Source: Planctomycetaceae bacterium
GTDB taxonomy: Bacteria > Planctomycetota > Phycisphaerae > Sedimentisphaerales > UBA12454
DNA length: 64,000 nt
Reading direction: 5' to 3'
Assembly (NCBI GenBank): GCA_021371795.1
Contig: JAJFVK010000003.1
Location: forward strand, 1-64,000
A program made the position numbers and the translations under genes. Below, one piece after another: positions 1 to 64,000 of the stretch. Under the pieces are notes generated by a model, which saw only the letters and a list, made by a program, of their open reading frames with translations, was not told where the DNA came from and ran no database searches. Position 1 is the first letter of the stretch, and each line of letters starts with the position of its first letter.

Positions 1-440
1 CTTGTGCTTTGGCCGCATAAAACGCTCCGTATTTTGCAAGGTAATTGATAAATACAAGTATTATCCTGAATTTAGCGCGAGTATTTTATTTTGCAAGTCC
101 TTATTTGTAAAAATGTTAAATTATTTTTCAGGGACGACTAATATAGTGGTGTTTAAAAATGCGCAAGTGGCTTTTTCAGTTTGCTGCATATTTTGCTTTT
201 TTTATACGATTTCATGTTGTTTTACTACTGATTTACTTTTGTTTGGTGTAAATTCGTGTTGTTCAGTGTTGATTTTTTTTCGAACTTGCGCGAATCAATT
301 TTAAAGTGCGCGAAATACTAAGTAAATTCTTGCGCACAAATTACAAATCGGAGCTTTTTAAAGATTTTTTACTTCAATTAGGCGCAATTCAGATTTTTTT
401 GCAGTGTTTTTTGAACTGAAAAACGTGTCCACAATCAATA
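1..440. other. T-rich intergenic DNA, no convincing gene
   Basis: I see no supportable gene here. The plus strand is rich in T-runs (for example 197-203 and 273-280), so the minus strand is A-rich. A weak reading frame on the plus strand has no ribosome site and a Cys/Phe-rich translation typical of noncoding T-rich DNA. On the minus strand, 219-240 resembles a 24-nt stretch at 2842-2865 on the plus strand upstream of the dockerin-like gene. This could be an upstream leader of a minus-strand gene lying left of the window, but that is inference. Confidence 0.5.
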
Positions 441-470
441 AAAAACCCCGCCTGTTATGACGGGGTTTTG
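441..470 (-). terminator. Rho-independent terminator of pckG
   Basis: A 9-bp inverted repeat (AAAACCCCG at 442-450 with CGGGGTTTT at 461-469) sits about 45 nt beyond the pckG stop. Read on the minus strand, the GC-rich stem is followed by a run of six T, the classic intrinsic terminator form. Confidence 0.85.
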
Positions 471-490
471 AATAATTTTCTATCAAATTT

Positions 491-513
491 TCTTCGTGTC
501 TTCGTGGTGAAAA
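491..513 (+). repeat. CTTCGTG-type dispersed repeat
   Basis: Two CTTCGTG units with an 8-nt period end in GTGGTGAAAA. The repeat touches the stop codon of pckG and lies between the gene and its terminator. A related copy is at 5374-5405. Confidence 0.7.
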
Positions 514-514
514 T

Positions 515-2404
515 TTACTTTTGTTCCGGCAAATCGAACGGCGAAACGAACTCGCCGAATTTTTTGCCTGCTTCTTCGAGACGTTTTTTCTGCTCTGCCA
601 AAACTTTGAAAACTTCAGCAGGTGATTCAGCGACGTTTGCCTTATGATACGCAACGACTCTGTCAATCTTCTCAAGATTTTCTTTAATGCGAATCGTAAA
701 CTGACTTACGTAATCTGCCTGCGTATAATCTTTCTTCAAAACGTCTTTGAATAATTTATGTAAATCTTCATAGCACGGAATCAAACCGGTTGGTGCGACT
801 CTGCATCCTGCTTCGCCGTGCACGCGGAGTTCCATCCATTTCACCCAGACGTGTTTATCGCGAACGCCGTTGCAGAATTTGCCGTCTTTATCGCGGAGGA
901 AATAGTTCACGCCGAACACCAATGGCGGGTTCCTGAATTTCTTGCCGAACTCGAGATTGTTCTTCACATATTTGCCCAGTGAGATCGCGACGAAATCCTG
1001 AATGCTCATCAGGTTAATTTCCGGCACGCCTTCTTTGCCGATGGTTGCGAAAGTAGTTTCAGTTTCGAGCGAAGCGCCGTAAGACACAATGCCGTGTTCC
1101 CAACTGAATCCCTGCTGGCACGGAACGTAAGATTTCGGGTCGCGTCCGCCGTACATCAGGCCGGCAAGTTCAACGCCTTTTGGATTATCCAATTCCGGGT
1201 CGCAGTTTTTCAACGCCGACAGCGTAACCGCATAGCGTGCGTTTTTGTGTGCACAAGGTATTTCAACGCCTTTTGCGTCTTTCCTGCCTTTTGTCCATTG
1301 GCCGGAAAAGTTTTCGCCGTCAGCCGGAACATCGATACCCATACCGAGCCAATACGGCCTGCCGTCTTTTACAAGCACGTTGGAGAAAATAACTTCGCCT
1401 TCTTTCGTCAGCACATCCCAAATCGCCGGGTCGTCTTTTGCCGTAACGTTTTGGATAATGCCGAAGATACCTGCTTCAGCGTTGACAGCCATACATTTGC
1501 CGTTGACTTCGCGGAAGTATGCGATGTCGTCGCCGACGATTGTTTCGCCCGGCAGCATCGCGGTCGAAGTTTTGCCGCAAGCGCTCGGAAACGCGCCGGC
1601 CAGATAAGTCTTTCTGCCGCCCTTGCCGAAAACGCCTGAAAGGAACATATGCTCTGCCAGCCAGCCTTCACGGTCAGCTTTGCGGATAGTCAATCGCAGT
1701 GCTAATTTCTTCAAACCTACGGTATTGCCCGCATATTGCGTATTCACAGCGTAAACGGTATCAGTTGTGTAATCTATATATATGCGTTTTTTGTCAACTT
1801 CAGAGCTGGTCATTCTCTTGTCCATTTTACCGCTCGAGTGCAGTGTCGCGAAAAATTCCGCTTTTTTGCCAAGGCGTTTGAACTCTTCATAGCCGCGGCG
1901 ATACAGCAAATCCAAACTGTGCGAAACATAGAATGAATCGGTGCATTCGACGCAGGGAATGCTGAAAACGGAGTTATTCGGTCCCAACGTCATAAAGCGA
2001 ACGACCATCGTTCTGCCCTGCATTGAGCCTGCCATCAGGCCTTTAACTTCCGTCAAACCGGCGTCCCTGTCCATCTGATTAAGGGCGGTGCTCAAAGTCT
2101 GACCGGCCGGAACCATATATTTAGTAACTTCGCGGTCGCGTCCCTGGTCTTGCTCGCCGTCAAAGTGGAGAGTGTGTCCCTTAATGTTCAAAGTCTTTTC
2201 TTCGCCGGTAGTTATGGCATGCTTACGCGTATAATCAACGTCGGCAGGAGAATCTGAAGAGACGAAAACCTTGGCCGGCTTTGTCAGTTCGATGGATTCG
2301 GCGACAAACTGGAATAATTTGTCGTTATTCAGTGCCGACAATTTCTCGAAATTTTCTTTGTCTAACTGTTGTTTGAGGTACTGTTGGGCGTCCGCTATAG
2401 TCAT
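515..2404 (-). CDS. pckG: Phosphoenolpyruvate carboxykinase (GTP)
   Basis: This 629-residue protein is a GTP-dependent PEP carboxykinase, which converts oxaloacetate plus GTP to PEP, CO2 and GDP in the cytoplasm at the gluconeogenesis/TCA branch point. The P-loop AGAFPSACGKTSTAM lies near residues 270-285. It is followed by the metal-binding kinase-2 segment VGDDIAYFREVNG and then NAEAGIFG. Substrate-loop segments such as RDPKSYVPCQQGF and KWMELRVHGEAG are also present. Length fits the GTP family (about 600-630) rather than the ATP family (about 530). The start ATG has an AAAGGA ribosome site about 9 nt upstream. It is monocistronic with its own terminator, and its promoter side faces an intrinsically curved A-tract region. 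Confidence 0.95.
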   Translation of the reverse strand: MTIADAQQYLKQQLDKENFEKLSALNNDKLFQFVAESIELTKPAKVFVSSDSPADVDYTRKHAITTGEEKTLNIKGHTLHFDGEQDQGRDREVTKYMVPAGQTLSTALNQMDRDAGLTEVKGLMAGSMQGRTMVVRFMTLGPNNSVFSIPCVECTDSFYVSHSLDLLYRRGYEEFKRLGKKAEFFATLHSSGKMDKRMTSSEVDKKRIYIDYTTDTVYAVNTQYAGNTVGLKKLALRLTIRKADREGWLAEHMFLSGVFGKGGRKTYLAGAFPSACGKTSTAMLPGETIVGDDIAYFREVNGKCMAVNAEAGIFGIIQNVTAKDDPAIWDVLTKEGEVIFSNVLVKDGRPYWLGMGIDVPADGENFSGQWTKGRKDAKGVEIPCAHKNARYAVTLSALKNCDPELDNPKGVELAGLMYGGRDPKSYVPCQQGFSWEHGIVSYGASLETETTFATIGKEGVPEINLMSIQDFVAISLGKYVKNNLEFGKKFRNPPLVFGVNYFLRDKDGKFCNGVRDKHVWVKWMELRVHGEAGCRVAPTGLIPCYEDLHKLFKDVLKKDYTQADYVSQFTIRIKENLEKIDRVVAYHKANVAESPAEVFKVLAEQKKRLEEAGKKFGEFVSPFDLPEQK

Positions 2405-2569
2405 AGCAAATCCGTCCTTTCGTTAAAAAAAATGGGTTTTATAGACATATCCCCGCACAAACGAGGATTAAAAAGTATAAATCGGGCTTTAAATTCAGTC
2501 CGGTTGGTTTTTTAAGAATGCGCAAAAAAACCGATGGATAATAGAAATTTAAACACAAAATGTCAACCT

Positions 2570-2890
2570 TAATCGCAAAAAAGCGCAAGAAATTTTTTAA
2601 AAAAACGCAAAAAACACGCCTAAAAGCCGGCAAAACAGTGTAAAACATCGCCAAAAACACAAAAAAAGTAAAAAAAATAGGGAAATTAGCGTCTAAAACA
2701 TAGTGAAAACGGTTCAAAACATCGCGGCAGCAACCTGGACGTAACTAAAAAACGGTAAAATAATCTGAATTTACGTGGAAAAAAGTAAAAACGACAAAAA
2801 TCAGCATAAAAATCAAGACTTTTATCGGACAAAATGCAAAAAAAAGTAAAAATCAGTAGCAAAATCGTAATAATTATCGGAACAAGTTGT
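2570..2890 (+). promoter_or_regulatory. Phased A-tract (curved DNA) region
   Basis: The intergenic region between pckG and the divergent dockerin-like gene carries a ladder of A-runs on the plus strand. Between 2599 and 2719 twelve A-tracts start at 2599, 2609, 2622, 2632, 2642, 2653, 2661, 2670, 2683, 2695, 2706 and 2716. The mean spacing is about 10.6 bp, matching the DNA helical repeat. A second, looser set runs from 2779 to 2864. Phased A-tracts are known to bend DNA. Which flanking promoter this serves, if any, is unknown. Confidence 0.7.
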
Positions 2891-2974
2891 GGATATAAAA
2901 AAGCGTGTTATTAATGCTGGAAATGCGGTTTTTTTTCAAGTTTTTCCTTGATTTTTATTACGGGAAATGCTAAC

Positions 2975-3275
2975 ATAGTCTTACGTTCACGTACTGCAAA
3001 AGGTGTAACGCATAAACGAAACTTTATTTTTTGCCCACAGGGCGAAAGGGGGTGTCGGAAAAAGGAAACGAGAACATTCAGATTCGCCTTCCGAATCTGA
3101 AGCGAGATGAATAACTTTGCTTGTTCGATTTCTTTTTCAGGCAAAAGGGTGGTCGAGACGGAATTAAAAGGGCCGTCTTGAAAGGAAGGGAACTTAAAAG
3201 AAATCAAAACCGTGCCGAGCAGGCTCCTAAACCAAAGCCGAGACGGCGTAATGAATGTAAGAAAAAAAAGAAAGA
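2975..3275 (+). other. Hairpin-rich leader upstream of the dockerin-like gene
   Basis: No protein gene is supported here. The DNA can form a perfect 10-bp hairpin (TTCAGATTCG 3077-3086, loop CCTTC, arm 3092-3101), an 8-bp hairpin with one G-U pair (3154-3161 with 3173-3180), a GCCC/GGGC stem near 3032-3042, and GCCG-AGA-CGGC at 3237-3247. None has a T-tail, so these are not terminators. The set looks like a structured 5' leader or a small RNA, but I do not recognise a known riboswitch class. Confidence 0.35.
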
Positions 3276-3299
3276 TTGTTTTATTTTGAGAGGTATGAA

Positions 3300-4226
3300 A
3301 TGAAGAAGCTGATTTTAGTATTAGCGATTTTATTAGTAGCTTCACCAGTTTGGGCTGTGTTGGATGTCAACATCGTTAAGGTTGATAGTGACACAGTTGC
3401 GATTACTTACACAGGCGCAGATGTTAACCTGCCAAGAGCGTTCGCTCTGACTGTTACTATTAATGGCACTGGTACATTCACAGCCACGTCGCTTAACAAT
3501 TTCAAAACTGGCGAAAGCACAGCATCAAGTCGTGGCTTTGGTATTTATCCGGCAAGTATTACAATTGACAGTGCAGGCGTTGTTAGCAATTACGGTACAC
3601 CGTTAGCTGACCCATGTTCAGTTGGTACAACTGACCAGATTCTGCCAAGCCAGAGCATCGTGCTTGAATTCGGTTCACTGTACTATGGCGATGTAAATGC
3701 TCCTGCTGCAAGCGGAACACTTTGCACGTTAGATTTCACAAAAGGTACAGCTACACAGATTACTTTAGGCACAGAGGCAGTATATCGCGGCGGTATCGTT
3801 CTTGAAAACGGCGACCAGACTACTGACACTTTCACCTATGTTATTCCAGTCGATGAATGCTTGAGCAGTTCTGCTACTGAATATGCGAAATGGGTTGAGT
3901 ACGGCAAGCCAGCTTGCTGGTGCTTTAGAAAGAATTGCCGTGGTGATGCTGATGGCCAGAAGACATTCCTTAAACCTGTTATGAGTTCAGATTTGACTAT
4001 TTTTAAGGGTGCTTACAATAAATCAAAAGCAGATGTAAAAGCACTCGTAGTTAGTGGAATGCCGGGTATCTGTGCAGATTTTGATCGTGCTGATACTTTC
4101 CTCAAACCTGTTATGAGTTCGGATCTGACTATATTCAAGGCATATTATAATGATGCCGACAATACAGTCCCAGAATGCGATCAGGCTCCTGTGACGACCG
4201 GACCATATAATTTCTGGACAAATTAG
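3300..4226 (+). CDS. Secreted protein with C-terminal dockerin-like repeats
   Basis: This 308-residue protein starts with a clear signal peptide (MKKLILVLAILLVASPVWA). The ATG at 3300 is chosen over one 24 nt upstream because GAGAGG lies about 7 nt before it and the signal peptide begins there. Residues of about 20-190 are Thr/Val/Gly-rich beta-type sequence, possibly cohesin-like. The C-terminus has Cys-containing linkers and two acidic calcium-loop-like motifs, GDADG and ADFDRAD. Each is followed by the same 15-residue segment TFLKPVMSSDLTIFK, the pattern of the duplicated type I dockerin-like domains common in planctomycetes. It is probably exported and assembled by calcium-dependent docking. 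The partner and substrate are unknown. It lies 70 bp before a PEP-CTERM gene on the same strand. Confidence 0.8.
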   Translation: MKKLILVLAILLVASPVWAVLDVNIVKVDSDTVAITYTGADVNLPRAFALTVTINGTGTFTATSLNNFKTGESTASSRGFGIYPASITIDSAGVVSNYGTPLADPCSVGTTDQILPSQSIVLEFGSLYYGDVNAPAASGTLCTLDFTKGTATQITLGTEAVYRGGIVLENGDQTTDTFTYVIPVDECLSSSATEYAKWVEYGKPACWCFRKNCRGDADGQKTFLKPVMSSDLTIFKGAYNKSKADVKALVVSGMPGICADFDRADTFLKPVMSSDLTIFKAYYNDADNTVPECDQAPVTTGPYNFWTN

Positions 4227-4296
4227 TAGTTGGTTCAATTTTGAAAGTGAATGTGAAATGTTTAATAGTAATGTTAATCTTTAAGGAGGTTTTATA

Positions 4297-4776
4297 ATGA
4301 AGAAGTTGTTAGCTTTAGTATTAGTTTTGGGAATGGTTGCTTCAGCAAATGCTACATTAATTGCAGAGCTGACAGGTGGCAATAGTGTTGGTTCAGGTAC
4401 AATAACTCTGAATGCATCTCCTGTTGCAGGACAACCAGATCTTTACTATGTTGTTACTATACAGGGTTCAGCGATTCTAACATCAAGTCTTGGTGCCAAT
4501 GCGCCAACAGACGCAGTATTTATTGGCAAAATGTCAGATATGGGTGTTGCTGGGGTGTATGGTGAAGGTGACATTTATGGTATGACTTCATATACAAGCA
4601 CATACCCGGCTGGAGCTTGGATCACTGTACACTATACGGGTGCAGTTGCAGGTGATGTGATCACTGCTTATGAGTCAGATGGTGGAAGCTTTACTGTGCT
4701 GGATCAGATTGTTATTCCAGAACCAGCGACAATGGCATTACTTGCTCTGGGCGGATTACTGTTCAGAAAGAAATAA
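4297..4776 (+). CDS. PEP-CTERM sorted exported protein, copy 1
   Basis: This 159-residue exported protein has a signal peptide (MKKLLALVLVLGMVASANA) and a C-terminal PEP-CTERM tag: IPEPATM, a short hydrophobic helix (ALLALGGLLF) and a basic RKK end. Such tags are recognised by an exosortase and linked to surface or extracellular polysaccharide. No exosortase is in the window. The body is Gly/Ser/Thr-rich with no catalytic motif that I can see. A strong ribosome site (AAGGAGG) precedes the ATG. A terminator follows, so the gene ends its own unit. It is a close paralogue of 5638-6123; the two align almost without gaps. Confidence 0.85.
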   Translation: MKKLLALVLVLGMVASANATLIAELTGGNSVGSGTITLNASPVAGQPDLYYVVTIQGSAILTSSLGANAPTDAVFIGKMSDMGVAGVYGEGDIYGMTSYTSTYPAGAWITVHYTGAVAGDVITAYESDGGSFTVLDQIVIPEPATMALLALGGLLFRKK

Positions 4777-4797
4777 GCTATTGAAGGCTTAGATTTT

Positions 4798-4828
4798 AAA
4801 AGGGCTGGCTAAACCAGCCCTTTTTTTG
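4798..4828 (+). terminator. Intrinsic terminator after PEP-CTERM copy 1
   Basis: An 11-bp stem (AAAAGGGCTGG with CCAGCCCTTTT) and a 5-nt loop CTAAA run directly into T's, 22 nt after the stop codon. Confidence 0.9.
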
Positions 4829-5065
4829 TGTTCACCACGGACTCTCACCACAGAGACGCAGAGAAAATAGAGATGTCCGATAATATTGGTGGAATCAGGG
4901 TATAGGGTGTAGGGTAGAGGGTATAGAACGCGGGCAAAATCCGAAATCCTAATATCTAAATCCTAAACAAATTCAAATTACCAAAATTCAAATGAACAAA
5001 AAATAACGTAACTAATCCCTTGTAAAACAAGGTCTTATAATGTATAGTTTTTTTAATTAAATTAG

Positions 5066-5097
5066 CTCTGTGTCCTCTGTGCACTCTGTGGCTAAAA
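5066..5097 (+). repeat. CTCTGTG dispersed repeat, forward
   Basis: Three CTCTGTG units with a 9-nt period, then GCTAAAA. The identical three-unit core recurs at 5460-5490, a variant at 7877-7920, and inverted copies at 5324-5360 and 21914-21949. Confidence 0.8.
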
Positions 5098-5323
5098 ATA
5101 ATTTTATTTTTCTCTTGCAATCCTTTCCCTCATCGGGTATAATTCCATAATCAAGTTGGCGGTAGGCTTAACATCTACAGTCGATTATCACATTTTGGGG
5201 TTCGAGAGAAGTTATTGCAGTTCGTTTACCACGAAGAAAATGAAGAATTAGTTTTGTTGTTTTTACTTCATAGCTCTGTGGTGAAGAACGAACGGTAATT
5301 GCTCTTTCGAAAATTCATCACTA

Positions 5324-5360
5324 TTTTAGCCACAGAGAACACAGAGTTCACAGAGATTTT
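5324..5360 (-). repeat. CTCTGTG dispersed repeat, inverted
   Basis: This reads TTTTAGCCACAGAG on the plus strand, followed by two further CACAGAG units. It is the same element as 5066-5097 in opposite orientation. Confidence 0.8.
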
Positions 5361-5373
5361 GTATAAAAATAAC

Positions 5374-5405
5374 CTTCGTGATCTTCGTTTCTTCGTGGTG
5401 AAAAA
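5374..5405 (+). repeat. CTTCGTG dispersed repeat
   Basis: Three degenerate CTTCGTG units end in GTGGTGAAAAA. It is the same family as 491-513 and lies directly beside an inverted CTCTGTG copy. Confidence 0.65.
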
Positions 5406-5459
5406 CGCCGCAAAGGCGCAAAGACACTAATTTTTTAACTTTAGTTTTACTATCCATTT

Positions 5460-5490
5460 CTCTGTGTCCTCTGTGCACTCTGTGGCTGAA
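5460..5490 (+). repeat. CTCTGTG dispersed repeat, forward
   Basis: Three CTCTGTG units with a 9-nt period end in GGCTGAA. Nearly identical to 5066-5097. Confidence 0.8.
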
Positions 5491-5637
5491 CATCGGCTTT
5501 AAAACGCGTATCGTTTAATTTAGTTAACCATAGTTAACCACGAAGGCACGAAGATGTATTTGTTATATATCTCTATGTGTCGCAGTGGCAGGAAAAAGTA
5601 AATTTTTTTAACACTCTATTTTTTAGGAGATCGAACA

Positions 5638-6123
5638 ATGAAAAAAATGTTGGTTTTAGTTTTAGTTCTGGGTTTGGCATCGTTGTCAAATGCTGCATTG
5701 GTTGCAAATCTGACAGGTAACAATAATGTTGGTTCAGGTACAGTAACTCTAAATGCATCTCCTGCCGCAGGACAAGCAGACCTTTACTATGTTATTACTA
5801 TACAGGGTTCAGCTATTCTGACATCAAGTCTTGGTGCTAGTGCTCCAACTGATGCAGTATTAGTTGGCAAAATGTCAGATATGGGCGTTGCTGGACTTTA
5901 CGGTGAAGGCGATATTTACGGTATGACTTCATATACAAGCACTTACCCAACTGGAGCTTGGATTAATGTATCATACGCTGGCGCAGTTGCAGGTGATTTG
6001 ATTACTGCTTATGAATCAGATGGTGGAACTTATACTGTCCTTGATCAGATTACAATCGTTCCAGAGCCAATTACAATGGCATTACTTGGTCTTGGCGGAC
6101 TTTTCATTCGCAGACGTAAATAA
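5638..6123 (+). CDS. PEP-CTERM sorted exported protein, copy 2
   Basis: This 161-residue paralogue of 4297-4776 has a signal peptide (MKKMLVLVLVLGLASLSNA), the same Gly/Ser-rich body (for example ILTSSLGA, DMGVAG, GEGDIYGMTSYTSTYP) and a C-terminal tag VPEPITMALLGLGG ending in FIRRRK. The tag predicts exosortase processing at the cell surface. A TAGGAGATC ribosome site precedes the ATG. It has its own terminator. The near-collinear alignment with copy 1 points to a recent tandem duplication; substitutions are mostly conservative, so both copies seem to be maintained. Function is unknown. Confidence 0.85.
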   Translation: MKKMLVLVLVLGLASLSNAALVANLTGNNNVGSGTVTLNASPAAGQADLYYVITIQGSAILTSSLGASAPTDAVLVGKMSDMGVAGLYGEGDIYGMTSYTSTYPTGAWINVSYAGAVAGDLITAYESDGGTYTVLDQITIVPEPITMALLGLGGLFIRRRK

Positions 6124-6145
6124 TCAAAGCTTACAAGTGATTAGC

Positions 6146-6178
6146 AAAAACCCTGACATTAATGTCAGGGTTTTTTTT
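6146..6178 (+). terminator. Intrinsic terminator after PEP-CTERM copy 2
   Basis: The perfect palindrome CCCTGACATTAATGTCAGGG (6151-6170), extended by flanking A's and T's, ends in eight T's 22 nt after the stop. Confidence 0.92.
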
Positions 6179-6255
6179 ATGGTTGCGATTTTACAAAAAA
6201 AAAGTAGAATACGAAAGTAGTTTAAGTAATATTTTTCATTTTTGAAGGAAAAATA

Positions 6256-6894
6256 ATGAAAAAGGTATTTTTATTTTCTACAATTATTTGTTTCATAGCC
6301 ATAATCACAGGTTGTCAGGATTTTGCTAAAAAAGTAAAGCCAACTGATTCTAAAATTACATCAGATAATAATTTTCCACAAATTATGATTGGGGTGTGGG
6401 AAGCTCAAAAAGGAAAAGTAAGATGGGGCATTAAATTTGAACGAGATGGCTCAATAAAAAAAATTAACCATTTTTTGGCGGGGAAAGTTGATTTAGATGA
6501 AGGTGGGAAAACACTTAGTGGTTCAGACCCAAATACTTATGCTGCATTTGTAATGGGGCCTTGTACATCAGAATATGATAAGGATGCAAAAAGCCTAAAT
6601 GTGAAAATTGTCTTAGATTTTTATGAAATGAAATTGCCGAATGGGAATCTTAGAGGACGGATAGAAGATAGTATATCAGGTCATGTTTCAGAAGATGGTA
6701 CAATATGGAAAGCCGAATGGAGAAGTTATGGTTGGTTGGAAGATGCAGTTCCGCCAGATATAAATGAAATCAACGCAAATCCGGAGAAACTTACTTTTTA
6801 TAAAATTGATCCAACTAAATTAGATGATAAAAACAATAAAGCTCATCGAATAGAAGAAAGCAATGAGGTAAGGATTCATTTTGGTCCTTATTGA
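6256..6894 (+). CDS. Predicted lipoprotein, unknown function
   Basis: This 212-residue protein has a lipoprotein signal (MKKVFLFSTIICFIAIITGC), with ITGC as the lipobox and Cys20 as the acylated residue. The mature part reads like a small beta-rich domain: GVWEAQKGKVRWGIKFERDG, a GHVSEDGTIWKAEW strand pair, then PPDINEINANPEKLTFYKID. The repeated 'DG-x-IWKA' style suggests an extracytoplasmic ligand-binding or lipocalin-like fold, but I recognise no family. A GAAGGA ribosome site precedes the ATG. A frameshifted partial copy of its C-terminal third follows directly downstream. Confidence 0.75.
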   Translation: MKKVFLFSTIICFIAIITGCQDFAKKVKPTDSKITSDNNFPQIMIGVWEAQKGKVRWGIKFERDGSIKKINHFLAGKVDLDEGGKTLSGSDPNTYAAFVMGPCTSEYDKDAKSLNVKIVLDFYEMKLPNGNLRGRIEDSISGHVSEDGTIWKAEWRSYGWLEDAVPPDINEINANPEKLTFYKIDPTKLDDKNNKAHRIEESNEVRIHFGPY

Positions 6895-6930
6895 GGAGAG
6901 TCTGTTAGGGGACAAGACGTAAGTACACAA

Positions 6931-7127
6931 GGCGAAATTGTCTAAAGACGGCAAAATATGGAAAGCGGACTGGTTTAGCTATAATTATATCGAGGGGGGC
7001 AATTCCGCCGGATGTGAACGCAATAAACGCAAATCCGGAAAAACTTACTTTTTATAAAATCGACCCGACGAAGATAGCTCCGGAGGGCAATGAGCCAAAT
7101 ACCCCGGCGGTTCCTCATAGCCATTAA
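6931..7127 (+). pseudogene. Frameshifted relic copy of the lipoprotein 3' end
   Basis: Translation gives LSKDGKIWKADWFSYNYIEG and, after a one-base shift, AIPPDVNAINANPEKLTFYK, then IDPTKIAPEGNEPNTPAVPH and a stop at 7125-7127. This matches the upstream lipoprotein C-terminus (SEDGTIWKAEW, PPDINEINANPEKLTFYKID) closely. The frame change falls in the G6 run at 6994-6999, consistent with one inserted G. No start codon or N-terminal half is present. It is a degraded tandem duplicate, or the tail of a gene whose 5' part was lost. Confidence 0.8.
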
Positions 7128-7775
7128 TAGGGTATAGGGGGCAGTTAAGAGTGGATAGTGGATTTCAATTTAAAATTTAATGATTTAACGATTTAAAATT
7201 TACGGATTTAAGATAAGACTTCAGATTTCAGGCATCAGATTTCAGATTTCAGACTATAATCAGTCCCATGGGTATCCAAATTGAAGAATGTCGATTGAAG
7301 ATTGAAGAATGAGACGGATTTAAGATTTAACGATTTACAGATTTAAAATTGACGAGGCAGCCCAAAAGTGTGCAAATTGATGATCAGATCATCAGAAATC
7401 GTGGTGTTGTTTTCTGTCCCCTATCCCCTAAACCCTTTTTCACTACTGAAAACGGCAAAAAAATTGATTTTGTCCGATAAAGACTAAAGTTATTATGCTG
7501 TAATGGCCGAAAAACCAGATATGGGACTATGTGAAAATAGTCGATAGCCATTAGTCAGTAGTCATTAGTTGCGGAATCCCGACAGGGTCGGGATGGCTGT
7601 TTTAGTATTTTAAATTTAAGATTTAAGATTGAAAATTGAAGATAGGCCACGCCAACGAACGCTGATTTGAGATTTTAGGACGTTTTTAGCGGCAGTCTTG
7701 AGTTTAAGATTGAAAATTTAATATTTTGAGTATATAAATTAGCTTAATAGCTGTTTTTAATATTAGTAGTGCGGT

Positions 7776-7862
7776 TTTGACACGGATTGCACGGACTGTG
7801 AGACACGGATTGACACTGTTAAACTTGTTTTAGACACGGATTAACACGGATTTACACTGTAA
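7776..7862 (+). repeat. ACACGGATTA 10-nt-period repeat
   Basis: Several copies of an ACACGGATT(A/G) unit with a 10-nt period are interspersed with 'cactgttaaac'. The same family, in reverse orientation, occurs at 21301-21357, where it is inside a coding sequence. Confidence 0.7.
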
Positions 7863-7876
7863 GTAAAACTAAAAAT

Positions 7877-7920
7877 CTCTGTGTCCTCTGTGTTCTCTGT
7901 GGCTGAAAACTCTGTGGCTA
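7877..7920 (+). repeat. CTCTGTG dispersed repeat with extra unit
   Basis: Three CTCTGTG units, then GGCTGAAAA, then a fourth CTCTGTGGCTAA. It ends about 20 nt before the ParA-fusion start codon. It is open in the ParA frame, but encoded residues such as SVAENSVANV are a by-product of the repeat. Confidence 0.8.
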
Positions 7921-7943
7921 ATGTAAGAATAAAGGATTATTCA

Positions 7944-9263
7944 ATGAGAACAATAGCTGTAATTAACCAAAAAGGCGGATGCGGAAAAACAACCGTTTCT
8001 ATCAACCTCGCAAGCGCTATTGCGGCCGAAGGCAAGAAAACATTACTTGTCGATATGGACCCGCAGGGTCACTGCGCTGTCGGGCTGGCTGTTCCCGAAG
8101 AACAAATCGAGTTGAGCATTTACGATTGTCTGGTCGGCTCACGCAAAGGCGAGCCGATTAAGCTGTCTGAAATCCTCTGGGAAATCGGCGATAACTTCCA
8201 ACTCGCTCCGGCAAGTATCGACCTGGCCGCGCTCGAGCAGCAGTTAAGCAGTACTACCGACCGTGAAAATTGTCTGCGCGATGTTCTCAATGCTGTCGCG
8301 AAGGATTTCGATTACGCTGTTCTCGATTGTCCGCCTGCGGTTGGGCTGCTGACGTTCAATGCTTTGCGAGCCGCAAGCGATGTGGTTGTTCCGGTCGAGA
8401 CCGGTTACTTCTCACTGCACGGCTTGAGCAAACAGCTCGACACATTAAGCATTCTCTGCAAGCAATGCTCCCAGCACATTAACGTAATGGTGCTGGCGAG
8501 TATGTATGATATCAGAACGAAGATGGGACGTGAAATTTTGTCGGAGTTGCGAAAGAATTTCGCCGGCAGAATGTTCAAGACTGTTGTCAATTTCAATACG
8601 CGACTCAAAGAGGCGGCAAGTCTCGGCCAGCCGATTTGCGAATACGACCCGGCCAGCAGAGGGCATAAGGATTTCCAGTGCCTTGCGCAGGAATTAATCG
8701 CGATGGATACGCTTGTTCAGCAGAAAGAAAAATCAGTTGCGGCAGTACAGCAGCCGGTAGTTGTTCAGGCTATTAAAGAAATACCGGCGGAACGAAAAGA
8801 AATTATCAAGACGCTGGACAATAATCTTGAGCTTATCAGCTCATCGGCACAGGAGCTTTTGGCCAGTCTGAAAGACAATCAGCCCAATCTGAAAGAGAAC
8901 GCCGCTTCGCCTGTTAAGAAAGCCGAGCAGCCGACTCCGACAGCGCAGATACCTGTAAAAGATATCGATGCCAAGCTGAATGATTTTTATGGCGTTCGCC
9001 AGTTCGATAAGTCGGTTAAGTTTGTTACGCTTTACCCCAGGGCGAAAGCAGTGCAGATTGCCGGCGATTTCAATAATTGGCAGCCGCAGCAGACGATACT
9101 GAAACCGTCGAAGGATGGCAAATGGGAATTAGCGATGGAGCTTGCACCGGGCAAATATCGTTATCGTATGGTAGTTGACGGCCAGTGGCAGCAGGACCCG
9201 TATAATGGAAATGTCGAAGCGAATCCGTACGGCGAATATAATTCGATTCTCGAAGTAAAATAA
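7944..9263 (+). CDS. ParA-type ATPase fused to a C-terminal CBM48/AMPK-type glycogen-binding domain
   Basis: This is a 439-residue two-domain protein. Residues of about 1-255 are a ParA/MinD-family ATPase: deviant Walker A KGGCGKTT (residues 10-17, with the signature lysine), A' motif VDMDPQGH, and Walker B VLDCPPAVG. A charged, low-complexity linker follows (about 260-345). Residues of about 350-439 resemble the AMPK beta/isoamylase N-terminal carbohydrate-binding fold: VKFVTLYPRAKAVQIAGDFN, NW, GKWELAMELAPGKYRYRMVV and PNPYGEYNS-type ending. ATG 7944 is chosen because AAAGGA lies 7 nt upstream; the longer frame begins in repeat DNA. No ParB or parS is nearby. It could position or sense glycogen or another glucan, but this is inference. 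Confidence 0.88.
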   Translation: MRTIAVINQKGGCGKTTVSINLASAIAAEGKKTLLVDMDPQGHCAVGLAVPEEQIELSIYDCLVGSRKGEPIKLSEILWEIGDNFQLAPASIDLAALEQQLSSTTDRENCLRDVLNAVAKDFDYAVLDCPPAVGLLTFNALRAASDVVVPVETGYFSLHGLSKQLDTLSILCKQCSQHINVMVLASMYDIRTKMGREILSELRKNFAGRMFKTVVNFNTRLKEAASLGQPICEYDPASRGHKDFQCLAQELIAMDTLVQQKEKSVAAVQQPVVVQAIKEIPAERKEIIKTLDNNLELISSSAQELLASLKDNQPNLKENAASPVKKAEQPTPTAQIPVKDIDAKLNDFYGVRQFDKSVKFVTLYPRAKAVQIAGDFNNWQPQQTILKPSKDGKWELAMELAPGKYRYRMVVDGQWQQDPYNGNVEANPYGEYNSILEVK

Positions 9264-9306
9264 GAAGATTTAATATTTAAAATTTAATATTTAAAATAGA
9301 TAATTG

Positions 9307-9340
9307 AAGACCTTAATGACTTATCATTAGGGTCTTTTTT
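9307..9340 (+). terminator. Intrinsic terminator of the ParA-fusion gene
   Basis: A 13-bp stem (9307-9319 with 9324-9336, one G-U pair) with a CTTA loop is followed by T's. A second GC hairpin, AGCCGCCG-TGC-CGGCGGCT, lies just beyond at 9348-9366. Confidence 0.88.
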
Positions 9341-9386
9341 GTTATAAAGCCGCCGTGCCGGCGGCTGCTAAACTAAATAATAGGGG

Positions 9387-9427
9387 ATAAAAACAAACCG
9401 GCCTTTCACTTGACGCGAAAGGCCGGT
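9387..9427 (-). terminator. Intrinsic terminator of the prepilin-like gene
   Basis: An 11-bp perfect stem (ACCGGCCTTTC 9397-9407 with GAAAGGCCGGT 9417-9427). Read on the minus strand it is followed by TTTGTTTTTAT, 50 nt after the stop. Confidence 0.85.
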
Positions 9428-9477
9428 GCGACTGCAGCCTGATTACAGTCTTTATTCTGATTTCTAAATCTTACGAC

Positions 9478-10521
9478 TTAGTAATTGTCAATATCCGAAA
9501 CAAGGTAGCTATCATCTTCTGCTGTAGGAATAGTAGTTGTACTAATACCTACTGTCTGCAAAGTGGTGAAATTGGTTTCAAAAGATGTCGCTGAAGTTTC
9601 CTGGCCTTTTACTGCGCCTTTACCACATTGTCTGACTTCTTCCTTGGAGCTGTCAACAGTGTTGGTGCCCCAGTATGTGTAAATATTATCCTGTTGGATA
9701 CCAACGTTTGCCTGTTTTTCGAATTTGGAATGAAGGTCGGCATAAAGCACGTTCTGGCCGTCTTTCTGGTGATAAGTGTTATTACCGGCCGGTATAGATG
9801 CCTGATAAGGTTTGCTGCTGGAAGAGTCCCAAGTGTACATGTAACCGGTGGTGTTGCCGCTTATCCAGAATGGGTTTCTGTCGGCCATAACTGGTCTTGC
9901 CGGGTTTGATGTTGTTGTTATTGGATAAACGGTTGTCAGCGTACTGGACATCGGGAGTGGTAACTGATAAGAATAAGTGTTGTGGCCCTTGCCCATAGTA
10001 AAGCCGCTTTTTGCATCTTTCTTGGCGCCGAAATCCCATACATCAGTAAAGCTTGCATTTGCATAACCAGTAGCAAGAGTAAAATTACCAAGTTCGAATT
10101 TCTTATTGTCAGAACCTGGGCAAATAAACTGGTCTGGAGTTGTATCTGCGATTTTAACAAGCAGATATAAACAAGAACTAATTGTAGCTCTTTTTGGAGT
10201 CGCCGGTGTTCCGGAACCTTCTACAAATGTTGAAATTCTCCAGTCCCATGAATCAGTACCAGCTGAACCACCTGTTCCTCTGTCCCAGTAAGCGCCTGAA
10301 GAACCGCCGATTGGGAACGACTCATATTTGTCGTCGTTGCTGTAGGTCAGCATAGCTTTGCCGAGACCTGACAGGTTTGTAGCGCACATAATACGCTGGG
10401 CTAACTGTCTTACTTTGCCCAGTGCCGGCATCAGAATAGCAAGCAGCATCGCGATGATAGCGATAACAACCAGCAACTCAACCAGCGTAAAGCCTTTCTT
10501 TTTCATTTTTCGCCTTTCCAT
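9478..10521 (-). CDS. Prepilin-type secreted protein (GFTLVELL leader)
   Basis: This 347-residue protein begins with a type IV prepilin/type II pseudopilin leader, MKKKGFTLVELLVVIAII, cleaved after Gly with the Phe methylated by a prepilin peptidase. A hydrophobic alpha-1 helix (VVIAIIAMLLAILMPALGKV) follows. The large C-terminal part contains RIMCATNLSGLGKAM, aromatic Gly/Ser-rich stretches, and HQKDGQNVLYADLHSKFEKQ, which corresponds to the H-x-DG region of the big planctomycete prepilin-like families. Such proteins occur in many copies per genome; their role (surface or secretion-related) is not settled. Two starts are possible: 10521 (AAAGGA, 8-9 nt) and 10506 (AAAGG, 6 nt), which gives the shorter classical leader. 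The mRNA leader can form a hairpin at 10548-10583. Confidence 0.88.
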   Translation of the reverse strand: MERRKMKKKGFTLVELLVVIAIIAMLLAILMPALGKVRQLAQRIMCATNLSGLGKAMLTYSNDDKYESFPIGGSSGAYWDRGTGGSAGTDSWDWRISTFVEGSGTPATPKRATISSCLYLLVKIADTTPDQFICPGSDNKKFELGNFTLATGYANASFTDVWDFGAKKDAKSGFTMGKGHNTYSYQLPLPMSSTLTTVYPITTTSNPARPVMADRNPFWISGNTTGYMYTWDSSSSKPYQASIPAGNNTYHQKDGQNVLYADLHSKFEKQANVGIQQDNIYTYWGTNTVDSSKEEVRQCGKGAVKGQETSATSFETNFTTLQTVGISTTTIPTAEDDSYLVSDIDNY

Positions 10522-11185
10522 AAAAGTTGTCCTTTCAATTATCTTTGGCCGAGAGACCTACCTTAAGTGCTGTCTTCGGCTACATTCTCAAATACTATAA
10601 GAGCAATCTGTTCTGTTCGGTTTTAGGTCACTGTGTCAGCAAATCTCTGGCCGTTAAATTACTTAAACCGAAAGGCAGCACTTTTTAATACATTAATACA
10701 TTTAAATCGTTTAATCTTGAAAAATATTAAACTTCACAGGGTGCTTATCATAGATACATCGAATAAAACATGCTACTACTTTAAAATGTACTCGTAAAAA
10801 GTGCCAAATGTGGGCTGTAAGATATGAATAAACTAAAAAATATAATGGCTTTTAAAATATAATATATAGCGCCCAAACAATTGGCTTTAATCCAATACAA
10901 GTACAAAATAACAAAATATTAAGAATGTGTCAATAGAAAAAAATAAAATATGTAAAAAAGATAGGGTGTAGGGGATGGGTATAGGGGGTAGGGTGGTATG
11001 GTGTATAAAGGACTATATTCGTCTTGTTGCCGGTTTTGCTGTTTTGGGGCTGGTTGAAATAATCATTATAGGACGTTAGGTTACAATCTTCAATCTACAA
11101 TATACAATCTTCAATTTTAGATTGCCTTTTCCTCACTTCTTTATATCTTACCTTATTAGTGTCATAATTTTACGAAAGGCAATTA
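10522..11185. other. AT-rich spacer with leader hairpin and repeats
   Basis: There is no gene here. Upstream of the prepilin gene (minus strand) an imperfect hairpin forms between GCCGA-AGAC and GTCT-TCGGC at about 10548-10583. A very AT-rich tract (about 10680-10950) follows, then a 'tagggtgtaggggatgggtat' repeat (10962-10999) and an 'aatcttcaatctacaatat' repeat (about 11084-11126) close to gltX. No clear sigma-70 or sigma-54 promoter was recognised. Confidence 0.5.
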
Positions 11186-12808
11186 ATGGCAATTACGCGA
11201 TTCGCTCCATCTCCGACAGGCTATTTGCACATCGGCGGCGCCCGCACAGCCCTTTTCGACTTGATTTGGGCAAAGAATACCGGCGGAAAGTATGTTCTTA
11301 GAATAGAAGATACCGACCAGAGTAGGAATAGTCCCACAGCAGCAAAACAGGTCATGGACGACCTTAAATGGCTGGGAATTATTTGGGATGAAGGCCCTGA
11401 TAAAGAAGGAGCTGCTGGGCCTTATTTTCAATCTCAACGACTTGATATTTATAGAAAATATATCCAGAAACTTCTGGATATGGGCAAGGCTTATTATTGT
11501 TTTGATACTGCTGAAGAACTGGAAGCGATGCGAAAAGAGGCTTCCGCCAAGAAACTAAATTTTATTTACCCACGTCCGAAAACATTTCCGAATCTGGCAG
11601 ATGTAGAAAAGGCAAAATCGCAGGGCAGAAATGTTGTCGTTCGATTCTGTATGCCTGATGAGGAGGTGCTCGTTCAGGATATTGTCCGCGGCGAAGTCAA
11701 ATTTGCCGGCAAAGACCTAAGCGATTTTATCATTCTCAAAAGCGATGGCTTCCCGACATATCATCTTGCCTGCGTAGTCGATGACGAACTGATGGGCATT
11801 ACGCACGTCATCAGAGGCCAGGAACACTTGATGAACACACCCGGCCACGTCGCAATGCAGGCCGCGTTCGGTTTTAAAACGCCGATGTATGCGCACCTGT
11901 CGGTCATTATCAGCGAGGGCGGCGGTAAAATGTCCAAACGCGAACAGGCAAAAGTTTTGAAAGCCGCTATAAAAAAGGCACAAGGCCTTGAAAAAGAAAA
12001 ACTCGCAGAGGTCGGCAAAATCAGCGTTGATGAACTGAACGAATTTCTTTCAGGCGACGCAACGCCGGATACGCCTTCGATTGACGCAATGGCGGCATAT
12101 CTGAAGGTTGAACTGCCGGAGATTAATATAATAGATTTCTGGAAAAGCGGGTTTTTGCCGGAAACGCTCGTAAACTTCATCGCGCTTTTAGGCTACAGCG
12201 CTCCGCTTGATAAGGAAATTTTAACGCTTCAGGAAATTATTGATAGTTTCGACCCGACGCGGTTTAACAAGACCAATTGCCTTTTTGACCGCAAGAAACT
12301 GCTGGCGTTCAATACCGAACATATCAAAATGCTTTCGGAAGATGCGTTGTTGGGCAGGTATAAGGATTTTCTGAAGATTGTGAATTCGCCGGCGGCAAAA
12401 GCCGATGATGCACTGCTCAAAAAAGTCTTAAAGGCCAGCCATGGTGCAAGAACGCTTGCGGAAATAGATAATAAGAGCAGGTTTTTGTTTATTGAGGACG
12501 ACAAAATAGAGTATAATCAGCAGGACGTTGACAAGGTTCTGCTCAAAAACGGCGAAGGTCTGGCGATGCTTGGTCTTTTGAAAGAAAAGCTCCTGGCTCT
12601 CGGCACTATCAGTGAAGAGGCGATAGAGAATCTGCTTCGTGGTATTGCCGAGGAAAAGCAAATTGGCTTGGGCAAGGTAGCCCAGCCTTTAAGGGTTGCG
12701 ATTTGCGGCACAACTATTTCGCTTCCAATATTTGAATCTATTGATATGTTGGGAATAGATGTTACAATTCGCAGAATGGAACGTGCTATAAATAAGTTTT
12801 CAAAATAA
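11186..12808 (+). CDS. gltX: Glutamyl-tRNA synthetase
   Basis: This 540-residue class I aminoacyl-tRNA synthetase charges tRNA(Glu), or tRNA(Glu/Gln) in organisms that use transamidation. The HIGH-type motif is in RFAPSPTGYLHIGGARTALF (residues about 5-24). KMSKR is in GGGKMSKREQ near residue 250. The catalytic region shows GPYFQSQRLDIY and the DELMGITHVIRGQEHL segment. Between KMSKR and the anticodon-binding part there is an insertion with charged sequence (about residues 255-295), which makes it longer than the usual 470-490. GAAAGG precedes the ATG. It is the first gene of a plus-strand run with a PfkB kinase 16 bp downstream. Confidence 0.95.
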   Translation: MAITRFAPSPTGYLHIGGARTALFDLIWAKNTGGKYVLRIEDTDQSRNSPTAAKQVMDDLKWLGIIWDEGPDKEGAAGPYFQSQRLDIYRKYIQKLLDMGKAYYCFDTAEELEAMRKEASAKKLNFIYPRPKTFPNLADVEKAKSQGRNVVVRFCMPDEEVLVQDIVRGEVKFAGKDLSDFIILKSDGFPTYHLACVVDDELMGITHVIRGQEHLMNTPGHVAMQAAFGFKTPMYAHLSVIISEGGGKMSKREQAKVLKAAIKKAQGLEKEKLAEVGKISVDELNEFLSGDATPDTPSIDAMAAYLKVELPEINIIDFWKSGFLPETLVNFIALLGYSAPLDKEILTLQEIIDSFDPTRFNKTNCLFDRKKLLAFNTEHIKMLSEDALLGRYKDFLKIVNSPAAKADDALLKKVLKASHGARTLAEIDNKSRFLFIEDDKIEYNQQDVDKVLLKNGEGLAMLGLLKEKLLALGTISEEAIENLLRGIAEEKQIGLGKVAQPLRVAICGTTISLPIFESIDMLGIDVTIRRMERAINKFSK

Positions 12809-12824
12809 TTGCAAGGGAGGCAAA

Positions 12825-13730
12825 ATGAGTTTGCTAGTAACAGGATCGATAGGAATTGATACGGTAACCACGCCGATTGGCAAAAGCGAAAGCTGCATCG
12901 GCGGTTCAGCGGTTTATTTCTCAATGGCGGCAAGTTTCTTTTCACCGGTGCGTTTCGTCGGCGTTGTCGGCGATGATTGCCCGTTTGAATTGTCGAAAGT
13001 CTTCGCCGGCAGAGAGGTTGACCTTTCAGGCCTTGAAGTCAGAAGCGGCAGCAAAACGTTCAGATGGAAAGGTTCGTATCAGGGCGATATGAGTCAGGCT
13101 CTTACCGATGGAATGCAGCTTAATGTTCTTTCCGAGCACCCGCCGATTGTGCCGGAGCATTTCCGCGACAGCGAATATGTATTCCTTGCAAACACACATC
13201 CGTCTCTTCAGATGCAGCTTCTCGACCAGTTAAGGAAACCGAAATTTGTAGTTGCCGATACGATGAACTGCTGGATTGACAGTCATACCGATGAGTTGAA
13301 GAATCTTTTGAAACGGATTGATGCACTTATCCTGAACGACGGCGAGGCAAGGAGATTGACAAAGCTGGAAAATCTGCCGACTGCTGCCGAAGAACTTATC
13401 AAAATGGGGCCGAAACTCGTTATCATAAAGAAGGGCGCCAACGGTTCAATTTCATTGGATAAGGACGGCAACTGGTTTATGCTCGGCGGTTTCCCCGCGG
13501 CTGAACTTAAAGACCCGACAGGAGCGGGCGATTCGTTCGCCGGTGCCTTTATGGGTTATCTCGCCTCGGAGGGCAGAATAGACTGGCAGTTTATCAAAAG
13601 AGCGATTGCTTACGGTACTGTAACTGCATCGATTGTAATCGAAGGTTTCTCGCTGTCGACAATATCATCCGCAAGCAAATCGACTATCGATAAGAGACTT
13701 GACGAGTTAAAAGCGATGACGGAATTCTAA
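12825..13730 (+). CDS. PfkB/ribokinase-family sugar or nucleoside kinase
   Basis: This 301-residue protein is a PfkB-family kinase. The N-terminus has the family's GSIGIDTV and GGSAVYFSMAAS segments. The C-terminal signature DPTGAGDSFAGAFMGYL (near residues 228-244) carries the anion hole and catalytic Asp. The substrate (ribose, adenosine, fructose or another compound) cannot be read from sequence alone. The ribosome site GGGAGG is strong. It lies 16 bp after gltX, so it is probably cotranscribed, and is followed by a repeat-bearing 94-bp gap. Confidence 0.9.
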   Translation: MSLLVTGSIGIDTVTTPIGKSESCIGGSAVYFSMAASFFSPVRFVGVVGDDCPFELSKVFAGREVDLSGLEVRSGSKTFRWKGSYQGDMSQALTDGMQLNVLSEHPPIVPEHFRDSEYVFLANTHPSLQMQLLDQLRKPKFVVADTMNCWIDSHTDELKNLLKRIDALILNDGEARRLTKLENLPTAAEELIKMGPKLVIIKKGANGSISLDKDGNWFMLGGFPAAELKDPTGAGDSFAGAFMGYLASEGRIDWQFIKRAIAYGTVTASIVIEGFSLSTISSASKSTIDKRLDELKAMTEF

Positions 13731-13734
13731 AGGA

Positions 13735-13820
13735 TTGAAAATTGAAAAATGAAGATTGAAAATTTAATAAGGAAGGTATTCCAAAAATCTTCTATCTTCT
13801 ATCTTCAATCTTCAATTTTG
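13735..13820. repeat. ATTGAAGATT repeat in inverted arrangement
   Basis: The left part reads attgaaaattgaaaaatgaag and the right part is close to its reverse complement (atcttcaatcttcaattttg). The mRNA between the kinase and thpR could therefore fold into a long imperfect hairpin. The same family is near 7280, 11084 and 35900-35975. Confidence 0.6.
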
Positions 13821-13824
13821 AGTT

Positions 13825-14388
13825 ATGCGGACTTTTATTGCGGCTGATATTAGTAGTGAACTTCGCGGAAGGATTGAAAAGCTTCAGAGCGAACTAAGAC
13901 GTTGCGTCAGGAATCAGGCCAGTGGCATTAAATGGGTCAAACCGCAGCTTATTCATCTTACTCTTAAATTCCTCGGCGAAGTTGATGATGGCCAAACAGA
14001 AGAAATCTGTCAGGCTGTCGAATTGGTTTGTACTGGCGTGAAAAGTTTCGAGCTTGAGTTTACGAAGCTCGGCAGTTTCGGTCGGCCGCCAAAGGTTATT
14101 TGGCTGGGGATGGAAAAACAGGTCGCCGGACTGCAAAAACTGGCCGTCGATTTGGAAACCGCGTTCGAGGAGCTGGGCTTTGAGAAGGAAGGGCGGGATT
14201 TTAGTCCGCACCTGACTTTAGCGCGATTAAATGACGGCAGGGGTGATAAAACTCTGGTGCAAATTATAGAAAGTTTTGGTAAAATTGATGCCCCGAAGGT
14301 CAAAATTGACGGCGTATGCTTTTTTAAAAGTCAGTTGACATCTGATGGTCCAATATATACGCTGTTGAAGAAAATAAATTTTGTATAA
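13825..14388 (+). CDS. thpR: RNA 2',3'-cyclic phosphodiesterase
   Basis: This 187-residue member of the 2H phosphoesterase family (ThpR/LigT) opens 2',3'-cyclic phosphates on RNA. The two catalytic HxTx motifs are visible: HLTLKFLGEV near residue 47 and HLTLARL near residue 130. Length is typical (about 180-190). The ATG follows directly on the repeat at 13735-13820 and has no obvious Shine-Dalgarno sequence. It sits 32 bp before recA; thpR/ligT next to recA or cinA is a common bacterial arrangement. Confidence 0.92.
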   Translation: MRTFIAADISSELRGRIEKLQSELRRCVRNQASGIKWVKPQLIHLTLKFLGEVDDGQTEEICQAVELVCTGVKSFELEFTKLGSFGRPPKVIWLGMEKQVAGLQKLAVDLETAFEELGFEKEGRDFSPHLTLARLNDGRGDKTLVQIIESFGKIDAPKVKIDGVCFFKSQLTSDGPIYTLLKKINFV

Positions 14389-14420
14389 GGATATAAACGT
14401 AACAGACAGGAAGGAAACTT

Positions 14421-15527
14421 ATGGCTAAAGCAGCTAAACCAAAGAAAATGGAAGAAAAAGAAGAAAAAAAGGAAAAAGTTGAGAAGCTCGACAAACAGCA
14501 GGACAAGCTCGAAAAGCAGCAGGAGAAACAACAGGCTGAAAAGAACAGCTCTCTTGAACGAACGATAGCACAAATAGAAAAACAATACGGCAGCGGCTCG
14601 ATTATGCAGATGGACGAGAGCAAATACGCAAAAATTGAAGGCGTTTCGACCGGCTGTTCATCACTCGACATTGCACTGGGCGGCTGCGGCATTCCTCGCG
14701 GCAGAATAGTTGAATTTTTCGGCCCGGAATCCAGCGGTAAAACCACTCTCGCATTGCACGTTATCGCACAGGCACAAAAAGTTGGCGGCGTCGCGGCATT
14801 TATCGATGCAGAACACGCGCTCGATACCACATGGGCAAAACGAATCGGCGTTGATGTCAGCGGTTTGCTCGTCAGCCAGCCGGACACAGGTGAACAGGCA
14901 CTCGACATTGCTGAAATGCTCGTGAAGTCGAACGCTGTTGATGTGATTGTTATTGACTCGGTTGCCGCTCTTACGCCCGCCGTTGAATTGGCCGGCGAGA
15001 TGGGACAATCGCACGTTGGTTTACAGGCAAGACTGATGAGTCAGGCGATGCGAAAGCTTACCGGCGTAATCAGCAAAACAAAAACGATTTTGATTTTCAT
15101 CAATCAGATAAGAATGAAGATTGGTGTAATGTTCGGCAATCCTGAAACAACGAGCGGCGGAAACGCATTGAAATTTTACTGTTCTGTAAGAGTTGATATT
15201 CGCAGATTATCGACAATTAAAGACGCGACAAACGCAATCGGTAACAGAGTTCGTGCCAGAGTTGTAAAAAATAAAATCGCTCCGCCATTCCGCGAAGCTG
15301 AATTCGATATTATGTTCGACAGCGGCATAAGCTACGAAGGCGATTTGATTGATTTGGGAACTACCTGCGGCGTTATCACCAAGAGCGGCGCATGGCTGCT
15401 TTACGGCGAAACAAAACTCGGCCAGGGCAGAGAAAACGCTAAGAAACTTTTAGCTGAAGATAAAAAACTTGCCAAGGAAATCAGTGAAAAGATTTTGACG
15501 GCAATCGGAGTAAAGGCAGCGAAATAA
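14421..15527 (+). CDS. recA: RecA recombinase with a charged N-terminal extension
   Basis: This 368-residue protein is RecA, the DNA strand-exchange ATPase that also triggers LexA cleavage. Walker [10 protein letters not shown] is at residues 101-109, against about 66-74 in the usual protein. It is followed by [36 protein letters not shown] and the GGNALKFY region. The first ~43 residues are almost only Lys, Glu, Gln, Ala and Asp ([20 protein letters not shown] then further charged repeats) and probably form a helix or coiled coil. The core begins at [28 protein letters not shown] precedes the ATG. There is only 1 bp between recA and alaS, so translation is probably coupled. Confidence 0.96.
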
Positions 15528-15528
15528 A

Positions 15529-18213
15529 ATGTTGACAGCGGCACAAATTCGTAAATCGTTTATCGACTTCTTTGTCGAAAAGAATCATACTTTTGTTCAA
15601 AGTTGGCCGGTAGTGCCGATTGGCGATGATACGCTGCTGTTTACCAATGCCGGGATGAATCAGTTTAAGGATGTGTTCCTCGGCACAGGCTCGCGCGATT
15701 ACAAACGCGCAGCTAATAGTCAGAAGTGTATCCGTGCCGGCGGCAAACATAACGATTTGGAAGATGTCGGCACCGATACTTATCATCATACGTTTTTCGA
15801 AATGCTCGGCAACTGGTCGTTCGGCGATTATTTTAAAGCCGAGGCGATTGAATGGGCGTGGGAGCTTTTGACGCAGCGATGGGGAATCGACCCAAGCAGA
15901 CTTCACGCCACTTATTTTCAGGGCGACGCATCCGACGGCCTTGACGCCGATGATGAGGCGCGGGATTTCTGGCGAAGATTTCTGCCTGACGAGCGGATTC
16001 ACAAAGGAAATAAAAAAGATAACTTCTGGGAAATGGGCGAAACCGGTCCTTGCGGTCCGTGCAGTGAAATTCATTATGACGGCACGCCGGACAAATCTGG
16101 CGCAGCTTTTATTAATAAAGATAATCCAAATGTAATTGAAATTTGGAATCTTGTTTTCATGCAGTTCAATCGCGACAGTACCGGCAAACTGTTGCCGCTT
16201 CCCGCAAAGCACGTCGATACCGGAATGGGTTTCGAAAGAATCACGCGCATTTTGCAGGGCAAAAATTCGAACTACGATACGGATTTGTTCACGCCGATTC
16301 TCAACGCCATCGGTATTTTGTGCAATCAGCAGTACGGCGGCACAATGGAAAAGAAAGACATCGCGTTTCGCGTAATCGCAGACCACCTGCGAACGCTCGT
16401 CTTTGCGATAACCGACGGCTGTATGCCGAGCAATGACGGCAGAGGGTATGTCCTTCGCAGAATTTTGCGACGAGCCGCGCGTTTCGGCAGAACGCTCGAT
16501 ATGCACGAGCCGTTTATTTACAGACTCGTTGACGTTGTCATAAATTTAATGGGGCACGCATTCGAGGAAATCAAACAAAAAGGCGAACTTGTAAAAACAG
16601 TTATCCGGTCTGAAGAAGAAAGTTTCGGCAGAACACTTGACAGGGGGCTGGAAATTTTCGCAGACGCTGCGGAAAAAGGAAAAGCCGCGGGCGTTATCAG
16701 CGGAGCAGATGCGTTTCAGCTTTACGATACTTTCGGCTTTCCGCTGGATTTAACGCAGCTTATGGCTCGTGAGCAGAATTTGAAAGTTGACACCGCAGGC
16801 TTTGAAAGGCTGATGGAAGAGCAAAGAGAACGTGCAAGAGCCGCGCAGAAACCGAGTGGTTTCACACAGGTCGTAACCGACCAGCAATTACCTGCGACAG
16901 ATGATAGTGCAAAATATAATCACGAAACTCTGCGAACAAAAGTTATTGGTTTCGTAAATCAGTCGGGCTTTAGTGCAGATGGCGAAATGAAAGTTGGTAC
17001 TGAATTGGCTGTTGTTCTTGACAAGACTTGTTTTTATGCCGAGTCGGGCGGGCAGGTCGGCGACAAAGGAATCATAAAATCTTCCGCAGGTCAGTTTGAA
17101 GTCCAAGCAACTGAAAAAATCGCGGATTGCATAGTACACAAAGGTAAACTGGCAACAGGCACAATGAAAGTCGGCGATGAAGTTGACGCGATTGTTGACG
17201 CCTCTCGTCAGCAGAGCAGGAAAAATCATACGGCAACTCATATCCTGCAATGGGCTTTGCAGCAGGTGATGGGCAATACCGTCGCGCAGCAGGGCAGTAT
17301 GGTTTGTCCGGACTATCTGCGTTTCGATTTCACAACTCCGCGGGCGCTCAAGCCGGAGGAAGTGAAAGAAGTTGAAAGACTTGCCAACGAAAAAATCAGG
17401 CAGGCTTTACCGGTAACATCGGTTGTTATGCCGATTGACGAAGCGAAAAAAATTGGCGCGATGGCGCTGTTCAATGAAAAGTACGGCGACACTGTTCGCG
17501 TTATCGGCGTCGGCGCACCGGATGCGCATAATCTTTCGCAGGCGTTCAGCAGAGAATTCTGCGGCGGGACGCACATTGACAACACCGGCAAAATCGTCGG
17601 CCTGAAAATTATCAAAGAAGAAAGCATTTCCACTGGTGTGCGAAGAATTACCGCCCTGACGGGCAGCGGCCTTTTGGATTATTACGCGGAAAGAAGTGAA
17701 ATAGTCGAACAGCTCAATCAGTTGCTCAAAGTAAAAGCGCAGGAACTTCCCGCGCGAGTGAATAAACTAATTGACGAAAATAAAAAACTTGGCAAACAGT
17801 TAAAAGCCTCACCGGTCGCAAACGGCACGAATTTTCTCGATAAAGCACGACAGCTTTTGGACAACGCTGAAAAAATCGGAAGCGTTACGGTAGTTGTAAG
17901 CAAAATTGAGCAGACGCCGATTGACCAGGTGCGCACGGCTATCGATATGATTAAACAAAAAGCAGGAACTGCTGTCGTTGTTTTCGGTATGGCCGAGGGC
18001 GAGGACAAAGTTACACTAATTGCCGGCGTTACAGATGACATTGCGGCAAAGGGCTTGAGAGCAGGCGATATAGTGAAAGAAATTGCTCCGATAGTTTCCG
18101 GTGCAGGCGGCGGCAGACCTCAAATGGCGCAGGCCGGCGGGAAAGACCCGTCGAAAATCGACGATGCGATGGCAAGAGCGATGGAAATTATCAAAGCGCA
18201 TTTAAGAAAATAG
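15529..18213 (+). CDS. alaS: Alanyl-tRNA synthetase
   Basis: This 894-residue class II synthetase has the standard AlaRS layout. The catalytic domain includes FTNAGMNQFKDVFLG, NDLEDVGTDTYHHTFFEMLG and TGPCGPCSEIHYD. The editing domain has the zinc-type HTATHILQWAL motif (near residue 570) and CGGTHIDNTG (near residue 680). A DHHA1-like C-terminal region ends in VSGAGGGRPQMAQAGGKDP. Length is as expected (about 870-900). It begins one base after the recA stop, without a separate promoter. A membrane protein gene follows 25 bp downstream. Confidence 0.96.
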   Translation: MLTAAQIRKSFIDFFVEKNHTFVQSWPVVPIGDDTLLFTNAGMNQFKDVFLGTGSRDYKRAANSQKCIRAGGKHNDLEDVGTDTYHHTFFEMLGNWSFGDYFKAEAIEWAWELLTQRWGIDPSRLHATYFQGDASDGLDADDEARDFWRRFLPDERIHKGNKKDNFWEMGETGPCGPCSEIHYDGTPDKSGAAFINKDNPNVIEIWNLVFMQFNRDSTGKLLPLPAKHVDTGMGFERITRILQGKNSNYDTDLFTPILNAIGILCNQQYGGTMEKKDIAFRVIADHLRTLVFAITDGCMPSNDGRGYVLRRILRRAARFGRTLDMHEPFIYRLVDVVINLMGHAFEEIKQKGELVKTVIRSEEESFGRTLDRGLEIFADAAEKGKAAGVISGADAFQLYDTFGFPLDLTQLMAREQNLKVDTAGFERLMEEQRERARAAQKPSGFTQVVTDQQLPATDDSAKYNHETLRTKVIGFVNQSGFSADGEMKVGTELAVVLDKTCFYAESGGQVGDKGIIKSSAGQFEVQATEKIADCIVHKGKLATGTMKVGDEVDAIVDASRQQSRKNHTATHILQWALQQVMGNTVAQQGSMVCPDYLRFDFTTPRALKPEEVKEVERLANEKIRQALPVTSVVMPIDEAKKIGAMALFNEKYGDTVRVIGVGAPDAHNLSQAFSREFCGGTHIDNTGKIVGLKIIKEESISTGVRRITALTGSGLLDYYAERSEIVEQLNQLLKVKAQELPARVNKLIDENKKLGKQLKASPVANGTNFLDKARQLLDNAEKIGSVTVVVSKIEQTPIDQVRTAIDMIKQKAGTAVVVFGMAEGEDKVTLIAGVTDDIAAKGLRAGDIVKEIAPIVSGAGGGRPQMAQAGGKDPSKIDDAMARAMEIIKAHLRK

Positions 18214-18238
18214 CAACAAAGTTTTTTCGCGCGGGTTT

Positions 18239-19234
18239 ATGATTCACTTTACTTGTGCAAAGTGTGGTAAGTCCTTTACCGCGACAAACGACTACGCGGG
18301 CAAAGCCGGCAAATGCACCAGATGCAAATCTGAAATATTCATCCCCGCAAACAAAGATGCTCCCCCGCCCGAACTGCAAAAACCCAAAAATTTGCCCAAC
18401 GACCCGCAGCTTGTCGAAAATAATTATAACGATGAGTTCAAAAAAGAAGCACCGCCTGAAGCGTTCAAAAGAAAATTCCCTTGGCTGCTCGATATATTTC
18501 TTTATCCTGCTAATATCACCGGCGTTGCAATGCTGCTGATTATGGCGGGCATTCCGCTGGTTACGCTATTGGTGTCTTCTGTTTTCGCGTTTATACCAGT
18601 TATCGGCTTATTTATAGGCTTTCTGGCCGGATTGATAGTTTCCGTGGTGAACATATATTCTTATGTTTATTTTTGCCAGTGCGTGCAGAATAGTGCGCAG
18701 GGGTATGTTCGGCTTTCAGTCGGCATGGGAGAGTTTATGGATTTCTGGGATGCGTTTTTAATGATGTTCAGAATCATCGTCAGCATAGTTTTGTTTGCCG
18801 CGCCGGCTTTTGCTCATTTATATTTGAGCAGCGAAGCGGATGACATCCCGGATTTCATATTTAATTTTCCGGAGTATAACAAACCTGACGAGTTTTTCTA
18901 TTATCTGCTGGCAATCGGGGCGGCACTATTTCCTATGGCGATGCTGTCGGTTGTTATGCATGAATCGTTTGCGGGACTGAATCCGTTTTTGATATTATCG
19001 TCGTTGTTAAAGACGCACGTTTTTTATATTGGTTTTATAGTGCTTTTCTGGGCGGGTGTTTTCTCATTTTGGTATATTCGTTCATACTGTTTTAAATCAT
19101 TTAAGGTGAATTCATATTCTCTTTTGTTTGCGATAGGCGCATACCGTTTCATTAAGATTTATCTTATGATGGTTCTTATGCACCTGATGGGAAGATTTTA
19201 TTATAAAAATTCCGAGCGTCTGAACTGGATTTAA
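18239..19234 (+). CDS. Zinc-ribbon membrane protein, unknown function
   Basis: This 331-residue protein starts with a treble-clef/zinc-ribbon motif FTCAKCGKSFTATNDYAGKA then GKCTRCKSEIFIP (two CxxC pairs), a form often seen at the N-terminus of planctomycete proteins. After a charged linker there are about five hydrophobic segments (roughly residues 95-120, 122-150, 175-195, 220-245 and 265-290), so the bulk is in the membrane. I recognise no enzyme family. It is 25 bp after alaS. Its stop codon directly abuts the stop codon of convergent hisD with no intervening base, so no terminator can separate them outside coding DNA. Confidence 0.75.
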   Translation: MIHFTCAKCGKSFTATNDYAGKAGKCTRCKSEIFIPANKDAPPPELQKPKNLPNDPQLVENNYNDEFKKEAPPEAFKRKFPWLLDIFLYPANITGVAMLLIMAGIPLVTLLVSSVFAFIPVIGLFIGFLAGLIVSVVNIYSYVYFCQCVQNSAQGYVRLSVGMGEFMDFWDAFLMMFRIIVSIVLFAAPAFAHLYLSSEADDIPDFIFNFPEYNKPDEFFYYLLAIGAALFPMAMLSVVMHESFAGLNPFLILSSLLKTHVFYIGFIVLFWAGVFSFWYIRSYCFKSFKVNSYSLLFAIGAYRFIKIYLMMVLMHLMGRFYYKNSERLNWI

Positions 19235-20554
19235 CTATTTTTCCAAACGAATCGCGACGCTTTTTGCGTGTGCATCCAGACCTTCAGCTTCGGCAATTCG
19301 GATTATATCTTTCGCACTCTTTGCCAGCGTTTTTTTGCTGTATTCGATTATGCTTGTCGATTTGATAAAATCGTTACTGCTTAGCGGACTGAAAAATCTT
19401 GCGCTTGCACCGGTCGGAAGCGTATGGCTCGGCCCCGCGAAATAATCGCCCGTTGCTACCGGACTGTATTCGCCGATGAACATAGCGCCGGCATTTTTAA
19501 TTTTGCCCGCGATTTTCCTGCTGTTTTTGCCGCATTGGATTTGTAAATGTTCGGATGCAAAACTGTCGGCCTGTTTGATTGCTTCATCCATATTTTTAAA
19601 ACACGCGATAAGACTGAAATTCAAAAGACACTTCAGCGTCTCCTGTGCGCGTGATAATTTTCCGCATTGTGATTGAAGATTTTTAAGCACGTCCGTTGCG
19701 AGTTTTTGCGAATCAGTGAAAAGCACCGCGCTTCCGGGGGCGTGTTCAGCCTGACTCAACATATCTGCCGCGATGTATGCCGGGTTCGCGTTTTTATCCG
19801 CGATTATTAAAACTTCGCTCGGCCCTGCAACAGAATCGATATCAACCTGACCGAAAACTTCTTTTTTTGCAGTCTGCACCCAACTATTACCCGGTCCGAC
19901 AATTTTATAAACTCGTTTAATTGTTTGCGTTCCGTAAGCAAGAGCCGCAACAGCCTGCACTCCGCCGATGCGATATACTTCATTTATTCCCAATTCCCAG
20001 CAAGTCGCCAGAATCACCGGATGAATACTGCCTTTGAATCTTGGCGGCGAAACAACCGCGATTTCTTTTACGCCTGCGACTTGAGCCGGAACAGCCGTCA
20101 TAATCACGGTCGATGGCAGCGGGGCAGAAGCGCCCGGCACGCAAATGCCGATTCGTTCTATGGCAGAGTATTTTACACCGGTGTTGGCGAATTTTTTATC
20201 TTTGCCGATGAAAATTTGTTTCTGATACTGCCGAACATTCTTAATGCTTTTCTTTATCGAAGCCAGCAGTTTTTTATCGATATTTTTATAAGCATTATCC
20301 AATTCGCTTTGGGATATTTTAAAATTCGCAGGCGTTAATTTTGCGTTGTCGAATTTTTTTGTGTATTCGGCGACAGCTTTATCCTGTTTTTGCTGAACGT
20401 CTTTGATAATTTTTCTGACCTTTTCGCAGTCTTGTTCTTTGAGCAACGGAATATTTATAATTTTAGTGCGAAAACTTCCCAGTTTTTCGTAAAATTTTTG
20501 TTCAGTATCTTGCGATATAAATATTTTTTTAAAATTGTGTTTATTCGTGTTCAT
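19235..20554 (-). CDS. hisD: Histidinol dehydrogenase
   Basis: This 439-residue protein is HisD, the zinc enzyme that oxidises L-histidinol to L-histidine in two NAD-dependent steps. Family segments visible are RIGICVPGASAPLPSTVIM, RIGGVQAVAALAYGT, KIVGPGNSWVQTAKKEVFG, VDIDSVAGPSEVLIIAD, DMLSQAEHAPGSA, SEHLQIQCG and GDYFAGPSHTLPTG. Length fits (about 430). No other his gene is near. The only ATG before the conserved region lies in a dispersed 'accacgaatgaacacgaataaacac' repeat and lacks a Shine-Dalgarno sequence, so the first ~8 residues (MNTNKHNF) are repeat-derived. Confidence 0.93.
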   Translation of the reverse strand: MNTNKHNFKKIFISQDTEQKFYEKLGSFRTKIINIPLLKEQDCEKVRKIIKDVQQKQDKAVAEYTKKFDNAKLTPANFKISQSELDNAYKNIDKKLLASIKKSIKNVRQYQKQIFIGKDKKFANTGVKYSAIERIGICVPGASAPLPSTVIMTAVPAQVAGVKEIAVVSPPRFKGSIHPVILATCWELGINEVYRIGGVQAVAALAYGTQTIKRVYKIVGPGNSWVQTAKKEVFGQVDIDSVAGPSEVLIIADKNANPAYIAADMLSQAEHAPGSAVLFTDSQKLATDVLKNLQSQCGKLSRAQETLKCLLNFSLIACFKNMDEAIKQADSFASEHLQIQCGKNSRKIAGKIKNAGAMFIGEYSPVATGDYFAGPSHTLPTGASARFFSPLSSNDFIKSTSIIEYSKKTLAKSAKDIIRIAEAEGLDAHAKSVAIRLEK

Positions 20555-20573
20555 TCGTGGTTACCGTGCGAAA
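20545..20573 (-). repeat. ACGAATGAACACGAATAA repeat at the hisD start
   Basis: A short 9-10-nt-period repeat (minus strand: accacgaatgaacacgaata) provides the ATG of hisD. It resembles the ACACGGATTA family in architecture. Confidence 0.6.
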
Positions 20574-21361
20574 TTGCCGTGGGAATAAAGTCTTGCCGCC
20601 CGCTGGAGCAATAAATAATTTTTACCTTTATATTTTGTAACGATTGCGAAAATTTTGAAACGCAGCGGAAACGCCGATGCCTTTTGCTGTTTTTCCATTT
20701 GTTCAAGCTCTTTGCATTGTAAAAGCGGAAGCTGCAATAAATCAACATTTCTGCCCATCGCATCGAATCCGAAATAACAGCCTTCCGGCGATACTTTCAG
20801 AAAACCTGTTCTGTCTGTGAGTATTCCGTCAGCTTCAATGGCCATCGGCTTTTGAAGTTCCGTAAGATTTATAACTCTTGTCGGCTTGAGCAGCGCGAGC
20901 GCATCATCTGGTATGATTTTGCTTTCGTTGACATCCGGCTCATTGACCGGAGTATTTGTGTCGCGGACTTTTGTTACTTTCAGAAAATATGAAAGATAAA
21001 CGTAGTTTTTGTCTTTGTATGTTGTGAGTTTTCCCCAGACACGAAACGAATTATTCTGCTCCGATATAACGCTGACCAATTTTTCGAGCATACTCGACGG
21101 CAGAATCTCCGCCGGCGATGTTATAAATCCTTTGCCGTCCGTCGTCGGCTCGTAAACGGAGAAATACCATTTGCCGTTTTGTGTTGTGATTTTTCCGTCA
21201 ATGCCGTTGAGCATAAACCCGTCGCTGGCAGGAACAGGTTTATGAAATGGACTTTCCTCCGCAAGACAGCAGCAGCTTAACAAAATAGAAAGCAGAACAA
21301 CAGTGTTAATCTGTGTTAATCCGTGTCTAAAAACAACAGTGTTAATCTGTGTCTTTTTCAT
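20561..21361 (-). CDS. Secreted or membrane-anchored protein, unknown, with repeat-encoded N-terminus
   Basis: This 266-residue protein starts at ATG 21361, which overlaps the TGA stop of the upstream LOG-family gene (ATGA), so the two are translationally coupled. The first ~22 residues (MKKTQINTVVFRHGLTQINT and on) come from two copies of the 10-nt-period 'acacagattaacactg' repeat. The hydrophobic core LLSILLSCCCLA follows and could serve as a signal peptide, possibly a lipoprotein signal given the Cys run. The mature part has two similar beta-type modules (GITTQ-type GKWYFSVYEP..., and GFLKVSPEGCYFGFDA). I recognise no family. Confidence 0.65.
   Translation of the reverse strand: MKKTQINTVVFRHGLTQINTVVLLSILLSCCCLAEESPFHKPVPASDGFMLNGIDGKITTQNGKWYFSVYEPTTDGKGFITSPAEILPSSMLEKLVSVISEQNNSFRVWGKLTTYKDKNYVYLSYFLKVTKVRDTNTPVNEPDVNESKIIPDDALALLKPTRVINLTELQKPMAIEADGILTDRTGFLKVSPEGCYFGFDAMGRNVDLLQLPLLQCKELEQMEKQQKASAFPLRFKIFAIVTKYKGKNYLLLQRAARLYSHGNFAR
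21301..21357 (-). repeat. ACACGGATTA repeat inside a coding sequence
   Basis: On the minus strand the sequence reads acacagattaacactgttg, then tttttagacacggattaaca, then cagattaacactgttg. It is in frame with the downstream protein and encodes TQINTVV twice. Confidence 0.8.
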
Positions 21362-21885
21362 TTCCAAATTCCCTGTAATATTTCGACTGCTTTTTCGGCG
21401 TCCTCGGCCTGTACGATATAGTTTTTGCAGCCGGGGTCGTCTTTGGCCATCAGTTCCACTAATGGCGTCCAGAAATCGCCTAACAGTATAATCGGTTTGG
21501 CCGGTTTTACAAAGCCTTTGTTTGCCGATTCCCAGATTTCCGCAAGCTCTAAAAGTGTGCCTGTCCCGCCGGGCAAAACAGCGTAAGCATCGCCTATTTC
21601 GACTAATTTGCCGACTCTTTGCGTAAGGTTTTCTGTGATAATGTTGTCTGTGATGAATTCGTTTGGCCCTTTTTTGCCGAAAGCCGTGCAGGTAACGCCG
21701 ATGGTTTTTCCGCAGGCAAGTTTCGCGCCTTTGGCGCTTGCGGTCATTATGCCCTTGTACCCGCCGTTAGCGATTACAAATCCCGCCTCCGCGCAGAGCT
21801 TGCCGAATTGGTAAGCAAGATTAAAAACCTCATCGCCTTCTTTGGCTTTGCTTGTCCCGAATATTGTTACGACTTTTTCTCTCAT
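21358..21885 (-). CDS. LOG-family (lysine decarboxylase-like) protein
   Basis: This 175-residue protein belongs to the LOG/TIGR00725-like SLOG superfamily. Some members hydrolyse nucleoside 5'-monophosphates to free base and ribose 5-phosphate. Visible are VVTIFGTSKAKEGDEVF, the nucleotide loop ANGGYKGIMTASAKGA, and the signature LPGGTGTLLELAEIWE. The exact substrate is unknown. ATG 21885 is preferred over a GTG 12 nt upstream that lies within a CTCTGTG repeat. No clear ribosome site is seen. It is coupled by a 4-bp overlap to the secreted protein downstream. Confidence 0.82.
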   Translation of the reverse strand: MREKVVTIFGTSKAKEGDEVFNLAYQFGKLCAEAGFVIANGGYKGIMTASAKGAKLACGKTIGVTCTAFGKKGPNEFITDNIITENLTQRVGKLVEIGDAYAVLPGGTGTLLELAEIWESANKGFVKPAKPIILLGDFWTPLVELMAKDDPGCKNYIVQAEDAEKAVEILQGIWK

Positions 21886-21913
21886 TTGTTTTGCCACAGA
21901 GTTTTATTTTTTA

Positions 21914-21949
21914 TTAGCCACAGAGAACACAGAGCCCACAGAGAAAAAA
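21914..21949 (-). repeat. CTCTGTG repeat, left flank of the GIY-YIG gene (inverted)
   Basis: Plus strand: ttagccacagagaacacaga followed by gcccacagagaaaaaa. It is the inverted counterpart of 22692-22731, on the other side of the nuclease gene. A partial unit is also at 21892-21903. Confidence 0.85.
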
Positions 21950-21954
21950 CTATT

Positions 21955-22677
21955 TTACATAAATGTTCTTCGTTTAAAAATCTTAACATCATTATTTGAT
22001 AAATCAAACCATTCGCCGCGTGTTCTTTTATCTCCAAATCTCTTATGCCAATAGGCTTCTATTCCGAGGGGGTCATCTGTTTTGATTTTATGGACTATTT
22101 TTAATTCTTCCGGCAGCTTAATTCCTATTTCATAATTTCGTTTCTCGACATAATCGCTTTTTCCGATTTTGTAATATCCCCCTGATTTCATTAAGTATAC
22201 GTAACCGAATTTTACATCATCTTTTTCAGAATCAGAGTCGTTTTCCTTTTCTGAAGAAACACAAATACCTTTGCAAATTTCAATAACGTCTTGGTATTCA
22301 CTTTTGTCTTTGCAATAGGCGAGAAGCTTCTGAACCATTTCAGTTTTCTTCCCTAAACGACGAAATGTATTATGAGCAGGAAAACCTTTTGTGTTATATG
22401 CTTTTAACCGGATATCACCCGAGGTAGGAAATTTATTTATTTCTCTAATTAAGGAAATTACACATCCTATTAGGAAATCTTCATCATATGCGGATTGAAG
22501 TTTATTTGGCTTAAATCCGGCTTCTAGAACAGCGTCACCAAATTTAGTCCAATACTTTCCATACCAATCTGACCATTTAATTCCTGTCGCGTTGGTAAAT
22601 CTGTCTTTTCCTAATGGAGTGCCATTGTTTTCATTGGCCGTCCTAATAATTTCATTAATAATATGTTTTTTATCCAT
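21955..22677 (-). CDS. GIY-YIG (T5orf172/MUG113-type) nuclease with homing-endonuclease-associated repeats
   Basis: This 240-residue protein has a C-terminal GIY-YIG-like domain of the T5orf172/MUG113 kind: GYVYLMKSGGYYKIGKSDYV, a following Arg, KTDDPLGIEAYWHKRF (catalytic Glu region) and RGEWFDLSNNDVKIFKRR. The N-terminal ~120 residues have two W/G-containing repeats (IKWSDWYGKYWTKFGDAVLE; FPTSGDIRLKAYNTKGFP) like the repeats attached to homing endonucleases. It is probably a DNA endonuclease. Ser/Asp-rich residues ~140-155 form a linker. The gene is bracketed by CTCTGTG repeats facing each other in inverted orientation, like a mobile cassette. There is no clear ribosome site beyond GGGCATT. 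Confidence 0.78.
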   Translation of the reverse strand: MDKKHIINEIIRTANENNGTPLGKDRFTNATGIKWSDWYGKYWTKFGDAVLEAGFKPNKLQSAYDEDFLIGCVISLIREINKFPTSGDIRLKAYNTKGFPAHNTFRRLGKKTEMVQKLLAYCKDKSEYQDVIEICKGICVSSEKENDSDSEKDDVKFGYVYLMKSGGYYKIGKSDYVEKRNYEIGIKLPEELKIVHKIKTDDPLGIEAYWHKRFGDKRTRGEWFDLSNNDVKIFKRRTFM

Positions 22678-22691
22678 TTTTAATGCCCATC

Positions 22692-22731
22692 AAAAAAATC
22701 TCTGTGTTCTCTGTGAGCTCTGTGGCTAAAA
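22692..22731 (+). repeat. CTCTGTG repeat, right flank of the GIY-YIG gene
   Basis: Seven A's, then three CTCTGTG units with a 9-10-nt period and GGCTAAAA. A further single unit CTCTGTGGCC lies at 22748-22757, next to the acnA stop. Confidence 0.85.
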
Positions 22732-22763
22732 CAGTATTATTATTTTTCTCTGTGGCCATTTTT

Positions 22764-24719
22764 TTATTTTGTATTTTTCGTAAAATTTAATAATCCGCCG
22801 GCTAAAAGTATTTCTCTGTCTCTTGCCGAAAGTGTCAGTTTGCACTTGAACTCGAAGCTTGTGGTTTTATCTTTAACCATAATAAAATCTGCTGACTTGA
22901 TTGCGTCATTCAGATTTTTAATTTCAAATTCATCGTCCGCGTTGATTTTGTCGTAGTCAGCCGGGTTTTCAAACTCTGCCGGTAAAAGTGCGAAGTTAAT
23001 TAAATTCGCTTTATGAATTCGCTCAATGCTCTTTGCGATAATCATTTTAACGCCCAGATACATCGGACAAAGCGCTGCGTGTTCACGCGATGAACCCTGG
23101 CCGTAACTTTCCGACGCTACAACGATTCCAGCTATCCCATTTTTCTTTAAATCCAATCCACGCTGCGCAAAAGTCGGCTTGCCTTGCTCGTTGAAGCAGT
23201 TGAAAACATATTTCGAATATTCCGGCACGTTCGAGCGATATTTCAAAAACGCTCCCGCCGGCATAATATGGTCTGTCGTAATTTTGTCGCCGCATTTGAG
23301 AATGACTTTGCCTTTCAAATCGTTCGGCAATTTCGACGCCGCTTCCGGCACGACGATAGTTGAGCCGCGAATGACCTGTACATTTTTAGCTTCGGCAGGT
23401 GCAAGCGGTTTTTGAATCATATTATCATCAACCGTAAACTCGAACGGCATTTCGATGTTTGGATATTCAATTCCGCACTTGTCCGGCTCGACAACCTCGC
23501 CCTTCAACGCGGTCAAAACAGCAATTTCCGGACTGGTCAAAAATACGTTATCGTTTTTCGTTCCCGTTCTGCCGGCAAAATTTCTGTTGAATGTCCGCAC
23601 AGATACAATGCCGTCGGCAGGCGAAAATCCCTGCCCGATACACGGCCCGCAGCCGGATTCGAGAATTCGTGCGCCCGAAGAAATAATATCGCCCAACGCG
23701 CCATTTGCAGCCAGCATATTCATAACCTGCTTACTGCCCGGCGCAATTGCGAATTCAACTGATGGATGAACAGTCTTGCCCTTGAGAGCTTTCGCAACCA
23801 TCATCAAATCCGTGAAGCTGGAATTCGTGCAGCTTCCGATTATCACCTGATTAACCTTTGTACCCGCAAGCGATTTGATAGTTTTGATATTATCCGGCGA
23901 AGGCGAACAGGCAGCCATCGCTTCGAGTTGTGATAAATCTATTTCAATTATGCGGTCGTATTCGCATCCATCATCGGCAGCAAGAGGCAAATAATCTTTT
24001 TCTCTTTTTTGTGCTGTGAGGAATTTTTCCGTTTGTTCATCGGATGGAAAAACGCTCGTTGTTACGCCAAGCTCTGCGCCCATATTCGTAACGGTCGCTC
24101 TTTGCGGAACTGTCAGCGTGGCAACGCCGGTGCCGAAATATTCAACAACGCAGCCGACGTTTCCTTTTGTGGTCAGGATGCTCAATAATTTTAAGATAAT
24201 GTCTTTGCTGGCGACCCAGGGGCTAAGTTTGCCGACGAGTTTAACGCCGATAACTTTCGGACAGGTAAGATAAAACGCTCCGCCGCCCATCGCGACCGCG
24301 ACATCGAGACCGCCTGCGCCGATAGCGAGCATACCGATACCGCCGCCGGTTGGTGTATGTGAATCGCTGCCGAGAAGTGTGCCGCCGGGTTTGCCGAATC
24401 GTTCGAGATTAACCTGATGACAAATTCCGTTTCCTGGCCGTGAAAAATAAACACCTTTTTTGGCTGCGACGCTTTGCAGATAAAGATGGTCGTTGTGATT
24501 TTCCGGCCCGAACTGCGACATATTGTGATCGATATAGCTGACTGCGGTGTCTGCTTTTACACGTTCAACGCCCATCGATTCGAACAGCAAAAATGCAGTC
24601 GTGCCGGTAGCGTCTTGCGTTAGTGTTTGATCTATTTTTATGCCGATGGGTTTGGATTTTTCCAGAACACCATCCATCAGATGCTTTTCAAGGATCTTGA
24701 AAGTCAGCGTCTTAGCCAA
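22764..24719 (-). CDS. acnA: Aconitate hydratase
   Basis: This 651-residue 4Fe-4S enzyme interconverts citrate and isocitrate in the TCA cycle. Cluster-ligand cysteines are visible in VIIGSCTNSSFTDLM and in SGCGPCIGQGFSP. Substrate-binding regions include YIDHNMSQFGPENHNDHLYL, GSDSHTPTGGGIGMLAIGAG and the swivel-domain motif ASESYGQGSSREHAA. Length matches the ~640-residue bacterial/mitochondrial-like group. The start is TTG at 24719 with GGGAG about 7 nt upstream; no ATG lies nearby in frame. A PEPCK is also in this window, but not linked to it. Confidence 0.93.
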   Translation of the reverse strand: MAKTLTFKILEKHLMDGVLEKSKPIGIKIDQTLTQDATGTTAFLLFESMGVERVKADTAVSYIDHNMSQFGPENHNDHLYLQSVAAKKGVYFSRPGNGICHQVNLERFGKPGGTLLGSDSHTPTGGGIGMLAIGAGGLDVAVAMGGGAFYLTCPKVIGVKLVGKLSPWVASKDIILKLLSILTTKGNVGCVVEYFGTGVATLTVPQRATVTNMGAELGVTTSVFPSDEQTEKFLTAQKREKDYLPLAADDGCEYDRIIEIDLSQLEAMAACSPSPDNIKTIKSLAGTKVNQVIIGSCTNSSFTDLMMVAKALKGKTVHPSVEFAIAPGSKQVMNMLAANGALGDIISSGARILESGCGPCIGQGFSPADGIVSVRTFNRNFAGRTGTKNDNVFLTSPEIAVLTALKGEVVEPDKCGIEYPNIEMPFEFTVDDNMIQKPLAPAEAKNVQVIRGSTIVVPEAASKLPNDLKGKVILKCGDKITTDHIMPAGAFLKYRSNVPEYSKYVFNCFNEQGKPTFAQRGLDLKKNGIAGIVVASESYGQGSSREHAALCPMYLGVKMIIAKSIERIHKANLINFALLPAEFENPADYDKINADDEFEIKNLNDAIKSADFIMVKDKTTSFEFKCKLTLSARDREILLAGGLLNFTKNTK

Positions 24720-24769
24720 TTTGATGCTCCCTATATATGTATAGCTGATTTGTTGAAAATCAGCGCAAT

Positions 24770-25237
24770 TTATTGTTTGCCGATAGTGCTTGGGTCTTTA
24801 CCCTCTTCTATCGCGGAGATTTTGTTGACTCTTCGTTGATGTCTGCCGCCGGAGAATTCGGTGGACAGCCATACTTCAACCATTTTCCGCAAGATTTGTG
24901 AGCCGAGTAAATCGCCGCTTAAGCAAAGAACGTTTGCGTCGTTGTGCTGTCTGCTGATTCTCGCGTTGAGTTCGTCATAGCAAAGCGCCGCCCGAATGCC
25001 GTGCACCTTATTGGCGGCAATACACATTCCGATACCGGTGCCGCAGACAAGAATAGCTCTGTCGGCCTGTTTGTCGGCGACTGCTTTGGCGGCTAAATAT
25101 GCCATATCCGGATAATCAACTGGGCTGTCGCTGTTCGTACCAACATCTATACAAGTATGGCCGAGTTCGGTTACGATAGCCTTAATCTGTTCCTTTGCTT
25201 CAATTCCTCTATGATCGTTGGCAACTGCTACTTTCAT
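24770..25237 (-). CDS. rpiB: Ribose-5-phosphate isomerase B
   Basis: This 155-residue RpiB/LacAB-family isomerase interconverts ribose 5-phosphate and ribulose 5-phosphate. Family motifs are VAVANDHRGIEAKEQI, SPVDYPDMAYLAAKAV, the catalytic-Cys segment AILVCGTGIGMCIAANKV, GIRAALCYDELNARISRQHN and DANVLCLSGDLLG. It overlaps the 3' end of the TsaC-phosphatase fusion by 29 bp. The order sua5-ywlE-rpiB matches that of Bacillus ywlC-ywlE-ywlF, so this is a conserved neighbourhood. Confidence 0.93.
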   Translation of the reverse strand: MKVAVANDHRGIEAKEQIKAIVTELGHTCIDVGTNSDSPVDYPDMAYLAAKAVADKQADRAILVCGTGIGMCIAANKVHGIRAALCYDELNARISRQHNDANVLCLSGDLLGSQILRKMVEVWLSTEFSGGRHQRRVNKISAIEEGKDPSTIGKQ

Positions 25238-26351
25238 TGAGAATTACACTCATCCTTTCGTTAACTGCTTTTTCTATCATTTCACCGCAAGCTGCATACG
25301 CTTCGTCATCGCCGCCAATAGGGTCGTCAACTTCCTGACCATCAATCAGCATCATACATTTCTGTTCGGCCTGCGGACAGATTCGGATTATAGCATCTTT
25401 GTGTCCGTTTGACATGGCAAAAATGTGGTCGGCAAGACGAATTTTTGCGCCGGTCAGCCGTTGACTCCTGTGCGTGTGGAGATTTATACCTCTCGATTCA
25501 CAAAACATTATAGAGCCTTCACTTGCGCTAATGCCGTTGACAGCTAAAATGCCCGCCGATTCGATGTTATAACCGTATTCTTCCAATTGGTTAATATTAC
25601 AGCCGAGTTTTTCGGCCATTTTTTTCTTCGCCAAAGCCTCTGCCATCGGGCTTCTGCAGGTGTTTCCGCTGCATACAAAAACGATATTTATGGCATACAT
25701 TTTCTGTATTCTCCTTTCGGAATACGCCCCGACTCGTAAAATTTTCAAACCGGTGGAGGATATTTTTGCGACAGTACTACTTTTTTCGTATTTACACTTG
25801 CCTGTATTAATCACTATATCGACCAAATCGCCGATTTGTGTGAAAGCTTCTTTGCCGTCAGTTGCCGGCGGGTTACCGGCAGTGTTTGCGCTTGGCGCGA
25901 CAACCGGATATTTGCACAGGTTCAGCAATTTATTGCCGACTGGTTCGTCCGGACAGCGGATGCCAATACTATTATCCTTATATAATAGTTCGACGACTTC
26001 GCTGCCGTGCTTTTCGCGCAGTTTTTTAATTTCATCATCATTGACTTCGAAAACAACTGTCAGCGGACCGGGCCAAGTGTGTTTGAGCAGTTTTTTGACC
26101 TGCGCGGTCAGAGTCGGCACAAAATCCACAAGTTTGCTCTTGTCTCCGATGTGCAGGGTGTATCTTTTTTCAAGGTTTCTTTGTTTTACTTCGTCGAGTC
26201 TGGCTAAACTTTTTTTCTCCGCCCGGCAGGCAATCCCGTACACGGTTTCAGTCGGAAAAACAACAAGCCCGCCTGCGTCGATGCACTCGGCGCACTTTTT
26301 GAGTTTTTCCAAATCCGTTTTCGGGTCTTTTATCTCTATGTATTCCACCAT
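25209..26351 (-). CDS. Fusion of threonylcarbamoyl-AMP synthase (TsaC/Sua5) with an arginine/tyrosine phosphatase
   Basis: This is a 380-residue fusion. Residues 1-~215 are YrdC/TsaC: GGLVVFPTETVYGIACRAEK, TWPGPLTVVFEV, IRCPDEPVGNKLL and APSANTAGNPPATDG. This domain makes threonylcarbamoyl-AMP for tRNA t6A. Residues 218-380 are a low-molecular-weight phosphatase with the P-loop CSGNTCRSPMAEAL (Cys227, Arg233) and general-acid region EVDDPIGGDDE. Thr231 follows Asn, as in the arginine phosphatase YwlE, where typical tyrosine phosphatases have Ile. A perfect GAAAGGAG lies 10 nt before the internal ATG (25700), so the phosphatase may also be made alone. Confidence 0.92.
   Translation of the reverse strand: MVEYIEIKDPKTDLEKLKKCAECIDAGGLVVFPTETVYGIACRAEKKSLARLDEVKQRNLEKRYTLHIGDKSKLVDFVPTLTAQVKKLLKHTWPGPLTVVFEVNDDEIKKLREKHGSEVVELLYKDNSIGIRCPDEPVGNKLLNLCKYPVVAPSANTAGNPPATDGKEAFTQIGDLVDIVINTGKCKYEKSSTVAKISSTGLKILRVGAYSERRIQKMYAINIVFVCSGNTCRSPMAEALAKKKMAEKLGCNINQLEEYGYNIESAGILAVNGISASEGSIMFCESRGINLHTHRSQRLTGAKIRLADHIFAMSNGHKDAIIRICPQAEQKCMMLIDGQEVDDPIGGDDEAYAACGEMIEKAVNERMSVILNESSSCQRS
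25698..25718 (-). promoter_or_regulatory. Internal ribosome site and ATG at the domain junction
   Basis: GAAAGGAG (25718-25711), a 10-nt spacer, then ATG (25700-25698), in frame with the phosphatase domain. It is the best Shine-Dalgarno match of the neighbourhood, yet lies within the reading frame of the fusion. Confidence 0.7.
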
Positions 26352-26598
26352 AGCCAGTAAAATACCGGATTAACAGCCAAAAAGGAAGAGTTTTATTCAT
26401 GTGCTAATTAAACAGCGGTAATTAGACAATTAAGACAAATTAGCTTATGATTATCTATAACATCAAATCAGGTACTTTCCGAAATTATCATTCAGTTAAT
26501 TTGAGACGAAATAATCTATATAACAAATTTTGGATATGCATAGATGAGAGAATATTGATGTGTGGGAAACTCAATTATTAAAAAAAAGAAGAATCATA

Positions 26599-29058
26599 AT
26601 GGGAACCACAGTGGATACTGAAATGCTGTTTACCGATGCACTCAAAAACGACCGAGGTGATATTTTCTCCGATCATATGGCAACATCTTTCCGTATCTGG
26701 ATGGAAGCAAAGGATGTGATGAGTGAAGAAGTTGTTACTATCTCTATGAATGAAAGTGTGGTATCGGCTGCAAAGCTGATGGCTGAAAATAACATTTCCT
26801 GTATCGTGGTTGTAAACAATGATATCGTTGCAGGCATTCTTACTGAAACAGACCTCCTTAGAAAGGTTGCCGGTCAGAATAAAGATTTCGATAAAGTAAG
26901 AATTTCAGAAATAATGTCTTCGCCGGTTATTGATATAGCTCCAGAGTTGCCTGTACTTGAGGTTAGCAGAATTTTGAACGAGAACGGCATCAAACGACTG
27001 CCGGTCATCGATAAAAATCAATTGGTTGGAATTATAACGCAGACGGATATGGTTCGTGTTATGACATTCTACGGCATGTGGAAAGACGTAGGAGAGATAA
27101 TGAGCAGGGATGTGGCTGTGATACAGAAGGAAGGAACAGTCGCAGATGCTGCACATATTATGAACACCCGTAAATGTTCGTGCGTTGTGGTACTGTCGGG
27201 CAGCGATGTGGCGGGAATTATAACTGAAAAGGATATGATGAAAAAAGTGGTGGCGGTAAAAAAAGACCCCACCAACACAAGAGCAGAGGAGGTAATGTCT
27301 TGGCCGGTGATAAGCATACCTGCCGACCATTCGGCGTTTAGTTCGAGCAGAATGATGGAACAAAAGCGCATTCGCAGGATGGTAGTAATGGAAAACGAGC
27401 GATTGTGCGGCATTGTAACTCAAACGGATATTTTCAGAGCTATAAAAAAGAAGCTGCAAACCGATGAAGAAAAAAACATAAAGTCTTTGGACAATTCTAT
27501 CCACAGCATTTACACCCTCGACACAGATGGGCAGATAACCTATGTCAACCAATCGTTCATGAAACTGTTTGATGTGGTGGATTGTAAAGAATTTATAAAT
27601 CAACTTTTTTTGCCGGAACGATTCTGGGTTAATCCTGAAGACAGGGAACAATTTTTAAGTGAACTGAAAAGTGAGAAATTGGAACTCAAGGAGCTGACGC
27701 TTAAAACTTCCAAAGGTAACAAAATATACGTTACTATATTTAATATTATTACCAGAAATGTTCACGGCGACATTAATGGAAGTCAGGGAATAATTTACGA
27801 TATTACTCCGCAAAAAGAATTATTAGCCCTCCGTAAAACGGAGGAAATGTTAATACAAGCCAAAGCCAAAGCCGAAGCTGCCAATGAAGCCAAAAGCCAG
27901 TTCATTGCCAATATGAGCCATGAGATTCGTACTCCGATGAACGCCATTATCGGATTCAGCGATTTTCTGGCAGATGAAAAAATGACTAAAGAACAAAAAG
28001 AATATATAAATCTAATCAGAGAATCCGGCCAGAATCTATTAAGGGTTATAAATGATATTCTGGACTTTACCAAAATTGAGGCAGACAAGCTTGACATAGA
28101 GATTATTGCCTGTTCGTTAAGTCATTTGCTCAATTCCATTGAATCAATGATGAGGTTAAAGGCAAACGAAAAAGGACTTGAATTCAAAGTTATTAAAAAC
28201 GACGGCCTCCCTGACCAAATATGTACAGACCCGACACGCCTGCGACAATGCCTGATTAATCTTGTCGGCAACGCAATCAAATTCACGGAAAAAGGACACG
28301 TGTATGTAAGAGTTTCATTAGAAACCACAGGCAACAACTCGAACATCCGATTTGACGTTGAAGATACAGGTATAGGTATTTTAGAAGACAGCTGTAACAA
28401 AATATTTGAACCATTTACTCAAGCAGACGGCAGCACTACTCGCAAATTTGGCGGGACAGGTCTGGGATTAACTATTACAAAGCGGCTGGTAGGACTTCTG
28501 GGCGGTAAGCTTAATTTGACCAGCCAAGTGGGAACAGGTTCTGCATTTAGCATAGCGATACCTGTTGGTTTAGACGCAACAAAACAGCAGTTGCTTGAAA
28601 CAAATAATATTGATTGTTATTGGGAAGATGAATTAAACAAAGTGGAGATAAAGAAGTTCTCCGGAAAGGCATTAGTTGCAGAAGATGTCAAAACCAATCA
28701 GATACTAATGAAGTTGCTGCTTGGAACAATGGGCATTGAGGTAACTATTGCAGAGAACGGAAACGAAGTGATTCAGAAAGCTCTTGCCGAAGAATTCGAC
28801 CTGATATTTATGGACATTCTGATGCCGTATATGGACGGCTATGAAGCCCTGAAGGCTTTAAGGTCAGAGGGGGTGGTAACACCGATAATCGCCTTAACAG
28901 CTAATGCAATGACAGAAGATGTCAAAAAATGTGTAGAGGCCGGTTTTGATGATTATTTAGCCAAACCACTTGATCACTTCAAATTAATGAAAATAATCAA
29001 TAAATACTTATTGTCAGAAGCCCCTGCTCAAATCGAAACCTTAAATTCTTCCCTATAG
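26599..29058 (+). CDS. Hybrid sensor histidine kinase with four CBS motifs, PAS and receiver domain
   Basis: This ~819-residue signalling protein has four CBS motifs (two Bateman modules) in residues ~20-280, for example VSAAKLMAENNISCIVVVNN and GIITEKDMMKKVVAVKK. A PAS-type region (about 295-410; IYTLDTDGQITYVNQSFMKL) follows, then HisKA with phospho-acceptor His441 in NMSHEIRTPMNAIIGFSDFL. The HATPase has N-box LVGNAIKFTEKG, DVEDTGIGI and GGTGLGLTIT. The receiver has Asp739 in IFMDILMPYMDGYEA, then LTANAM and KPLD. There are no membrane segments, so it is cytoplasmic, probably sensing an adenosyl ligand through CBS. ATG 26599 is chosen over an upstream GTG. The downstream partner is unknown; it lies 5' of the flagellar island. 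Confidence 0.93.
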   Translation: MGTTVDTEMLFTDALKNDRGDIFSDHMATSFRIWMEAKDVMSEEVVTISMNESVVSAAKLMAENNISCIVVVNNDIVAGILTETDLLRKVAGQNKDFDKVRISEIMSSPVIDIAPELPVLEVSRILNENGIKRLPVIDKNQLVGIITQTDMVRVMTFYGMWKDVGEIMSRDVAVIQKEGTVADAAHIMNTRKCSCVVVLSGSDVAGIITEKDMMKKVVAVKKDPTNTRAEEVMSWPVISIPADHSAFSSSRMMEQKRIRRMVVMENERLCGIVTQTDIFRAIKKKLQTDEEKNIKSLDNSIHSIYTLDTDGQITYVNQSFMKLFDVVDCKEFINQLFLPERFWVNPEDREQFLSELKSEKLELKELTLKTSKGNKIYVTIFNIITRNVHGDINGSQGIIYDITPQKELLALRKTEEMLIQAKAKAEAANEAKSQFIANMSHEIRTPMNAIIGFSDFLADEKMTKEQKEYINLIRESGQNLLRVINDILDFTKIEADKLDIEIIACSLSHLLNSIESMMRLKANEKGLEFKVIKNDGLPDQICTDPTRLRQCLINLVGNAIKFTEKGHVYVRVSLETTGNNSNIRFDVEDTGIGILEDSCNKIFEPFTQADGSTTRKFGGTGLGLTITKRLVGLLGGKLNLTSQVGTGSAFSIAIPVGLDATKQQLLETNNIDCYWEDELNKVEIKKFSGKALVAEDVKTNQILMKLLLGTMGIEVTIAENGNEVIQKALAEEFDLIFMDILMPYMDGYEALKALRSEGVVTPIIALTANAMTEDVKKCVEAGFDDYLAKPLDHFKLMKIINKYLLSEAPAQIETLNSSL

Positions 29059-29111
29059 GGAAGAACTCATCATAGATTAAAAATTAACAATGCCGGCAAC
29101 GGCTAAACGAA

Positions 29112-29151
29112 CCCTGCCATATTCCTTTACAGGATTGAAATGATGGCAGGG
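29112..29151. other. Inverted repeat between convergent genes
   Basis: CCCTGCCAT (29112-29120) and ATGGCAGGG (29143-29151) form a 9-bp stem with a 22-nt loop. No T-run follows, so its role as a terminator is uncertain. Confidence 0.4.
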
Positions 29152-29181
29152 CTAACAATTATTTGCCCATCTACCCATCGC

Positions 29182-30894
29182 TCACGCTCCGGGCTCGGAT
29201 TGATTTATATTTTTGCACCATATTTGCCAGATTTTTCGGTATGCAAGTTCGAGCACTTGGGTAAATTTTTTTCTATCGCAAAGAATGCTCGCTGACATTC
29301 TCTGACGCATCGTCTGGCGAATTTTCGACAACGATTCCTGTTTTGCCGCCAATGCGCAGGCTTTATTAACATACTCATCGTGTTTTTGTGCGGCGAAAAA
29401 TGTCATATCCAATCGACTGAACAAACTCAACGAAACACGGCTGCTGTGGCAGTCGCCGACAAGCGAAATAACAGGCACGCCCATCCATAACGCTTCGCAT
29501 GTAGTCGTTGTGCCGTTGTACGGGAATGTGTCTAATCCGATATCTATCCTGTTATACAGTTCTAAATGCTCGGCAGGGGATTTGTGGCCGTGGATTTCAA
29601 TTCTGTTTTTCTGCACGCCGAGCTTTTCAAATATTTCAAAATAATATTCCTGCATCGAGGTGTGCTGGCCGCCGCGGATTTTTAAAATCAATCGCGAATT
29701 CTCGACACGCTTTAGTATCTGCGACCATAACGACATAACTTCCAAATTAATTTTCTGATTTATGTTAAATGAGCCAAATGTGGTAAAACCGTTTTTTACG
29801 CACGGGCATTCGGCAAGCGGCGGCGCGAAGTCCGGCGGTCTGTAACACAAAAAACCGGTCGGCAGACAAATCTGGCTTTCAGTGTAATATTTGTGATTGT
29901 CCGGCGGGTCGGCAAGTTCGTCTGTGATTCGATAATCCATCTGCGAAAGGCCTGTCGTGTCGGGATAGCCGAGCCAGGTAACCTGAATCGGCGCAGGCTT
30001 TCGTGTAAAGGCCGCGAGTCTGCCGCCCGCGGTGTGGCCGGCGAGGTCAACGAGAATGTCAATTTTATCTCTGGCAATTGTGTCAGCGGCTTGCTGGTCT
30101 GTCAGGCCGTGAATATCCTTAAAGTTATCGAATTGCGGACGCATACGTTTTGTAACTCTGTCGGTTTCTTTCGAGTTATTATAGCCGAAGATTTCAAACG
30201 CACTGCGGTTATGACTTTCGAGAACAGGCTCAAAAAAATACGCGACGGAATGCTGATTAAAATTCGGCGAGACGTAACCTATGCGTAGTTTTCTGTCCGG
30301 TTCGGGAGTATTGGTGTGTTTGAGCGGAACATCCGACGTGAAATTTTTGCCCCATTTGATGTGTTCGTGAAATAGCGTTTGCGGGCTTATATCCGGCTTA
30401 TAATGCAGTGAGTAGAGCAGTGTGTCGGCGGTTTCTGTGTCATCCTGCGCGATTTGGACGGCTTTTCGCAGCATTTCGATTCCCTCATTCGATTTGCCCA
30501 GCGAGATTAATTGGCCGCCGAGGATATTAAAAATTTTCGGGTCGCCGGGTTCGAGTTTTAATGCTTTTTCGGCATATTCAACGGCAGAGATGAAATTGCA
30601 TCTTTCCTCTTCGATTCGACTCAACTCATAATACGCAAAGGAGTATTGGCCGAGTTCGAGAATTTTTTTGTTCAAGTTTTCCGCTCTGTCCAACTGTCGA
30701 ATCTTGAACAGCAGGGTGGAAAAAATATAGAGCGATAAAGTTTTCGTGTTGGCATCCGGGATTGCGCAGACTTCTTCGACCGCGGTTTCGGTCAGCAGGT
30801 TTTCAGCTTTTTTGTTATCACCTGCGTTTACAGCGTTTTCCGCTTCGATTAAAAAATCGGGAATATTATCTGCCAAATTTTCGGCATTGTTCAT
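29182..30894 (-). CDS. TPR protein with GT41 (SPINDLY/OGT-type) glycosyltransferase domain
   Basis: This 570-residue protein has ~4 TPR units (residues ~40-170, for example AVEYAEKALKLEPGDPKIFN) and a GT41 O-GlcNAc-transferase-type catalytic region: RKLRIGYVSPNFNQHSVAYF, KIDILVDLAGHTAGGRLAAF, PAPIQVTWLGYPDTTGL, DYRITDELADPP, then LDTFPYNGTTTTCEALWMGV and PVISLVGDCHSSRVSLSLF. GT41 enzymes add a sugar (often GlcNAc) to Ser/Thr of proteins. It is the last gene of the methyltransferase/GT41/GT41 operon, with a 4-bp overlap. The likely target is flagellin, encoded just upstream of this operon; that is inference. Confidence 0.9.
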   Translation of the reverse strand: MNNAENLADNIPDFLIEAENAVNAGDNKKAENLLTETAVEEVCAIPDANTKTLSLYIFSTLLFKIRQLDRAENLNKKILELGQYSFAYYELSRIEEERCNFISAVEYAEKALKLEPGDPKIFNILGGQLISLGKSNEGIEMLRKAVQIAQDDTETADTLLYSLHYKPDISPQTLFHEHIKWGKNFTSDVPLKHTNTPEPDRKLRIGYVSPNFNQHSVAYFFEPVLESHNRSAFEIFGYNNSKETDRVTKRMRPQFDNFKDIHGLTDQQAADTIARDKIDILVDLAGHTAGGRLAAFTRKPAPIQVTWLGYPDTTGLSQMDYRITDELADPPDNHKYYTESQICLPTGFLCYRPPDFAPPLAECPCVKNGFTTFGSFNINQKINLEVMSLWSQILKRVENSRLILKIRGGQHTSMQEYYFEIFEKLGVQKNRIEIHGHKSPAEHLELYNRIDIGLDTFPYNGTTTTCEALWMGVPVISLVGDCHSSRVSLSLFSRLDMTFFAAQKHDEYVNKACALAAKQESLSKIRQTMRQRMSASILCDRKKFTQVLELAYRKIWQIWCKNINQSEPGA

Positions 30895-32687
30895 AATCGT
30901 TCGGCGACGCTTTGAGCGTTAACTGTTTTTTTATCGTTCTGCTTTTGGCACCATGTCTGCCACATCTGCCGATACGCGTTTTCCATTCTCGCGGCGAATA
31001 CGACTTTGTTGCAAAGCGCACTTGCCCGCAACCTGTCTCGCATTGTGTTTCTGATTTTGGCCAGCGAGTCCGGCTTCATTGCAAGCGCGACGGCTCTTGC
31101 GACGTACTGCTGCGGAGTCGGTGCGGCGAAAAATTCCATGCCGAGGTTTTTGAAAATGCTCAACCCTACTCTGGACATATGATTTTCGCCGACGAGCGAT
31201 ATCAGCGGTACGCCCATCAGCAGCGACTGGCAGGTGGTCGTCGTTCCGTTATACGGAAACGTATCGAGTGCAATATCTACCTTGTCATAGAGCATAAGGT
31301 CTGCCGGTGATTGCAGCCAACCTGAAATAGCTATGCGGTCTTTGGCGATGCCGGCCTGTTCAAATTGCTTCAAAAATATGTCGCGGATTTCATCGTCCTG
31401 ACCTGATTTGAATTTCAACAGAAGATTCGAATTCGGAACCTGTTTTAGAATTTCAGCCCATAGTCCTATAATAAGCGGATTAATCTTACTGCTATTGTTG
31501 AAGCAGCCGAAAGTGATGTGCTTTGCCTCTATAAACGGCGCAGGTGCAACTAGCGGCTGGATTCCGCAGGGACTGTAGCAGAGGAAAATACCGGGGAGGT
31601 AAAATAATTTTTCGGAATAGTATTGTTCGCAGCCGGGCGGGTCGGCGATTGCATCGGTGATTCTGTAATCTATCTGGCTCATACCTGTTGTGTCAGGATA
31701 GCCCAGCCATGTTGCCTGAATCGGAGCGGGCTTGTATGCCATCGCGTACAGGCCCGTGTTGCCGGAATGGCCCGCCAAATCGACGAGGATGTCAATGCCG
31801 TCGCTTTCAATCAGCTCTGCTTTGGCTTTGTCGTCCAGTGGGCGGACATTTCTGTACTGGTCGAATTTGCTTTTGAGTCTTTCAGTTGTTTCGTCATGGT
31901 GAAAGACATTGCCGTAACCGAAAATTTCAAACTTATCGCGATTGTGTGCTTCGAGCAGCGGCTCAAAAAAATATGTTACTGAATGATTGCGAAAGTCCGG
32001 CGAGATATAACCGATTTTGAGTCTGCGGTTCGGGTCTGGGATATTGCGGTGTTGTTTTTTTGCCAGACGCGGAGGCATATTTCTCGATGCCCATCTGACG
32101 ATATCGTTGAAAATTTCTGCACGCGGAAAATTTTGCAGATAATGGCTGTAAATAAAATAATTCGAATGTGCTATATCATGTTCCGGCCGCATTTTCATGA
32201 CTTTTCGCAAAAGTTCTATCGCTTTTTCGGTTTGGCCGAGGCTTATCAGGTTACCTGCGAGATTTCCCCACAGAAAAGGTTCGTTCGGGGACATTTCGAG
32301 GGCTGTGTTCAAATAATGAATGGCTTTGTTGAGGCGTCCGGTTTTTTTGAAAATATCTGCCAACTCATTATAAACCGAAGAATGGTTATTAAATTTCAAC
32401 AAATCTTCGAACATCTGTTCTGCACGGGCAATAATCTCGGCACTCTTCAGCAGCGAAGCGATTTTGAACATAGAAAAAACTTTTTCTGTGCCAATTAATC
32501 TTTCGAGTTCATTTTTGATGAACGTTTCGTCCAGAAGACGATTTGCCTTTTCCATATCGCCTGTTTCAATGGCATTTTCCGCGTCTTTGAGCCATTGCGG
32601 CATTAGTTTGGCCGCCCAGTCGTCGAACGACATTCCTTTGATTGGGTCGTTTTTTTTATTATTGCTGATTTTGAATTTTTGCTTCAT
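30891..32687 (-). CDS. TPR protein with GT41 (SPINDLY/OGT-type) glycosyltransferase domain, paralogue
   Basis: This 598-residue paralogue of the next gene has TPR units near residues ~80-185 (SVYNELADIFKKTGRLNKAI; NEPFLWGNLAGNLISLGQTE). The catalytic part shows RRLKIGYISPDFRNHSVTYF, GIDILVDLAGHSGNTGLYAM, PAPIQATWLGYPDTTGMSQI, DYRITDAIADPP, LDTFPYNGTTTTCQSLLMGV and ENHMSRVGLSIFKNLGMEFF. All core GT41 segments are intact. The two paralogues have diverged enough to suggest separate substrates or sugar sites. It overlaps both neighbours by 4 bp, so the three genes are translationally coupled. Confidence 0.9.
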   Translation of the reverse strand: MKQKFKISNNKKNDPIKGMSFDDWAAKLMPQWLKDAENAIETGDMEKANRLLDETFIKNELERLIGTEKVFSMFKIASLLKSAEIIARAEQMFEDLLKFNNHSSVYNELADIFKKTGRLNKAIHYLNTALEMSPNEPFLWGNLAGNLISLGQTEKAIELLRKVMKMRPEHDIAHSNYFIYSHYLQNFPRAEIFNDIVRWASRNMPPRLAKKQHRNIPDPNRRLKIGYISPDFRNHSVTYFFEPLLEAHNRDKFEIFGYGNVFHHDETTERLKSKFDQYRNVRPLDDKAKAELIESDGIDILVDLAGHSGNTGLYAMAYKPAPIQATWLGYPDTTGMSQIDYRITDAIADPPGCEQYYSEKLFYLPGIFLCYSPCGIQPLVAPAPFIEAKHITFGCFNNSSKINPLIIGLWAEILKQVPNSNLLLKFKSGQDDEIRDIFLKQFEQAGIAKDRIAISGWLQSPADLMLYDKVDIALDTFPYNGTTTTCQSLLMGVPLISLVGENHMSRVGLSIFKNLGMEFFAAPTPQQYVARAVALAMKPDSLAKIRNTMRDRLRASALCNKVVFAARMENAYRQMWQTWCQKQNDKKTVNAQSVAERL

Positions 32688-33484
32688 TTTTTCTTGTGTC
32701 CAAATATAAACATATCATGAACAAAACAGCCTTGGAAAGTTTCAACAATTTCAAGCTGCGCGAGGCTGAAAAGTTGTTTGATATTTTTTTCATCATAGAG
32801 GAATATGTGTTCCGGCGGCTTAAACTGCGGCCATTGAGCATTTTCGTTGCGATAACACGGCGTTTGAAACATAAAGAATCCGTTGTCGTCGAGCAGGTCA
32901 TATACTTTCTGCAAAGCTCTGACCGGCTGTTCAAAATGTTCGAGGACATCGAAGCCGGCGATTATGCCGAACTTGTTGATTGGGATGGTGATGTCTGGGA
33001 AAAGCCCGCTGACAACGCGGGGCAGTTTAAAATGCTCTCTGGCAAACTGACAGGTTTTTTCATCCGGTTCATTTCCGACAACGTTTTTCAGGCCTCGCTG
33101 CATACAGTAATGCAGAAAACCGCCGTGAGCGCAGCCGATTTCAAGCAGACGAGCAGGCACATCCTTATATTTTTGTATTATTTGAACCATCAGCTTAAAC
33201 CATATTGGAATGCGGTCTTTCAAATCATTATCTACCCGCTGTTCAATTGGCGGCAATTTTTTAATACCGGCCTGGTCGTGCCAATACGTTTGGAAACCAT
33301 AAAAATCTTTTAGCTGTTCATTGTTAAGTTGTTGTTTCAAAACAAAAGTATCGCAGTTTGCGCAGCGAAAATAAGCAGGATTGACGGAATCCTGAAGCGT
33401 TCCGCCGCCGCACCAGCATTTTTGAAGATTTTTGGCCGCTTCAACTGTCTGTGCTTTTTCCATAGCTTTTTCGAGAATCAACAT
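32684..33484 (-). CDS. Zinc-ribbon SAM-dependent methyltransferase
   Basis: This 266-residue protein has an N-terminal zinc-binding knot (CWCGG then CANC, residues ~23-45) and a class I SAM methyltransferase domain of the Methyltransf_23 type: motif I LLEIGCAHGGFLHYCMQRG, GFDVLEHFEQPVRAL, and GFFMFQTP. Proteins of this build methylate sugars in cell-surface or flagellar glycan synthesis. Here it leads an operon with two GT41 enzymes, so it may methylate the sugar added to flagellin. AAGGATAG precedes the ATG. A sigma-54 promoter at 33532-33548 places its transcript start about 37 nt upstream. Confidence 0.87.
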   Translation of the reverse strand: MLILEKAMEKAQTVEAAKNLQKCWCGGGTLQDSVNPAYFRCANCDTFVLKQQLNNEQLKDFYGFQTYWHDQAGIKKLPPIEQRVDNDLKDRIPIWFKLMVQIIQKYKDVPARLLEIGCAHGGFLHYCMQRGLKNVVGNEPDEKTCQFAREHFKLPRVVSGLFPDITIPINKFGIIAGFDVLEHFEQPVRALQKVYDLLDDNGFFMFQTPCYRNENAQWPQFKPPEHIFLYDEKNIKQLFSLAQLEIVETFQGCFVHDMFIFGHKKK

Positions 33485-33531
33485 AATTACTATCCTTAAC
33501 TATGTACAGAGACTATGCTCGCAGGACAGAG

Positions 33532-33548
33532 TGCAAGAAATGTGCCAG
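33532..33548 (-). promoter_or_regulatory. Sigma-54 promoter of the methyltransferase/GT41 operon
   Basis: On the minus strand: TGGCAC, spacer ATTTC, TTGCA. It matches the -24/-12 consensus (GG and GC separated correctly). The predicted start is near 33521, 37 nt before the ATG. Confidence 0.87.
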
Positions 33549-33757
33549 TAGGTGAAAAAGGCTTTTTTTGCGGAAAATCGGTAACAGGTAAGGGGGGATG
33601 TAGTGATATTAAACGTTTTCTCGAACCAGACAGGAAAATTATAGTTTTGAGTCTTTAATTTTGAGTGACGTACTAAAAATGGTGTCGGTTGTCAGATTAA
33701 GAAGCAGGTTTGGCAGTGTGGAGTCGGTTGTTAGTCTAACAGATTCGGTGTTTTGGG

Positions 33758-34117
33758 TTAGTTTGCGATGGCTTTCCAACTCTGATTCAATTCCTCTAAC
33801 AGTTTAATAACCTCTTCAAGTTTGGCGGTATTTCTTTGAATGTTGCCGTCGTGAATATTGCGAATCATAAATGTATATAAGGCTCTAAGGTTGTTCGCGA
33901 TTTCGCCGCCGGTTTCCATATCCAAAACGGTATTAAGCTCGTTAATAATGTCCTCTACCTTATTGAGATACTTGCTTTTTGTCTCTTGGTTGCCTGCCTG
34001 CATTTCGAATATGGCATATTTCAGGAACTTAATCGCGCCTTCGTAAAGCATCACTACAATACGACCCTGGCTTTGTGTCGTAATTGAGTTCTCCTGATAT
34101 GTTTCGATGCCCTTCAT
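33758..34117 (-). CDS. fliS: Flagellin export chaperone FliS
   Basis: This 119-residue all-helical protein fits FliS, which binds the C-terminal helices of flagellin and holds it unfolded until export. The N-terminus YQENSITTQSQGRIVVMLYE and the helix GAIKFLKYAIFEMQAGNQET are characteristic; length is typical (about 120-135). GGAGTG lies before the ATG. It follows fliC by 105 bp with a hairpin between, so it may be made at lower level than flagellin from a shared transcript. Confidence 0.93.
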   Translation of the reverse strand: MKGIETYQENSITTQSQGRIVVMLYEGAIKFLKYAIFEMQAGNQETKSKYLNKVEDIINELNTVLDMETGGEIANNLRALYTFMIRNIHDGNIQRNTAKLEEVIKLLEELNQSWKAIAN

Positions 34118-34167
34118 TATTCAGCACTCCGTTATTGCTTATTAAAATGTGTGATACCTTTAAATAT

Positions 34168-34196
34168 GGGGGATGGCTTTTTATTAACCATCCCCC
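34168..34196 (-). terminator. Hairpin between fliC and fliS
   Basis: GGGGGATGG (34168-34176) and CCATCCCCC (34188-34196) form a stable 9-bp stem with an 11-nt loop. There is no long T-run after it on the minus strand, so it may act as an attenuator or mRNA-stabilising 3' structure of fliC. Confidence 0.65.
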
Positions 34197-34222
34197 TGAA
34201 ATTCAATCAAATCTGCTCTTAA

Positions 34223-35527
34223 TTAGCTATTGAGCAGTGAAAGTGCCATTTGAGGCATTGAATTAGCCTGTGACAACATGGCGATGCCAGCTTGAGAAAG
34301 CACTTGTGTTCTGGTCAGCGTTGCCATTTCTGTCGCAACGTCAACGTCAGATATACGGCTTTCAGCAGACATCAAATTCTCTGCCTGAATATCAAGAATC
34401 GAAATCGTGCTTTCAAGACGGTTCATCTTGTAACCGAATGCTGCACGAGCCGCGTCTTTTACGGTAATCGCATTGCCAACCGAAGTCAAAGCTGACTGTG
34501 CGGCTGAAGCTGACAAAATGTTGATACCTGCACCAACTGCAACTGTGCCAAATGATGCAGACACATCTGAAGCTGTTGTAGCGTCTGAAGTAAGTACTAT
34601 AGCACCGGTTGTGGTGACGTCCGTATTTGCGTTTGTTTGTCCTGTGATGGCGACGGAGTCGGCTGAATCTTCATTCGAATCGAGCTTGAGGTGGTAAGTT
34701 CCGCCAGTGGTGTCGTAGGTTGCCATCTGATAGTTCAGAGTCTGGCCGTCTGTGCCGTTACCAAGGTTCTGGCTTACGAGGTTAATCTTATCGATAACCT
34801 CCTGCAGAGTGTAGTCTGTAGTACCGTTGCTGCATGAGAAATAAACATCAACGGTCGTTTCTGACACATCCGTGGCAGGAGTGGTGTCAGTAAATGTAAT
34901 GGAAATCTTTGCACCGTCAGAATAGGCATCAGTAGCAACAACACTTAAGTATGTAGTTGACAGAGCTGCGACGCCTGATGTTGCAGTGATTGTTGCGCCA
35001 ACATTGCCAACAGCAATATTAAGACCGGTATCGGTTGTCATATCCTGTCGTTCGATTGTAATAGTGTCGGCAGTACCAACGTGAATTTCGATATCTTCAG
35101 CGCTGTCAGTTGTAGTTAACATTCTGATACCGTTAAACGATGTTGCACCGGCGACTCTGTCAATTTCGTCGGCCATTTCAGAAAATTCTGCGTTCATAAT
35201 TGTTCTTTGTGCTGTCGAATACGAACCCGTAGCAGCCTGTTCAGCCAGCTCTTTCATACGGATAAGGTTCTCATCGATAACGCCCATAGCACCTTCCATC
35301 GTCTGTAACATACTAATACCGTCCTGTGCGTTACGTGCTCCCTGCTGAAGAACAGCAACGTCTGCACGAATCAATTCGCGAACGGCCAAACCTGCTGCAT
35401 CGTCCTTAGCACTATTTATGCGAAGGCCAGATGCGAGTCTTTCAACACTTGTTGACAAGCTGTCATAAGCTTTTCCCAAGTGTCTGGCAGCATTACTTGC
35501 CATAATGTTGTTTTTAATCGCTAACAT
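34223..35527 (-). CDS. fliC: Flagellin
   Basis: This 434-residue protein is the flagellar filament subunit. The conserved N-terminal coiled coil (NNIMASNAARHLGKAYDSLS; SGLRINSAKDDAAGLAVREL; ARNAQDGISMLQTMEGAM) and C-terminal helix (ESRISDVDVATEMATLTRTQ; VLSQAGIAMLSQANSMPQMA) are intact. The central ~200 residues are rich in Thr, Ser and Asp and contain a Cys (FSCSNGTTD), which is rare in flagellins. Such a variable, Ser/Thr-rich centre is a good candidate for O-glycosylation. The ribosome site AAGGAG is strong. No sigma-54 match was found upstream, in contrast to the other flagellar operons. A single flagellin gene is seen in the window. Confidence 0.95.
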   Translation of the reverse strand: MLAIKNNIMASNAARHLGKAYDSLSTSVERLASGLRINSAKDDAAGLAVRELIRADVAVLQQGARNAQDGISMLQTMEGAMGVIDENLIRMKELAEQAATGSYSTAQRTIMNAEFSEMADEIDRVAGATSFNGIRMLTTTDSAEDIEIHVGTADTITIERQDMTTDTGLNIAVGNVGATITATSGVAALSTTYLSVVATDAYSDGAKISITFTDTTPATDVSETTVDVYFSCSNGTTDYTLQEVIDKINLVSQNLGNGTDGQTLNYQMATYDTTGGTYHLKLDSNEDSADSVAITGQTNANTDVTTTGAIVLTSDATTASDVSASFGTVAVGAGINILSASAAQSALTSVGNAITVKDAARAAFGYKMNRLESTISILDIQAENLMSAESRISDVDVATEMATLTRTQVLSQAGIAMLSQANSMPQMALSLLNS

Positions 35528-36040
35528 GGTTTTGCTCCTTAAAAATAAACGTTTACTTTTCAGGCCCTGTCAAGCCTTATTTCCTTAATGCGCTACAAGC
35601 ACATCGCGGTAGTTATCTGATAAGTGCATTTTCGCTTACGAAATGAAAAACTTAAGGCCGGTTTTCAAGCTGGATAAGAAGAACAAGATAGGAGGGTAAA
35701 AAACGCGTCTTATAATACTGAAAATGCGGTTTTTACGGGGAGCAGGGAATAAAAAAAACTTATAAATTTTTATGGTCTTTTAATATTCCGCAAGAACATA
35801 CTGATAATGATGTTACGAGGATTGAAATGGCAGAGAAAAAAGGAAAATTTTTAAAATTTTTACTTATTTTAACAAATTTGTGGTCCGATAAACGGTTTTT
35901 ATTGAAGATTGTAGATTGAAGAATGAAGATTGGATAATTTGCCGTGGGCTTTTCGTAAATCTTCAATCTTCCCCCTCTGATTTTTGTTTTCAAGGAACAA
36001 AAATCCTTAATAACTCGGGGGTCTGCGACATTTTTCAATC
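35528..36040. other. Promoter region of fliC and spacer
   Basis: There is no gene here. The fliC leader on the minus strand contains AAGGAG at the start codon and TTGACA about 50 nt upstream, with no good -10; a loose sigma-28-like pattern (TAAG, then CAGATAA) lies near 35615-35645. A GCGGTTTTT-type motif (AAAATGCGGTTTTT, 35721-35734) lies 195 nt upstream. Beyond it 'attgaagattgtagattgaag' repeats face an inverted copy near 35955-35970. Confidence 0.45.
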
Positions 36041-38020
36041 TTAAATTCGTGCGTCGCACCAATTTTTCCACATTTGTCTGTAAGCGGCTTCGACTTCCTG
36101 TGCCATACGTTTGGCATCAAAAAGCGGACTGTTTTTCATCTTTTGTCGCAATGAAGTTCGCAATTCTGCCAGTTTTGCGGGATTTTGGGCAAGTTCAACG
36201 GCTTTAGCGATGTATTCCTCTCTTGTCGGCACGGCATATTCGCCCATATCGAGTCTGTTCAATATTGTCAGGCCGACCCTTCCGTTCATATGCGAACCGT
36301 ACTTTGAAATGACAGGACAACCCATCCACATGGCATCACCGGTGGTTGTGCCGCCGTTTTCGGGGAAAGTATCGAATGTAATGTCAACATCGCTGTATTG
36401 TTTAATGTACTCATTGTACAATTTTCGCCCGCTAAACCTGATACGTTGGCGAGAAACACCGAAATCTTCAAATTTTTTAAAATAAGATTCCTGGATGGCT
36501 TTGTCATCGCCGGCGGTAAAACCGATAAAAAGTTTTGAGTTCGGAACTGATTTTACAATTTGTGCCCACGTTTTAAACAACAGGTCATTAAATCTCATAT
36601 TATTGGAAAACACTCCAAATGTAATATAACCGTTTTTAACGCTCGGCGGCGGCAGGATTTCATATTCTGTGCGGTGGGTATAAAAACAGACACCGCCCGG
36701 CAGATAAGCGAATTTTTCAGTGTAATATTTCTGCGTTTCCGGCGGATTTAGCAGTTCATCGGTAATAATATAATCCATCTGCGACATTCCTGTTGTGTCG
36801 AAATAACCGAGATATGTAACCTGAACAGGAGCTGGTTTGCGTGCCATCATAATCAGCCTATGGCCGGCGGTGTGGCCGGCAAGATCAACCAAAATGTCAA
36901 TTTTGTCATCTCTAATAAGCCGGGCAAGCGAATCGTCATTAACTTTAAAAACATCTCTATAACAATCAAACTTTTCCCTCAATTTTACAGTCAAATCGTC
37001 CGGCTGTTCCACGTTTCCATAGCCGAATATCTGCATAATATCGCGGTTGTGTGCATTGATAAGCACTTCAAATATCGCGCCAACCGGATGCCTTTTAAAA
37101 TCAGGTGAAAGGTAACCAATACGGAGTTTGCGATTCGGGTCTGGATCGTTTGTGTGGTTCATATTGGCCATAGACGGCGGCGTATGTTTCGCACCCCATT
37201 GCTTGTGCGCATCTGAAATAGTCTGTAATTCCGCATCCGGCAGCAGATGCAGATGGTAAAGATATGTCGAATGTGTCTTGTCGTCAATTTGAGCCTTGTT
37301 GATGGCAGCCTGCAAAAGCTGTGAGCCTTCCTGAATTTCGCCGGATTTCATCAGAGCCGTAGCAAGACCGCTCTTGAGCTTTTCGTTATTTGGCTCTATC
37401 TGCAGACCCTTGCGAAAATGCGAAGCAGCCTGCGACATACGATCGGTTTTTACGCAAATCCAGCCGAGCCTGTCGTAAGTATGAACGTGAGGTATAATCT
37501 TTACGATTTTTTCATAATTTTTTTCGGCCTTTTCAAATTCTCTTATACCTTCAAAAAATACGCCGAGTTCAAATACGTAATCCAGTTTTGTCGGATTTTC
37601 TTTTATTAATTCCTCCAGAACTTCAGCGGCCTTTTCGCTATGTCCCTGTTTACGCATAGTATCTAATACCGCGCGAATGCCGGCCGCGTCTTTTTGGCGT
37701 TTGAGAGCTTTGCACATAATCGTCGCCGCTTCATCTGTCCGGTTGAGTTTTTTCAGCACTTTGGCCATACTGTCAATTATATTTGGAGCGTCAGGATTGT
37801 AGTCATACGCTTTTTGCAGCCATTTGAGAGCTTCTTCGTATTCGCATTTGGCGCGATATACATCGCCTATGCCGCAGTATGCTACGAAGCGGTTGTGTTC
37901 GATATTTTTCTTGAATATTTCAATTGCCTGGTCGTGGCAGCCTTTGTTTATGGCTGAAATGGCGTCGAGCAGAAATTGCGGCGGGCCGGCTTTTGGTGTT
38001 TTGGCAGTATTATTTGGCAT
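36041..38020 (-). CDS. TPR protein with GT41-type glycosyltransferase domain (third copy)
   Basis: This ~659-residue protein has at least five TPR units in the first half (residues ~15-260; for example AVLKKLNRTDEAATIMCKAL, KAEKNYEKIVKIIPHVHTYD). The GT41 domain has NRKLRIGYLSPDFKRHPVGA, KIDILVDLAGHTAGHRLIMM, PAPVQVTYLGYFDTTGMSQM, DYIITDELLNPP, DVDITFDTFPENGGTTTGDA and MGCPVISKYGSHMNGRVGLT. It differs from the other two in FPENG (FPYNG there) and SKYGSHMNGR (SLVG there). ATG 38020 is chosen because AAAGGA lies 8 nt upstream; the longer frame adds 34 residues with no family match. It is transcribed away from the TPR-GT9 gene across a 75-bp gap. Confidence 0.88.
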   Translation of the reverse strand: MPNNTAKTPKAGPPQFLLDAISAINKGCHDQAIEIFKKNIEHNRFVAYCGIGDVYRAKCEYEEALKWLQKAYDYNPDAPNIIDSMAKVLKKLNRTDEAATIMCKALKRQKDAAGIRAVLDTMRKQGHSEKAAEVLEELIKENPTKLDYVFELGVFFEGIREFEKAEKNYEKIVKIIPHVHTYDRLGWICVKTDRMSQAASHFRKGLQIEPNNEKLKSGLATALMKSGEIQEGSQLLQAAINKAQIDDKTHSTYLYHLHLLPDAELQTISDAHKQWGAKHTPPSMANMNHTNDPDPNRKLRIGYLSPDFKRHPVGAIFEVLINAHNRDIMQIFGYGNVEQPDDLTVKLREKFDCYRDVFKVNDDSLARLIRDDKIDILVDLAGHTAGHRLIMMARKPAPVQVTYLGYFDTTGMSQMDYIITDELLNPPETQKYYTEKFAYLPGGVCFYTHRTEYEILPPPSVKNGYITFGVFSNNMRFNDLLFKTWAQIVKSVPNSKLFIGFTAGDDKAIQESYFKKFEDFGVSRQRIRFSGRKLYNEYIKQYSDVDITFDTFPENGGTTTGDAMWMGCPVISKYGSHMNGRVGLTILNRLDMGEYAVPTREEYIAKAVELAQNPAKLAELRTSLRQKMKNSPLFDAKRMAQEVEAAYRQMWKNWCDARI

Positions 38021-38060
38021 ATTCAATCCTTTGATATTTTGAGTACAATGGTATAAAGAT

Positions 38061-38080
38061 AAACTTGAAAATTCAAGTTT
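38061..38080. promoter_or_regulatory. Palindrome between divergent glycosyltransferase genes
   Basis: AAACTTGAA, AA, TTCAAGTTT: a perfect 9-bp inverted repeat 40 nt before the third GT41 gene and 16 nt before the TPR-GT9 gene. It could be an operator or a small stem-loop; no factor can be named. Confidence 0.4.
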
Positions 38081-38095
38081 TTTACAAATTAAACA

Positions 38096-39751
38096 TTGAG
38101 AGGCAATAAAAAGATTATACAATTAAAGAATAATCGGAATTTGACGGGGCAATACTTGTCTGTAAATGGTAACAATATCGGCGATGACAAAGAGCTTGAC
38201 CGTGCGTTTGCGTTATTCAAGGACGGAAACATTCGGCAGGCGGGGGAAATTTGTCGGGGCATTCTTGAAAAGACTCCCGCGCAAATCGACGCACTGCAAT
38301 TACTCGGAGTAATTTACGGCAAAGAGGCCAAATACGCTGAATCGGCGGAATTGCTCGAAAAGGTAATCGAACTGCGGCCTGATTTGCCGAAAGTTTATAA
38401 CAATCTCGGCTTTGCGCTGATGAAGCTTGGAAATCTTGAAAAGGCCGAAGCGGCTTTCGAAAAAGCAGTGTCTTTGCAGACCGATTTCAAACAGGCATAC
38501 AACAACCTAGGGCTGGTTTCAAAAAAGCTCGGAAATTTTGCACAGGCAGAAATTGCGTTTGATAAAACTCTCCAAATCGACCCGAACTACGCAGAGGTGA
38601 TAGCAAATCTCGGTATGACTTTTCTTGCACAGGGAAAATGCGAACAGGCGGCCGAATATCTTCGCAAAGCGATTAAGCTAATGCCGAAATTCGCGGAGTT
38701 TTATAATAATCTCGGCACGGCTGTAATGGAGCTTGAGCAGTTCGACGAGGCGCTGGCGGCGTTTGGAAAGGCGATTGAAATTGAGCCGCAGCTTGCGCAG
38801 CCGCATCATAATCGTGCGCTTGTAATGCTGCTGCTCGGACAATTTGAGCAGGGCTGGAAAGAATATGAATGGCGGTGGATGAACAGCGGATTTTCTACTC
38901 CGCATCGGCCGTTTATGCAGAAGCGATGGGATGGTTCTGTTGAAGGCGTTGGAAAACTGCTTGTCTGGGGTGAGCAGGGCATCGGCGACGAAGTGCAGTT
39001 CTCTTCATTCATCCCGCTTATAACAGCAAAAGGAATAAATGTAATCGTAGAATGCGATAAGCGGCTTGTGTCTATACTGCAAAGAAGTTTGCCGAATGTT
39101 GCTGTCTTTGCGCGAAGTGATGTGCCCGCTAAAGAGCTTGACGACGATTCGATTACACATCAGATACCGGTCTGTTCACTGCCGCAGGTTTTAGGTTGGC
39201 CGGTGAATTTACAGCCGCATATTCTGCCGGACGAAAATTTGCGCAAACAATTACGCGACAAATATAAGGCCGGCAAAGATATTTTGCTTGCAGGTATCAG
39301 TTGGCGGAGCGGCAACAGTCAGGAAGGTGCAAAACGCTCAATCGATTTGGAATTGTGGGAGCCGATTTTTAAAATCGCAGGCGTGAAATTTGTTAGTCTG
39401 CAATATGGTCAGTGTCAAAAACAAATTCAGCAGGCAAATCAGAAATTCGGAATTGAAATAATAAAAGATGAAAACGTAAATCCATTGACAGACCTCGAAG
39501 GTTTTTGCGCACAGACCGCGGCGATGGATATTGTAATTTCAGTTGATAATTCGACGGTGCATTTCGCCGGTGTTATGGGGACGCGAGTCTGGACAATGCT
39601 TGCGACAGTGCCGGACTGGAGATGGGGGTTACAAGGCGAAACGACTTGTTGGTATCCGTCGATGAAATTGTTCAGGCAGCATAAGCGGGGCGATTGGCGG
39701 CCGGTGATTGCGAAAGTCGCAACAGAGTTGAAAAACAAAAATCAAAAATAA
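38096..39751 (+). CDS. TPR protein with GT9/heptosyltransferase-like domain
   Basis: This 551-residue protein has ~7 TPR units in residues ~30-260 (for example AYNNLGLVSKKLGNFAQAEI, EFYNNLGTAVMELEQFDEAL) followed by a GT-B-type domain resembling heptosyltransferase-family proteins: KLLVWGEQGIGDEVQFSSF, LLAGISWRSGNSQEGAKRSI, IVISVDNSTVHFAGVMGTRV and WRWGLQGETTCWYPSMKLF. It probably transfers a sugar to a protein or peptide. There is no ATG; the frame opens with TTG (38096), and an ATT after GAGAGG (38098-38103) is another possible start. It lies divergent from the third GT41 gene. Its 3' side converges on the GT2 gene. Confidence 0.82.
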   Translation: MRGNKKIIQLKNNRNLTGQYLSVNGNNIGDDKELDRAFALFKDGNIRQAGEICRGILEKTPAQIDALQLLGVIYGKEAKYAESAELLEKVIELRPDLPKVYNNLGFALMKLGNLEKAEAAFEKAVSLQTDFKQAYNNLGLVSKKLGNFAQAEIAFDKTLQIDPNYAEVIANLGMTFLAQGKCEQAAEYLRKAIKLMPKFAEFYNNLGTAVMELEQFDEALAAFGKAIEIEPQLAQPHHNRALVMLLLGQFEQGWKEYEWRWMNSGFSTPHRPFMQKRWDGSVEGVGKLLVWGEQGIGDEVQFSSFIPLITAKGINVIVECDKRLVSILQRSLPNVAVFARSDVPAKELDDDSITHQIPVCSLPQVLGWPVNLQPHILPDENLRKQLRDKYKAGKDILLAGISWRSGNSQEGAKRSIDLELWEPIFKIAGVKFVSLQYGQCQKQIQQANQKFGIEIIKDENVNPLTDLEGFCAQTAAMDIVISVDNSTVHFAGVMGTRVWTMLATVPDWRWGLQGETTCWYPSMKLFRQHKRGDWRPVIAKVATELKNKNQK

Positions 39752-39848
39752 AATATCAAAATTATTGAACGGCCTCGGCCGGACTGTTTAAATAAAAATC
39801 CATTCCGATTTATCGGGATTCCGCAATTTTGATTTTTGCTTTTTGATA
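39752..39848. terminator. Inverted AT-rich sequence between convergent genes
   Basis: Left arm 'aaaatatcaaaattattg' near 39750-39766 and right arm 'caattttgatttttgcttttt' region near 39824-39848 are near-reverse complements. Inside lie CGGCC-TC-GGCCG (about 39762-39773) and CCGAT-TT-ATCGG (39805-39816). It may terminate both convergent genes. Confidence 0.4.
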
Positions 39849-40640
39849 TTATCTTAAATGTTGTGGGAGTTCGATGCCGTAATTTCCATACATTCTTTGC
39901 AGCACTCTTTTTTGCAGATACTGAATTTTCGGCGACGACCATTCATTGTATCGTTTGTAAAGTATTTCAAGATTTATTAATCTTCTTTGCTTGTTCGAGC
40001 CGGTTTGAGAAATGTCATCGATTTTTTCGTGGAACTCCGATGTTATTTTCGCGATGTGCGCGAAATCAAACCAATGTGAAAGGCGAATCCACAAGTCGTG
40101 GTCTTCGTGCGTCGCCAGCGATTCGTCGAAATAACCGGTTTTGTCGAAACATGCCTTTTCGTGCATTATAGACTGAATGGCGATGTAGCTTGCGACCAGA
40201 AAATAATCACGATTGAAATCCTGCGATTGAAAAATTTCTTTGGAGATAGTAATGTATTTGTCGCCTTGCTTTTCCTGCAGGATGCGATATGAGTCGGTAT
40301 ATGCGACTTTGTATTCGGATGTTTGCAGAAAATTTGTCAGCGTCTCAATGTGTTCGGGATAAATTATATCATCATCATCAAGGTATGTAATGTATTTTCC
40401 CTCTGTGCAGGAAATAGCGGTATTGCGGGCAGCAGCGGGACCCTTGCTGTTTTGACAAACGTATTTTATCTCAAGTTTTTTTGACGCGGTGTCGATTATG
40501 TGTCGAACTTCACAGCCCCCATCGTTGACCACAATAACTTCCAAATCTTTGTACGTCTGTGTGGCGATACTATTTAACGCCCGTGCCAGAGTGTCCGGCC
40601 GGTTGTGAGTCGGAATAATTATTGAAACTGCTTTTGTCAT
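39849..40640 (-). CDS. Glycosyltransferase family 2
   Basis: This 263-residue GT2-type inverting transferase has the nucleotide-sugar fold: VSIIIPTHNRPDTLARALNS, LEVIVVNDGG, GPAAARNTAIS, and the DxD metal motif in ITYLDDDDIIYPEHIETL. The acceptor-side region includes THEDHDLWIRLSHW. It overlaps the upstream GT4 gene by 4 bp and belongs to the fliK/GT4/GT2 operon. It may extend the sugar attached by the GT41 enzymes; this is inference from context. Confidence 0.88.
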   Translation of the reverse strand: MTKAVSIIIPTHNRPDTLARALNSIATQTYKDLEVIVVNDGGCEVRHIIDTASKKLEIKYVCQNSKGPAAARNTAISCTEGKYITYLDDDDIIYPEHIETLTNFLQTSEYKVAYTDSYRILQEKQGDKYITISKEIFQSQDFNRDYFLVASYIAIQSIMHEKACFDKTGYFDESLATHEDHDLWIRLSHWFDFAHIAKITSEFHEKIDDISQTGSNKQRRLINLEILYKRYNEWSSPKIQYLQKRVLQRMYGNYGIELPQHLR

Positions 40641-42283
40641 TCAGATATTTTAATGAGGTTGTACTTGAGCATCCACAAAATATAATACATCGCAATCGCA
40701 TCAGAGATATCAGCGTTTTCTTTTAAAACTTTAATAAATTGCGAAACGGCTATAGTCCGGCTGTAAATTATCTTAAGGGCTGTTATAACAAGATTTGGAA
40801 TAATAACGCTTGCACTGACGTCAGAATACGCAAGAGGTGGTTTGCCTGAAATAAGTATTTCACGGCCGTATATACTTATGGAAATTTTACAGTCTTCCGA
40901 AACCATCTCTGACGGATAATGCGAAAATACCTTCCAGTAATCAAGTTCAAACGGATTTTCTCTCTTGTCAATTTCGCCTTTATAACTTTTTGCTTCCTTG
41001 GACAACTCATCCCATAAACAGCAGTATTGGCGGATAACGTGCGGCCATAAATATTGCCGCAGCGCCTTTGCCCTTGCTCTTTTGCCCATCGCATCACATT
41101 TTTCAGGATTGTCGAGCAGGTTCTGCAGCGTCTCGAATATTTTTTCCTGGTCAACGGCGACAGACTGGCTAAGCATCAGTTGCAGCGTGGCGAAATTCAT
41201 AATTTCTGAAACGCCGTGGAGATGGCCTGTTATGTTTGCCCAATACGTCGGGATTTTTATGCCTGTCAGGTTCTGGTCAACTATTTCCGAATAGCCATCG
41301 AAATCTGAAACGACGACGGCACATTCGTGAGCCATCGCCTCGACTACGGAAATGCCGAAAGTCTCCTGGAAATTATCGACCGGAGAAGCATAAACATTAG
41401 CCGCTCTGTAAAGATGAGTTTTTAAATTGTTCTCAAAATTAAGAAACAATTTCGTATTGGCCTCAAGCTCGTATTCGGCTAAAAGACTATTAAGGAATTG
41501 CTGTGCCTGTTTGTCGCATCCGCCGGCAATCATAAGATTAATTTTTTTGTCCGCGTTCTTTTTTATGAGTCGTCTGACAGTATTCAAAAACGGAATTATG
41601 TCCATTTTGTTGTCGGTTTCGATTCTGCCGAGAATGAGAATCGCGAACGCGTCTTCGTCAATGCCGAGCAGTTTTCTGCTTTCGCTGCGTTTTGGGATGT
41701 CTCTGAATTTATCGTCAATGCCAAGAGGAATAATATCCAGCCTGCCGTTGTATTTCACATTTTTTTGTTCGAAATTATTTTCCGCAGCCATAAACAATTT
41801 CTGCATAACTTTTTTGCCGCAGTTACTTGTGCAGACAATCGAATCGAACGGCATCACAGGTGCAGCGCAGACTTTGAGCGCGTGATACGTTGCTTCTTTT
41901 GCGTTTAATGAGTGCGTAACGCCTGTTATGGGGAAGAGACTTTTAGCGTAAAGGTTGCGGATGTGAGCAAAGCCGGGATAAAAAAAGCCCCAGCCGCCAA
42001 GATGAAAAACATCGTATTTTTTTTTCTCTAATGAATTTTTTAACGATGAGATATGGTAAATTTTGATTCTGTCTTTGTTATTCTGACTTATGTATTCATC
42101 TTTAAAAATTCTATCCTGCGTCAATCGGCAATTAGCGTACGTAGGGCAAAAGATGTGATATTCGTTAAAGTCGGAAAATTTGAACAGGGCATTAAAGAAT
42201 TCATAATTCGCCACGAGCCTGCCGATTTTGAAAGAAGACTCTGACGTTTCTATAAACGGCTGAACTGTACCAAAAACTTTCAT
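40637..42283 (-). CDS. Glycosyltransferase family 4-type protein
   Basis: This ~548-residue protein has a GT4-like C-terminal fold. It shows AILILGRIETDNKMDIIPFL (start of the donor-binding domain), INLMIAGGCDKQAQQFLNS, YRAANVYASPVDNFQETFGI, then SVVEAMAHECAVVVSDFDGY (the E-x7-E motif of GT4 enzymes) and SEIVDQNLTGIKIP. A C-terminal extension of ~120 residues (SCKIS... helix-rich, to the end) is not part of the standard fold. ATG 42283 is chosen over a TTG 24 nt upstream. It begins 26 nt after the fliK stop, so it is probably cotranscribed with it. Confidence 0.85.
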   Translation of the reverse strand: MKVFGTVQPFIETSESSFKIGRLVANYEFFNALFKFSDFNEYHIFCPTYANCRLTQDRIFKDEYISQNNKDRIKIYHISSLKNSLEKKKYDVFHLGGWGFFYPGFAHIRNLYAKSLFPITGVTHSLNAKEATYHALKVCAAPVMPFDSIVCTSNCGKKVMQKLFMAAENNFEQKNVKYNGRLDIIPLGIDDKFRDIPKRSESRKLLGIDEDAFAILILGRIETDNKMDIIPFLNTVRRLIKKNADKKINLMIAGGCDKQAQQFLNSLLAEYELEANTKLFLNFENNLKTHLYRAANVYASPVDNFQETFGISVVEAMAHECAVVVSDFDGYSEIVDQNLTGIKIPTYWANITGHLHGVSEIMNFATLQLMLSQSVAVDQEKIFETLQNLLDNPEKCDAMGKRARAKALRQYLWPHVIRQYCCLWDELSKEAKSYKGEIDKRENPFELDYWKVFSHYPSEMVSEDCKISISIYGREILISGKPPLAYSDVSASVIIPNLVITALKIIYSRTIAVSQFIKVLKENADISDAIAMYYILWMLKYNLIKISE

Positions 42284-42309
42284 TGCCGTATTATAATCCT
42301 TTTTCAACG

Positions 42310-43956
42310 CTATACCAGCATATTTACCGAATCTTCACTATAGTGCATATCCGGTGTGGAATACGGGTTATAACTTTCTGTGCCTTTGGACCCCCACCGA
42401 CTGTAGATGTTCCCGCCGGTGTTGTTTTGCTGGTTGGATGAATTTTGCTGCCAAGACCAGTTGTTTTGTCCCGCTGATGAATGATCTTTCATATCCTGAT
42501 GCTCCTGCTGGTTAGCCAAAACAACTTCTATTTTCTTTATGTCAACTCCGCCATCCTTGAGATTCTGAATTATTTCAGGAAGCGATTGCTGAATTTCATA
42601 TCTTGTGTGCGGTTTATCGACTGAAAGTACGCCGGTAAGACCTGTGCTGTCTTCTGTAAATTTTATCTCGACTTTGCCAAGCTCCGGAGGATTGAGCTGA
42701 ATAACAATTTCCCTGTTATCCGCGCTTAATGAAGATTGGATATTGTACTGAATCTGGCCGGCAACGCTTGTCGTCGAATCGGCGTTGTTTAGTTTGTGAG
42801 TGTTTTCAGCGACCGAAGATGTTTTGAAAATTTGTGAATCATCTGTAACCAAAGATTGCAGGCTTGTCAGTATTGAGTCGCTGTTGTTTGAATCCGATGT
42901 CTTGGCCTCAATAGTGCTGTCCTGTATATCCGGCGACTGCTGCGAGGAGTTTTTATCCGGCTCGACGGATTTTACAGAGAAATCGTCTGGGCTGAATTTG
43001 TCATCGCTGACTGAATCGGAAGATATGGAATTCGTATTATTGTTTTTCGCACTGTCCGGAATCGTGTTTTGAATCTCGCTTAAAATGTCCTTCAGTGTAG
43101 TATCTGATTCGACATCAATATTAATATCGCTATCACTATCGTCCTTTGAATCTATTTCACCGCTGAAAGCCTGCTGATTTTGAACGGTAGCTGCAACAAC
43201 CGGAATTTCAAGTTCCGGCATTTCCACATTTGTCAAATCCTGACTGCCTGCCAGTTCTTCGATGGTAAGCTGTGGTTTTGTGTCTTCGCTTTCTTCAGTT
43301 TGAGTTTGGTCGGAAATATCGGTCAGATTTTCAACTGCGGTTGATGTTAGTTCTATTTCGTTTTTATTTTCGCTTTCGCAGACTGCGGTTTCATCAGTTA
43401 CCGCTGTTTGCAGATTGTCTGAAATTATTTCGCTAATCGACTGTTCAGTTGCTTGCGTTTGCTCATCAGTCGGAGCAGCAATTTCCTGAATGTTCGTTTT
43501 TGAAACTGTTTGGGAAACGGCCGGGGTTTGAACAATATCGGCTGTTATTCGGACAGAATCGTCTGTCGTTGCGAGTTGTTCTTCCGGAACTACATCTGTG
43601 TTGGTATCGATATTGATATTTTGGGCAACGGGAATGGCCAGCAATTCCTGTGGTACAGCAGAATTTTCTGTGTTTTCTGTATTCTCGTCTTTTTCCTGCT
43701 GATTATCATCCGCGTCATTTTTTTTGGATGTTTTTTTCGGCTCTGTTTTCTTCGCCAAGGTTGCACTGAAATCATTAGCCGATTCATCGACCGATTTTTT
43801 CTGTGCCAAAGCTTGAGTGCTGCCGTCCAGTTCAGATGCGAAAGGTGATGATTTGTCTTCGGCCTGGCCGGCGGTTTGCGTTTTTTTGGAAGCTGCAGAC
43901 TGCTTGGCCGCTGTGCCGGTGTTCGCGAACAAATTGTTAGCTAAAGATATAGTCAT
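42310..43956 (-). CDS. fliK: Flagellar hook-length control protein FliK
   Basis: This ~548-residue protein has a long, acidic, low-complexity N-terminal part (Asp, Glu, Ser, Thr, Gln-rich, residues ~15-400). The Flg_hook/FliK C-terminal domain follows: REIVIQLNPPELGKVEIKF, TGLTGVLSVDKPHTRYEIQQ, SLPEIIQNLKDGGVDIKKIE and VVLANQQ. FliK measures hook length and triggers the export switch through FlhB. The ATG at 43956 lies only 3 nt after the predicted sigma-54 transcript start (43959). A TTG 18 nt upstream would fall in the promoter itself. It is followed in the same direction by two glycosyltransferase genes. Confidence 0.85.
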   Translation of the reverse strand: MTISLANNLFANTGTAAKQSAASKKTQTAGQAEDKSSPFASELDGSTQALAQKKSVDESANDFSATLAKKTEPKKTSKKNDADDNQQEKDENTENTENSAVPQELLAIPVAQNINIDTNTDVVPEEQLATTDDSVRITADIVQTPAVSQTVSKTNIQEIAAPTDEQTQATEQSISEIISDNLQTAVTDETAVCESENKNEIELTSTAVENLTDISDQTQTEESEDTKPQLTIEELAGSQDLTNVEMPELEIPVVAATVQNQQAFSGEIDSKDDSDSDINIDVESDTTLKDILSEIQNTIPDSAKNNNTNSISSDSVSDDKFSPDDFSVKSVEPDKNSSQQSPDIQDSTIEAKTSDSNNSDSILTSLQSLVTDDSQIFKTSSVAENTHKLNNADSTTSVAGQIQYNIQSSLSADNREIVIQLNPPELGKVEIKFTEDSTGLTGVLSVDKPHTRYEIQQSLPEIIQNLKDGGVDIKKIEVVLANQQEHQDMKDHSSAGQNNWSWQQNSSNQQNNTGGNIYSRWGSKGTESYNPYSTPDMHYSEDSVNMLV

Positions 43957-43969
43957 ACACCCGATATTT

Positions 43970-43985
43970 AGCAATTAATGTGCCA
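43970..43985 (-). promoter_or_regulatory. Sigma-54 promoter of fliK
   Basis: Minus strand: TGGCAC (43985-43980), ATTAA, TTGCT (43974-43970). The match to the -24/-12 consensus is complete. The predicted +1 is about 43959, so the mRNA would be nearly leaderless. Confidence 0.88.
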
Positions 43986-44229
43986 GAATTGTCTTTTAAT
44001 AACATTGTATTGTAAGGTGTTGAATAATAACGACTTATATTTGTAGAAAAATATATATAAATTTTAAAAAATTAGATATCAGGTGTTAAACGGCAAAGAT
44101 GTCGCTATGGATAGGAAAAATCTTCCGGTTCGCACCGCAAACAGACACAAAAAATGAGTGTATAAGATTCGGACAGTGTTAAGACATCCTGGGGGGGTGG
44201 GGTGAATAAGGGAAGTGGGTTTTTGGTGT
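43986..44229. other. Control region between divergent fliK and flgB operons
   Basis: There is no gene here. It is bounded by two sigma-54 promoters facing outward. It contains an AT-rich, bendable stretch (about 44045-44080, 'aaaaatatatataaatttta') and a G7 run near 44190. Space is sufficient for activator-binding sites and DNA looping. Confidence 0.5.
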
Positions 44230-44246
44230 AAAAAGGCGGTTTTTGC
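44230..44246 (+). promoter_or_regulatory. Candidate upstream activator motif of flgB
   Basis: AAAAAGGCGGTTTTTGC. Its centre lies 37 bp upstream of the -24 GG of the flgB sigma-54 promoter. A very similar motif has almost the same spacing at fliO (53593-53610). Confidence 0.45.
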
Positions 44247-44272
44247 GATGAGCAAACCATCTTTTTGCTACT

Positions 44273-44288
44273 TGGCACAATTATTGCT
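44273..44288 (+). promoter_or_regulatory. Sigma-54 promoter of the flgB operon
   Basis: TGGCAC (44273-44278), AATTA, TTGCT (44284-44288). The predicted +1 is near 44299, 38 nt before the flgB ATG. Confidence 0.88.
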
Positions 44289-44336
44289 CCGTTGAACTTA
44301 AAATAGTCTGTTTATAGTCTGTTTATGGAATAGTAT

Positions 44337-44699
44337 ATGTCAAAAATAAATGAAATATTCGATGTAATCGGGGCCGGCATTAACGCTGAAGCCCTGCGTC
44401 AGAAGACTATTGCCAACAATGTCGCTAATCTTCAAACGCCGGGCTATCGCAGATTAGATGTCAAATTTCAGGATGTTTTGGCGAAAGCCCTTGAATCAAA
44501 AGATGAAAATATCGATTTGAACGAGGTTTCGCCGGAGGTTTTTCAGGCGAATGAAACGCCGGTGAAATCCAACGGCAACGATGTGAATCTCGAAATGGAA
44601 GTCGGTCAGATGGTAAAAAACAGCCTTCGTTACAAGGCACTCGTGATGATGCTTGATAAAAAATACCAGCAAATCGACCAGGCAATGAATGTAACGTAG
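44337..44699 (+). CDS. flgB: Flagellar basal-body rod protein FlgB
   Basis: This 120-residue proximal rod subunit begins with helix-forming EIFDVIGAGINAEALRQKTI and the rod signature ANNVANLQTPGYRRLDVKFQ, then the C-terminal helix GQMVKNSLRYKALVMMLDKK. Length is typical (about 120-140). It is the first gene of the large plus-strand flagellar operon, 21 bp before flgC. Transcription begins at the sigma-54 site 50 nt upstream. Confidence 0.93.
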   Translation: MSKINEIFDVIGAGINAEALRQKTIANNVANLQTPGYRRLDVKFQDVLAKALESKDENIDLNEVSPEVFQANETPVKSNGNDVNLEMEVGQMVKNSLRYKALVMMLDKKYQQIDQAMNVT

Positions 44700-44720
44700 T
44701 TAGACTGAAAGGCGAAACAA

Positions 44721-45122
44721 ATGAGTGTTAATTCAATAGGCCCGATAGATATAGCGATTTCCGGTATGCGGGCGCAGGGCAAAAATATTGAAGTGCTCTC
44801 CTCGAACGTCGCCAACGCTCAATCTACCGATGACGGCAGCGGTCAGCCTTATCGCAGGCTCGAAACAATGCTCAAAACGGACAACGACGGTCTGGACGGC
44901 GTAACAATGGAAGATATTGTCGGCGATATGTCGGAGTTTCCGACCGTTTTCAAGCCGGGACATCCGAACGCAGATGAAAGCGGCTATGTAAAAATGCCGA
45001 ACGTTGACCTGCCGAAGGAAATGATGAATTTGAATCTCGCGGCAAGGGCTTATCAGGCCAATACCGCTGTTTTAAAACGTTATCAGGCGATGGTCGAAAC
45101 AACGCTTGAATTATTAAGATGA
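44721..45122 (+). CDS. flgC: Flagellar basal-body rod protein FlgC
   Basis: This 133-residue rod protein starts IDIAISGMRAQGKNIEVLSS and has the rod motif SNVANAQSTDDG, plus the C-terminal FlgC pattern LPKEMMNLNLAARAYQANTA and VLKRYQAMVETTLELLR. It sits between flgB and fliE, the usual order. Spacing is short (21 and 8 bp). Confidence 0.95.
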   Translation: MSVNSIGPIDIAISGMRAQGKNIEVLSSNVANAQSTDDGSGQPYRRLETMLKTDNDGLDGVTMEDIVGDMSEFPTVFKPGHPNADESGYVKMPNVDLPKEMMNLNLAARAYQANTAVLKRYQAMVETTLELLR

Positions 45123-45130
45123 GGTGAAAA

Positions 45131-45445
45131 ATGATAAATTTTAATCCTAACGTAAGTTCCTCAATGCCGGTTGGAATGGGTTCCGGCGGTCAGGCAAGCG
45201 CCAAGCCGCAGGGAAATTCCGATTTTGCCGACGCAATCAATGCCGTCGAGAAAAATATATCCAAAGTCGATGACGCGCAGCATTCTTCCGACGTGTCGAT
45301 ACAGGATTTATTGACCGGCAAAAACGAGGACATCAATATGGTAGTAACCGAAGTGGCAAAAGCGGATATGAGCTTCAAACTTCTTGTCGGCGTCAGGAAC
45401 AAATTGATTGAGGCCTACAAACAAACAATGAATATGCCAATATAG
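45131..45445 (+). CDS. fliE: Flagellar hook-basal body protein FliE
   Basis: This 104-residue protein joins the MS ring to the rod. The C-terminal FliE pattern is clear: DLLTGKNEDINMVVTEVAKA, DMSFKLLVGVRNKLIEAYKQ, TMNMPI. The N-terminus is Gly/Ser-rich and short. It is 8 bp after flgC and 39 bp before fliF. Confidence 0.93.
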   Translation: MINFNPNVSSSMPVGMGSGGQASAKPQGNSDFADAINAVEKNISKVDDAQHSSDVSIQDLLTGKNEDINMVVTEVAKADMSFKLLVGVRNKLIEAYKQTMNMPI

Positions 45446-45484
45446 TCGGGAAGATTTCAAGACTTGCATTGACGAAAGGTTTAA

Positions 45485-46984
45485 ATGGACTTTTTCCAGA
45501 AGTTAAGAGTGATATGGCAGAATGTAAGCTTCGTGCAGAGAGTACTGCTCCTGTCGATAGCTATCGCATTTGTGCTCGTCAGCGTGGTTTTGACACATTG
45601 GGCACGCACGCCTGATTTTACCGTGTTATATTCAGGTTTGGATGCAGAAGAAGCGTCCAAAATCGTTGAGAAGATTGCCGAGAAGGGCATCTCGTACAAC
45701 CTCGCAAACGGCGGCACAACGATATACGCACCGAAAGCAAACATCGCGCAGCTCCGCCTTGATATGGCAAAAGACGGTCTCCCGCAGGGCGGTCAAAAAG
45801 GTTACGGAATATTCGATGACGAGAAAATCGGTATCAGCCCATTCGTGCAGAATGTAAATCTCAACCGCGCCCTTCAGGATGAACTTGCAAAAAGCATACA
45901 AATGATTGACGGCGTTGTTCACGTAAGAGTGCACATTGTAACGCCCGAACACAACGTATTCAACGCATCGGCAATGCAGCCCAGCGCATCTGTCGTTCTG
46001 CGATTGAGAGCGGGTTATAAATTGAGCAACGTAAATGTCGCGGCGATAACACACCTTGTCGCCGGCAGCGTCGAAGGACTTAAAGCCGAAAGCATTACAA
46101 TCGTTGACAGTCAGGGAAGACTGCTGTCAACAGACTCCGGCAGTGCCATCAGCGCGGGCGTTGGAACAGTTGTCGATTACAGGGAAAGAGTCGAACAGAG
46201 TCTGTCGGGCAAAGTTGAAGAAATGCTTGCGACAGTTCTCGGACACGGCAGAGCTTCGGTAAAAGTCAGCGTAGATTTGGATATGAACAGTACAAGTCTT
46301 ACAACAAAATCCTACGATGCGACCGGCGTGACTGTAAAAGAAGAGATTACGGAAAAATCCAAAACAGCTCCCGCTGCCGCAAGCGCTGAAGGCGCACCGG
46401 TTGCCGCGGGCGGTAAGGAAACCGACAACACGATTACTACCAATAAACTTTTCGGCGAAAAAACTCAAACGGTAAACGAACTGCCCGGCACGATAAAATC
46501 AATTTCTGTCGCGGCGTTCGTGGATTTGTACCCGTCTGACCCAAATAACAAAGAATTAATTATACCCGAAGCCAGCGTGATGGAGATTATTAAAAACGCG
46601 ATTGGTATTAAAGACGATTCAGCAATCAAAGTTGTAAACGCCAGATTTTATAAGCCGGTGATAGCGGCAGTCGAAGAGCCGAAAAAACTCGACCTCGTCG
46701 CGATAGCCGGTCAGGCGTCGCTTGGCATTATGGCGATTTGTGCACTGGTGGTCTTAAAGATGTTCAGCGGAGCAAATAAAAAGGCCGGCGCTGCGGTCGC
46801 CGCTGTGGCTCAAATGCCTGCGGGAATGCAGCTTCCCGGCGGCGGGGCGGCAGGTATGCTTCCGGCTTCGGTTGAAATCAATGACCCATCAATGCTGCGA
46901 AAGCAGATTGCAAATAGCTTAAGAAGCAACCCTGAACAGGCAAAACAATTATTCTCAAGCTGGATTGAAGAAAAAGCGAACTAA
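45485..46984 (+). CDS. fliF: Flagellar MS-ring protein FliF
   Basis: This 499-residue MS-ring subunit in the inner membrane has a first transmembrane helix (VLLLSIAIAFVLVSVVLTHW). The ring-building motifs are FTVLYSGLDAEEASKIVEKI, GLPQGGQKGYGIFDDEKIGI and RALQDELAKSIQMIDGVVHV. A second helix (ASLGIMAICALVVLKMF) is near residue 415. The FliG-binding C-terminal tail (NSLRSNPEQAKQLFSSWIEE) is intact. The internal Ala/Pro/Gly-rich region (about residues 300-320) is low in complexity. Length is slightly short for the family (about 520-570). Confidence 0.95.
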   Translation: MDFFQKLRVIWQNVSFVQRVLLLSIAIAFVLVSVVLTHWARTPDFTVLYSGLDAEEASKIVEKIAEKGISYNLANGGTTIYAPKANIAQLRLDMAKDGLPQGGQKGYGIFDDEKIGISPFVQNVNLNRALQDELAKSIQMIDGVVHVRVHIVTPEHNVFNASAMQPSASVVLRLRAGYKLSNVNVAAITHLVAGSVEGLKAESITIVDSQGRLLSTDSGSAISAGVGTVVDYRERVEQSLSGKVEEMLATVLGHGRASVKVSVDLDMNSTSLTTKSYDATGVTVKEEITEKSKTAPAAASAEGAPVAAGGKETDNTITTNKLFGEKTQTVNELPGTIKSISVAAFVDLYPSDPNNKELIIPEASVMEIIKNAIGIKDDSAIKVVNARFYKPVIAAVEEPKKLDLVAIAGQASLGIMAICALVVLKMFSGANKKAGAAVAAVAQMPAGMQLPGGGAAGMLPASVEINDPSMLRKQIANSLRSNPEQAKQLFSSWIEEKAN

Positions 46985-47034
46985 ATAAAAATAAAATATC
47001 AGAAATAAAATTTTTGTATGATCAAAATAAATAA

Positions 47035-48075
47035 ATGGCACTGACAGGAAAACAAAAAGCAGCGATGTTGCTGATGAGTCTCGACCCGACTACGGCCGCT
47101 GAACTACTAAAAGGCGTAAGGCCTGAAACAGTTCAGGAATTAGCCGTTGAGCTGGCATTTCTCGAGGCTTCCGGTATGCGCGACAGCAAGCAAAGCGTTG
47201 AGGTTGTTTCGCAATTCTGTCAGTCGATTGCACCGGTTCAAACTTCGCCGTTTAAAAAATTTCTCGGAACTCTGCTAACAAGCTCGGTTGGCATGGAGAA
47301 AGCCAAACAGATACAGGAACAGATAGACGAACTGCTTGACAAACGCGACCCGTTTAAGACCATCCGTGCGGCAAAGTCACGTAAATTGGCCGATATTTTA
47401 TCTGTCGAACATCCGCAGGCGGTCGCGATTGTTCTTTCCGAACTGCCTGCGAAGAAGAGTTCTGAAGTGCTGGCATTAATAGACGAGAAAATCAGACTTG
47501 GAGCTATAAGCGGAATGAGCGGCGCGGTACTTGTAAACGCCGAGGCCAAAAAAAGAATCGCTGAAATAATAAGTAAGAAACTTGAAACTCGTGCCGCAGC
47601 GCCGGGAGCGCCATCGGCAGCAGCAGGGACAGGTGCAGAGGAAGGCGAAGAAGAGGGAGAGGCCGAACATCCTTTAAGAAAAACAGCGATGGTCATACGA
47701 AACCTCGCCAAAGAGATTCGCGACGGCCTTATGGCGGCTCTTCAGGAAAAAGACCCCGAAGCCGCTGAAAAAGTCAACGAACTGATGGTTGTCTGGGGAG
47801 ATATGATGATAATAACCGACAGGTCGATGCAGGAGGCTTTGAAAGGTGTAGAGCCGAGTAAATTAGCGATTGCGTTAAGTAAAGCTGAAGAACAGCACAT
47901 CAAAAAGATTAAAGCTAATATTTCCGAACGTGCTGCGGCGTCAATCGATGAAGAGGCTTCTCTTATGACACCTCCCAAGAAAGAGGAAATCATCAAAGCA
48001 AGAGAGGAACTCGTGGACGTGTGGCGGGATATGAACAAAAAAGGCACGCTGAATTTTATAGAAGAGGCAGAATAA
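47035..48075 (+). CDS. fliG: Flagellar motor switch protein FliG
   Basis: This 346-residue C-ring protein links MS ring and stator torque. The N-terminal domain starts LTGKQKAAMLLMSLDPTTAA. The middle domain has the EHPQ motif (residues 125-128, SVEHPQAVAIVLSELPAKK). The C-terminal torque domain has VNELMVVWGDMMIITDRSMQ, KGVEPSKLAIALSKAE and NISERAAASI. A linker of Ala/Gly/Glu (residues ~185-215) is longer than usual. It follows fliF by 50 bp and precedes fliH by 4 bp. Confidence 0.92.
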   Translation: MALTGKQKAAMLLMSLDPTTAAELLKGVRPETVQELAVELAFLEASGMRDSKQSVEVVSQFCQSIAPVQTSPFKKFLGTLLTSSVGMEKAKQIQEQIDELLDKRDPFKTIRAAKSRKLADILSVEHPQAVAIVLSELPAKKSSEVLALIDEKIRLGAISGMSGAVLVNAEAKKRIAEIISKKLETRAAAPGAPSAAAGTGAEEGEEEGEAEHPLRKTAMVIRNLAKEIRDGLMAALQEKDPEAAEKVNELMVVWGDMMIITDRSMQEALKGVEPSKLAIALSKAEEQHIKKIKANISERAAASIDEEASLMTPPKKEEIIKAREELVDVWRDMNKKGTLNFIEEAE

Positions 48076-48079
48076 CACG

Positions 48080-48610
48080 ATGGCGACTGTATTGCTAAAA
48101 CTTGCCAGGCCTGTCAAATCCATAAGGGTTTGCGATGCTTCAGCCGCTGCGCTTAACGCCGAACAGATTACACTGATGGAAGATTTAAAAAAGCAGAAAA
48201 TTCTTTATCAGCAGGCTTGCCGGACGGTTCAGGCAATATCCGATAATTTCAAAGAAAATTACGAAACAATATTCGCTCAAAGAAATGAAGAAATCGCCAG
48301 GCTGTCGGTAGAAATCGCGCGTAAGGTTTTGATGCAGGCAGTGAAAGACGGCGATTATGAAATCGAAAACGTAATAAAGGAAATACTTCAAAACGCGCCG
48401 TCGCAGCACGAGTTGGTTGTGCATCTGAATCCGAAAGATTTGGCCGCTATTCAGCAAATCGGGACAGAAGCGTTCGCCGATGTTGCGTTTGTGCCGGACA
48501 ATAATATAGGACAGGCAGAATGTGTTCTCGAAAGTCCCAAGGGAATTATTAAATCCTTAATCGACGAACATCTCGAACAGATTGAAAGGGCGCTTACAAG
48601 AGCAGGTTAA
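48080..48610 (+). CDS. fliH: Flagellar assembly protein FliH
   Basis: This 176-residue protein regulates the FliI ATPase and links it to the export gate. The helical part (ALNAEQITLMEDLKKQKILY) and the ATPase-binding C-terminal pattern (IARKVLMQAVKDGDYEIENV; VVHLNPKDLAAIQQIG; GQAECVLESPKGIIKSLIDE) fit FliH, V-type subunit E-like. It is at the standard place between fliG and fliI. Confidence 0.87.
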   Translation: MATVLLKLARPVKSIRVCDASAAALNAEQITLMEDLKKQKILYQQACRTVQAISDNFKENYETIFAQRNEEIARLSVEIARKVLMQAVKDGDYEIENVIKEILQNAPSQHELVVHLNPKDLAAIQQIGTEAFADVAFVPDNNIGQAECVLESPKGIIKSLIDEHLEQIERALTRAG

Positions 48611-48612
48611 TT

Positions 48613-50028
48613 ATGACAGTCGGGAAAATTAATAAAACACTGAATATTAAAAACAATGCTTCGGCAGAGTTTGGAAGCGATTTAATCGATTTCGATAAAT
48701 TTCGCTCGGCTCTTCGCGGCGTTAATCTGCTGAACTGTCAGGGCTGTGTGATTCGCGTTTCCGGCCTTACGGTGGAGTCCAGCGGCCCGAAAGTCGGTAT
48801 CGGCGAGCTTTGCGGAATCAATCTTCGCGATGGCAAAAGTGTTCTTGCAGAAGTTGTCGGCTTTCACAATGACCGTCTTGTTCTGCTGCCGCTTGAGCAT
48901 ATTGAAGGTATTTCGCCGGGTGATACGGTAACAAGCCGAACGTCGCCGCGGTTTATTACGCTGGGTGAAAATATTCTCGGGCGTGTATTAAATGGTTTGG
49001 GCGAACCAATCGACGGCAAAGGCCCGCTGGACGGCGAGGATAAACAGGCTTTGGACGCAAGCAGTCCGCCGGCGTTGAGCAGAAAAAAAATTACGCAGCC
49101 TCTTTCGCTTGGTATTCGTTCCATTGATGGAATGCTGACAATCGGCAGAGGGCAGCGTGTTGGTATTTTTGCCGGCAGCGGCGTAGGCAAAAGCGTACTG
49201 CTGGGCGATATCGCAAATTCGAGCGACGCAGATGTGAACGTTGTTGCACTGATTGGCGAACGCGGCCGTGAGGTTCGCGAATTTCTCGAAGAAAATTTAG
49301 GCCCGGAAGGTCTGGCACGCAGCGTTGTTATAATCGCAGCGTCCGATTCGCCGCCTATTCAAAGAGTTAAGGCCGCGTTTGTCGCTGTTACTATCGCGGA
49401 ATATTTCAGAGACAAAGGCCGAAACGTGTTGTTTATGATGGATTCGTTTACACGTTTTGCGCAGGCGCAGCGAGAGATAGGGCTTGCAGCGGGTGAGCCG
49501 CCTGCCGCAAAAGGGTATTGCCCGAGCGTTTTTGCGTTGATGCCGAGAATTGTTGAGCGGTTAGGCAACTCTGATATCGGAAGCATTACGGGTATTCTTA
49601 CTGTTCTTGTTGAGAACGATGATTTGTCCGACCCGGTCGCAGACAGCGCACGAAGTTTGCTCGACGGCCATATCGTATTGTCGCGCAAACTGGCCGACAG
49701 AAGTCATTTCCCTGCTGTTGATATATTAGGAAGCGTAAGCAGACTTATGTCAACCGTTGCAAGTAAAGAACACAAAATCGCGGCTCAAAAGATGAGGGAA
49801 ATATATGCTACTTATATTGACGCCGAAGATTTAATCAATATCGGCGCGTTTTCAGCGGGCAGCAACCGCAGGATTGACGGAGCAATCGCGCTGATAGACA
49901 AGCTGAAAGGTTTTCTTGTTCAGGGCGTTCGGGAGCGAACTGGTTTTGACGATACGGTCGGCCAACTTGTTTCCATCGCGGGAGTTTGGGACGAGATGCT
50001 GAATGTAAATGTTGCAGGAAAGAAATAG
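48613..50028 (+). CDS. fliI: Flagellum-specific ATP synthase FliI
   Basis: This 471-residue export ATPase of the F1-beta/Rho-like family has Walker A GIFAGSGVGKSVLLG (near residues 184-198), the DELSD-like region VLFMMDSFTRFAQAQREIG, GYCPSVFALMPRIVERLGNS and the type III secretion signature HIVLSRKLADRSHFPAVDIL. The segment SSPPALSRKKITQPLSLGIR is characteristic of FliI/SctN. It is separated from fliJ by a 141-bp gap with a 'tacccttaagggta' palindrome and degenerate repeats. Confidence 0.96.
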   Translation: MTVGKINKTLNIKNNASAEFGSDLIDFDKFRSALRGVNLLNCQGCVIRVSGLTVESSGPKVGIGELCGINLRDGKSVLAEVVGFHNDRLVLLPLEHIEGISPGDTVTSRTSPRFITLGENILGRVLNGLGEPIDGKGPLDGEDKQALDASSPPALSRKKITQPLSLGIRSIDGMLTIGRGQRVGIFAGSGVGKSVLLGDIANSSDADVNVVALIGERGREVREFLEENLGPEGLARSVVIIAASDSPPIQRVKAAFVAVTIAEYFRDKGRNVLFMMDSFTRFAQAQREIGLAAGEPPAAKGYCPSVFALMPRIVERLGNSDIGSITGILTVLVENDDLSDPVADSARSLLDGHIVLSRKLADRSHFPAVDILGSVSRLMSTVASKEHKIAAQKMREIYATYIDAEDLINIGAFSAGSNRRIDGAIALIDKLKGFLVQGVRERTGFDDTVGQLVSIAGVWDEMLNVNVAGKK

Positions 50029-50169
50029 TACCCTTAAGGGTAAAAAACTTTCGCTAAAGTTGTGTATCTCGCTGTTCGTGAAGCGTGAAGTGAAATACGA
50101 GATACGTTTTACGAGATGCGATTTTTTTCCGCGGATTATCGGGAGTGTTAAATTAGGTCTGGTTGATAT

Positions 50170-50649
50170 ATGAAACGTTTTGTCTGGCGAATGCAGCGGG
50201 TACTTGACATAAAAATTAAGGAAGAACAGGTTAAAAGAGCCGAACTGTTTGAAATAACCCAAAAGCTGACGCAGGCTCAAAGCGAGCTGGTTATGCAGAA
50301 AACGATATTGGCAGATACGATAAACGATTTGTCGAAGGAATCGCCGAAGAAGCGGTTAGACAAACAGGAATTGTTCCTGAAATTCGCGGCTGTCAACGAT
50401 GAGCTTATCAAAAAGCTCGGAAAACAGGTGGCCGAGATTGAAAAGCAGCAAAAAGAAAAAATCAGTGAAGTTATGAGAATAAAGCAGTTCAGAAAAAGCC
50501 TTGAACGGCTTCGTGAAGAAACGAAAATGCAGTTTATAAAAGAACAGGAAAAAGTTGAACAGAAAGACGCTGATGAGCTTACGACCATCAGATACTCCCG
50601 CAAGATTATGGAAGCGGATAAATGGCAGAATAAGGAGATGAGTCTGTGA
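50170..50649 (+). CDS. fliJ: Flagellar export protein FliJ
   Basis: This 159-residue, almost wholly charged coiled coil (KEEQVKRAELFEITQKLTQA, KLGKQVAEIEKQQKEKISEV) starts with MKRFVWRMQRVLDIKIKEEQ, the form typical of FliJ, which shuttles chaperones and couples FliI to the gate. FliJ proteins are poorly conserved, and position after fliI is the main support. It overlaps the next gene by 4 bp. Confidence 0.82.
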   Translation: MKRFVWRMQRVLDIKIKEEQVKRAELFEITQKLTQAQSELVMQKTILADTINDLSKESPKKRLDKQELFLKFAAVNDELIKKLGKQVAEIEKQQKEKISEVMRIKQFRKSLERLREETKMQFIKEQEKVEQKDADELTTIRYSRKIMEADKWQNKEMSL

Positions 50650-51341
50650 ATAAAAAGCTGTTAATAATAATAGCAGTGGCAGGATTAATAAGTTTCGGCG
50701 GAACATTTTTTCTCGGGTTAAAGACGAAAAAAGCTTCGCCTGTTGTCCAGACCGCATCGCATCCGGCAGCGGACGCTAATGTCGAGACGATGAAACTTGA
50801 AGATCCGTCCGTTCGTATTCCAGGGGTCACGGAGACTGCCGGCGATAAGAATGTATCAATCGCGGAAAAGCAGCTTAAAGATCTCATTTATGAAGTCCGT
50901 GAAAAAATCAGCGAATACGATACCAAATTAAAGGAACTTGAATTACGCGAAAAGAATCTGCAGGCGGCCAGGGATACGCTTAAAAGTGATGTCAATGAAC
51001 TCGATAATCTTAGAATCGAACTTACTTCGACTTTGTCGAGCATAAAGACCGAGCAGGACAAACTGGAAAAAACAATGGTTCAGATAACTCTTACCGAAGA
51101 GACTAATCTGAAATCTATTGCCGCGACTTACGACAAGATGGACGCGGCGCAGGCAGGTAAGATTTTGTCGAGTATGAACCAATCCAATAGGGGCAGCAGT
51201 GCCGACGATGCTATTAAGATACTATATTATATGTCGGAACGTACCAAAGCGAAAGTTTTGGCAGCGATAGCGGAATCAGAGCCTGCGATTTCCGCCAATT
51301 TCTGCCAGCGATTAAAAAAGATAAGTGTAAAGGATCAGTAA
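50646..51341 (+). CDS. MotE-like membrane-anchored flagellar protein
   Basis: This 231-residue protein has an N-terminal membrane anchor (LLIIIAVAGLISFGGTFFLG), a long coiled coil (residues ~85-165, for example EKISEYDTKLKELELREKNL), and a C-terminal MgtE-N-like/MotE-type helical domain: ATYDKMDAAQAGKILSSMNQ, AIKILYYMSERTKAKVLAAI. Such proteins are periplasmic chaperones of the motor (MotE of rhizobia) or neighbours of FliJ. It is translationally coupled to fliJ and is directly followed by motA. Confidence 0.78.
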   Translation: MNKKLLIIIAVAGLISFGGTFFLGLKTKKASPVVQTASHPAADANVETMKLEDPSVRIPGVTETAGDKNVSIAEKQLKDLIYEVREKISEYDTKLKELELREKNLQAARDTLKSDVNELDNLRIELTSTLSSIKTEQDKLEKTMVQITLTEETNLKSIAATYDKMDAAQAGKILSSMNQSNRGSSADDAIKILYYMSERTKAKVLAAIAESEPAISANFCQRLKKISVKDQ

Positions 51342-51342
51342 A

Positions 51343-52113
51343 ATGGATATTGCAACAATATGCGGAATTATTTTTGGTTTTGTTACTGTTATCGGCACAA
51401 TTCTATTTGAAGGAAATCTGGCTATATTCTTTAATATTCCTGCGCTGGCTATCGTAGGCGGCGGCTGTACCTGCGCAACGATGATTCATTTTTCGCTGCC
51501 GCAGCTTTTGGGTATTTTTTCCATCATTAAAAAAACATTTGTTACGAAACTGCCCTCACAGGCAATGATAATACAAAAGATGGTGGACTTTGCGACTATT
51601 AACAGACGTGACGGAACGCTGGCACTGGAGCAGGAAATACGAAAATTGAACGATCCGTTTTTCGCTCGCGGCCTGCAAATGCTTGTGGACGGCCAGAACG
51701 CCGAGGCCATTCACGAAATTATGTCTATGGAAGTTCAGTATCAGCAGGAACGCCACGCGATGGGCAAAAAAATCCTTGAGTTTATGGGCGCTTCGTGTCC
51801 GTCGTTTGCGATGGTTGGTACGCTGATTGGTTTGATATCGATGTTGAGCAAAATGGAAAGCCCTGAAGAGGTAGGACGCGGTATGGCGGTTGCTTTGGTT
51901 TGCACGTTTTATGGTGCTTTTACAGCTAATATGCTGTGTCTTCCGCTGGCCGGAAAATTAGGACAGTATTCCAAAGCCGAGACAATTATCAAGGAAATGA
52001 TTATCGAAGGCGTCTGTGCGATAGCCAAGGGCGAAAACCCGACGGCAGTTCGTGAAAAAATACACGTGTTTGTTTCCGCCGGCCGGCGTGAAAACTTAAA
52101 GGTTAAATCCTAA
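51343..52113 (+). CDS. motA: Flagellar motor stator protein MotA
   Basis: This 256-residue stator subunit has MotA/TolQ/ExbB-type membrane helices: IFGFVTVIGTILFEGNLAIF, FFNIPALAIVGGGCTCATMI, GASCPSFAMVGTLIGLISML and VALVCTFYGAFTANMLCLPL. The cytoplasmic region carries the charged EQEIRKLNDPFFARGLQML segment that faces FliG. It overlaps motB by one base, and two MotB-like genes follow. Confidence 0.93.
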   Translation: MDIATICGIIFGFVTVIGTILFEGNLAIFFNIPALAIVGGGCTCATMIHFSLPQLLGIFSIIKKTFVTKLPSQAMIIQKMVDFATINRRDGTLALEQEIRKLNDPFFARGLQMLVDGQNAEAIHEIMSMEVQYQQERHAMGKKILEFMGASCPSFAMVGTLIGLISMLSKMESPEEVGRGMAVALVCTFYGAFTANMLCLPLAGKLGQYSKAETIIKEMIIEGVCAIAKGENPTAVREKIHVFVSAGRRENLKVKS

Positions 52114-52772
52114 TGGCCGGGCACGAGAAAAAACAAGAGGAAGAAGAGAGTGGCGAGAGCGCGCCGCTATGGATGGTTACATTCTCCGATATGGCGTCGC
52201 TTTTGATGGCTTTCTTTGTGATGCTTACTACGTTTGCTTCTTTCGGGCCGGAAGAGACAATGGTAATTCAGGGGGTAGGCCGGGCCGCTCTGCTTCCGAA
52301 TTATGGTGCACTCCAGCGATTACCTAAAACTGCAGTAGTAAAAGTTTCAAAATCCAACTCGCAGGCTCAAAGCGGCAGTGAAAAGCCTACTCTCGAAAAG
52401 CAGCCCGGCGGTGGATTCAAACACAGAGATTCGCAGGATTTCAGAAATCGTAAGGTATTTCTCATCGCCTCCAGATTAGTTTTTATTGCCAACGGCTCTA
52501 CTTTATCTCCGCAAGGCAGGGAATTTTTGAATACTTTGGCAATGTTTGTGCAGGAAGTGCCGAACAGAATTATCATTAGCGAAAGCGGCACTGAAAATAG
52601 AAATACTGCTTACGGCGTAAAAAGATCTATGGCGGCACTGAAATTTTTAGTTGGGAAAGGCGTATCGGAGGACAATTGCAATATTGCCGCTGTGGGTATA
52701 TCTCCGCCTGAAAATTTTCAAAAAGAAAGAATGCTCGAAATTGTTCTGCTTGATGAGGGCGTTGCCAAATGA
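52113..52772 (+). CDS. motB: MotB-like stator protein, first copy
   Basis: This 219-residue protein has the MotB plug and single membrane helix PLWMVTFSDMASLLMAFFVM with the proton-binding Asp26. The periplasmic part keeps the outline of an OmpA-like domain (ANGSTLSPQGREFLNTLAMF; YGVKRSMAALKFLVGKGVSE), but the usual peptidoglycan-binding pattern (GHTD...LS..RA, N.RVE) is not visible: the corresponding segment reads ESGTENRNTA. It may bind the wall weakly or by another route. It overlaps the second MotB-like gene by 4 bp. Confidence 0.85.
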   Translation: MAGHEKKQEEEESGESAPLWMVTFSDMASLLMAFFVMLTTFASFGPEETMVIQGVGRAALLPNYGALQRLPKTAVVKVSKSNSQAQSGSEKPTLEKQPGGGFKHRDSQDFRNRKVFLIASRLVFIANGSTLSPQGREFLNTLAMFVQEVPNRIIISESGTENRNTAYGVKRSMAALKFLVGKGVSEDNCNIAAVGISPPENFQKERMLEIVLLDEGVAK

Positions 52773-53524
52773 AAGGCAAAGGACCACCTCCGGAAGAAAA
52801 AGGCGAACAGGCGCCGCTGTGGATTATTTCATTTGCGGATATGATTTCGCTGCTGATGGCGTTCTTTGTTATGCTTTTGACGATGTCGCATAGCGCTCGT
52901 CAGGGTAAAATATGCGAAGAAGGTTCCGGCGTTTTTGAAAAAACGATGGAGGGGTTCCGTACGTCGATATCAAGTTATGGAGTGCCAAACTGGTTCGGCT
53001 CTGAACAGGAAAATATGGATTTCGGCGCTGAAAAAAGCCATTATAACGTCAAAGGGCCTGAACCGAAAGTGGATACAACGAGGATAATCGATTACCGTGA
53101 AGAGAAAATCCGGCAGATGTATCAGAAACTTACCGAAAACGCCAAGACGATGAAATCTCAAATCCAGGGCTCAAGGCCGGAGTTCACTGTTTTGCCGATA
53201 ACATTCAGCGAAGGACAAACTGTTTTGAATAGTACTTCACAACAGATTTTGAACGGATTTATTAATAATCTGTCCGGTGCATCGGCCAGTATAAAGACAA
53301 TATACGTAGTCGGTCTTGCGCCGGAGGAATCAGACGAAACCAAGCAGTGGATAATTTCGACAATGCGGGCGCAGGAGGTGTCGGATTACATAAAAACCAA
53401 AGTGGTGTCCCGCTTTTCTGTTTATTCGTGGGGCGCCGGTTCCGGCGGAGCGTGGGTTACACGTGAAGGTGTAATTTCAAAAGATTCGCAGATATCAATC
53501 GCAATTTTGAAAGAGCACGAGTAA
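52769..53524 (+). CDS. MotB-like stator protein, second copy
   Basis: This 251-residue protein has a MotB-type plug and helix PLWIISFADMISLLMAFFVM with Asp24 in the proton-channel position. The periplasmic half is again only loosely OmpA-like (TVLNSTSQQILNGFINNLSG; IYVVGLAPEESDETKQWIIS; GGAWVTREGVISKDSQISIA) and lacks the standard peptidoglycan-binding residues. It has little sequence identity to the first copy outside the helix. One motA with two motB-like genes suggests a mixed stator. Confidence 0.83.
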   Translation: MKGKGPPPEEKGEQAPLWIISFADMISLLMAFFVMLLTMSHSARQGKICEEGSGVFEKTMEGFRTSISSYGVPNWFGSEQENMDFGAEKSHYNVKGPEPKVDTTRIIDYREEKIRQMYQKLTENAKTMKSQIQGSRPEFTVLPITFSEGQTVLNSTSQQILNGFINNLSGASASIKTIYVVGLAPEESDETKQWIISTMRAQEVSDYIKTKVVSRFSVYSWGAGSGGAWVTREGVISKDSQISIAILKEHE

Positions 53525-53592
53525 TAATACCAATCGGGATGCCGCGTCAAGTTTTTCGACATCCTATTCAAATTACACCTCATTTTTTAATG

Positions 53593-53610
53593 AAAAGGGC
53601 GGTTTTTTGC
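53593..53610 (+). promoter_or_regulatory. Candidate upstream activator motif of fliO
   Basis: AAAAGGGCGGTTTTTTGC. Its centre lies about 36 bp upstream of the -24 GG at 53635-53636, as at flgB. Confidence 0.45.
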
Positions 53611-53633
53611 CTAAAAATGCTGTTTCTACCATT

Positions 53634-53649
53634 CGGCACGTGATTTGCT
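53634..53649 (+). promoter_or_regulatory. Sigma-54 promoter of fliO-fliP-fliQ-fliR-flhB
   Basis: CGGCAC (53634-53639), GTGAT, TTGCT (53645-53649). Only the first base of the -24 box differs from TGGCAC. The predicted +1 is at about 53660, next to the ATG at 53661. Confidence 0.82.
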
Positions 53650-53660
53650 CTGTGCATGGT

Positions 53661-54134
53661 ATGAAGTCTTCTAAAAAAATGGTCATATTGTCGCTGACGC
53701 TGATTCTAATGTTATGCGCGACAAAAATGGTTTCCTCCGCGGAAAAACGTACGGTCTGCGCTGATGCCGACAGCAATTCACTCTTGAATTTGCTGACAGA
53801 TGACAGCGGTGTTAAGAACGAAAGTGTTAAGCCCGCTCTGACCGTTGGTTCAAACAGTGATGTCGGCATCAAAGGCCTGTTCTACAAAATGATTTTCATG
53901 GTTCTGCTGATGGTCTTTCTCGGCGCAGCGGTGCTTTATATCTCCAAAAAACTGCTGCCGAAAATTAATCTGCCCGGCAAAAAAATACAAATGACAGAAA
54001 CCGTTCATCTTGGACAACGCAAGTCGCTGCACCTGGTAAAAATCGGCAGCAAGACGCTTCTTATCGGCAGTACAAATGAAAATATCACCAACCTCGCCGA
54101 TGTTTCAGAGCAGATGATGGAACTTGAGGAATAA
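53661..54134 (+). CDS. fliO: Flagellar biosynthetic protein FliO
   Basis: This ~157-residue protein has a signal-like N-terminus (VILSLTLILMLCATKMVSSA), a second membrane helix near the middle (MIFMVLLMVFLGAAVLYISK) and the FliO cytoplasmic pattern ETVHLGQRKSLHLVKIGSKT, LLIGSTNENITNLADVSEQM. FliO helps build the FliP-FliQ-FliR export gate. The start at 53661 lies at the predicted sigma-54 +1; a longer frame from 53607 would cross the promoter. An alternative internal ATG is at 53679. It is followed immediately by fliP. Confidence 0.85.
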   Translation: MKSSKKMVILSLTLILMLCATKMVSSAEKRTVCADADSNSLLNLLTDDSGVKNESVKPALTVGSNSDVGIKGLFYKMIFMVLLMVFLGAAVLYISKKLLPKINLPGKKIQMTETVHLGQRKSLHLVKIGSKTLLIGSTNENITNLADVSEQMMELEE

Positions 54135-54935
54135 ATGACGATGAAAGCTGTTCAAAAAATTATTTTGCTTTTCATTGTTCTTTCGGCCGGCTCTTTCGCA
54201 TTTGCAGAGGATGCCGCTGCTCCAACAAATGCGCTGCCGAGTCTTAACGATTTGGTCTCGGTCATCGATAAATCCACCCAGCAAAATCCAGAAGAGCAAA
54301 ACGGCAAAGACTGGTCAACACCTGTAAAACTTGCAATCATTTTCAGCGGACTGGCGATTCTGCCGAGTCTTTTGGTGATGATGACGTCTTTTACGCGAAT
54401 TGTTATCGTGCTGTCGTTCGTCCGCAAGGCGCTGGGCACGCAGACAATTCCGCCTACCATCGCAATCATCGGTCTTGCGCTGTTTCTTACGCTTTATACG
54501 ATGACGCCGACATTTACAAAAATTAATCAGACAAGCATTCAGCCGTACCTTGCCGAGCAGATTGATTTCGGAGTCGCCTGCACAAAAGCCGCCGATGGCA
54601 TAAAAGAGTTTATGCTTCGTCAGTGCCGGCCGACCGATTTAGCTCTGTTTGTGCAGATGTCGAAAATAGCGCCGCCAAAAGACCCGATGCAGATTGGTCT
54701 GCACGTGGTGATTCCCGCGTTCATCATCAGCGAGTTTCGCATATCTTTCGAAATCGGCTGCCTTTTGTTTATTCCGTTTCTTGTGATAGACCTCGTTATT
54801 TCGAGCGTCTTGTTGAGTGCGGGTATGATGATGCTTCCGCCGGTGATGATTTCTATGCCGTTTAAGCTGATATTGTTCATTCTCGTTGACGGCTGGGGAT
54901 TGCTGGCGAAAAGTCTTGGTTTGGGATTCAATTAA
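54135..54935 (+). CDS. fliP: Flagellar biosynthetic protein FliP
   Basis: This 266-residue protein is the core of the export gate. It has a cleavable signal (IILLFIVLSAGSFAFA), then the family's membrane segments: LPSLLVMMTSFTRIVIVLSF, FLTLYTMTPTFTKINQ, IGLHVVIPAFIISEFRISFE and SVLLSAGMMMLPPVMISMPF. The PPTIAIIGLALF and FKLILFILVDGW segments match FliP closely. It begins directly after the fliO stop. Confidence 0.96.
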   Translation: MTMKAVQKIILLFIVLSAGSFAFAEDAAAPTNALPSLNDLVSVIDKSTQQNPEEQNGKDWSTPVKLAIIFSGLAILPSLLVMMTSFTRIVIVLSFVRKALGTQTIPPTIAIIGLALFLTLYTMTPTFTKINQTSIQPYLAEQIDFGVACTKAADGIKEFMLRQCRPTDLALFVQMSKIAPPKDPMQIGLHVVIPAFIISEFRISFEIGCLLFIPFLVIDLVISSVLLSAGMMMLPPVMISMPFKLILFILVDGWGLLAKSLGLGFN

Positions 54936-54955
54936 AATAAATCAGGTACGAATAT

Positions 54956-55225
54956 ATGGATAGCAGTTTTGTAATTTATCTTGGCAGGCATACGCTTGAG
55001 ATTTCATTGCTTGTGGCTGCGCCGATTTTGCTGACGTGTATTGTGGTAGGCGTTGTTGTTACGCTGTTTCAGGCCGTTACATCGATACGCGATATGTCAT
55101 TGACGGTTGCGCCGAAACTTGTGGCCGTCGGTTTCGTAACGCTGATGTGCGGAAGCTGGATGCTCGATTTGCTTCTGAAGTTCACAATGGAAATTTTCGG
55201 CTATATACAAAATATCGCGCGGTAG
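54956..55225 (+). CDS. fliQ: Flagellar biosynthetic protein FliQ
   Basis: This 89-residue protein has two membrane helices (LLVAAPILLTCIVVGVVVTL; KLVAVGFVTLMCGSWMLDLL) and the FliQ segment FQAVTSIRDMSLTVAPKL. It is a small subunit of the helical FliPQR gate. Length and position between fliP and fliR are as expected. Confidence 0.94.
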   Translation: MDSSFVIYLGRHTLEISLLVAAPILLTCIVVGVVVTLFQAVTSIRDMSLTVAPKLVAVGFVTLMCGSWMLDLLLKFTMEIFGYIQNIAR

Positions 55226-55228
55226 CAA

Positions 55229-55981
55229 ATGGAGCTGATGATAACAAAACTGCTCGGATTTATGCTGGTGCTCACACGGGTATCGGCTTTTTTTGTAGTA
55301 GCTCCGATTTTCAGCGCAGAAATAGTTCCCGCCAGAATCCGAATATGTATTGTTGTGCTAATATCGATTTTCTTTGCCTCGGTTTCTCCGCCTCCGATGG
55401 ATTTCGGCGGAGTTACCGAACTCCAGGCGATTCTGCTTTTGATTAACGAATCGATTTATGGTTTTGCGCTGGGACTGATAAGCGTTTTGATATATTCAGC
55501 GGTAAAAGTCGCCGGCCAGCACATCGAACGCGAGATGGGGCTGACGATGGGCGAAATTTTCGACCCGATAAGCGGCGAAAGCGGCGAATCGCTCGGTCTT
55601 GTTATCGATATGCTGTTTATATTGATGTTCCTGAACGCCAACGGCCATCACATGCTTCTTATGATAATTTCCAAAAGCTATCAGGCGTTTCCTGTCGGGA
55701 CTTTCGTATCTATTCCCGACCTGGTCGAGGGTGTCGTCAAGGCGGGTTCGGTAATGTTGACGGCAAGTCTGCGGCTGGCGGCTCCGATGCTTGCGGCGTT
55801 TTTACTGCTGCTGATAGTTCTTGCGGTCTTTTCACGTTTGATGCCTGATATGGATATTTTATTTATCAGTATGCCGCTGCGCGTAGGGCTCGGCCTGTTG
55901 ATGCTCGGCACATTTTTGCCTTTTATAAATCAATTCGTAAGCGAGTTTGCCGACTGGATGGGCAAACTTTTGCCATTGTAG
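55229..55981 (+). CDS. fliR: Flagellar biosynthetic protein FliR
   Basis: This 250-residue integral membrane protein of the export gate has ~6 hydrophobic segments. FliR family segments visible are LTRVSAFFVVAPIFSAEIVP, GFALGLISVLIYSAVKVAGQ, GLTMGEIFDPISGESGESLG and PLRVGLGLLMLGTFLPFINQ. It begins 3 bp after fliQ and ends 26 bp before flhB. Confidence 0.94.
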   Translation: MELMITKLLGFMLVLTRVSAFFVVAPIFSAEIVPARIRICIVVLISIFFASVSPPPMDFGGVTELQAILLLINESIYGFALGLISVLIYSAVKVAGQHIEREMGLTMGEIFDPISGESGESLGLVIDMLFILMFLNANGHHMLLMIISKSYQAFPVGTFVSIPDLVEGVVKAGSVMLTASLRLAAPMLAAFLLLLIVLAVFSRLMPDMDILFISMPLRVGLGLLMLGTFLPFINQFVSEFADWMGKLLPL

Positions 55982-56007
55982 TTATGTAAAAATTTTAAAG
56001 GTGTAAC

Positions 56008-57078
56008 TTGGCGGACAGTTCAGCATCTGACAAAACAGAGAAACCGACGTACCGAAAGCTCCAAAAAGCACATGAGCAGGGACAGGTTGCGCAGAGTGAG
56101 GAACTGCCGAATGTCGTCGCGATTTTAGCTCTTGTTATGGTACTGTTCGTATTTGCGCCGGATATGCTGCGGTGGTTTGTTCAGCAGATGAAAATAGGAA
56201 TGTCTGCTCAAAATAATATTTTCACAGACAGCGAAACATTTATAAAATTCTTCAAAGCGGAAATTACAAGTGCAATAACAATTTTGATGCCTGTTTTCGC
56301 GGCTCTGGTTGTCGGGGGAATACTTTCCTGCCTGGTCGTGAGCGGAATACATTTTTCGTCAAAAGCTTTGGTTCCAAAGTTCGACCAGATAAATCCCGTA
56401 AACGGATTCAAACGCCTGTTCAATCTCAAAGCACTTGTTAAACTTGCCATCTCAATCGCAAAACTGATATTCATTTCAGTTATAGTGTGGAAATATCTTC
56501 AGGGCAAAATAGAATCGCTGGCCTTGATTCGATGGGCATGGACAGGTGGAATCATCGTGGCAATCAGCAATTTAATATTGGGAATGCTGACACGTATTTG
56601 CATCGCGATACTGATTATAGCGCTGGCCGATGTCGCTTTCCAGAAATGGAAATACATCAGAGACCTGATGATGACCAAGCAGGAACTCAAGCAGGAAAGA
56701 AAAGATATGGAAGGCTCGCCGGAAATAAAATCGCGCGTCCGCAGAATCCAGATGGAAATGGCCAAAAAGCGTATGCTCAAAGATGTTGCAACGGCCAATG
56801 TCGTACTTGTCAACCCGACTCACGTAGCTGTGGCATTAAAGTACAACCCTAAAACGATGGATGCGCCGATTATGGTCGCCAAAGGCGCAGACCTTATGGC
56901 AGAGAAAATCAGGGAAATCGCCAGAGCTTATGGTGTGCCGATTATCAGAAGGCCGGAAATTGCAAGAGCGATTTATTATGGTGTGAAAAAGCCCGGCGAT
57001 ACGATACCGCAGAAATTATATGCCGCCGTTGCGGAAATACTGGCGATGATTTACAGACTCCGTCGCAGAGGTGCTTAA
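56008..57078 (+). CDS. flhB: Flagellar biosynthetic protein FlhB
   Basis: This 356-residue export switch protein begins with the charged helix DKTEKPTYRKLQKAHEQGQV and has four membrane segments. The autocleavage NPTH motif is at residues 269-272 (VNPTHVAVALKYNPKTMDAP), followed by GADLMAEKIREIARAYGVPI and RRPEIARAIYYGVK. FliK acts on FlhB to switch from hook to filament export. The start is TTG with AAAGG about 7 nt upstream. It ends 12 bp before the convergent fliD stop. flhA is not in the window. Confidence 0.96.
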   Translation: MADSSASDKTEKPTYRKLQKAHEQGQVAQSEELPNVVAILALVMVLFVFAPDMLRWFVQQMKIGMSAQNNIFTDSETFIKFFKAEITSAITILMPVFAALVVGGILSCLVVSGIHFSSKALVPKFDQINPVNGFKRLFNLKALVKLAISIAKLIFISVIVWKYLQGKIESLALIRWAWTGGIIVAISNLILGMLTRICIAILIIALADVAFQKWKYIRDLMMTKQELKQERKDMEGSPEIKSRVRRIQMEMAKKRMLKDVATANVVLVNPTHVAVALKYNPKTMDAPIMVAKGADLMAEKIREIARAYGVPIIRRPEIARAIYYGVKKPGDTIPQKLYAAVAEILAMIYRLRRRGA

Positions 57079-57090
57079 AGATTCCTATTA

Positions 57091-59469
57091 CTAAGAACTG
57101 CCGTATAAGGAAGTAAGCGAGCTTACTGACGCGGTTTGCTGTGATAACAAAGCCAATGTTTTTTCGAGACGCGCGAATTTATCGACGAGTCTTGCCTTAT
57201 ACGCAGTTAGTCTGTCATTTTCCTGTTCAATCTTGGTTTCGATGGCCGTTATTTTGTCATCTAATATATCTCCGCTGATGTCGAGCCTGCCATCGGTTTC
57301 GAGTATTCCTTCGATGTATTCGTCGAGTTTGCTCATAATACCCTGTTTTACGGAAATGGATGAGGTATAAGTACCTTCCGACTGCGTTAAGTCAACCGTG
57401 AACTGAAGCGAGTTTTCCGGGCTTATCGGGTTGCCATCGTCATCGAATGTCGTAATGCCTGATACGAGATTGCCGCTCCATGTGGCGTGCCGCCATTCTG
57501 TTTCGGTGGAGAGTTTTATTCTTACATCAGTTATTTCGTGGCTGCCGTTTAAGTCAACCGCTATGTCATAGTTGCCGGCAGTGGTGTATTTTTCGCTTGC
57601 GTTGTAAAATTCGATAACGCCGGTGTCGTTGTTGCTGATTTTATTGGCGCCGAGTAAATTCAAGACACCTGTAAAATCTTCGCCTATAGCAGTGTTGAAT
57701 ACGGAAGCGTCAAATTCCATCTGGCCTTCGCCGTCAAATGTTATTCCGATATCTTCTGCTGTGGTGAAACTGTCAAATGATTCGAGAAAACCAGTCGCTA
57801 ATCCCATAAACGGATTTCTGCTTTGAGTTTTAATGTATGACACAGCCATATCGCTGCTTAAAACGCCCATTGCCTTTGTATCTGCGTCGTATTCTGTTTG
57901 GTTATCCAGCTCCTCCATCAGAGCGTTATAAGCGGTAACTACGGACTGCACTTTTGATGATACTGATGAAGTGTTTCTGCTGACAGTGATTTTCACAGGC
58001 TTATTTTCTTCGGTAACATCCTTGAGGCTTATAGTTATGCCTGACAGTGCATCGGTAATGTTGTTTGTGCTTCTTTCGATATAGCCGTTATTGCCTTTGG
58101 TGCTCTCCGTGAAAAGTGCGGAAGTGCTGCCGGAAAATGTAAGAAGGCTTGAGTCAATCGAAAGCATATTTGTGTCGCCAGCCGAAGCTTCGAACGTGAA
58201 AGTAGTATATCCGGCAGTGCCGCCGGTAAGATCGTCGCCGCCAACGGTAATACCTGTTATCCCTTTGGCTGTTAAAGCTGCCTGAATTTGTTCAGTTGTT
58301 GCATCGTAAGCGATAGGGTCAGTAATTACACCATTGTATGTAAGACGGAAAGAGCCTCCGGTTGCTGTTGAGCCGAGAGTCAGTCTCTGTATTTCAGCGG
58401 ATGAAGTAGTAGGGTAGCCGTCAACTTTTATTCTTGAACTCTGTGATGACTGTGTCTTTGTGAAAGTTCCAAGGTTGAGTACATTAGGCGTTCCGCCGCC
58501 TTCTGTCGAAACTGCCATTGTCGGCAGCGTAAATGCTGTATCTCCTGTGCCGGGGTTGTATGACATACTTACTTCCATCGAGCTTGCGCCGGAAATATTG
58601 TCTGCCAGAACAATTTTTCCATTTTCGAATCTGGCAGTTGCCACGCCGTCATACATCTCGTTTATCGCATCAATGAGCTGACCTACGGTAGTCAGGGAAT
58701 TTACGGTTAATTCCTTGTCTGCAAGAGTAGTGCCGAAATGGTTTTTACCACTGATAGTAATTTTTTCGCCTTCCAGCAGTCCGCCGTTTTCGGTGAACTG
58801 TGCAAGTTCAGAAATTTTGGTCGTAAGGCCTGCGTCTTTCCCATCTTTAGTTAAGCTTGTTGCGGCTTTCCATGTTTCGGTGTATGTGGTGTCAACAGAT
58901 ATTTGATAGTCTTCGCCGGCATCCTGACCGCTTAGCATTAAACGATATGTTCCGCCGTGATTAAGAAGGCTTGCGGTTACGCCGGGATTGCCAGTGTCGT
59001 TGTTAATCAGATTGACCAAATCTTCAAGTGTTGTTTCACCTGCTACTGTAGTTATGCTTCTGGTCTGGTGATTGTATGTATAAATAAATGTTCCATCGCC
59101 TACATAGTCAGTTGTATATTTGTAAGATGAATTGTCCTGTATCCACGTTTCGGTCGTCGCAAGCTGACTTACTTCTACAGAGTGAGAGCCTTGGGTGGCG
59201 CTTGAAGAAGCGGAGGCTGTAAGTATATCAGTATCGCTGGAGCTGGAATTATAAGTATTTAAAGTACTTGTATCTGATAACTGGCCGGTTGCGGATTTTA
59301 GAGCAGAAACCAGACTTCGTACACTTTCCAGCGCAGTCTTTTGCGTTTCATAGCTGGTCTGTTTGGTCTGGTATCTTGCAAGCCTTTGACTTTCGACATT
59401 AACCAACTGTGTAATGAGACTGCTTGTATCAATACCTGATAATACGCCTGGCAATGTAATCGTTGACAT
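57091..59469 (-). CDS. fliD: Flagellar hook-associated protein 2 (filament cap, FliD)
   Basis: This 792-residue protein has the FliD N-terminus (PGVLSGIDTSSLITQLVNVE; TKQTSYETQKTALESVRSLV), a central Thr/Ser/Gly-rich region with repeated beta modules, and the C-terminal domain (VTAYNALMEELDNQTEYDAD; MSKLDEYIEGILETDGRLDI; YKARLVDKFARLEKTLALLS). It caps the filament and places flagellin. Length is well above the usual 450-670, from an expanded centre. It is the last gene of the minus-strand TPR/FliT operon. Confidence 0.92.
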   Translation of the reverse strand: MSTITLPGVLSGIDTSSLITQLVNVESQRLARYQTKQTSYETQKTALESVRSLVSALKSATGQLSDTSTLNTYNSSSSDTDILTASASSSATQGSHSVEVSQLATTETWIQDNSSYKYTTDYVGDGTFIYTYNHQTRSITTVAGETTLEDLVNLINNDTGNPGVTASLLNHGGTYRLMLSGQDAGEDYQISVDTTYTETWKAATSLTKDGKDAGLTTKISELAQFTENGGLLEGEKITISGKNHFGTTLADKELTVNSLTTVGQLIDAINEMYDGVATARFENGKIVLADNISGASSMEVSMSYNPGTGDTAFTLPTMAVSTEGGGTPNVLNLGTFTKTQSSQSSRIKVDGYPTTSSAEIQRLTLGSTATGGSFRLTYNGVITDPIAYDATTEQIQAALTAKGITGITVGGDDLTGGTAGYTTFTFEASAGDTNMLSIDSSLLTFSGSTSALFTESTKGNNGYIERSTNNITDALSGITISLKDVTEENKPVKITVSRNTSSVSSKVQSVVTAYNALMEELDNQTEYDADTKAMGVLSSDMAVSYIKTQSRNPFMGLATGFLESFDSFTTAEDIGITFDGEGQMEFDASVFNTAIGEDFTGVLNLLGANKISNNDTGVIEFYNASEKYTTAGNYDIAVDLNGSHEITDVRIKLSTETEWRHATWSGNLVSGITTFDDDGNPISPENSLQFTVDLTQSEGTYTSSISVKQGIMSKLDEYIEGILETDGRLDISGDILDDKITAIETKIEQENDRLTAYKARLVDKFARLEKTLALLSQQTASVSSLTSLYGSS

Positions 59470-59590
59470 AGTTTTGCCCTTTATTCTTTGCTGTTAGCTA
59501 TCCTGTATCCAAAAAATCTTCTTATTTCGACTCTGGATTGCTACCTTAATTATCGAACGCTTCGGCACTAAACTTAAATATAGATTTAAT

Positions 59591-59902
59591 CTAACCATTT
59601 TTGCGATATACACTTAGAGTTTTTCGGACGTTATCAACAGCTTTCTGCTGATTTAGCAGGCAGGCTTTTTCGCCAGCCAGAATCAAGTCTAATTTTTTAT
59701 ATAGGTCAAGCACGTATTTGTGCTGTTTTTCAAAATCAGGATTTGGAGGTAATTTATTTTTCAGTAGTTTTTGTATCTTGATTTCGGTCTGTTCGGTGAG
59801 TTTTTCGACTGTTTTAAAATCGCTTTTCATCGCTGCCTGGATTTGTTTTTCAAGCAGGCACCCAAGCTCGTACAGCGGAGATGTTTTTTCATCAGCGTTC
59901 AT
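59591..59902 (-). CDS. FliT/FlgN-like flagellar chaperone
   Basis: This 103-residue, all-helical, Lys/Leu-rich protein (LYELGCLLEKQIQAAMKSDF; YVLDLYKKLDLILAGEKACL) has no catalytic motif. Size, helical nature and place directly before fliD fit a FliT-like chaperone of the cap protein, but sequence support is weak. The start overlaps the TPR gene upstream by 4 bp. Confidence 0.6.
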   Translation of the reverse strand: MNADEKTSPLYELGCLLEKQIQAAMKSDFKTVEKLTEQTEIKIQKLLKNKLPPNPDFEKQHKYVLDLYKKLDLILAGEKACLLNQQKAVDNVRKTLSVYRKNG

Positions 59903-60510
59903 CGTGCGGATATTAGATTACGGTCAACCTCTTCGAGGAGATTGACGGCGTCCTGGTTTTTGGAATCGAGCTGCAGGATATTGAGAAGTATTTTTTTCGA
60001 TTGCTCGAAATTTCCTTCTCTGACATAAAGGGCCGCCAGCGCGAACATAACCGAACAATCATTCGGATGCATATCGAGATAAAGTTCAAGATAATGAATT
60101 ACTTTCGCGAACGAGCCCATCTGGCAGGATGTCTGAAACAAACCCAGCAGGGCGGTGAGATTATCCGAATTCAGCTCAAGGCATTTGAGATACATTTCAA
60201 ATGCTCTTTCGTAATTGCTCTTTTTTTGCGCCGTCATAGCAAGGCCGCAGTATGCGCGGCCGCATTGCGGGTCCAGTCGGCAGGCAACTCGAAACGCAAT
60301 TTCGGCGTTATCCAATAAATCTTTTTGATAATCGATTATTCCAAGTCCGATATAAGGCGCCGCTTCGTCTGGATTCAGTGCAGTCGCTTTTTCATAACAT
60401 TTTTGTGCAAGGTCGTAATCGCCGATGGAGGTATAATAGTCGCCGGTTTTTTGCATTTCCGCGTAGTTTGTGCTCTCCTGTTCGATCATTTCTTTGTTTT
60501 TATTATCCAT
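59899..60510 (-). CDS. TPR protein in the flagellar operon
   Basis: This ~203-residue protein consists of about five TPR units (DYYTSIGDYDLAQKCYEKAT; PYIGLGIIDYQKDLLDNAEI; AYCGLAMTAQKKSNYERAFE; ALAALYVREGNFEQSKKILL) and no other domain. TPRs bind other proteins; here a partner could be flagellin, a hook protein or a glycosyltransferase. ATG 60510 with AGGGA upstream is chosen over a longer frame with a Cys-rich, non-TPR N-terminus. It overlaps the FliT-like gene. Confidence 0.75.
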   Translation of the reverse strand: MDNKNKEMIEQESTNYAEMQKTGDYYTSIGDYDLAQKCYEKATALNPDEAAPYIGLGIIDYQKDLLDNAEIAFRVACRLDPQCGRAYCGLAMTAQKKSNYERAFEMYLKCLELNSDNLTALLGLFQTSCQMGSFAKVIHYLELYLDMHPNDCSVMFALAALYVREGNFEQSKKILLNILQLDSKNQDAVNLLEEVDRNLISAR

Positions 60511-60535
60511 GGCGTTCCCTGATGTCTGTGTCGTT

Positions 60536-61054
60536 CTAATTTTCTGCCATTTTTCTACTGATAATTTCAAGCATTGGGTGCAGCACTGGCTGATTTGGCG
60601 AAATCTCAAGCGACTTGTTGAGCAATTGATGCGCATCTGAAATTTCGCCGGCGTTTATAAACATTTCAGCGGTTCTGTTGAGTATTTCAGCGTTTAAAAT
60701 ACCGAGTTTTTCCATAGTATCGAAAAGCGCAGCGGCTTGTTTTGCGTTGCTTTCAGAAAGGTATGCCTCTGAAAGATTCCAGATAATTTCCGCCGAGTCA
60801 GGCTGTAATTCATTTGCTTTTAGAAAATGTTCAATTGCTTCATCAGAGCGGTTCAGACAATACAGTATTGCGCCGGTATCGTTTATAATTTCCGCGTTGT
60901 CCGGCGACTCGGCCAGATATTTTTGGATGCACTCGAGCGCTTCCTGATGTTTTCCCGCCTCGGCCAAATCCAGCGCCTTCTGATATTTTTTCGAAGCGAC
61001 CGGCTCGTTATTTTTTTTCAGCGGCAATTTTGTATTTTTCGTTTTTACAGTCAT
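60536..61054 (-). CDS. TPR protein, first gene of the fliD operon
   Basis: This 172-residue protein is made of ~4 TPR units (QKALDLAEAGKHQEALECIQ; NDTGAILYCLNRSDEAIEHF; LSEAYLSESNAKQAAALFDT; LNRTAEMFINAGEISDAHQL) after a Lys-rich N-terminus. It has no catalytic domain. It starts 14 nt after the predicted sigma-54 +1 with AAAGGA as ribosome site. Its similarity in build to the next TPR gene suggests duplication. Confidence 0.78.
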   Translation of the reverse strand: MTVKTKNTKLPLKKNNEPVASKKYQKALDLAEAGKHQEALECIQKYLAESPDNAEIINDTGAILYCLNRSDEAIEHFLKANELQPDSAEIIWNLSEAYLSESNAKQAAALFDTMEKLGILNAEILNRTAEMFINAGEISDAHQLLNKSLEISPNQPVLHPMLEIISRKMAEN

Positions 61055-61078
61055 TATTATTCCTTTAAAGGCACTAAT

Positions 61079-61094
61079 CGCAAAATGCGTGCCA
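61079..61094 (-). promoter_or_regulatory. Sigma-54 promoter of the TPR/FliT/fliD operon
   Basis: Minus strand: TGGCAC (61094-61089), GCATT, TTGCG (61083-61079). The GG and GC doublets have the right spacing. The predicted +1 is near 61068. A GCGGTTTTT motif lies just upstream at 61107-61115. Confidence 0.85.
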
Positions 61095-61151
61095 ATTAGA
61101 AATTTAGCGGTTTTTAAAAAATTATGTAAAAAAACTGAACAATTTTAAGAG

Positions 61152-62339
61152 TTAATCAATGAAATCCAGCAGCGACATAGACATCAATTTGCCTGTCGCC
61201 GAAAGAGTCATCTGGTAAAGCGTTTCGCGTCTGGCAAGGTCGATTGCGACTTGAGCTATATCGGCCTGTTCAATCGCTGTCGATTCATCTTCGGTATTGT
61301 ACTGCATATTTTCAAGTGAATCGCGCAGGTTATCGACAAATCCGATTTTCGAGCCTATTGAAGTTTCCTGACTAAGCAGAAGGTTGCTTACTTCGTCAAG
61401 TGAATCTGCCAGCTCACTTCGGCATTGCTGAAGCTGTGTAGTTGAAAGGTTTTTTTCGTTCAGCAGCAAATCCCGTACATTTATCAAAATGTTGAAGATG
61501 TCATAAGTACCAGAGACGCTGACCATTTCATAGCCGGTATTGCTAAGATTGGTTGCATTTACGTATAAAACATTTCCATCAGCGTCCTTAACCGGCACAT
61601 TACTTAAATCTCCTGTATAACTTCCCAGATCAACAGTAGTACCGCCAAGCGATAAATTGTAATCTCCATCGCCGTCTTGCGTAACATTAAGCCAGACGTT
61701 GCCTCTTATGCTGGAAGTTCCACTGCCGCCGGTAACGCCGGTATCGCCGGTAAATGTCGGCGTTGTACGCTCATCAGAACGAAACATATCATCGCCGACG
61801 TAATAAGCGCTGGATTCTACGCCCTGAGCGACGGCGACATCTCTTTGTTGATCGCTTCCCTGATATGTTACTTTTGTAATCATATCATCAGTTCGTTCGA
61901 CAGTATATGGCGCGGTGCTTGTATTACTGCCGCCATAGATATAATTACCGCTGTGTTTTGTGTTGGCCAGAGAAACCATCTGCTCAAGCGCGTCATCGAC
62001 CTGCCCGGCGAGTCTTTTGCGTCCGCTTTCATCGTAAGTACCGCTGATAATCTGACTAAGACTTACTTTTACGTTGGCCAGTTCCGTTGTCATACTGCCG
62101 ATAATGGTTGAGGACATTTCCAGAACGCCGCTTACATCGTCGATGGCGGCAATATAATTTTTAAGCTGCGTAGTTTGAGTGTTTAATCCCATAACTTTGT
62201 ATGCTGACGACGGGTCGTCAGATGCGCGGTTTATGCGTGAACCGGTGGAGTATTGTTCCTGCAGTGCTGTCAATGCTTTTGAATGCAGATATAAAGCGTA
62301 AACGCTGCTGTTATAAATGCTGTTTAAAATACCGCTCAT
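61152..62339 (-). CDS. flgL: Flagellar hook-associated protein 3 (FlgL)
   Basis: This 395-residue junction protein between hook and filament has a flagellin-like N-terminus (YALYLHSKALTALQEQYSTG; SRINRASDDPSSAYKVMGLN) and C-terminus (IEQADIAQVAIDLARRETLY; TLSATGKLMSMSLLDFID). The middle (QMVSLANTKHSGNYIYGGSN; TAPYTVE) is typical FlgL. It follows flgK by 15 bp and belongs to the same operon. Confidence 0.92.
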   Translation of the reverse strand: MSGILNSIYNSSVYALYLHSKALTALQEQYSTGSRINRASDDPSSAYKVMGLNTQTTQLKNYIAAIDDVSGVLEMSSTIIGSMTTELANVKVSLSQIISGTYDESGRKRLAGQVDDALEQMVSLANTKHSGNYIYGGSNTSTAPYTVERTDDMITKVTYQGSDQQRDVAVAQGVESSAYYVGDDMFRSDERTTPTFTGDTGVTGGSGTSSIRGNVWLNVTQDGDGDYNLSLGGTTVDLGSYTGDLSNVPVKDADGNVLYVNATNLSNTGYEMVSVSGTYDIFNILINVRDLLLNEKNLSTTQLQQCRSELADSLDEVSNLLLSQETSIGSKIGFVDNLRDSLENMQYNTEDESTAIEQADIAQVAIDLARRETLYQMTLSATGKLMSMSLLDFID

Positions 62340-62354
62340 AATTTTTTCCTGAAA

Positions 62355-64000
62355 TTAAATTATTTCCATTATGGCCTTGAGTGTTTCGTTAACTGTCATC
62401 ATATATTTAGCGATGGACTGAAACATCTGCTGAAAGACCAGTAATTGCGCCGATTCCTCATTGATATCGACGCCGCTTATTTCAGCCTGCTGGTTGGTAA
62501 GGTTTACAAGCATCGACTCGACATTTTCTTTTTGAACTTCGACGATAGACAAATCCTGTCCGATTTCAGTTACTAATTGACGATAAAATTCGCCGCAGTT
62601 CAAATTGCCAAGTTCGCTTATCGAGCCTTCCTGCAAATTCAGCATCCGTGCGATATTGTCATTATCGTTCATATTTGCGCCGATGGCTGTCGCTGTCCTT
62701 CCGGGGTCGTCGATTATGTCCTGACATATTGCGATATCCAGTGCGCTGCTGCCGGAAAAGAAAGTGTTAAGACCAACGGCCGAGAGCAGTCCTGAAGTAT
62801 CAGAACTGTTAAAAACATCTATGTTGAACGAATCGCCGTTCACAAGGTCTGCGATGTCGGCACCGGTAGTCGGTGAATTCATTGTTATATAAAGTCCCGT
62901 ATTTCCAATCTGTATTTTATCGCCCGGAGAGTATCCTGTACCGATGTTCAAAGTGGCTATTTCGTCTCCGCTGCTGTTTGTTACATAAAGTTTCAAACTA
63001 CTGTCGTTGCCGACATAACCTGCACCCTGTACTGTAAAAGTCAGCGTATCGTTCGAATCGCCGGTATAACTTCCTGAAATGGCAATTTCCGGGTCGGTTG
63101 TTCCGTTGAAATTGGTATCTGCTGCCAGCGGTTCAGAAAATGGTGCCGGTAGAAAATCAAATTCGTAGCCGGCATCTGCAGTTATAGATAATTGATTTGA
63201 TGAATTAACCGACGCGATTACGTGGCTGACGTTTGCGTTGATATAATCTACTATATCGGTTAGCGAATCGGATGAAGTTCCCTGCATCACTGGAATTTCT
63301 GTGCGTGTAATTGAGCCGTTAGTTGTGTTTGTAACTCTCATGTAAACATAACCGCTTGTTACATCGGCGAAATCCTCAAGATTTCCGCTTGTGTTTGCCC
63401 AGCCGATAAGATTATCGAACGAACCGGATACGCCGACACCCTGCACATGACAACTGTTTACTTCTTTTATAATTGTAGATGCCAGTAAATCTAATTTTTC
63501 CTGTACGCTTGAAACAGTGTCGTTTGAAAGAGACATCAATCCGCCGAGTTCTCCGCCCTCGAAATCAGAAGAATACATGGCGCCGCCCTGGATTGTAATT
63601 CCCAGATCCCCAGTGTCAGTAAGCCCTAAATCCAGTTCGCTTGTTGTGGATCCGACGACAAGCGGTATTCCGCCGACAATGACATCGACCACGCCATGTG
63701 CTCTGTTAATGGTCTCTACGCCGATTAAGCCGGATAAGTCAGATATGAGTTTATCTCGCTGGTCGCACATCGCGTTTGCGTTTCCATCGACCAGTTCGAT
63801 ACCTTCAATTTTATCGTTGAGTTCGGCTACCTGGCCTGCGAGGGTATTAATATTATCTACGATGTTTTCGCTTTCGAGCCGGATTTGCGACTGCAGGTCT
63901 GTTAAGTACTTCCCAAGAGTTGCAAACTGACTGACCATCGCGTTGGCCTCACTTACGAATTGGTTCAGCCAAACCTGTTCGTTGGGGTGAAGAGTTAAAT
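62355..64000 (-). CDS. flgK: Flagellar hook-associated protein 1 (FlgK), 5' end outside the window
   Basis: This partial FlgK runs off the right edge: upstream of the first visible Met the frame stays open and encodes LHPNEQVWLNQFVSEANAMV, which is conserved FlgK sequence, so the true start is beyond 64000. The visible ~548 residues include the coiled-coil N-terminal part (LTDLQSQIRLESENIVDNIN; DGNANAMCDQRDKLISDLSG), an expanded Ser/Thr/Gly/Asp-rich centre, and the C-terminal end (VNLTNQQAEISGVDINEESA; QMFQSIAKYMMTVNETLKAI). It joins hook and filament together with FlgL. Confidence 0.9.
   Translation of the reverse strand, partial: LTLHPNEQVWLNQFVSEANAMVSQFATLGKYLTDLQSQIRLESENIVDNINTLAGQVAELNDKIEGIELVDGNANAMCDQRDKLISDLSGLIGVETINRAHGVVDVIVGGIPLVVGSTTSELDLGLTDTGDLGITIQGGAMYSSDFEGGELGGLMSLSNDTVSSVQEKLDLLASTIIKEVNSCHVQGVGVSGSFDNLIGWANTSGNLEDFADVTSGYVYMRVTNTTNGSITRTEIPVMQGTSSDSLTDIVDYINANVSHVIASVNSSNQLSITADAGYEFDFLPAPFSEPLAADTNFNGTTDPEIAISGSYTGDSNDTLTFTVQGAGYVGNDSSLKLYVTNSSGDEIATLNIGTGYSPGDKIQIGNTGLYITMNSPTTGADIADLVNGDSFNIDVFNSSDTSGLLSAVGLNTFFSGSSALDIAICQDIIDDPGRTATAIGANMNDNDNIARMLNLQEGSISELGNLNCGEFYRQLVTEIGQDLSIVEVQKENVESMLVNLTNQQAEISGVDINEESAQLLVFQQMFQSIAKYMMTVNETLKAIMEII

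Follow-up and report, generated by a model that had tools for sequence, protein, structure and literature searches.

Flagellin of Listeria is reportedly glycosylated by GmaR, a TPR-bearing enzyme. The catalytic domain of GmaR is of the GT2 type and the protein also acts as an anti-repressor; it resembles the locus described here in combining TPRs with flagellin glycosylation and differs from it in catalytic family, so it does not supply the GT41 precedent for which the original prediction had invoked it. A precedent for TPR-guided glycosylation of flagellin in the cytoplasm is FlmG of Caulobacter, whose TPR half is the flagellin-binding part and whose GT-B half works with pseudaminic acid (PMC7591256). 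Within family GT41, SPINDLY is a protein O-fucosyltransferase in which Lys689 reads the guanine, Tyr744 reads the fucose, and Lys665 is essential; the counterparts in OGT are Leu866 for Lys689, Cys917 for Tyr744, and Arg904 for Ala731 (PMC10027727, PMC9715652). SPINDLY-like genes have been reported as widespread in bacteria, with very few of them characterised (PMC10027727), and no clear native O-GlcNAc target was found for XcOGT and TtOGT, the best-studied bacterial GT41 enzymes (PMC9715652).

The window, by which the whole 64 kb stretch of analysed DNA is meant, comes from an uncultured planctomycete and belongs to a 2.85 Mb assembly of 28 contigs that is approximately 98% complete. Planctomycetes bacterium GWF2_42_9 and GWF2_41_51 are relatives from its genus, and neighbours close to it carry the name Sedimentisphaerales or Phycisphaerae. 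Between 29182 and 42307, three GT41 genes, one methyltransferase gene, a GT2 gene, a GT4 gene, and a TPR transferase-like gene are interleaved with fliS, fliC, and fliK, and the cap and hook genes fliD, flgL, and flgK are located at 57-64 kb of the window. The features are as follows.

29182..30894, minus strand: GT41a, TPRs and a GT41 catalytic domain (PF13844, E 7.9e-57)
30891..32687, minus strand: GT41b, TPRs and GT41 (PF13844); its same-genus orthologues lie immediately after fliS
32684..33484, minus strand: SAM-dependent methyltransferase (Methyltransf_23; PF13489, E 2.1e-21)
33533..33547, minus strand: sigma-54 site TGGCACATTTCTTGC, exact match, upstream of methyltransferase-GT41b-GT41a
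33758..34117, minus strand: fliS, flagellin export chaperone (PF02561, E 5.1e-38; TIGR00208)
34223..35527, minus strand: fliC, flagellin, the presumed acceptor (PF00669, PF00700)
36041..38122, minus strand, likely starting at the ATG near 38020: GT41c, long TPR region and GT41 fold (PF13844)
38141..39751, plus strand: TPR domain (TPR families) with a glycosyltransferase-like C-terminus of about 290 aa, called the TPR-transferase below
39849..40640, minus strand: GT2 glycosyltransferase (PF00535, E 9.8e-30), kept within the genus
40637..42307, minus strand: GT4 glycosyltransferase with a C-terminal extension (PF00534, E 4.6e-22), kept within the genus
42310..43974, minus strand: fliK, hook-length control (PF02120), first gene of the fliK-GT4-GT2 operon
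43971..43985, minus strand: sigma-54 site TGGCACATTAATTGC, exact match, upstream of fliK-GT4-GT2
44273..44287, plus strand: sigma-54 site TGGCACAATTATTGC, exact match, upstream of flgB-flgC-fliE-fliF
61080-61094: fourth sigma-54 site, exact match, near flgL

The methyltransferase gene is the first of the operon methyltransferase-GT41b-GT41a, its start and stop overlapping with those of GT41b. All three GT41 proteins match both halves of PF13844, in two stretches each, with E-values of 4e-53 to 8e-57. The start of the TPR-transferase is uncertain (TTG at 38096 or 38141). The proposal that six glycosyltransferases and a methyltransferase surround fliC and fliS was borne out as to gene content, and the label 'GT9-like' is weak, the TPR-transferase matching PF01075 at E 0.065, below the cut-off. 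Its C-terminus is matched by no solved structure at the sequence level, and a fold search with the protein gave results dominated by its TPRs; this part may belong to GT9 or to another GT-B family.

The sigma-54 (-24/-12) pattern TGGCAC-N5-TTGC was searched as exact matches across the 64 kb window. Four sites were present against 0.18 expected, a number reached in 0 of 100 shuffles. That both the methyltransferase-GT41b-GT41a and the fliK-GT4-GT2 operons start at sigma-54 sites, as the original prediction had stated, was confirmed by the exact sites that precede them, TGGCACATTTCTTGC being 49 bases 5' of the methyltransferase ATG. A perfect site directly past fliS was found in seven loci, including that of the window, and precedes a GT41 gene or operon wherever the GT41 was assembled; in one of the seven (L031), the contig ends soon after.

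The gene arrangement is conserved. As far as their contigs reach, three other same-genus genomes carry fliK-GT4-GT2, the divergent TPR-transferase, GT41c, fliC, fliS, and GT41b, and across the order a GT41 gene is found behind or beside fliC-fliS. Linkage of the TPR-transferase to fliC holds within the genus and extends to G006, G058, G044, and L062. A tree built from 90 catalytic domains places every flagellin-linked planctomycete GT41 in a single clade (44 rows, support 100/99), which indicates that the association of GT41 with flagellin is old in this group and was later expanded by duplication. An even sample of 248 genomes was used to survey the class. Among Phycisphaerae, a GT41 of this clade lies within approximately 10 kb of a flagellin gene in 12 of the 14 genomes that carry the clade, whereas GT41s outside the clade are flagellin-linked in none of 26 class genomes, 7 of which have no flagellin at all (Fisher p 1.6e-8). 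The linkage is thus more than local chance. Across whole genomes, GT41 co-occurs with flagellin (13/13 vs 36/47, p 0.10) and with gmd (11/13 vs 25/47, p 0.056) to an extent that is no more than suggestive, the association with gmd being weak. A flagellar gene was located no more than 8 kb from GT41 in 13 of the best 80 loci, and GT41 also occurs beside flagellin in a few loci of Pseudomonadota, Thermodesulfobacteriota, and Myxococcota. About ten tandem GT41 domains, a local expansion, were observed on one contig.

The best PDB match of GT41a and GT41b is Arabidopsis SPINDLY (E about 1e-103; 3.6e-104 for GT41a), and human OGT is matched more weakly (E 5e-53 and 3e-68). The SPINDLY clan is recognised by Lys689, Tyr744, and a small or non-Arg residue at 731 (PMC10027727), together with the catalytic Lys665. 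In SPINDLY numbering, GT41a and GT41b retain K665, K689, and Y744 as well as H495, S496, and V497, and position 731, a uridine contact that is Arg904 in OGT and Ala731 in SPINDLY, is non-Arg in both, with Leu in place of the Ala itself. The OGT/SEC-clan residues L866, R904, and C917 are absent from both proteins and are replaced by Lys, Leu, and Tyr, respectively; the guanine-stacking loop (SPINDLY 721-728) is not conserved. Because the Lys/Lys/Tyr combination is the commonest among all the bacterial GT41s that were sampled, it is a clan signature rather than proof of fucose. K689/Y744, likewise the prevailing state in this sample (78 of about 118 GT41s without linkage to flagellin), may in bacteria reflect descent and not a specificity for fucose. 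The genome contains gmd (539 bits, cut-off 415), and the gene immediately after it resembles GDP-L-fucose synthase, with GDPFucSynFcl as its best NCBIfam match (286 bits, below the strict cut-off); gmd was not found in the GT41-bearing same-genus genomes G001 and G005, both of which are incomplete. The best guess for the donor of GT41a and GT41b, as predicted from sequence, is GDP-fucose. The Met at the catalytic Lys position of TtOGT was rejected as a natural loss at 665, because structure 5djs carries the engineered mutation K341M and the residue is artificial.

The three GT41s had been treated as equivalent, a view that GT41c does not support. This protein has Arg665, Gly689, Gln731, Glu744, and Gly747, and the catalytic and donor-binding residues K665, K689, and Y744 of GT41a and GT41b are missing from it. 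The R/G/E set at 665, 689, and 744 is common to all four same-genus GT41c orthologues, which are 54-58% identical, and was seen in none of the other GT41 domains among the 158 extracted. The AlphaFold2 model of GT41c (mean pLDDT 86.5) shows the TPR and GT41 fold in full and comes closest to SPINDLY. Lacking the usual donor residues, GT41c would use another donor or be a pseudoenzyme; it is under constraint, though not of the kind that acts on ordinary SPINDLY enzymes, and it probably takes a different donor or has a role outside catalysis. A fourth GT41 of the genome is encoded on contig C27, beside V-ATPase subunit genes. It pairs in the tree with the second GT41 of the fliC locus of G005, where the same V-ATPase block follows, which indicates that the locus was either split in the lineage of the window or brought together in that of G005.

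The best evidence for tailoring of the sugar comes from gene fusions in relatives. In L035, a GT41 of the clade is fused to a Methyltransf_23-type domain in a single polypeptide; in L038 the partner is an FkbM methyltransferase, and in L036 and L063 it is a sulfotransferase. Other GT41s of the clade adjoin hexapeptide-transferase and GFO/IDH/MocA genes. With the modifier differing by lineage, the fusions point to a decorated sugar and a variable coat. When the methyltransferase of the window was used as a one-sequence profile, the methyltransferase parts fused to the GT41s of relatives were not detected, and different methyltransferases were thus apparently recruited independently. Taken together, the conserved linkage, the shared sigma-54 control, and these fusions give good support to flagellin O-glycosylation with stepwise tailoring by a methyltransferase, as originally predicted from the sequence. 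Another argument made for it, the Ser/Thr-rich centre of flagellin, was rejected: Ser and Thr make up 28% of the centre of fliC here and 22-32% in relatives without GT41, which are equally rich, so this feature is not informative.

The system is probably a sigma-54-controlled pathway of flagellin O-glycosylation in which the SPINDLY-type enzymes GT41a and GT41b would add a sugar, most likely L-fucose, that is then methylated. The observations cover the gene content, the conserved linkage, the promoter sites, the residue signatures, and the GDP-fucose genes; the acceptor, the sugar, the way it is linked, and the succession of steps are inferred as follows. The TPR superhelices of GT41a and GT41b would hold unfolded flagellin, and possibly other filament or hook proteins, in the cytoplasm, and their SPINDLY-type domains would transfer a GDP-linked sugar to Ser/Thr before FliS and the export gate of the flagellum take flagellin out of the cell. 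The methyltransferase of the operon would then methylate the sugar. Lengthening of the glycan, or action on further sites or flagellar parts, may fall to GT2, GT4, and the TPR-transferase with its FlmG-like build. GT41c would either transfer a sugar from some other donor or serve as a binding partner without catalysis. Sigma-54 would control the whole set together with the hook and basal-body genes.

It is unlikely that flagellin is not the main target and that the enzymes modify other proteins, such as the FliD cap, the hook, or FlgK/FlgL, or regulate flagellar expression in the manner of GmaR. The several paralogues differing in TPR length, the position of GT4 and GT2 inside the fliK operon, and the GT41 of L063, which fliD directly adjoins, are in favour of such targets, but in most relatives the GT41 is directly behind fliC-fliS and not beside fliD or flgKL. 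A classical O-GlcNAc transferase activity, by which UDP-GlcNAc would be used to place GlcNAc on flagellin, is another unlikely reading. It draws on GT41 membership, on the OGT-like TPR-GT41 architecture, and on the significant match to OGT; the donor-choice residues of OGT (L866, R904, C917) are, however, replaced in GT41a and GT41b by the SPINDLY-type Lys and Tyr and by Leu at the position of R904 (PMC10027727). The closest characterised relative of these two proteins is SPINDLY, with GDP-fucose, and not an O-GlcNAc transferase.

It is improbable that flagellin is modified through a nonulosonic acid pathway (pseudaminic or legionaminic) like that of Caulobacter or Campylobacter, with the TPR-transferase as the main transferase and the GT41s as accessories. 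The architecture and size of the TPR-transferase, which resemble those described for FlmG, and its linkage to fliC in G006, which has no GT41, speak for this pathway. In the approximately 98% complete genome, however, NeuB was not found: the best PF03102 match (46 bits) is a DAHP-synthase-like gene and the others are weak. There was also no match in the genome to MptE-like/Maf PF01973, for which all matching control genomes were archaeal and sensitivity for bacterial Maf is unproven. The NeuB/Maf route was rejected on these grounds. Least probable is that the glycosyltransferases build a cell-surface polysaccharide and lie among flagellar genes by chance: GT2 and GT4 families are frequent in polysaccharide loci, but the gene order is conserved across genomes, sigma-54 sites are shared, linkage is 12/14 versus 0/26, and neither flippase, polymerase, nor ligase is among the genes read here.

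Flagellin O-glycosylation by SPINDLY-type enzymes would mean that these planctomycetes decorate their flagella with fucose that is probably methylated. Because of the linkage to flagellin, an acceptor, a donor, and a control circuit can now be named and tested for the bacterial relatives of SPINDLY. If the proposal is true, O-fucose with methyl or sulfo tailoring would join the flagellin modifications, and the system might show the origin of the eukaryotic nucleocytoplasmic O-fucosyltransferase. A broader proposal is made tentatively, with rather more doubt than belief: the SPINDLY-type clade of Phycisphaerae may be a dedicated flagellin O-fucosylation machinery placed behind fliC-fliS under sigma-54 and locally expanded, in which methyl- and sulfotransferase fusions write different decorated-fucose coats and GT41c, a paralogue specific to the genus, has become a scaffold or has switched to another donor. 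Searches of the open-licence literature for flagellin with SPINDLY, GT41, or O-fucose found no report of this system.

Judged by its sequence, the locus is a real, conserved flagellum-linked glycosylation system; cytoplasmic O-glycosylation of flagellin is already known, and this case of it is set apart by putative SPINDLY-type GT41s with fused tailoring domains. The TPR-transferase appears to share its two-part build and size with Caulobacter FlmG, as judged from the description of the latter (PMC7591256), whereas FlmG works with pseudaminic acid and has genetic ties to NeuB/Flm enzymes, of which NeuB was not found in this genome. With human OGT, XcOGT, and TtOGT, the GT41 fold and the TPR architecture are shared, but the donor residues of human OGT are not retained in GT41a and GT41b. 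Arabidopsis SPINDLY has the TPR and GT41 build as well as Lys665, Lys689, and Tyr744 in common with these two proteins, which differ from it in being bacterial, in having far fewer TPRs, and in being encoded beside flagellin under sigma-54; GT41s of their relatives are fused to methyl- or sulfotransferases, and the presumed acceptor is flagellin rather than nuclear proteins.

Two GT41-bearing loci outside the window encode double-GT41 proteins, in which one polypeptide located after fliS carries two GT41 catalytic domains:

L057, 6048-10490: double-GT41 protein, 3' of fliS
L058, 1951-5583: double-GT41 protein, 3' of fliS

GT41b, as found in the window genus, is the sister of the second domain in these fusions; that genus therefore seems to retain a single half of an ancestral GT41 pair. 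Double-GT41 proteins (1000-1300 aa) also occur at L042 and L065, where about ten GT41 genes or domains lie in tandem on a single contig:

L042, genome G050, contig C26, 1-20000: GT41 array immediately 3' of fliC-fliS

This array is an extreme local expansion of candidate flagellin glycosyltransferases. At two further loci, GT41 is fused to a sulfotransferase domain, and the flagella of these bearers may carry a sulfated sugar:

L036, 5886-9488: GT41-sulfotransferase fusion adjoining flagellin
L063, 7401-10502: GT41-sulfotransferase fusion adjoining flagellin

The window genome itself contains a fourth GT41:

L043, genome G000, contig C27, 1946-4066: GT41 gene 5' of V-ATPase subunit genes

Its residues are K665, R689, and F744 (Arabidopsis SPINDLY numbering), its additional C-terminus of about 250 aa had no Pfam match, and its orthologue in the same-genus genome G005 sits within the fliC locus.

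Two other features of the window were recorded:

26560-29058: hybrid histidine kinase, convergent with the GT41a operon
61080-61094, minus strand: fourth exact sigma-54 site, immediately downstream of flgL

Inspection of the kinase sequence suggested repeats of CBS-like type together with PAS and receiver domains, and the sigma-54 site is directed toward the gene below 61080.

Outside the planctomycetes, flagellin-near GT41 genes were also found in Gammaproteobacteria, Mariprofundus, Hydrogenophilales, and deltaproteobacterial lineages (L075, L110, L127, L085, L086, and L095), possibly as independent recruitments.
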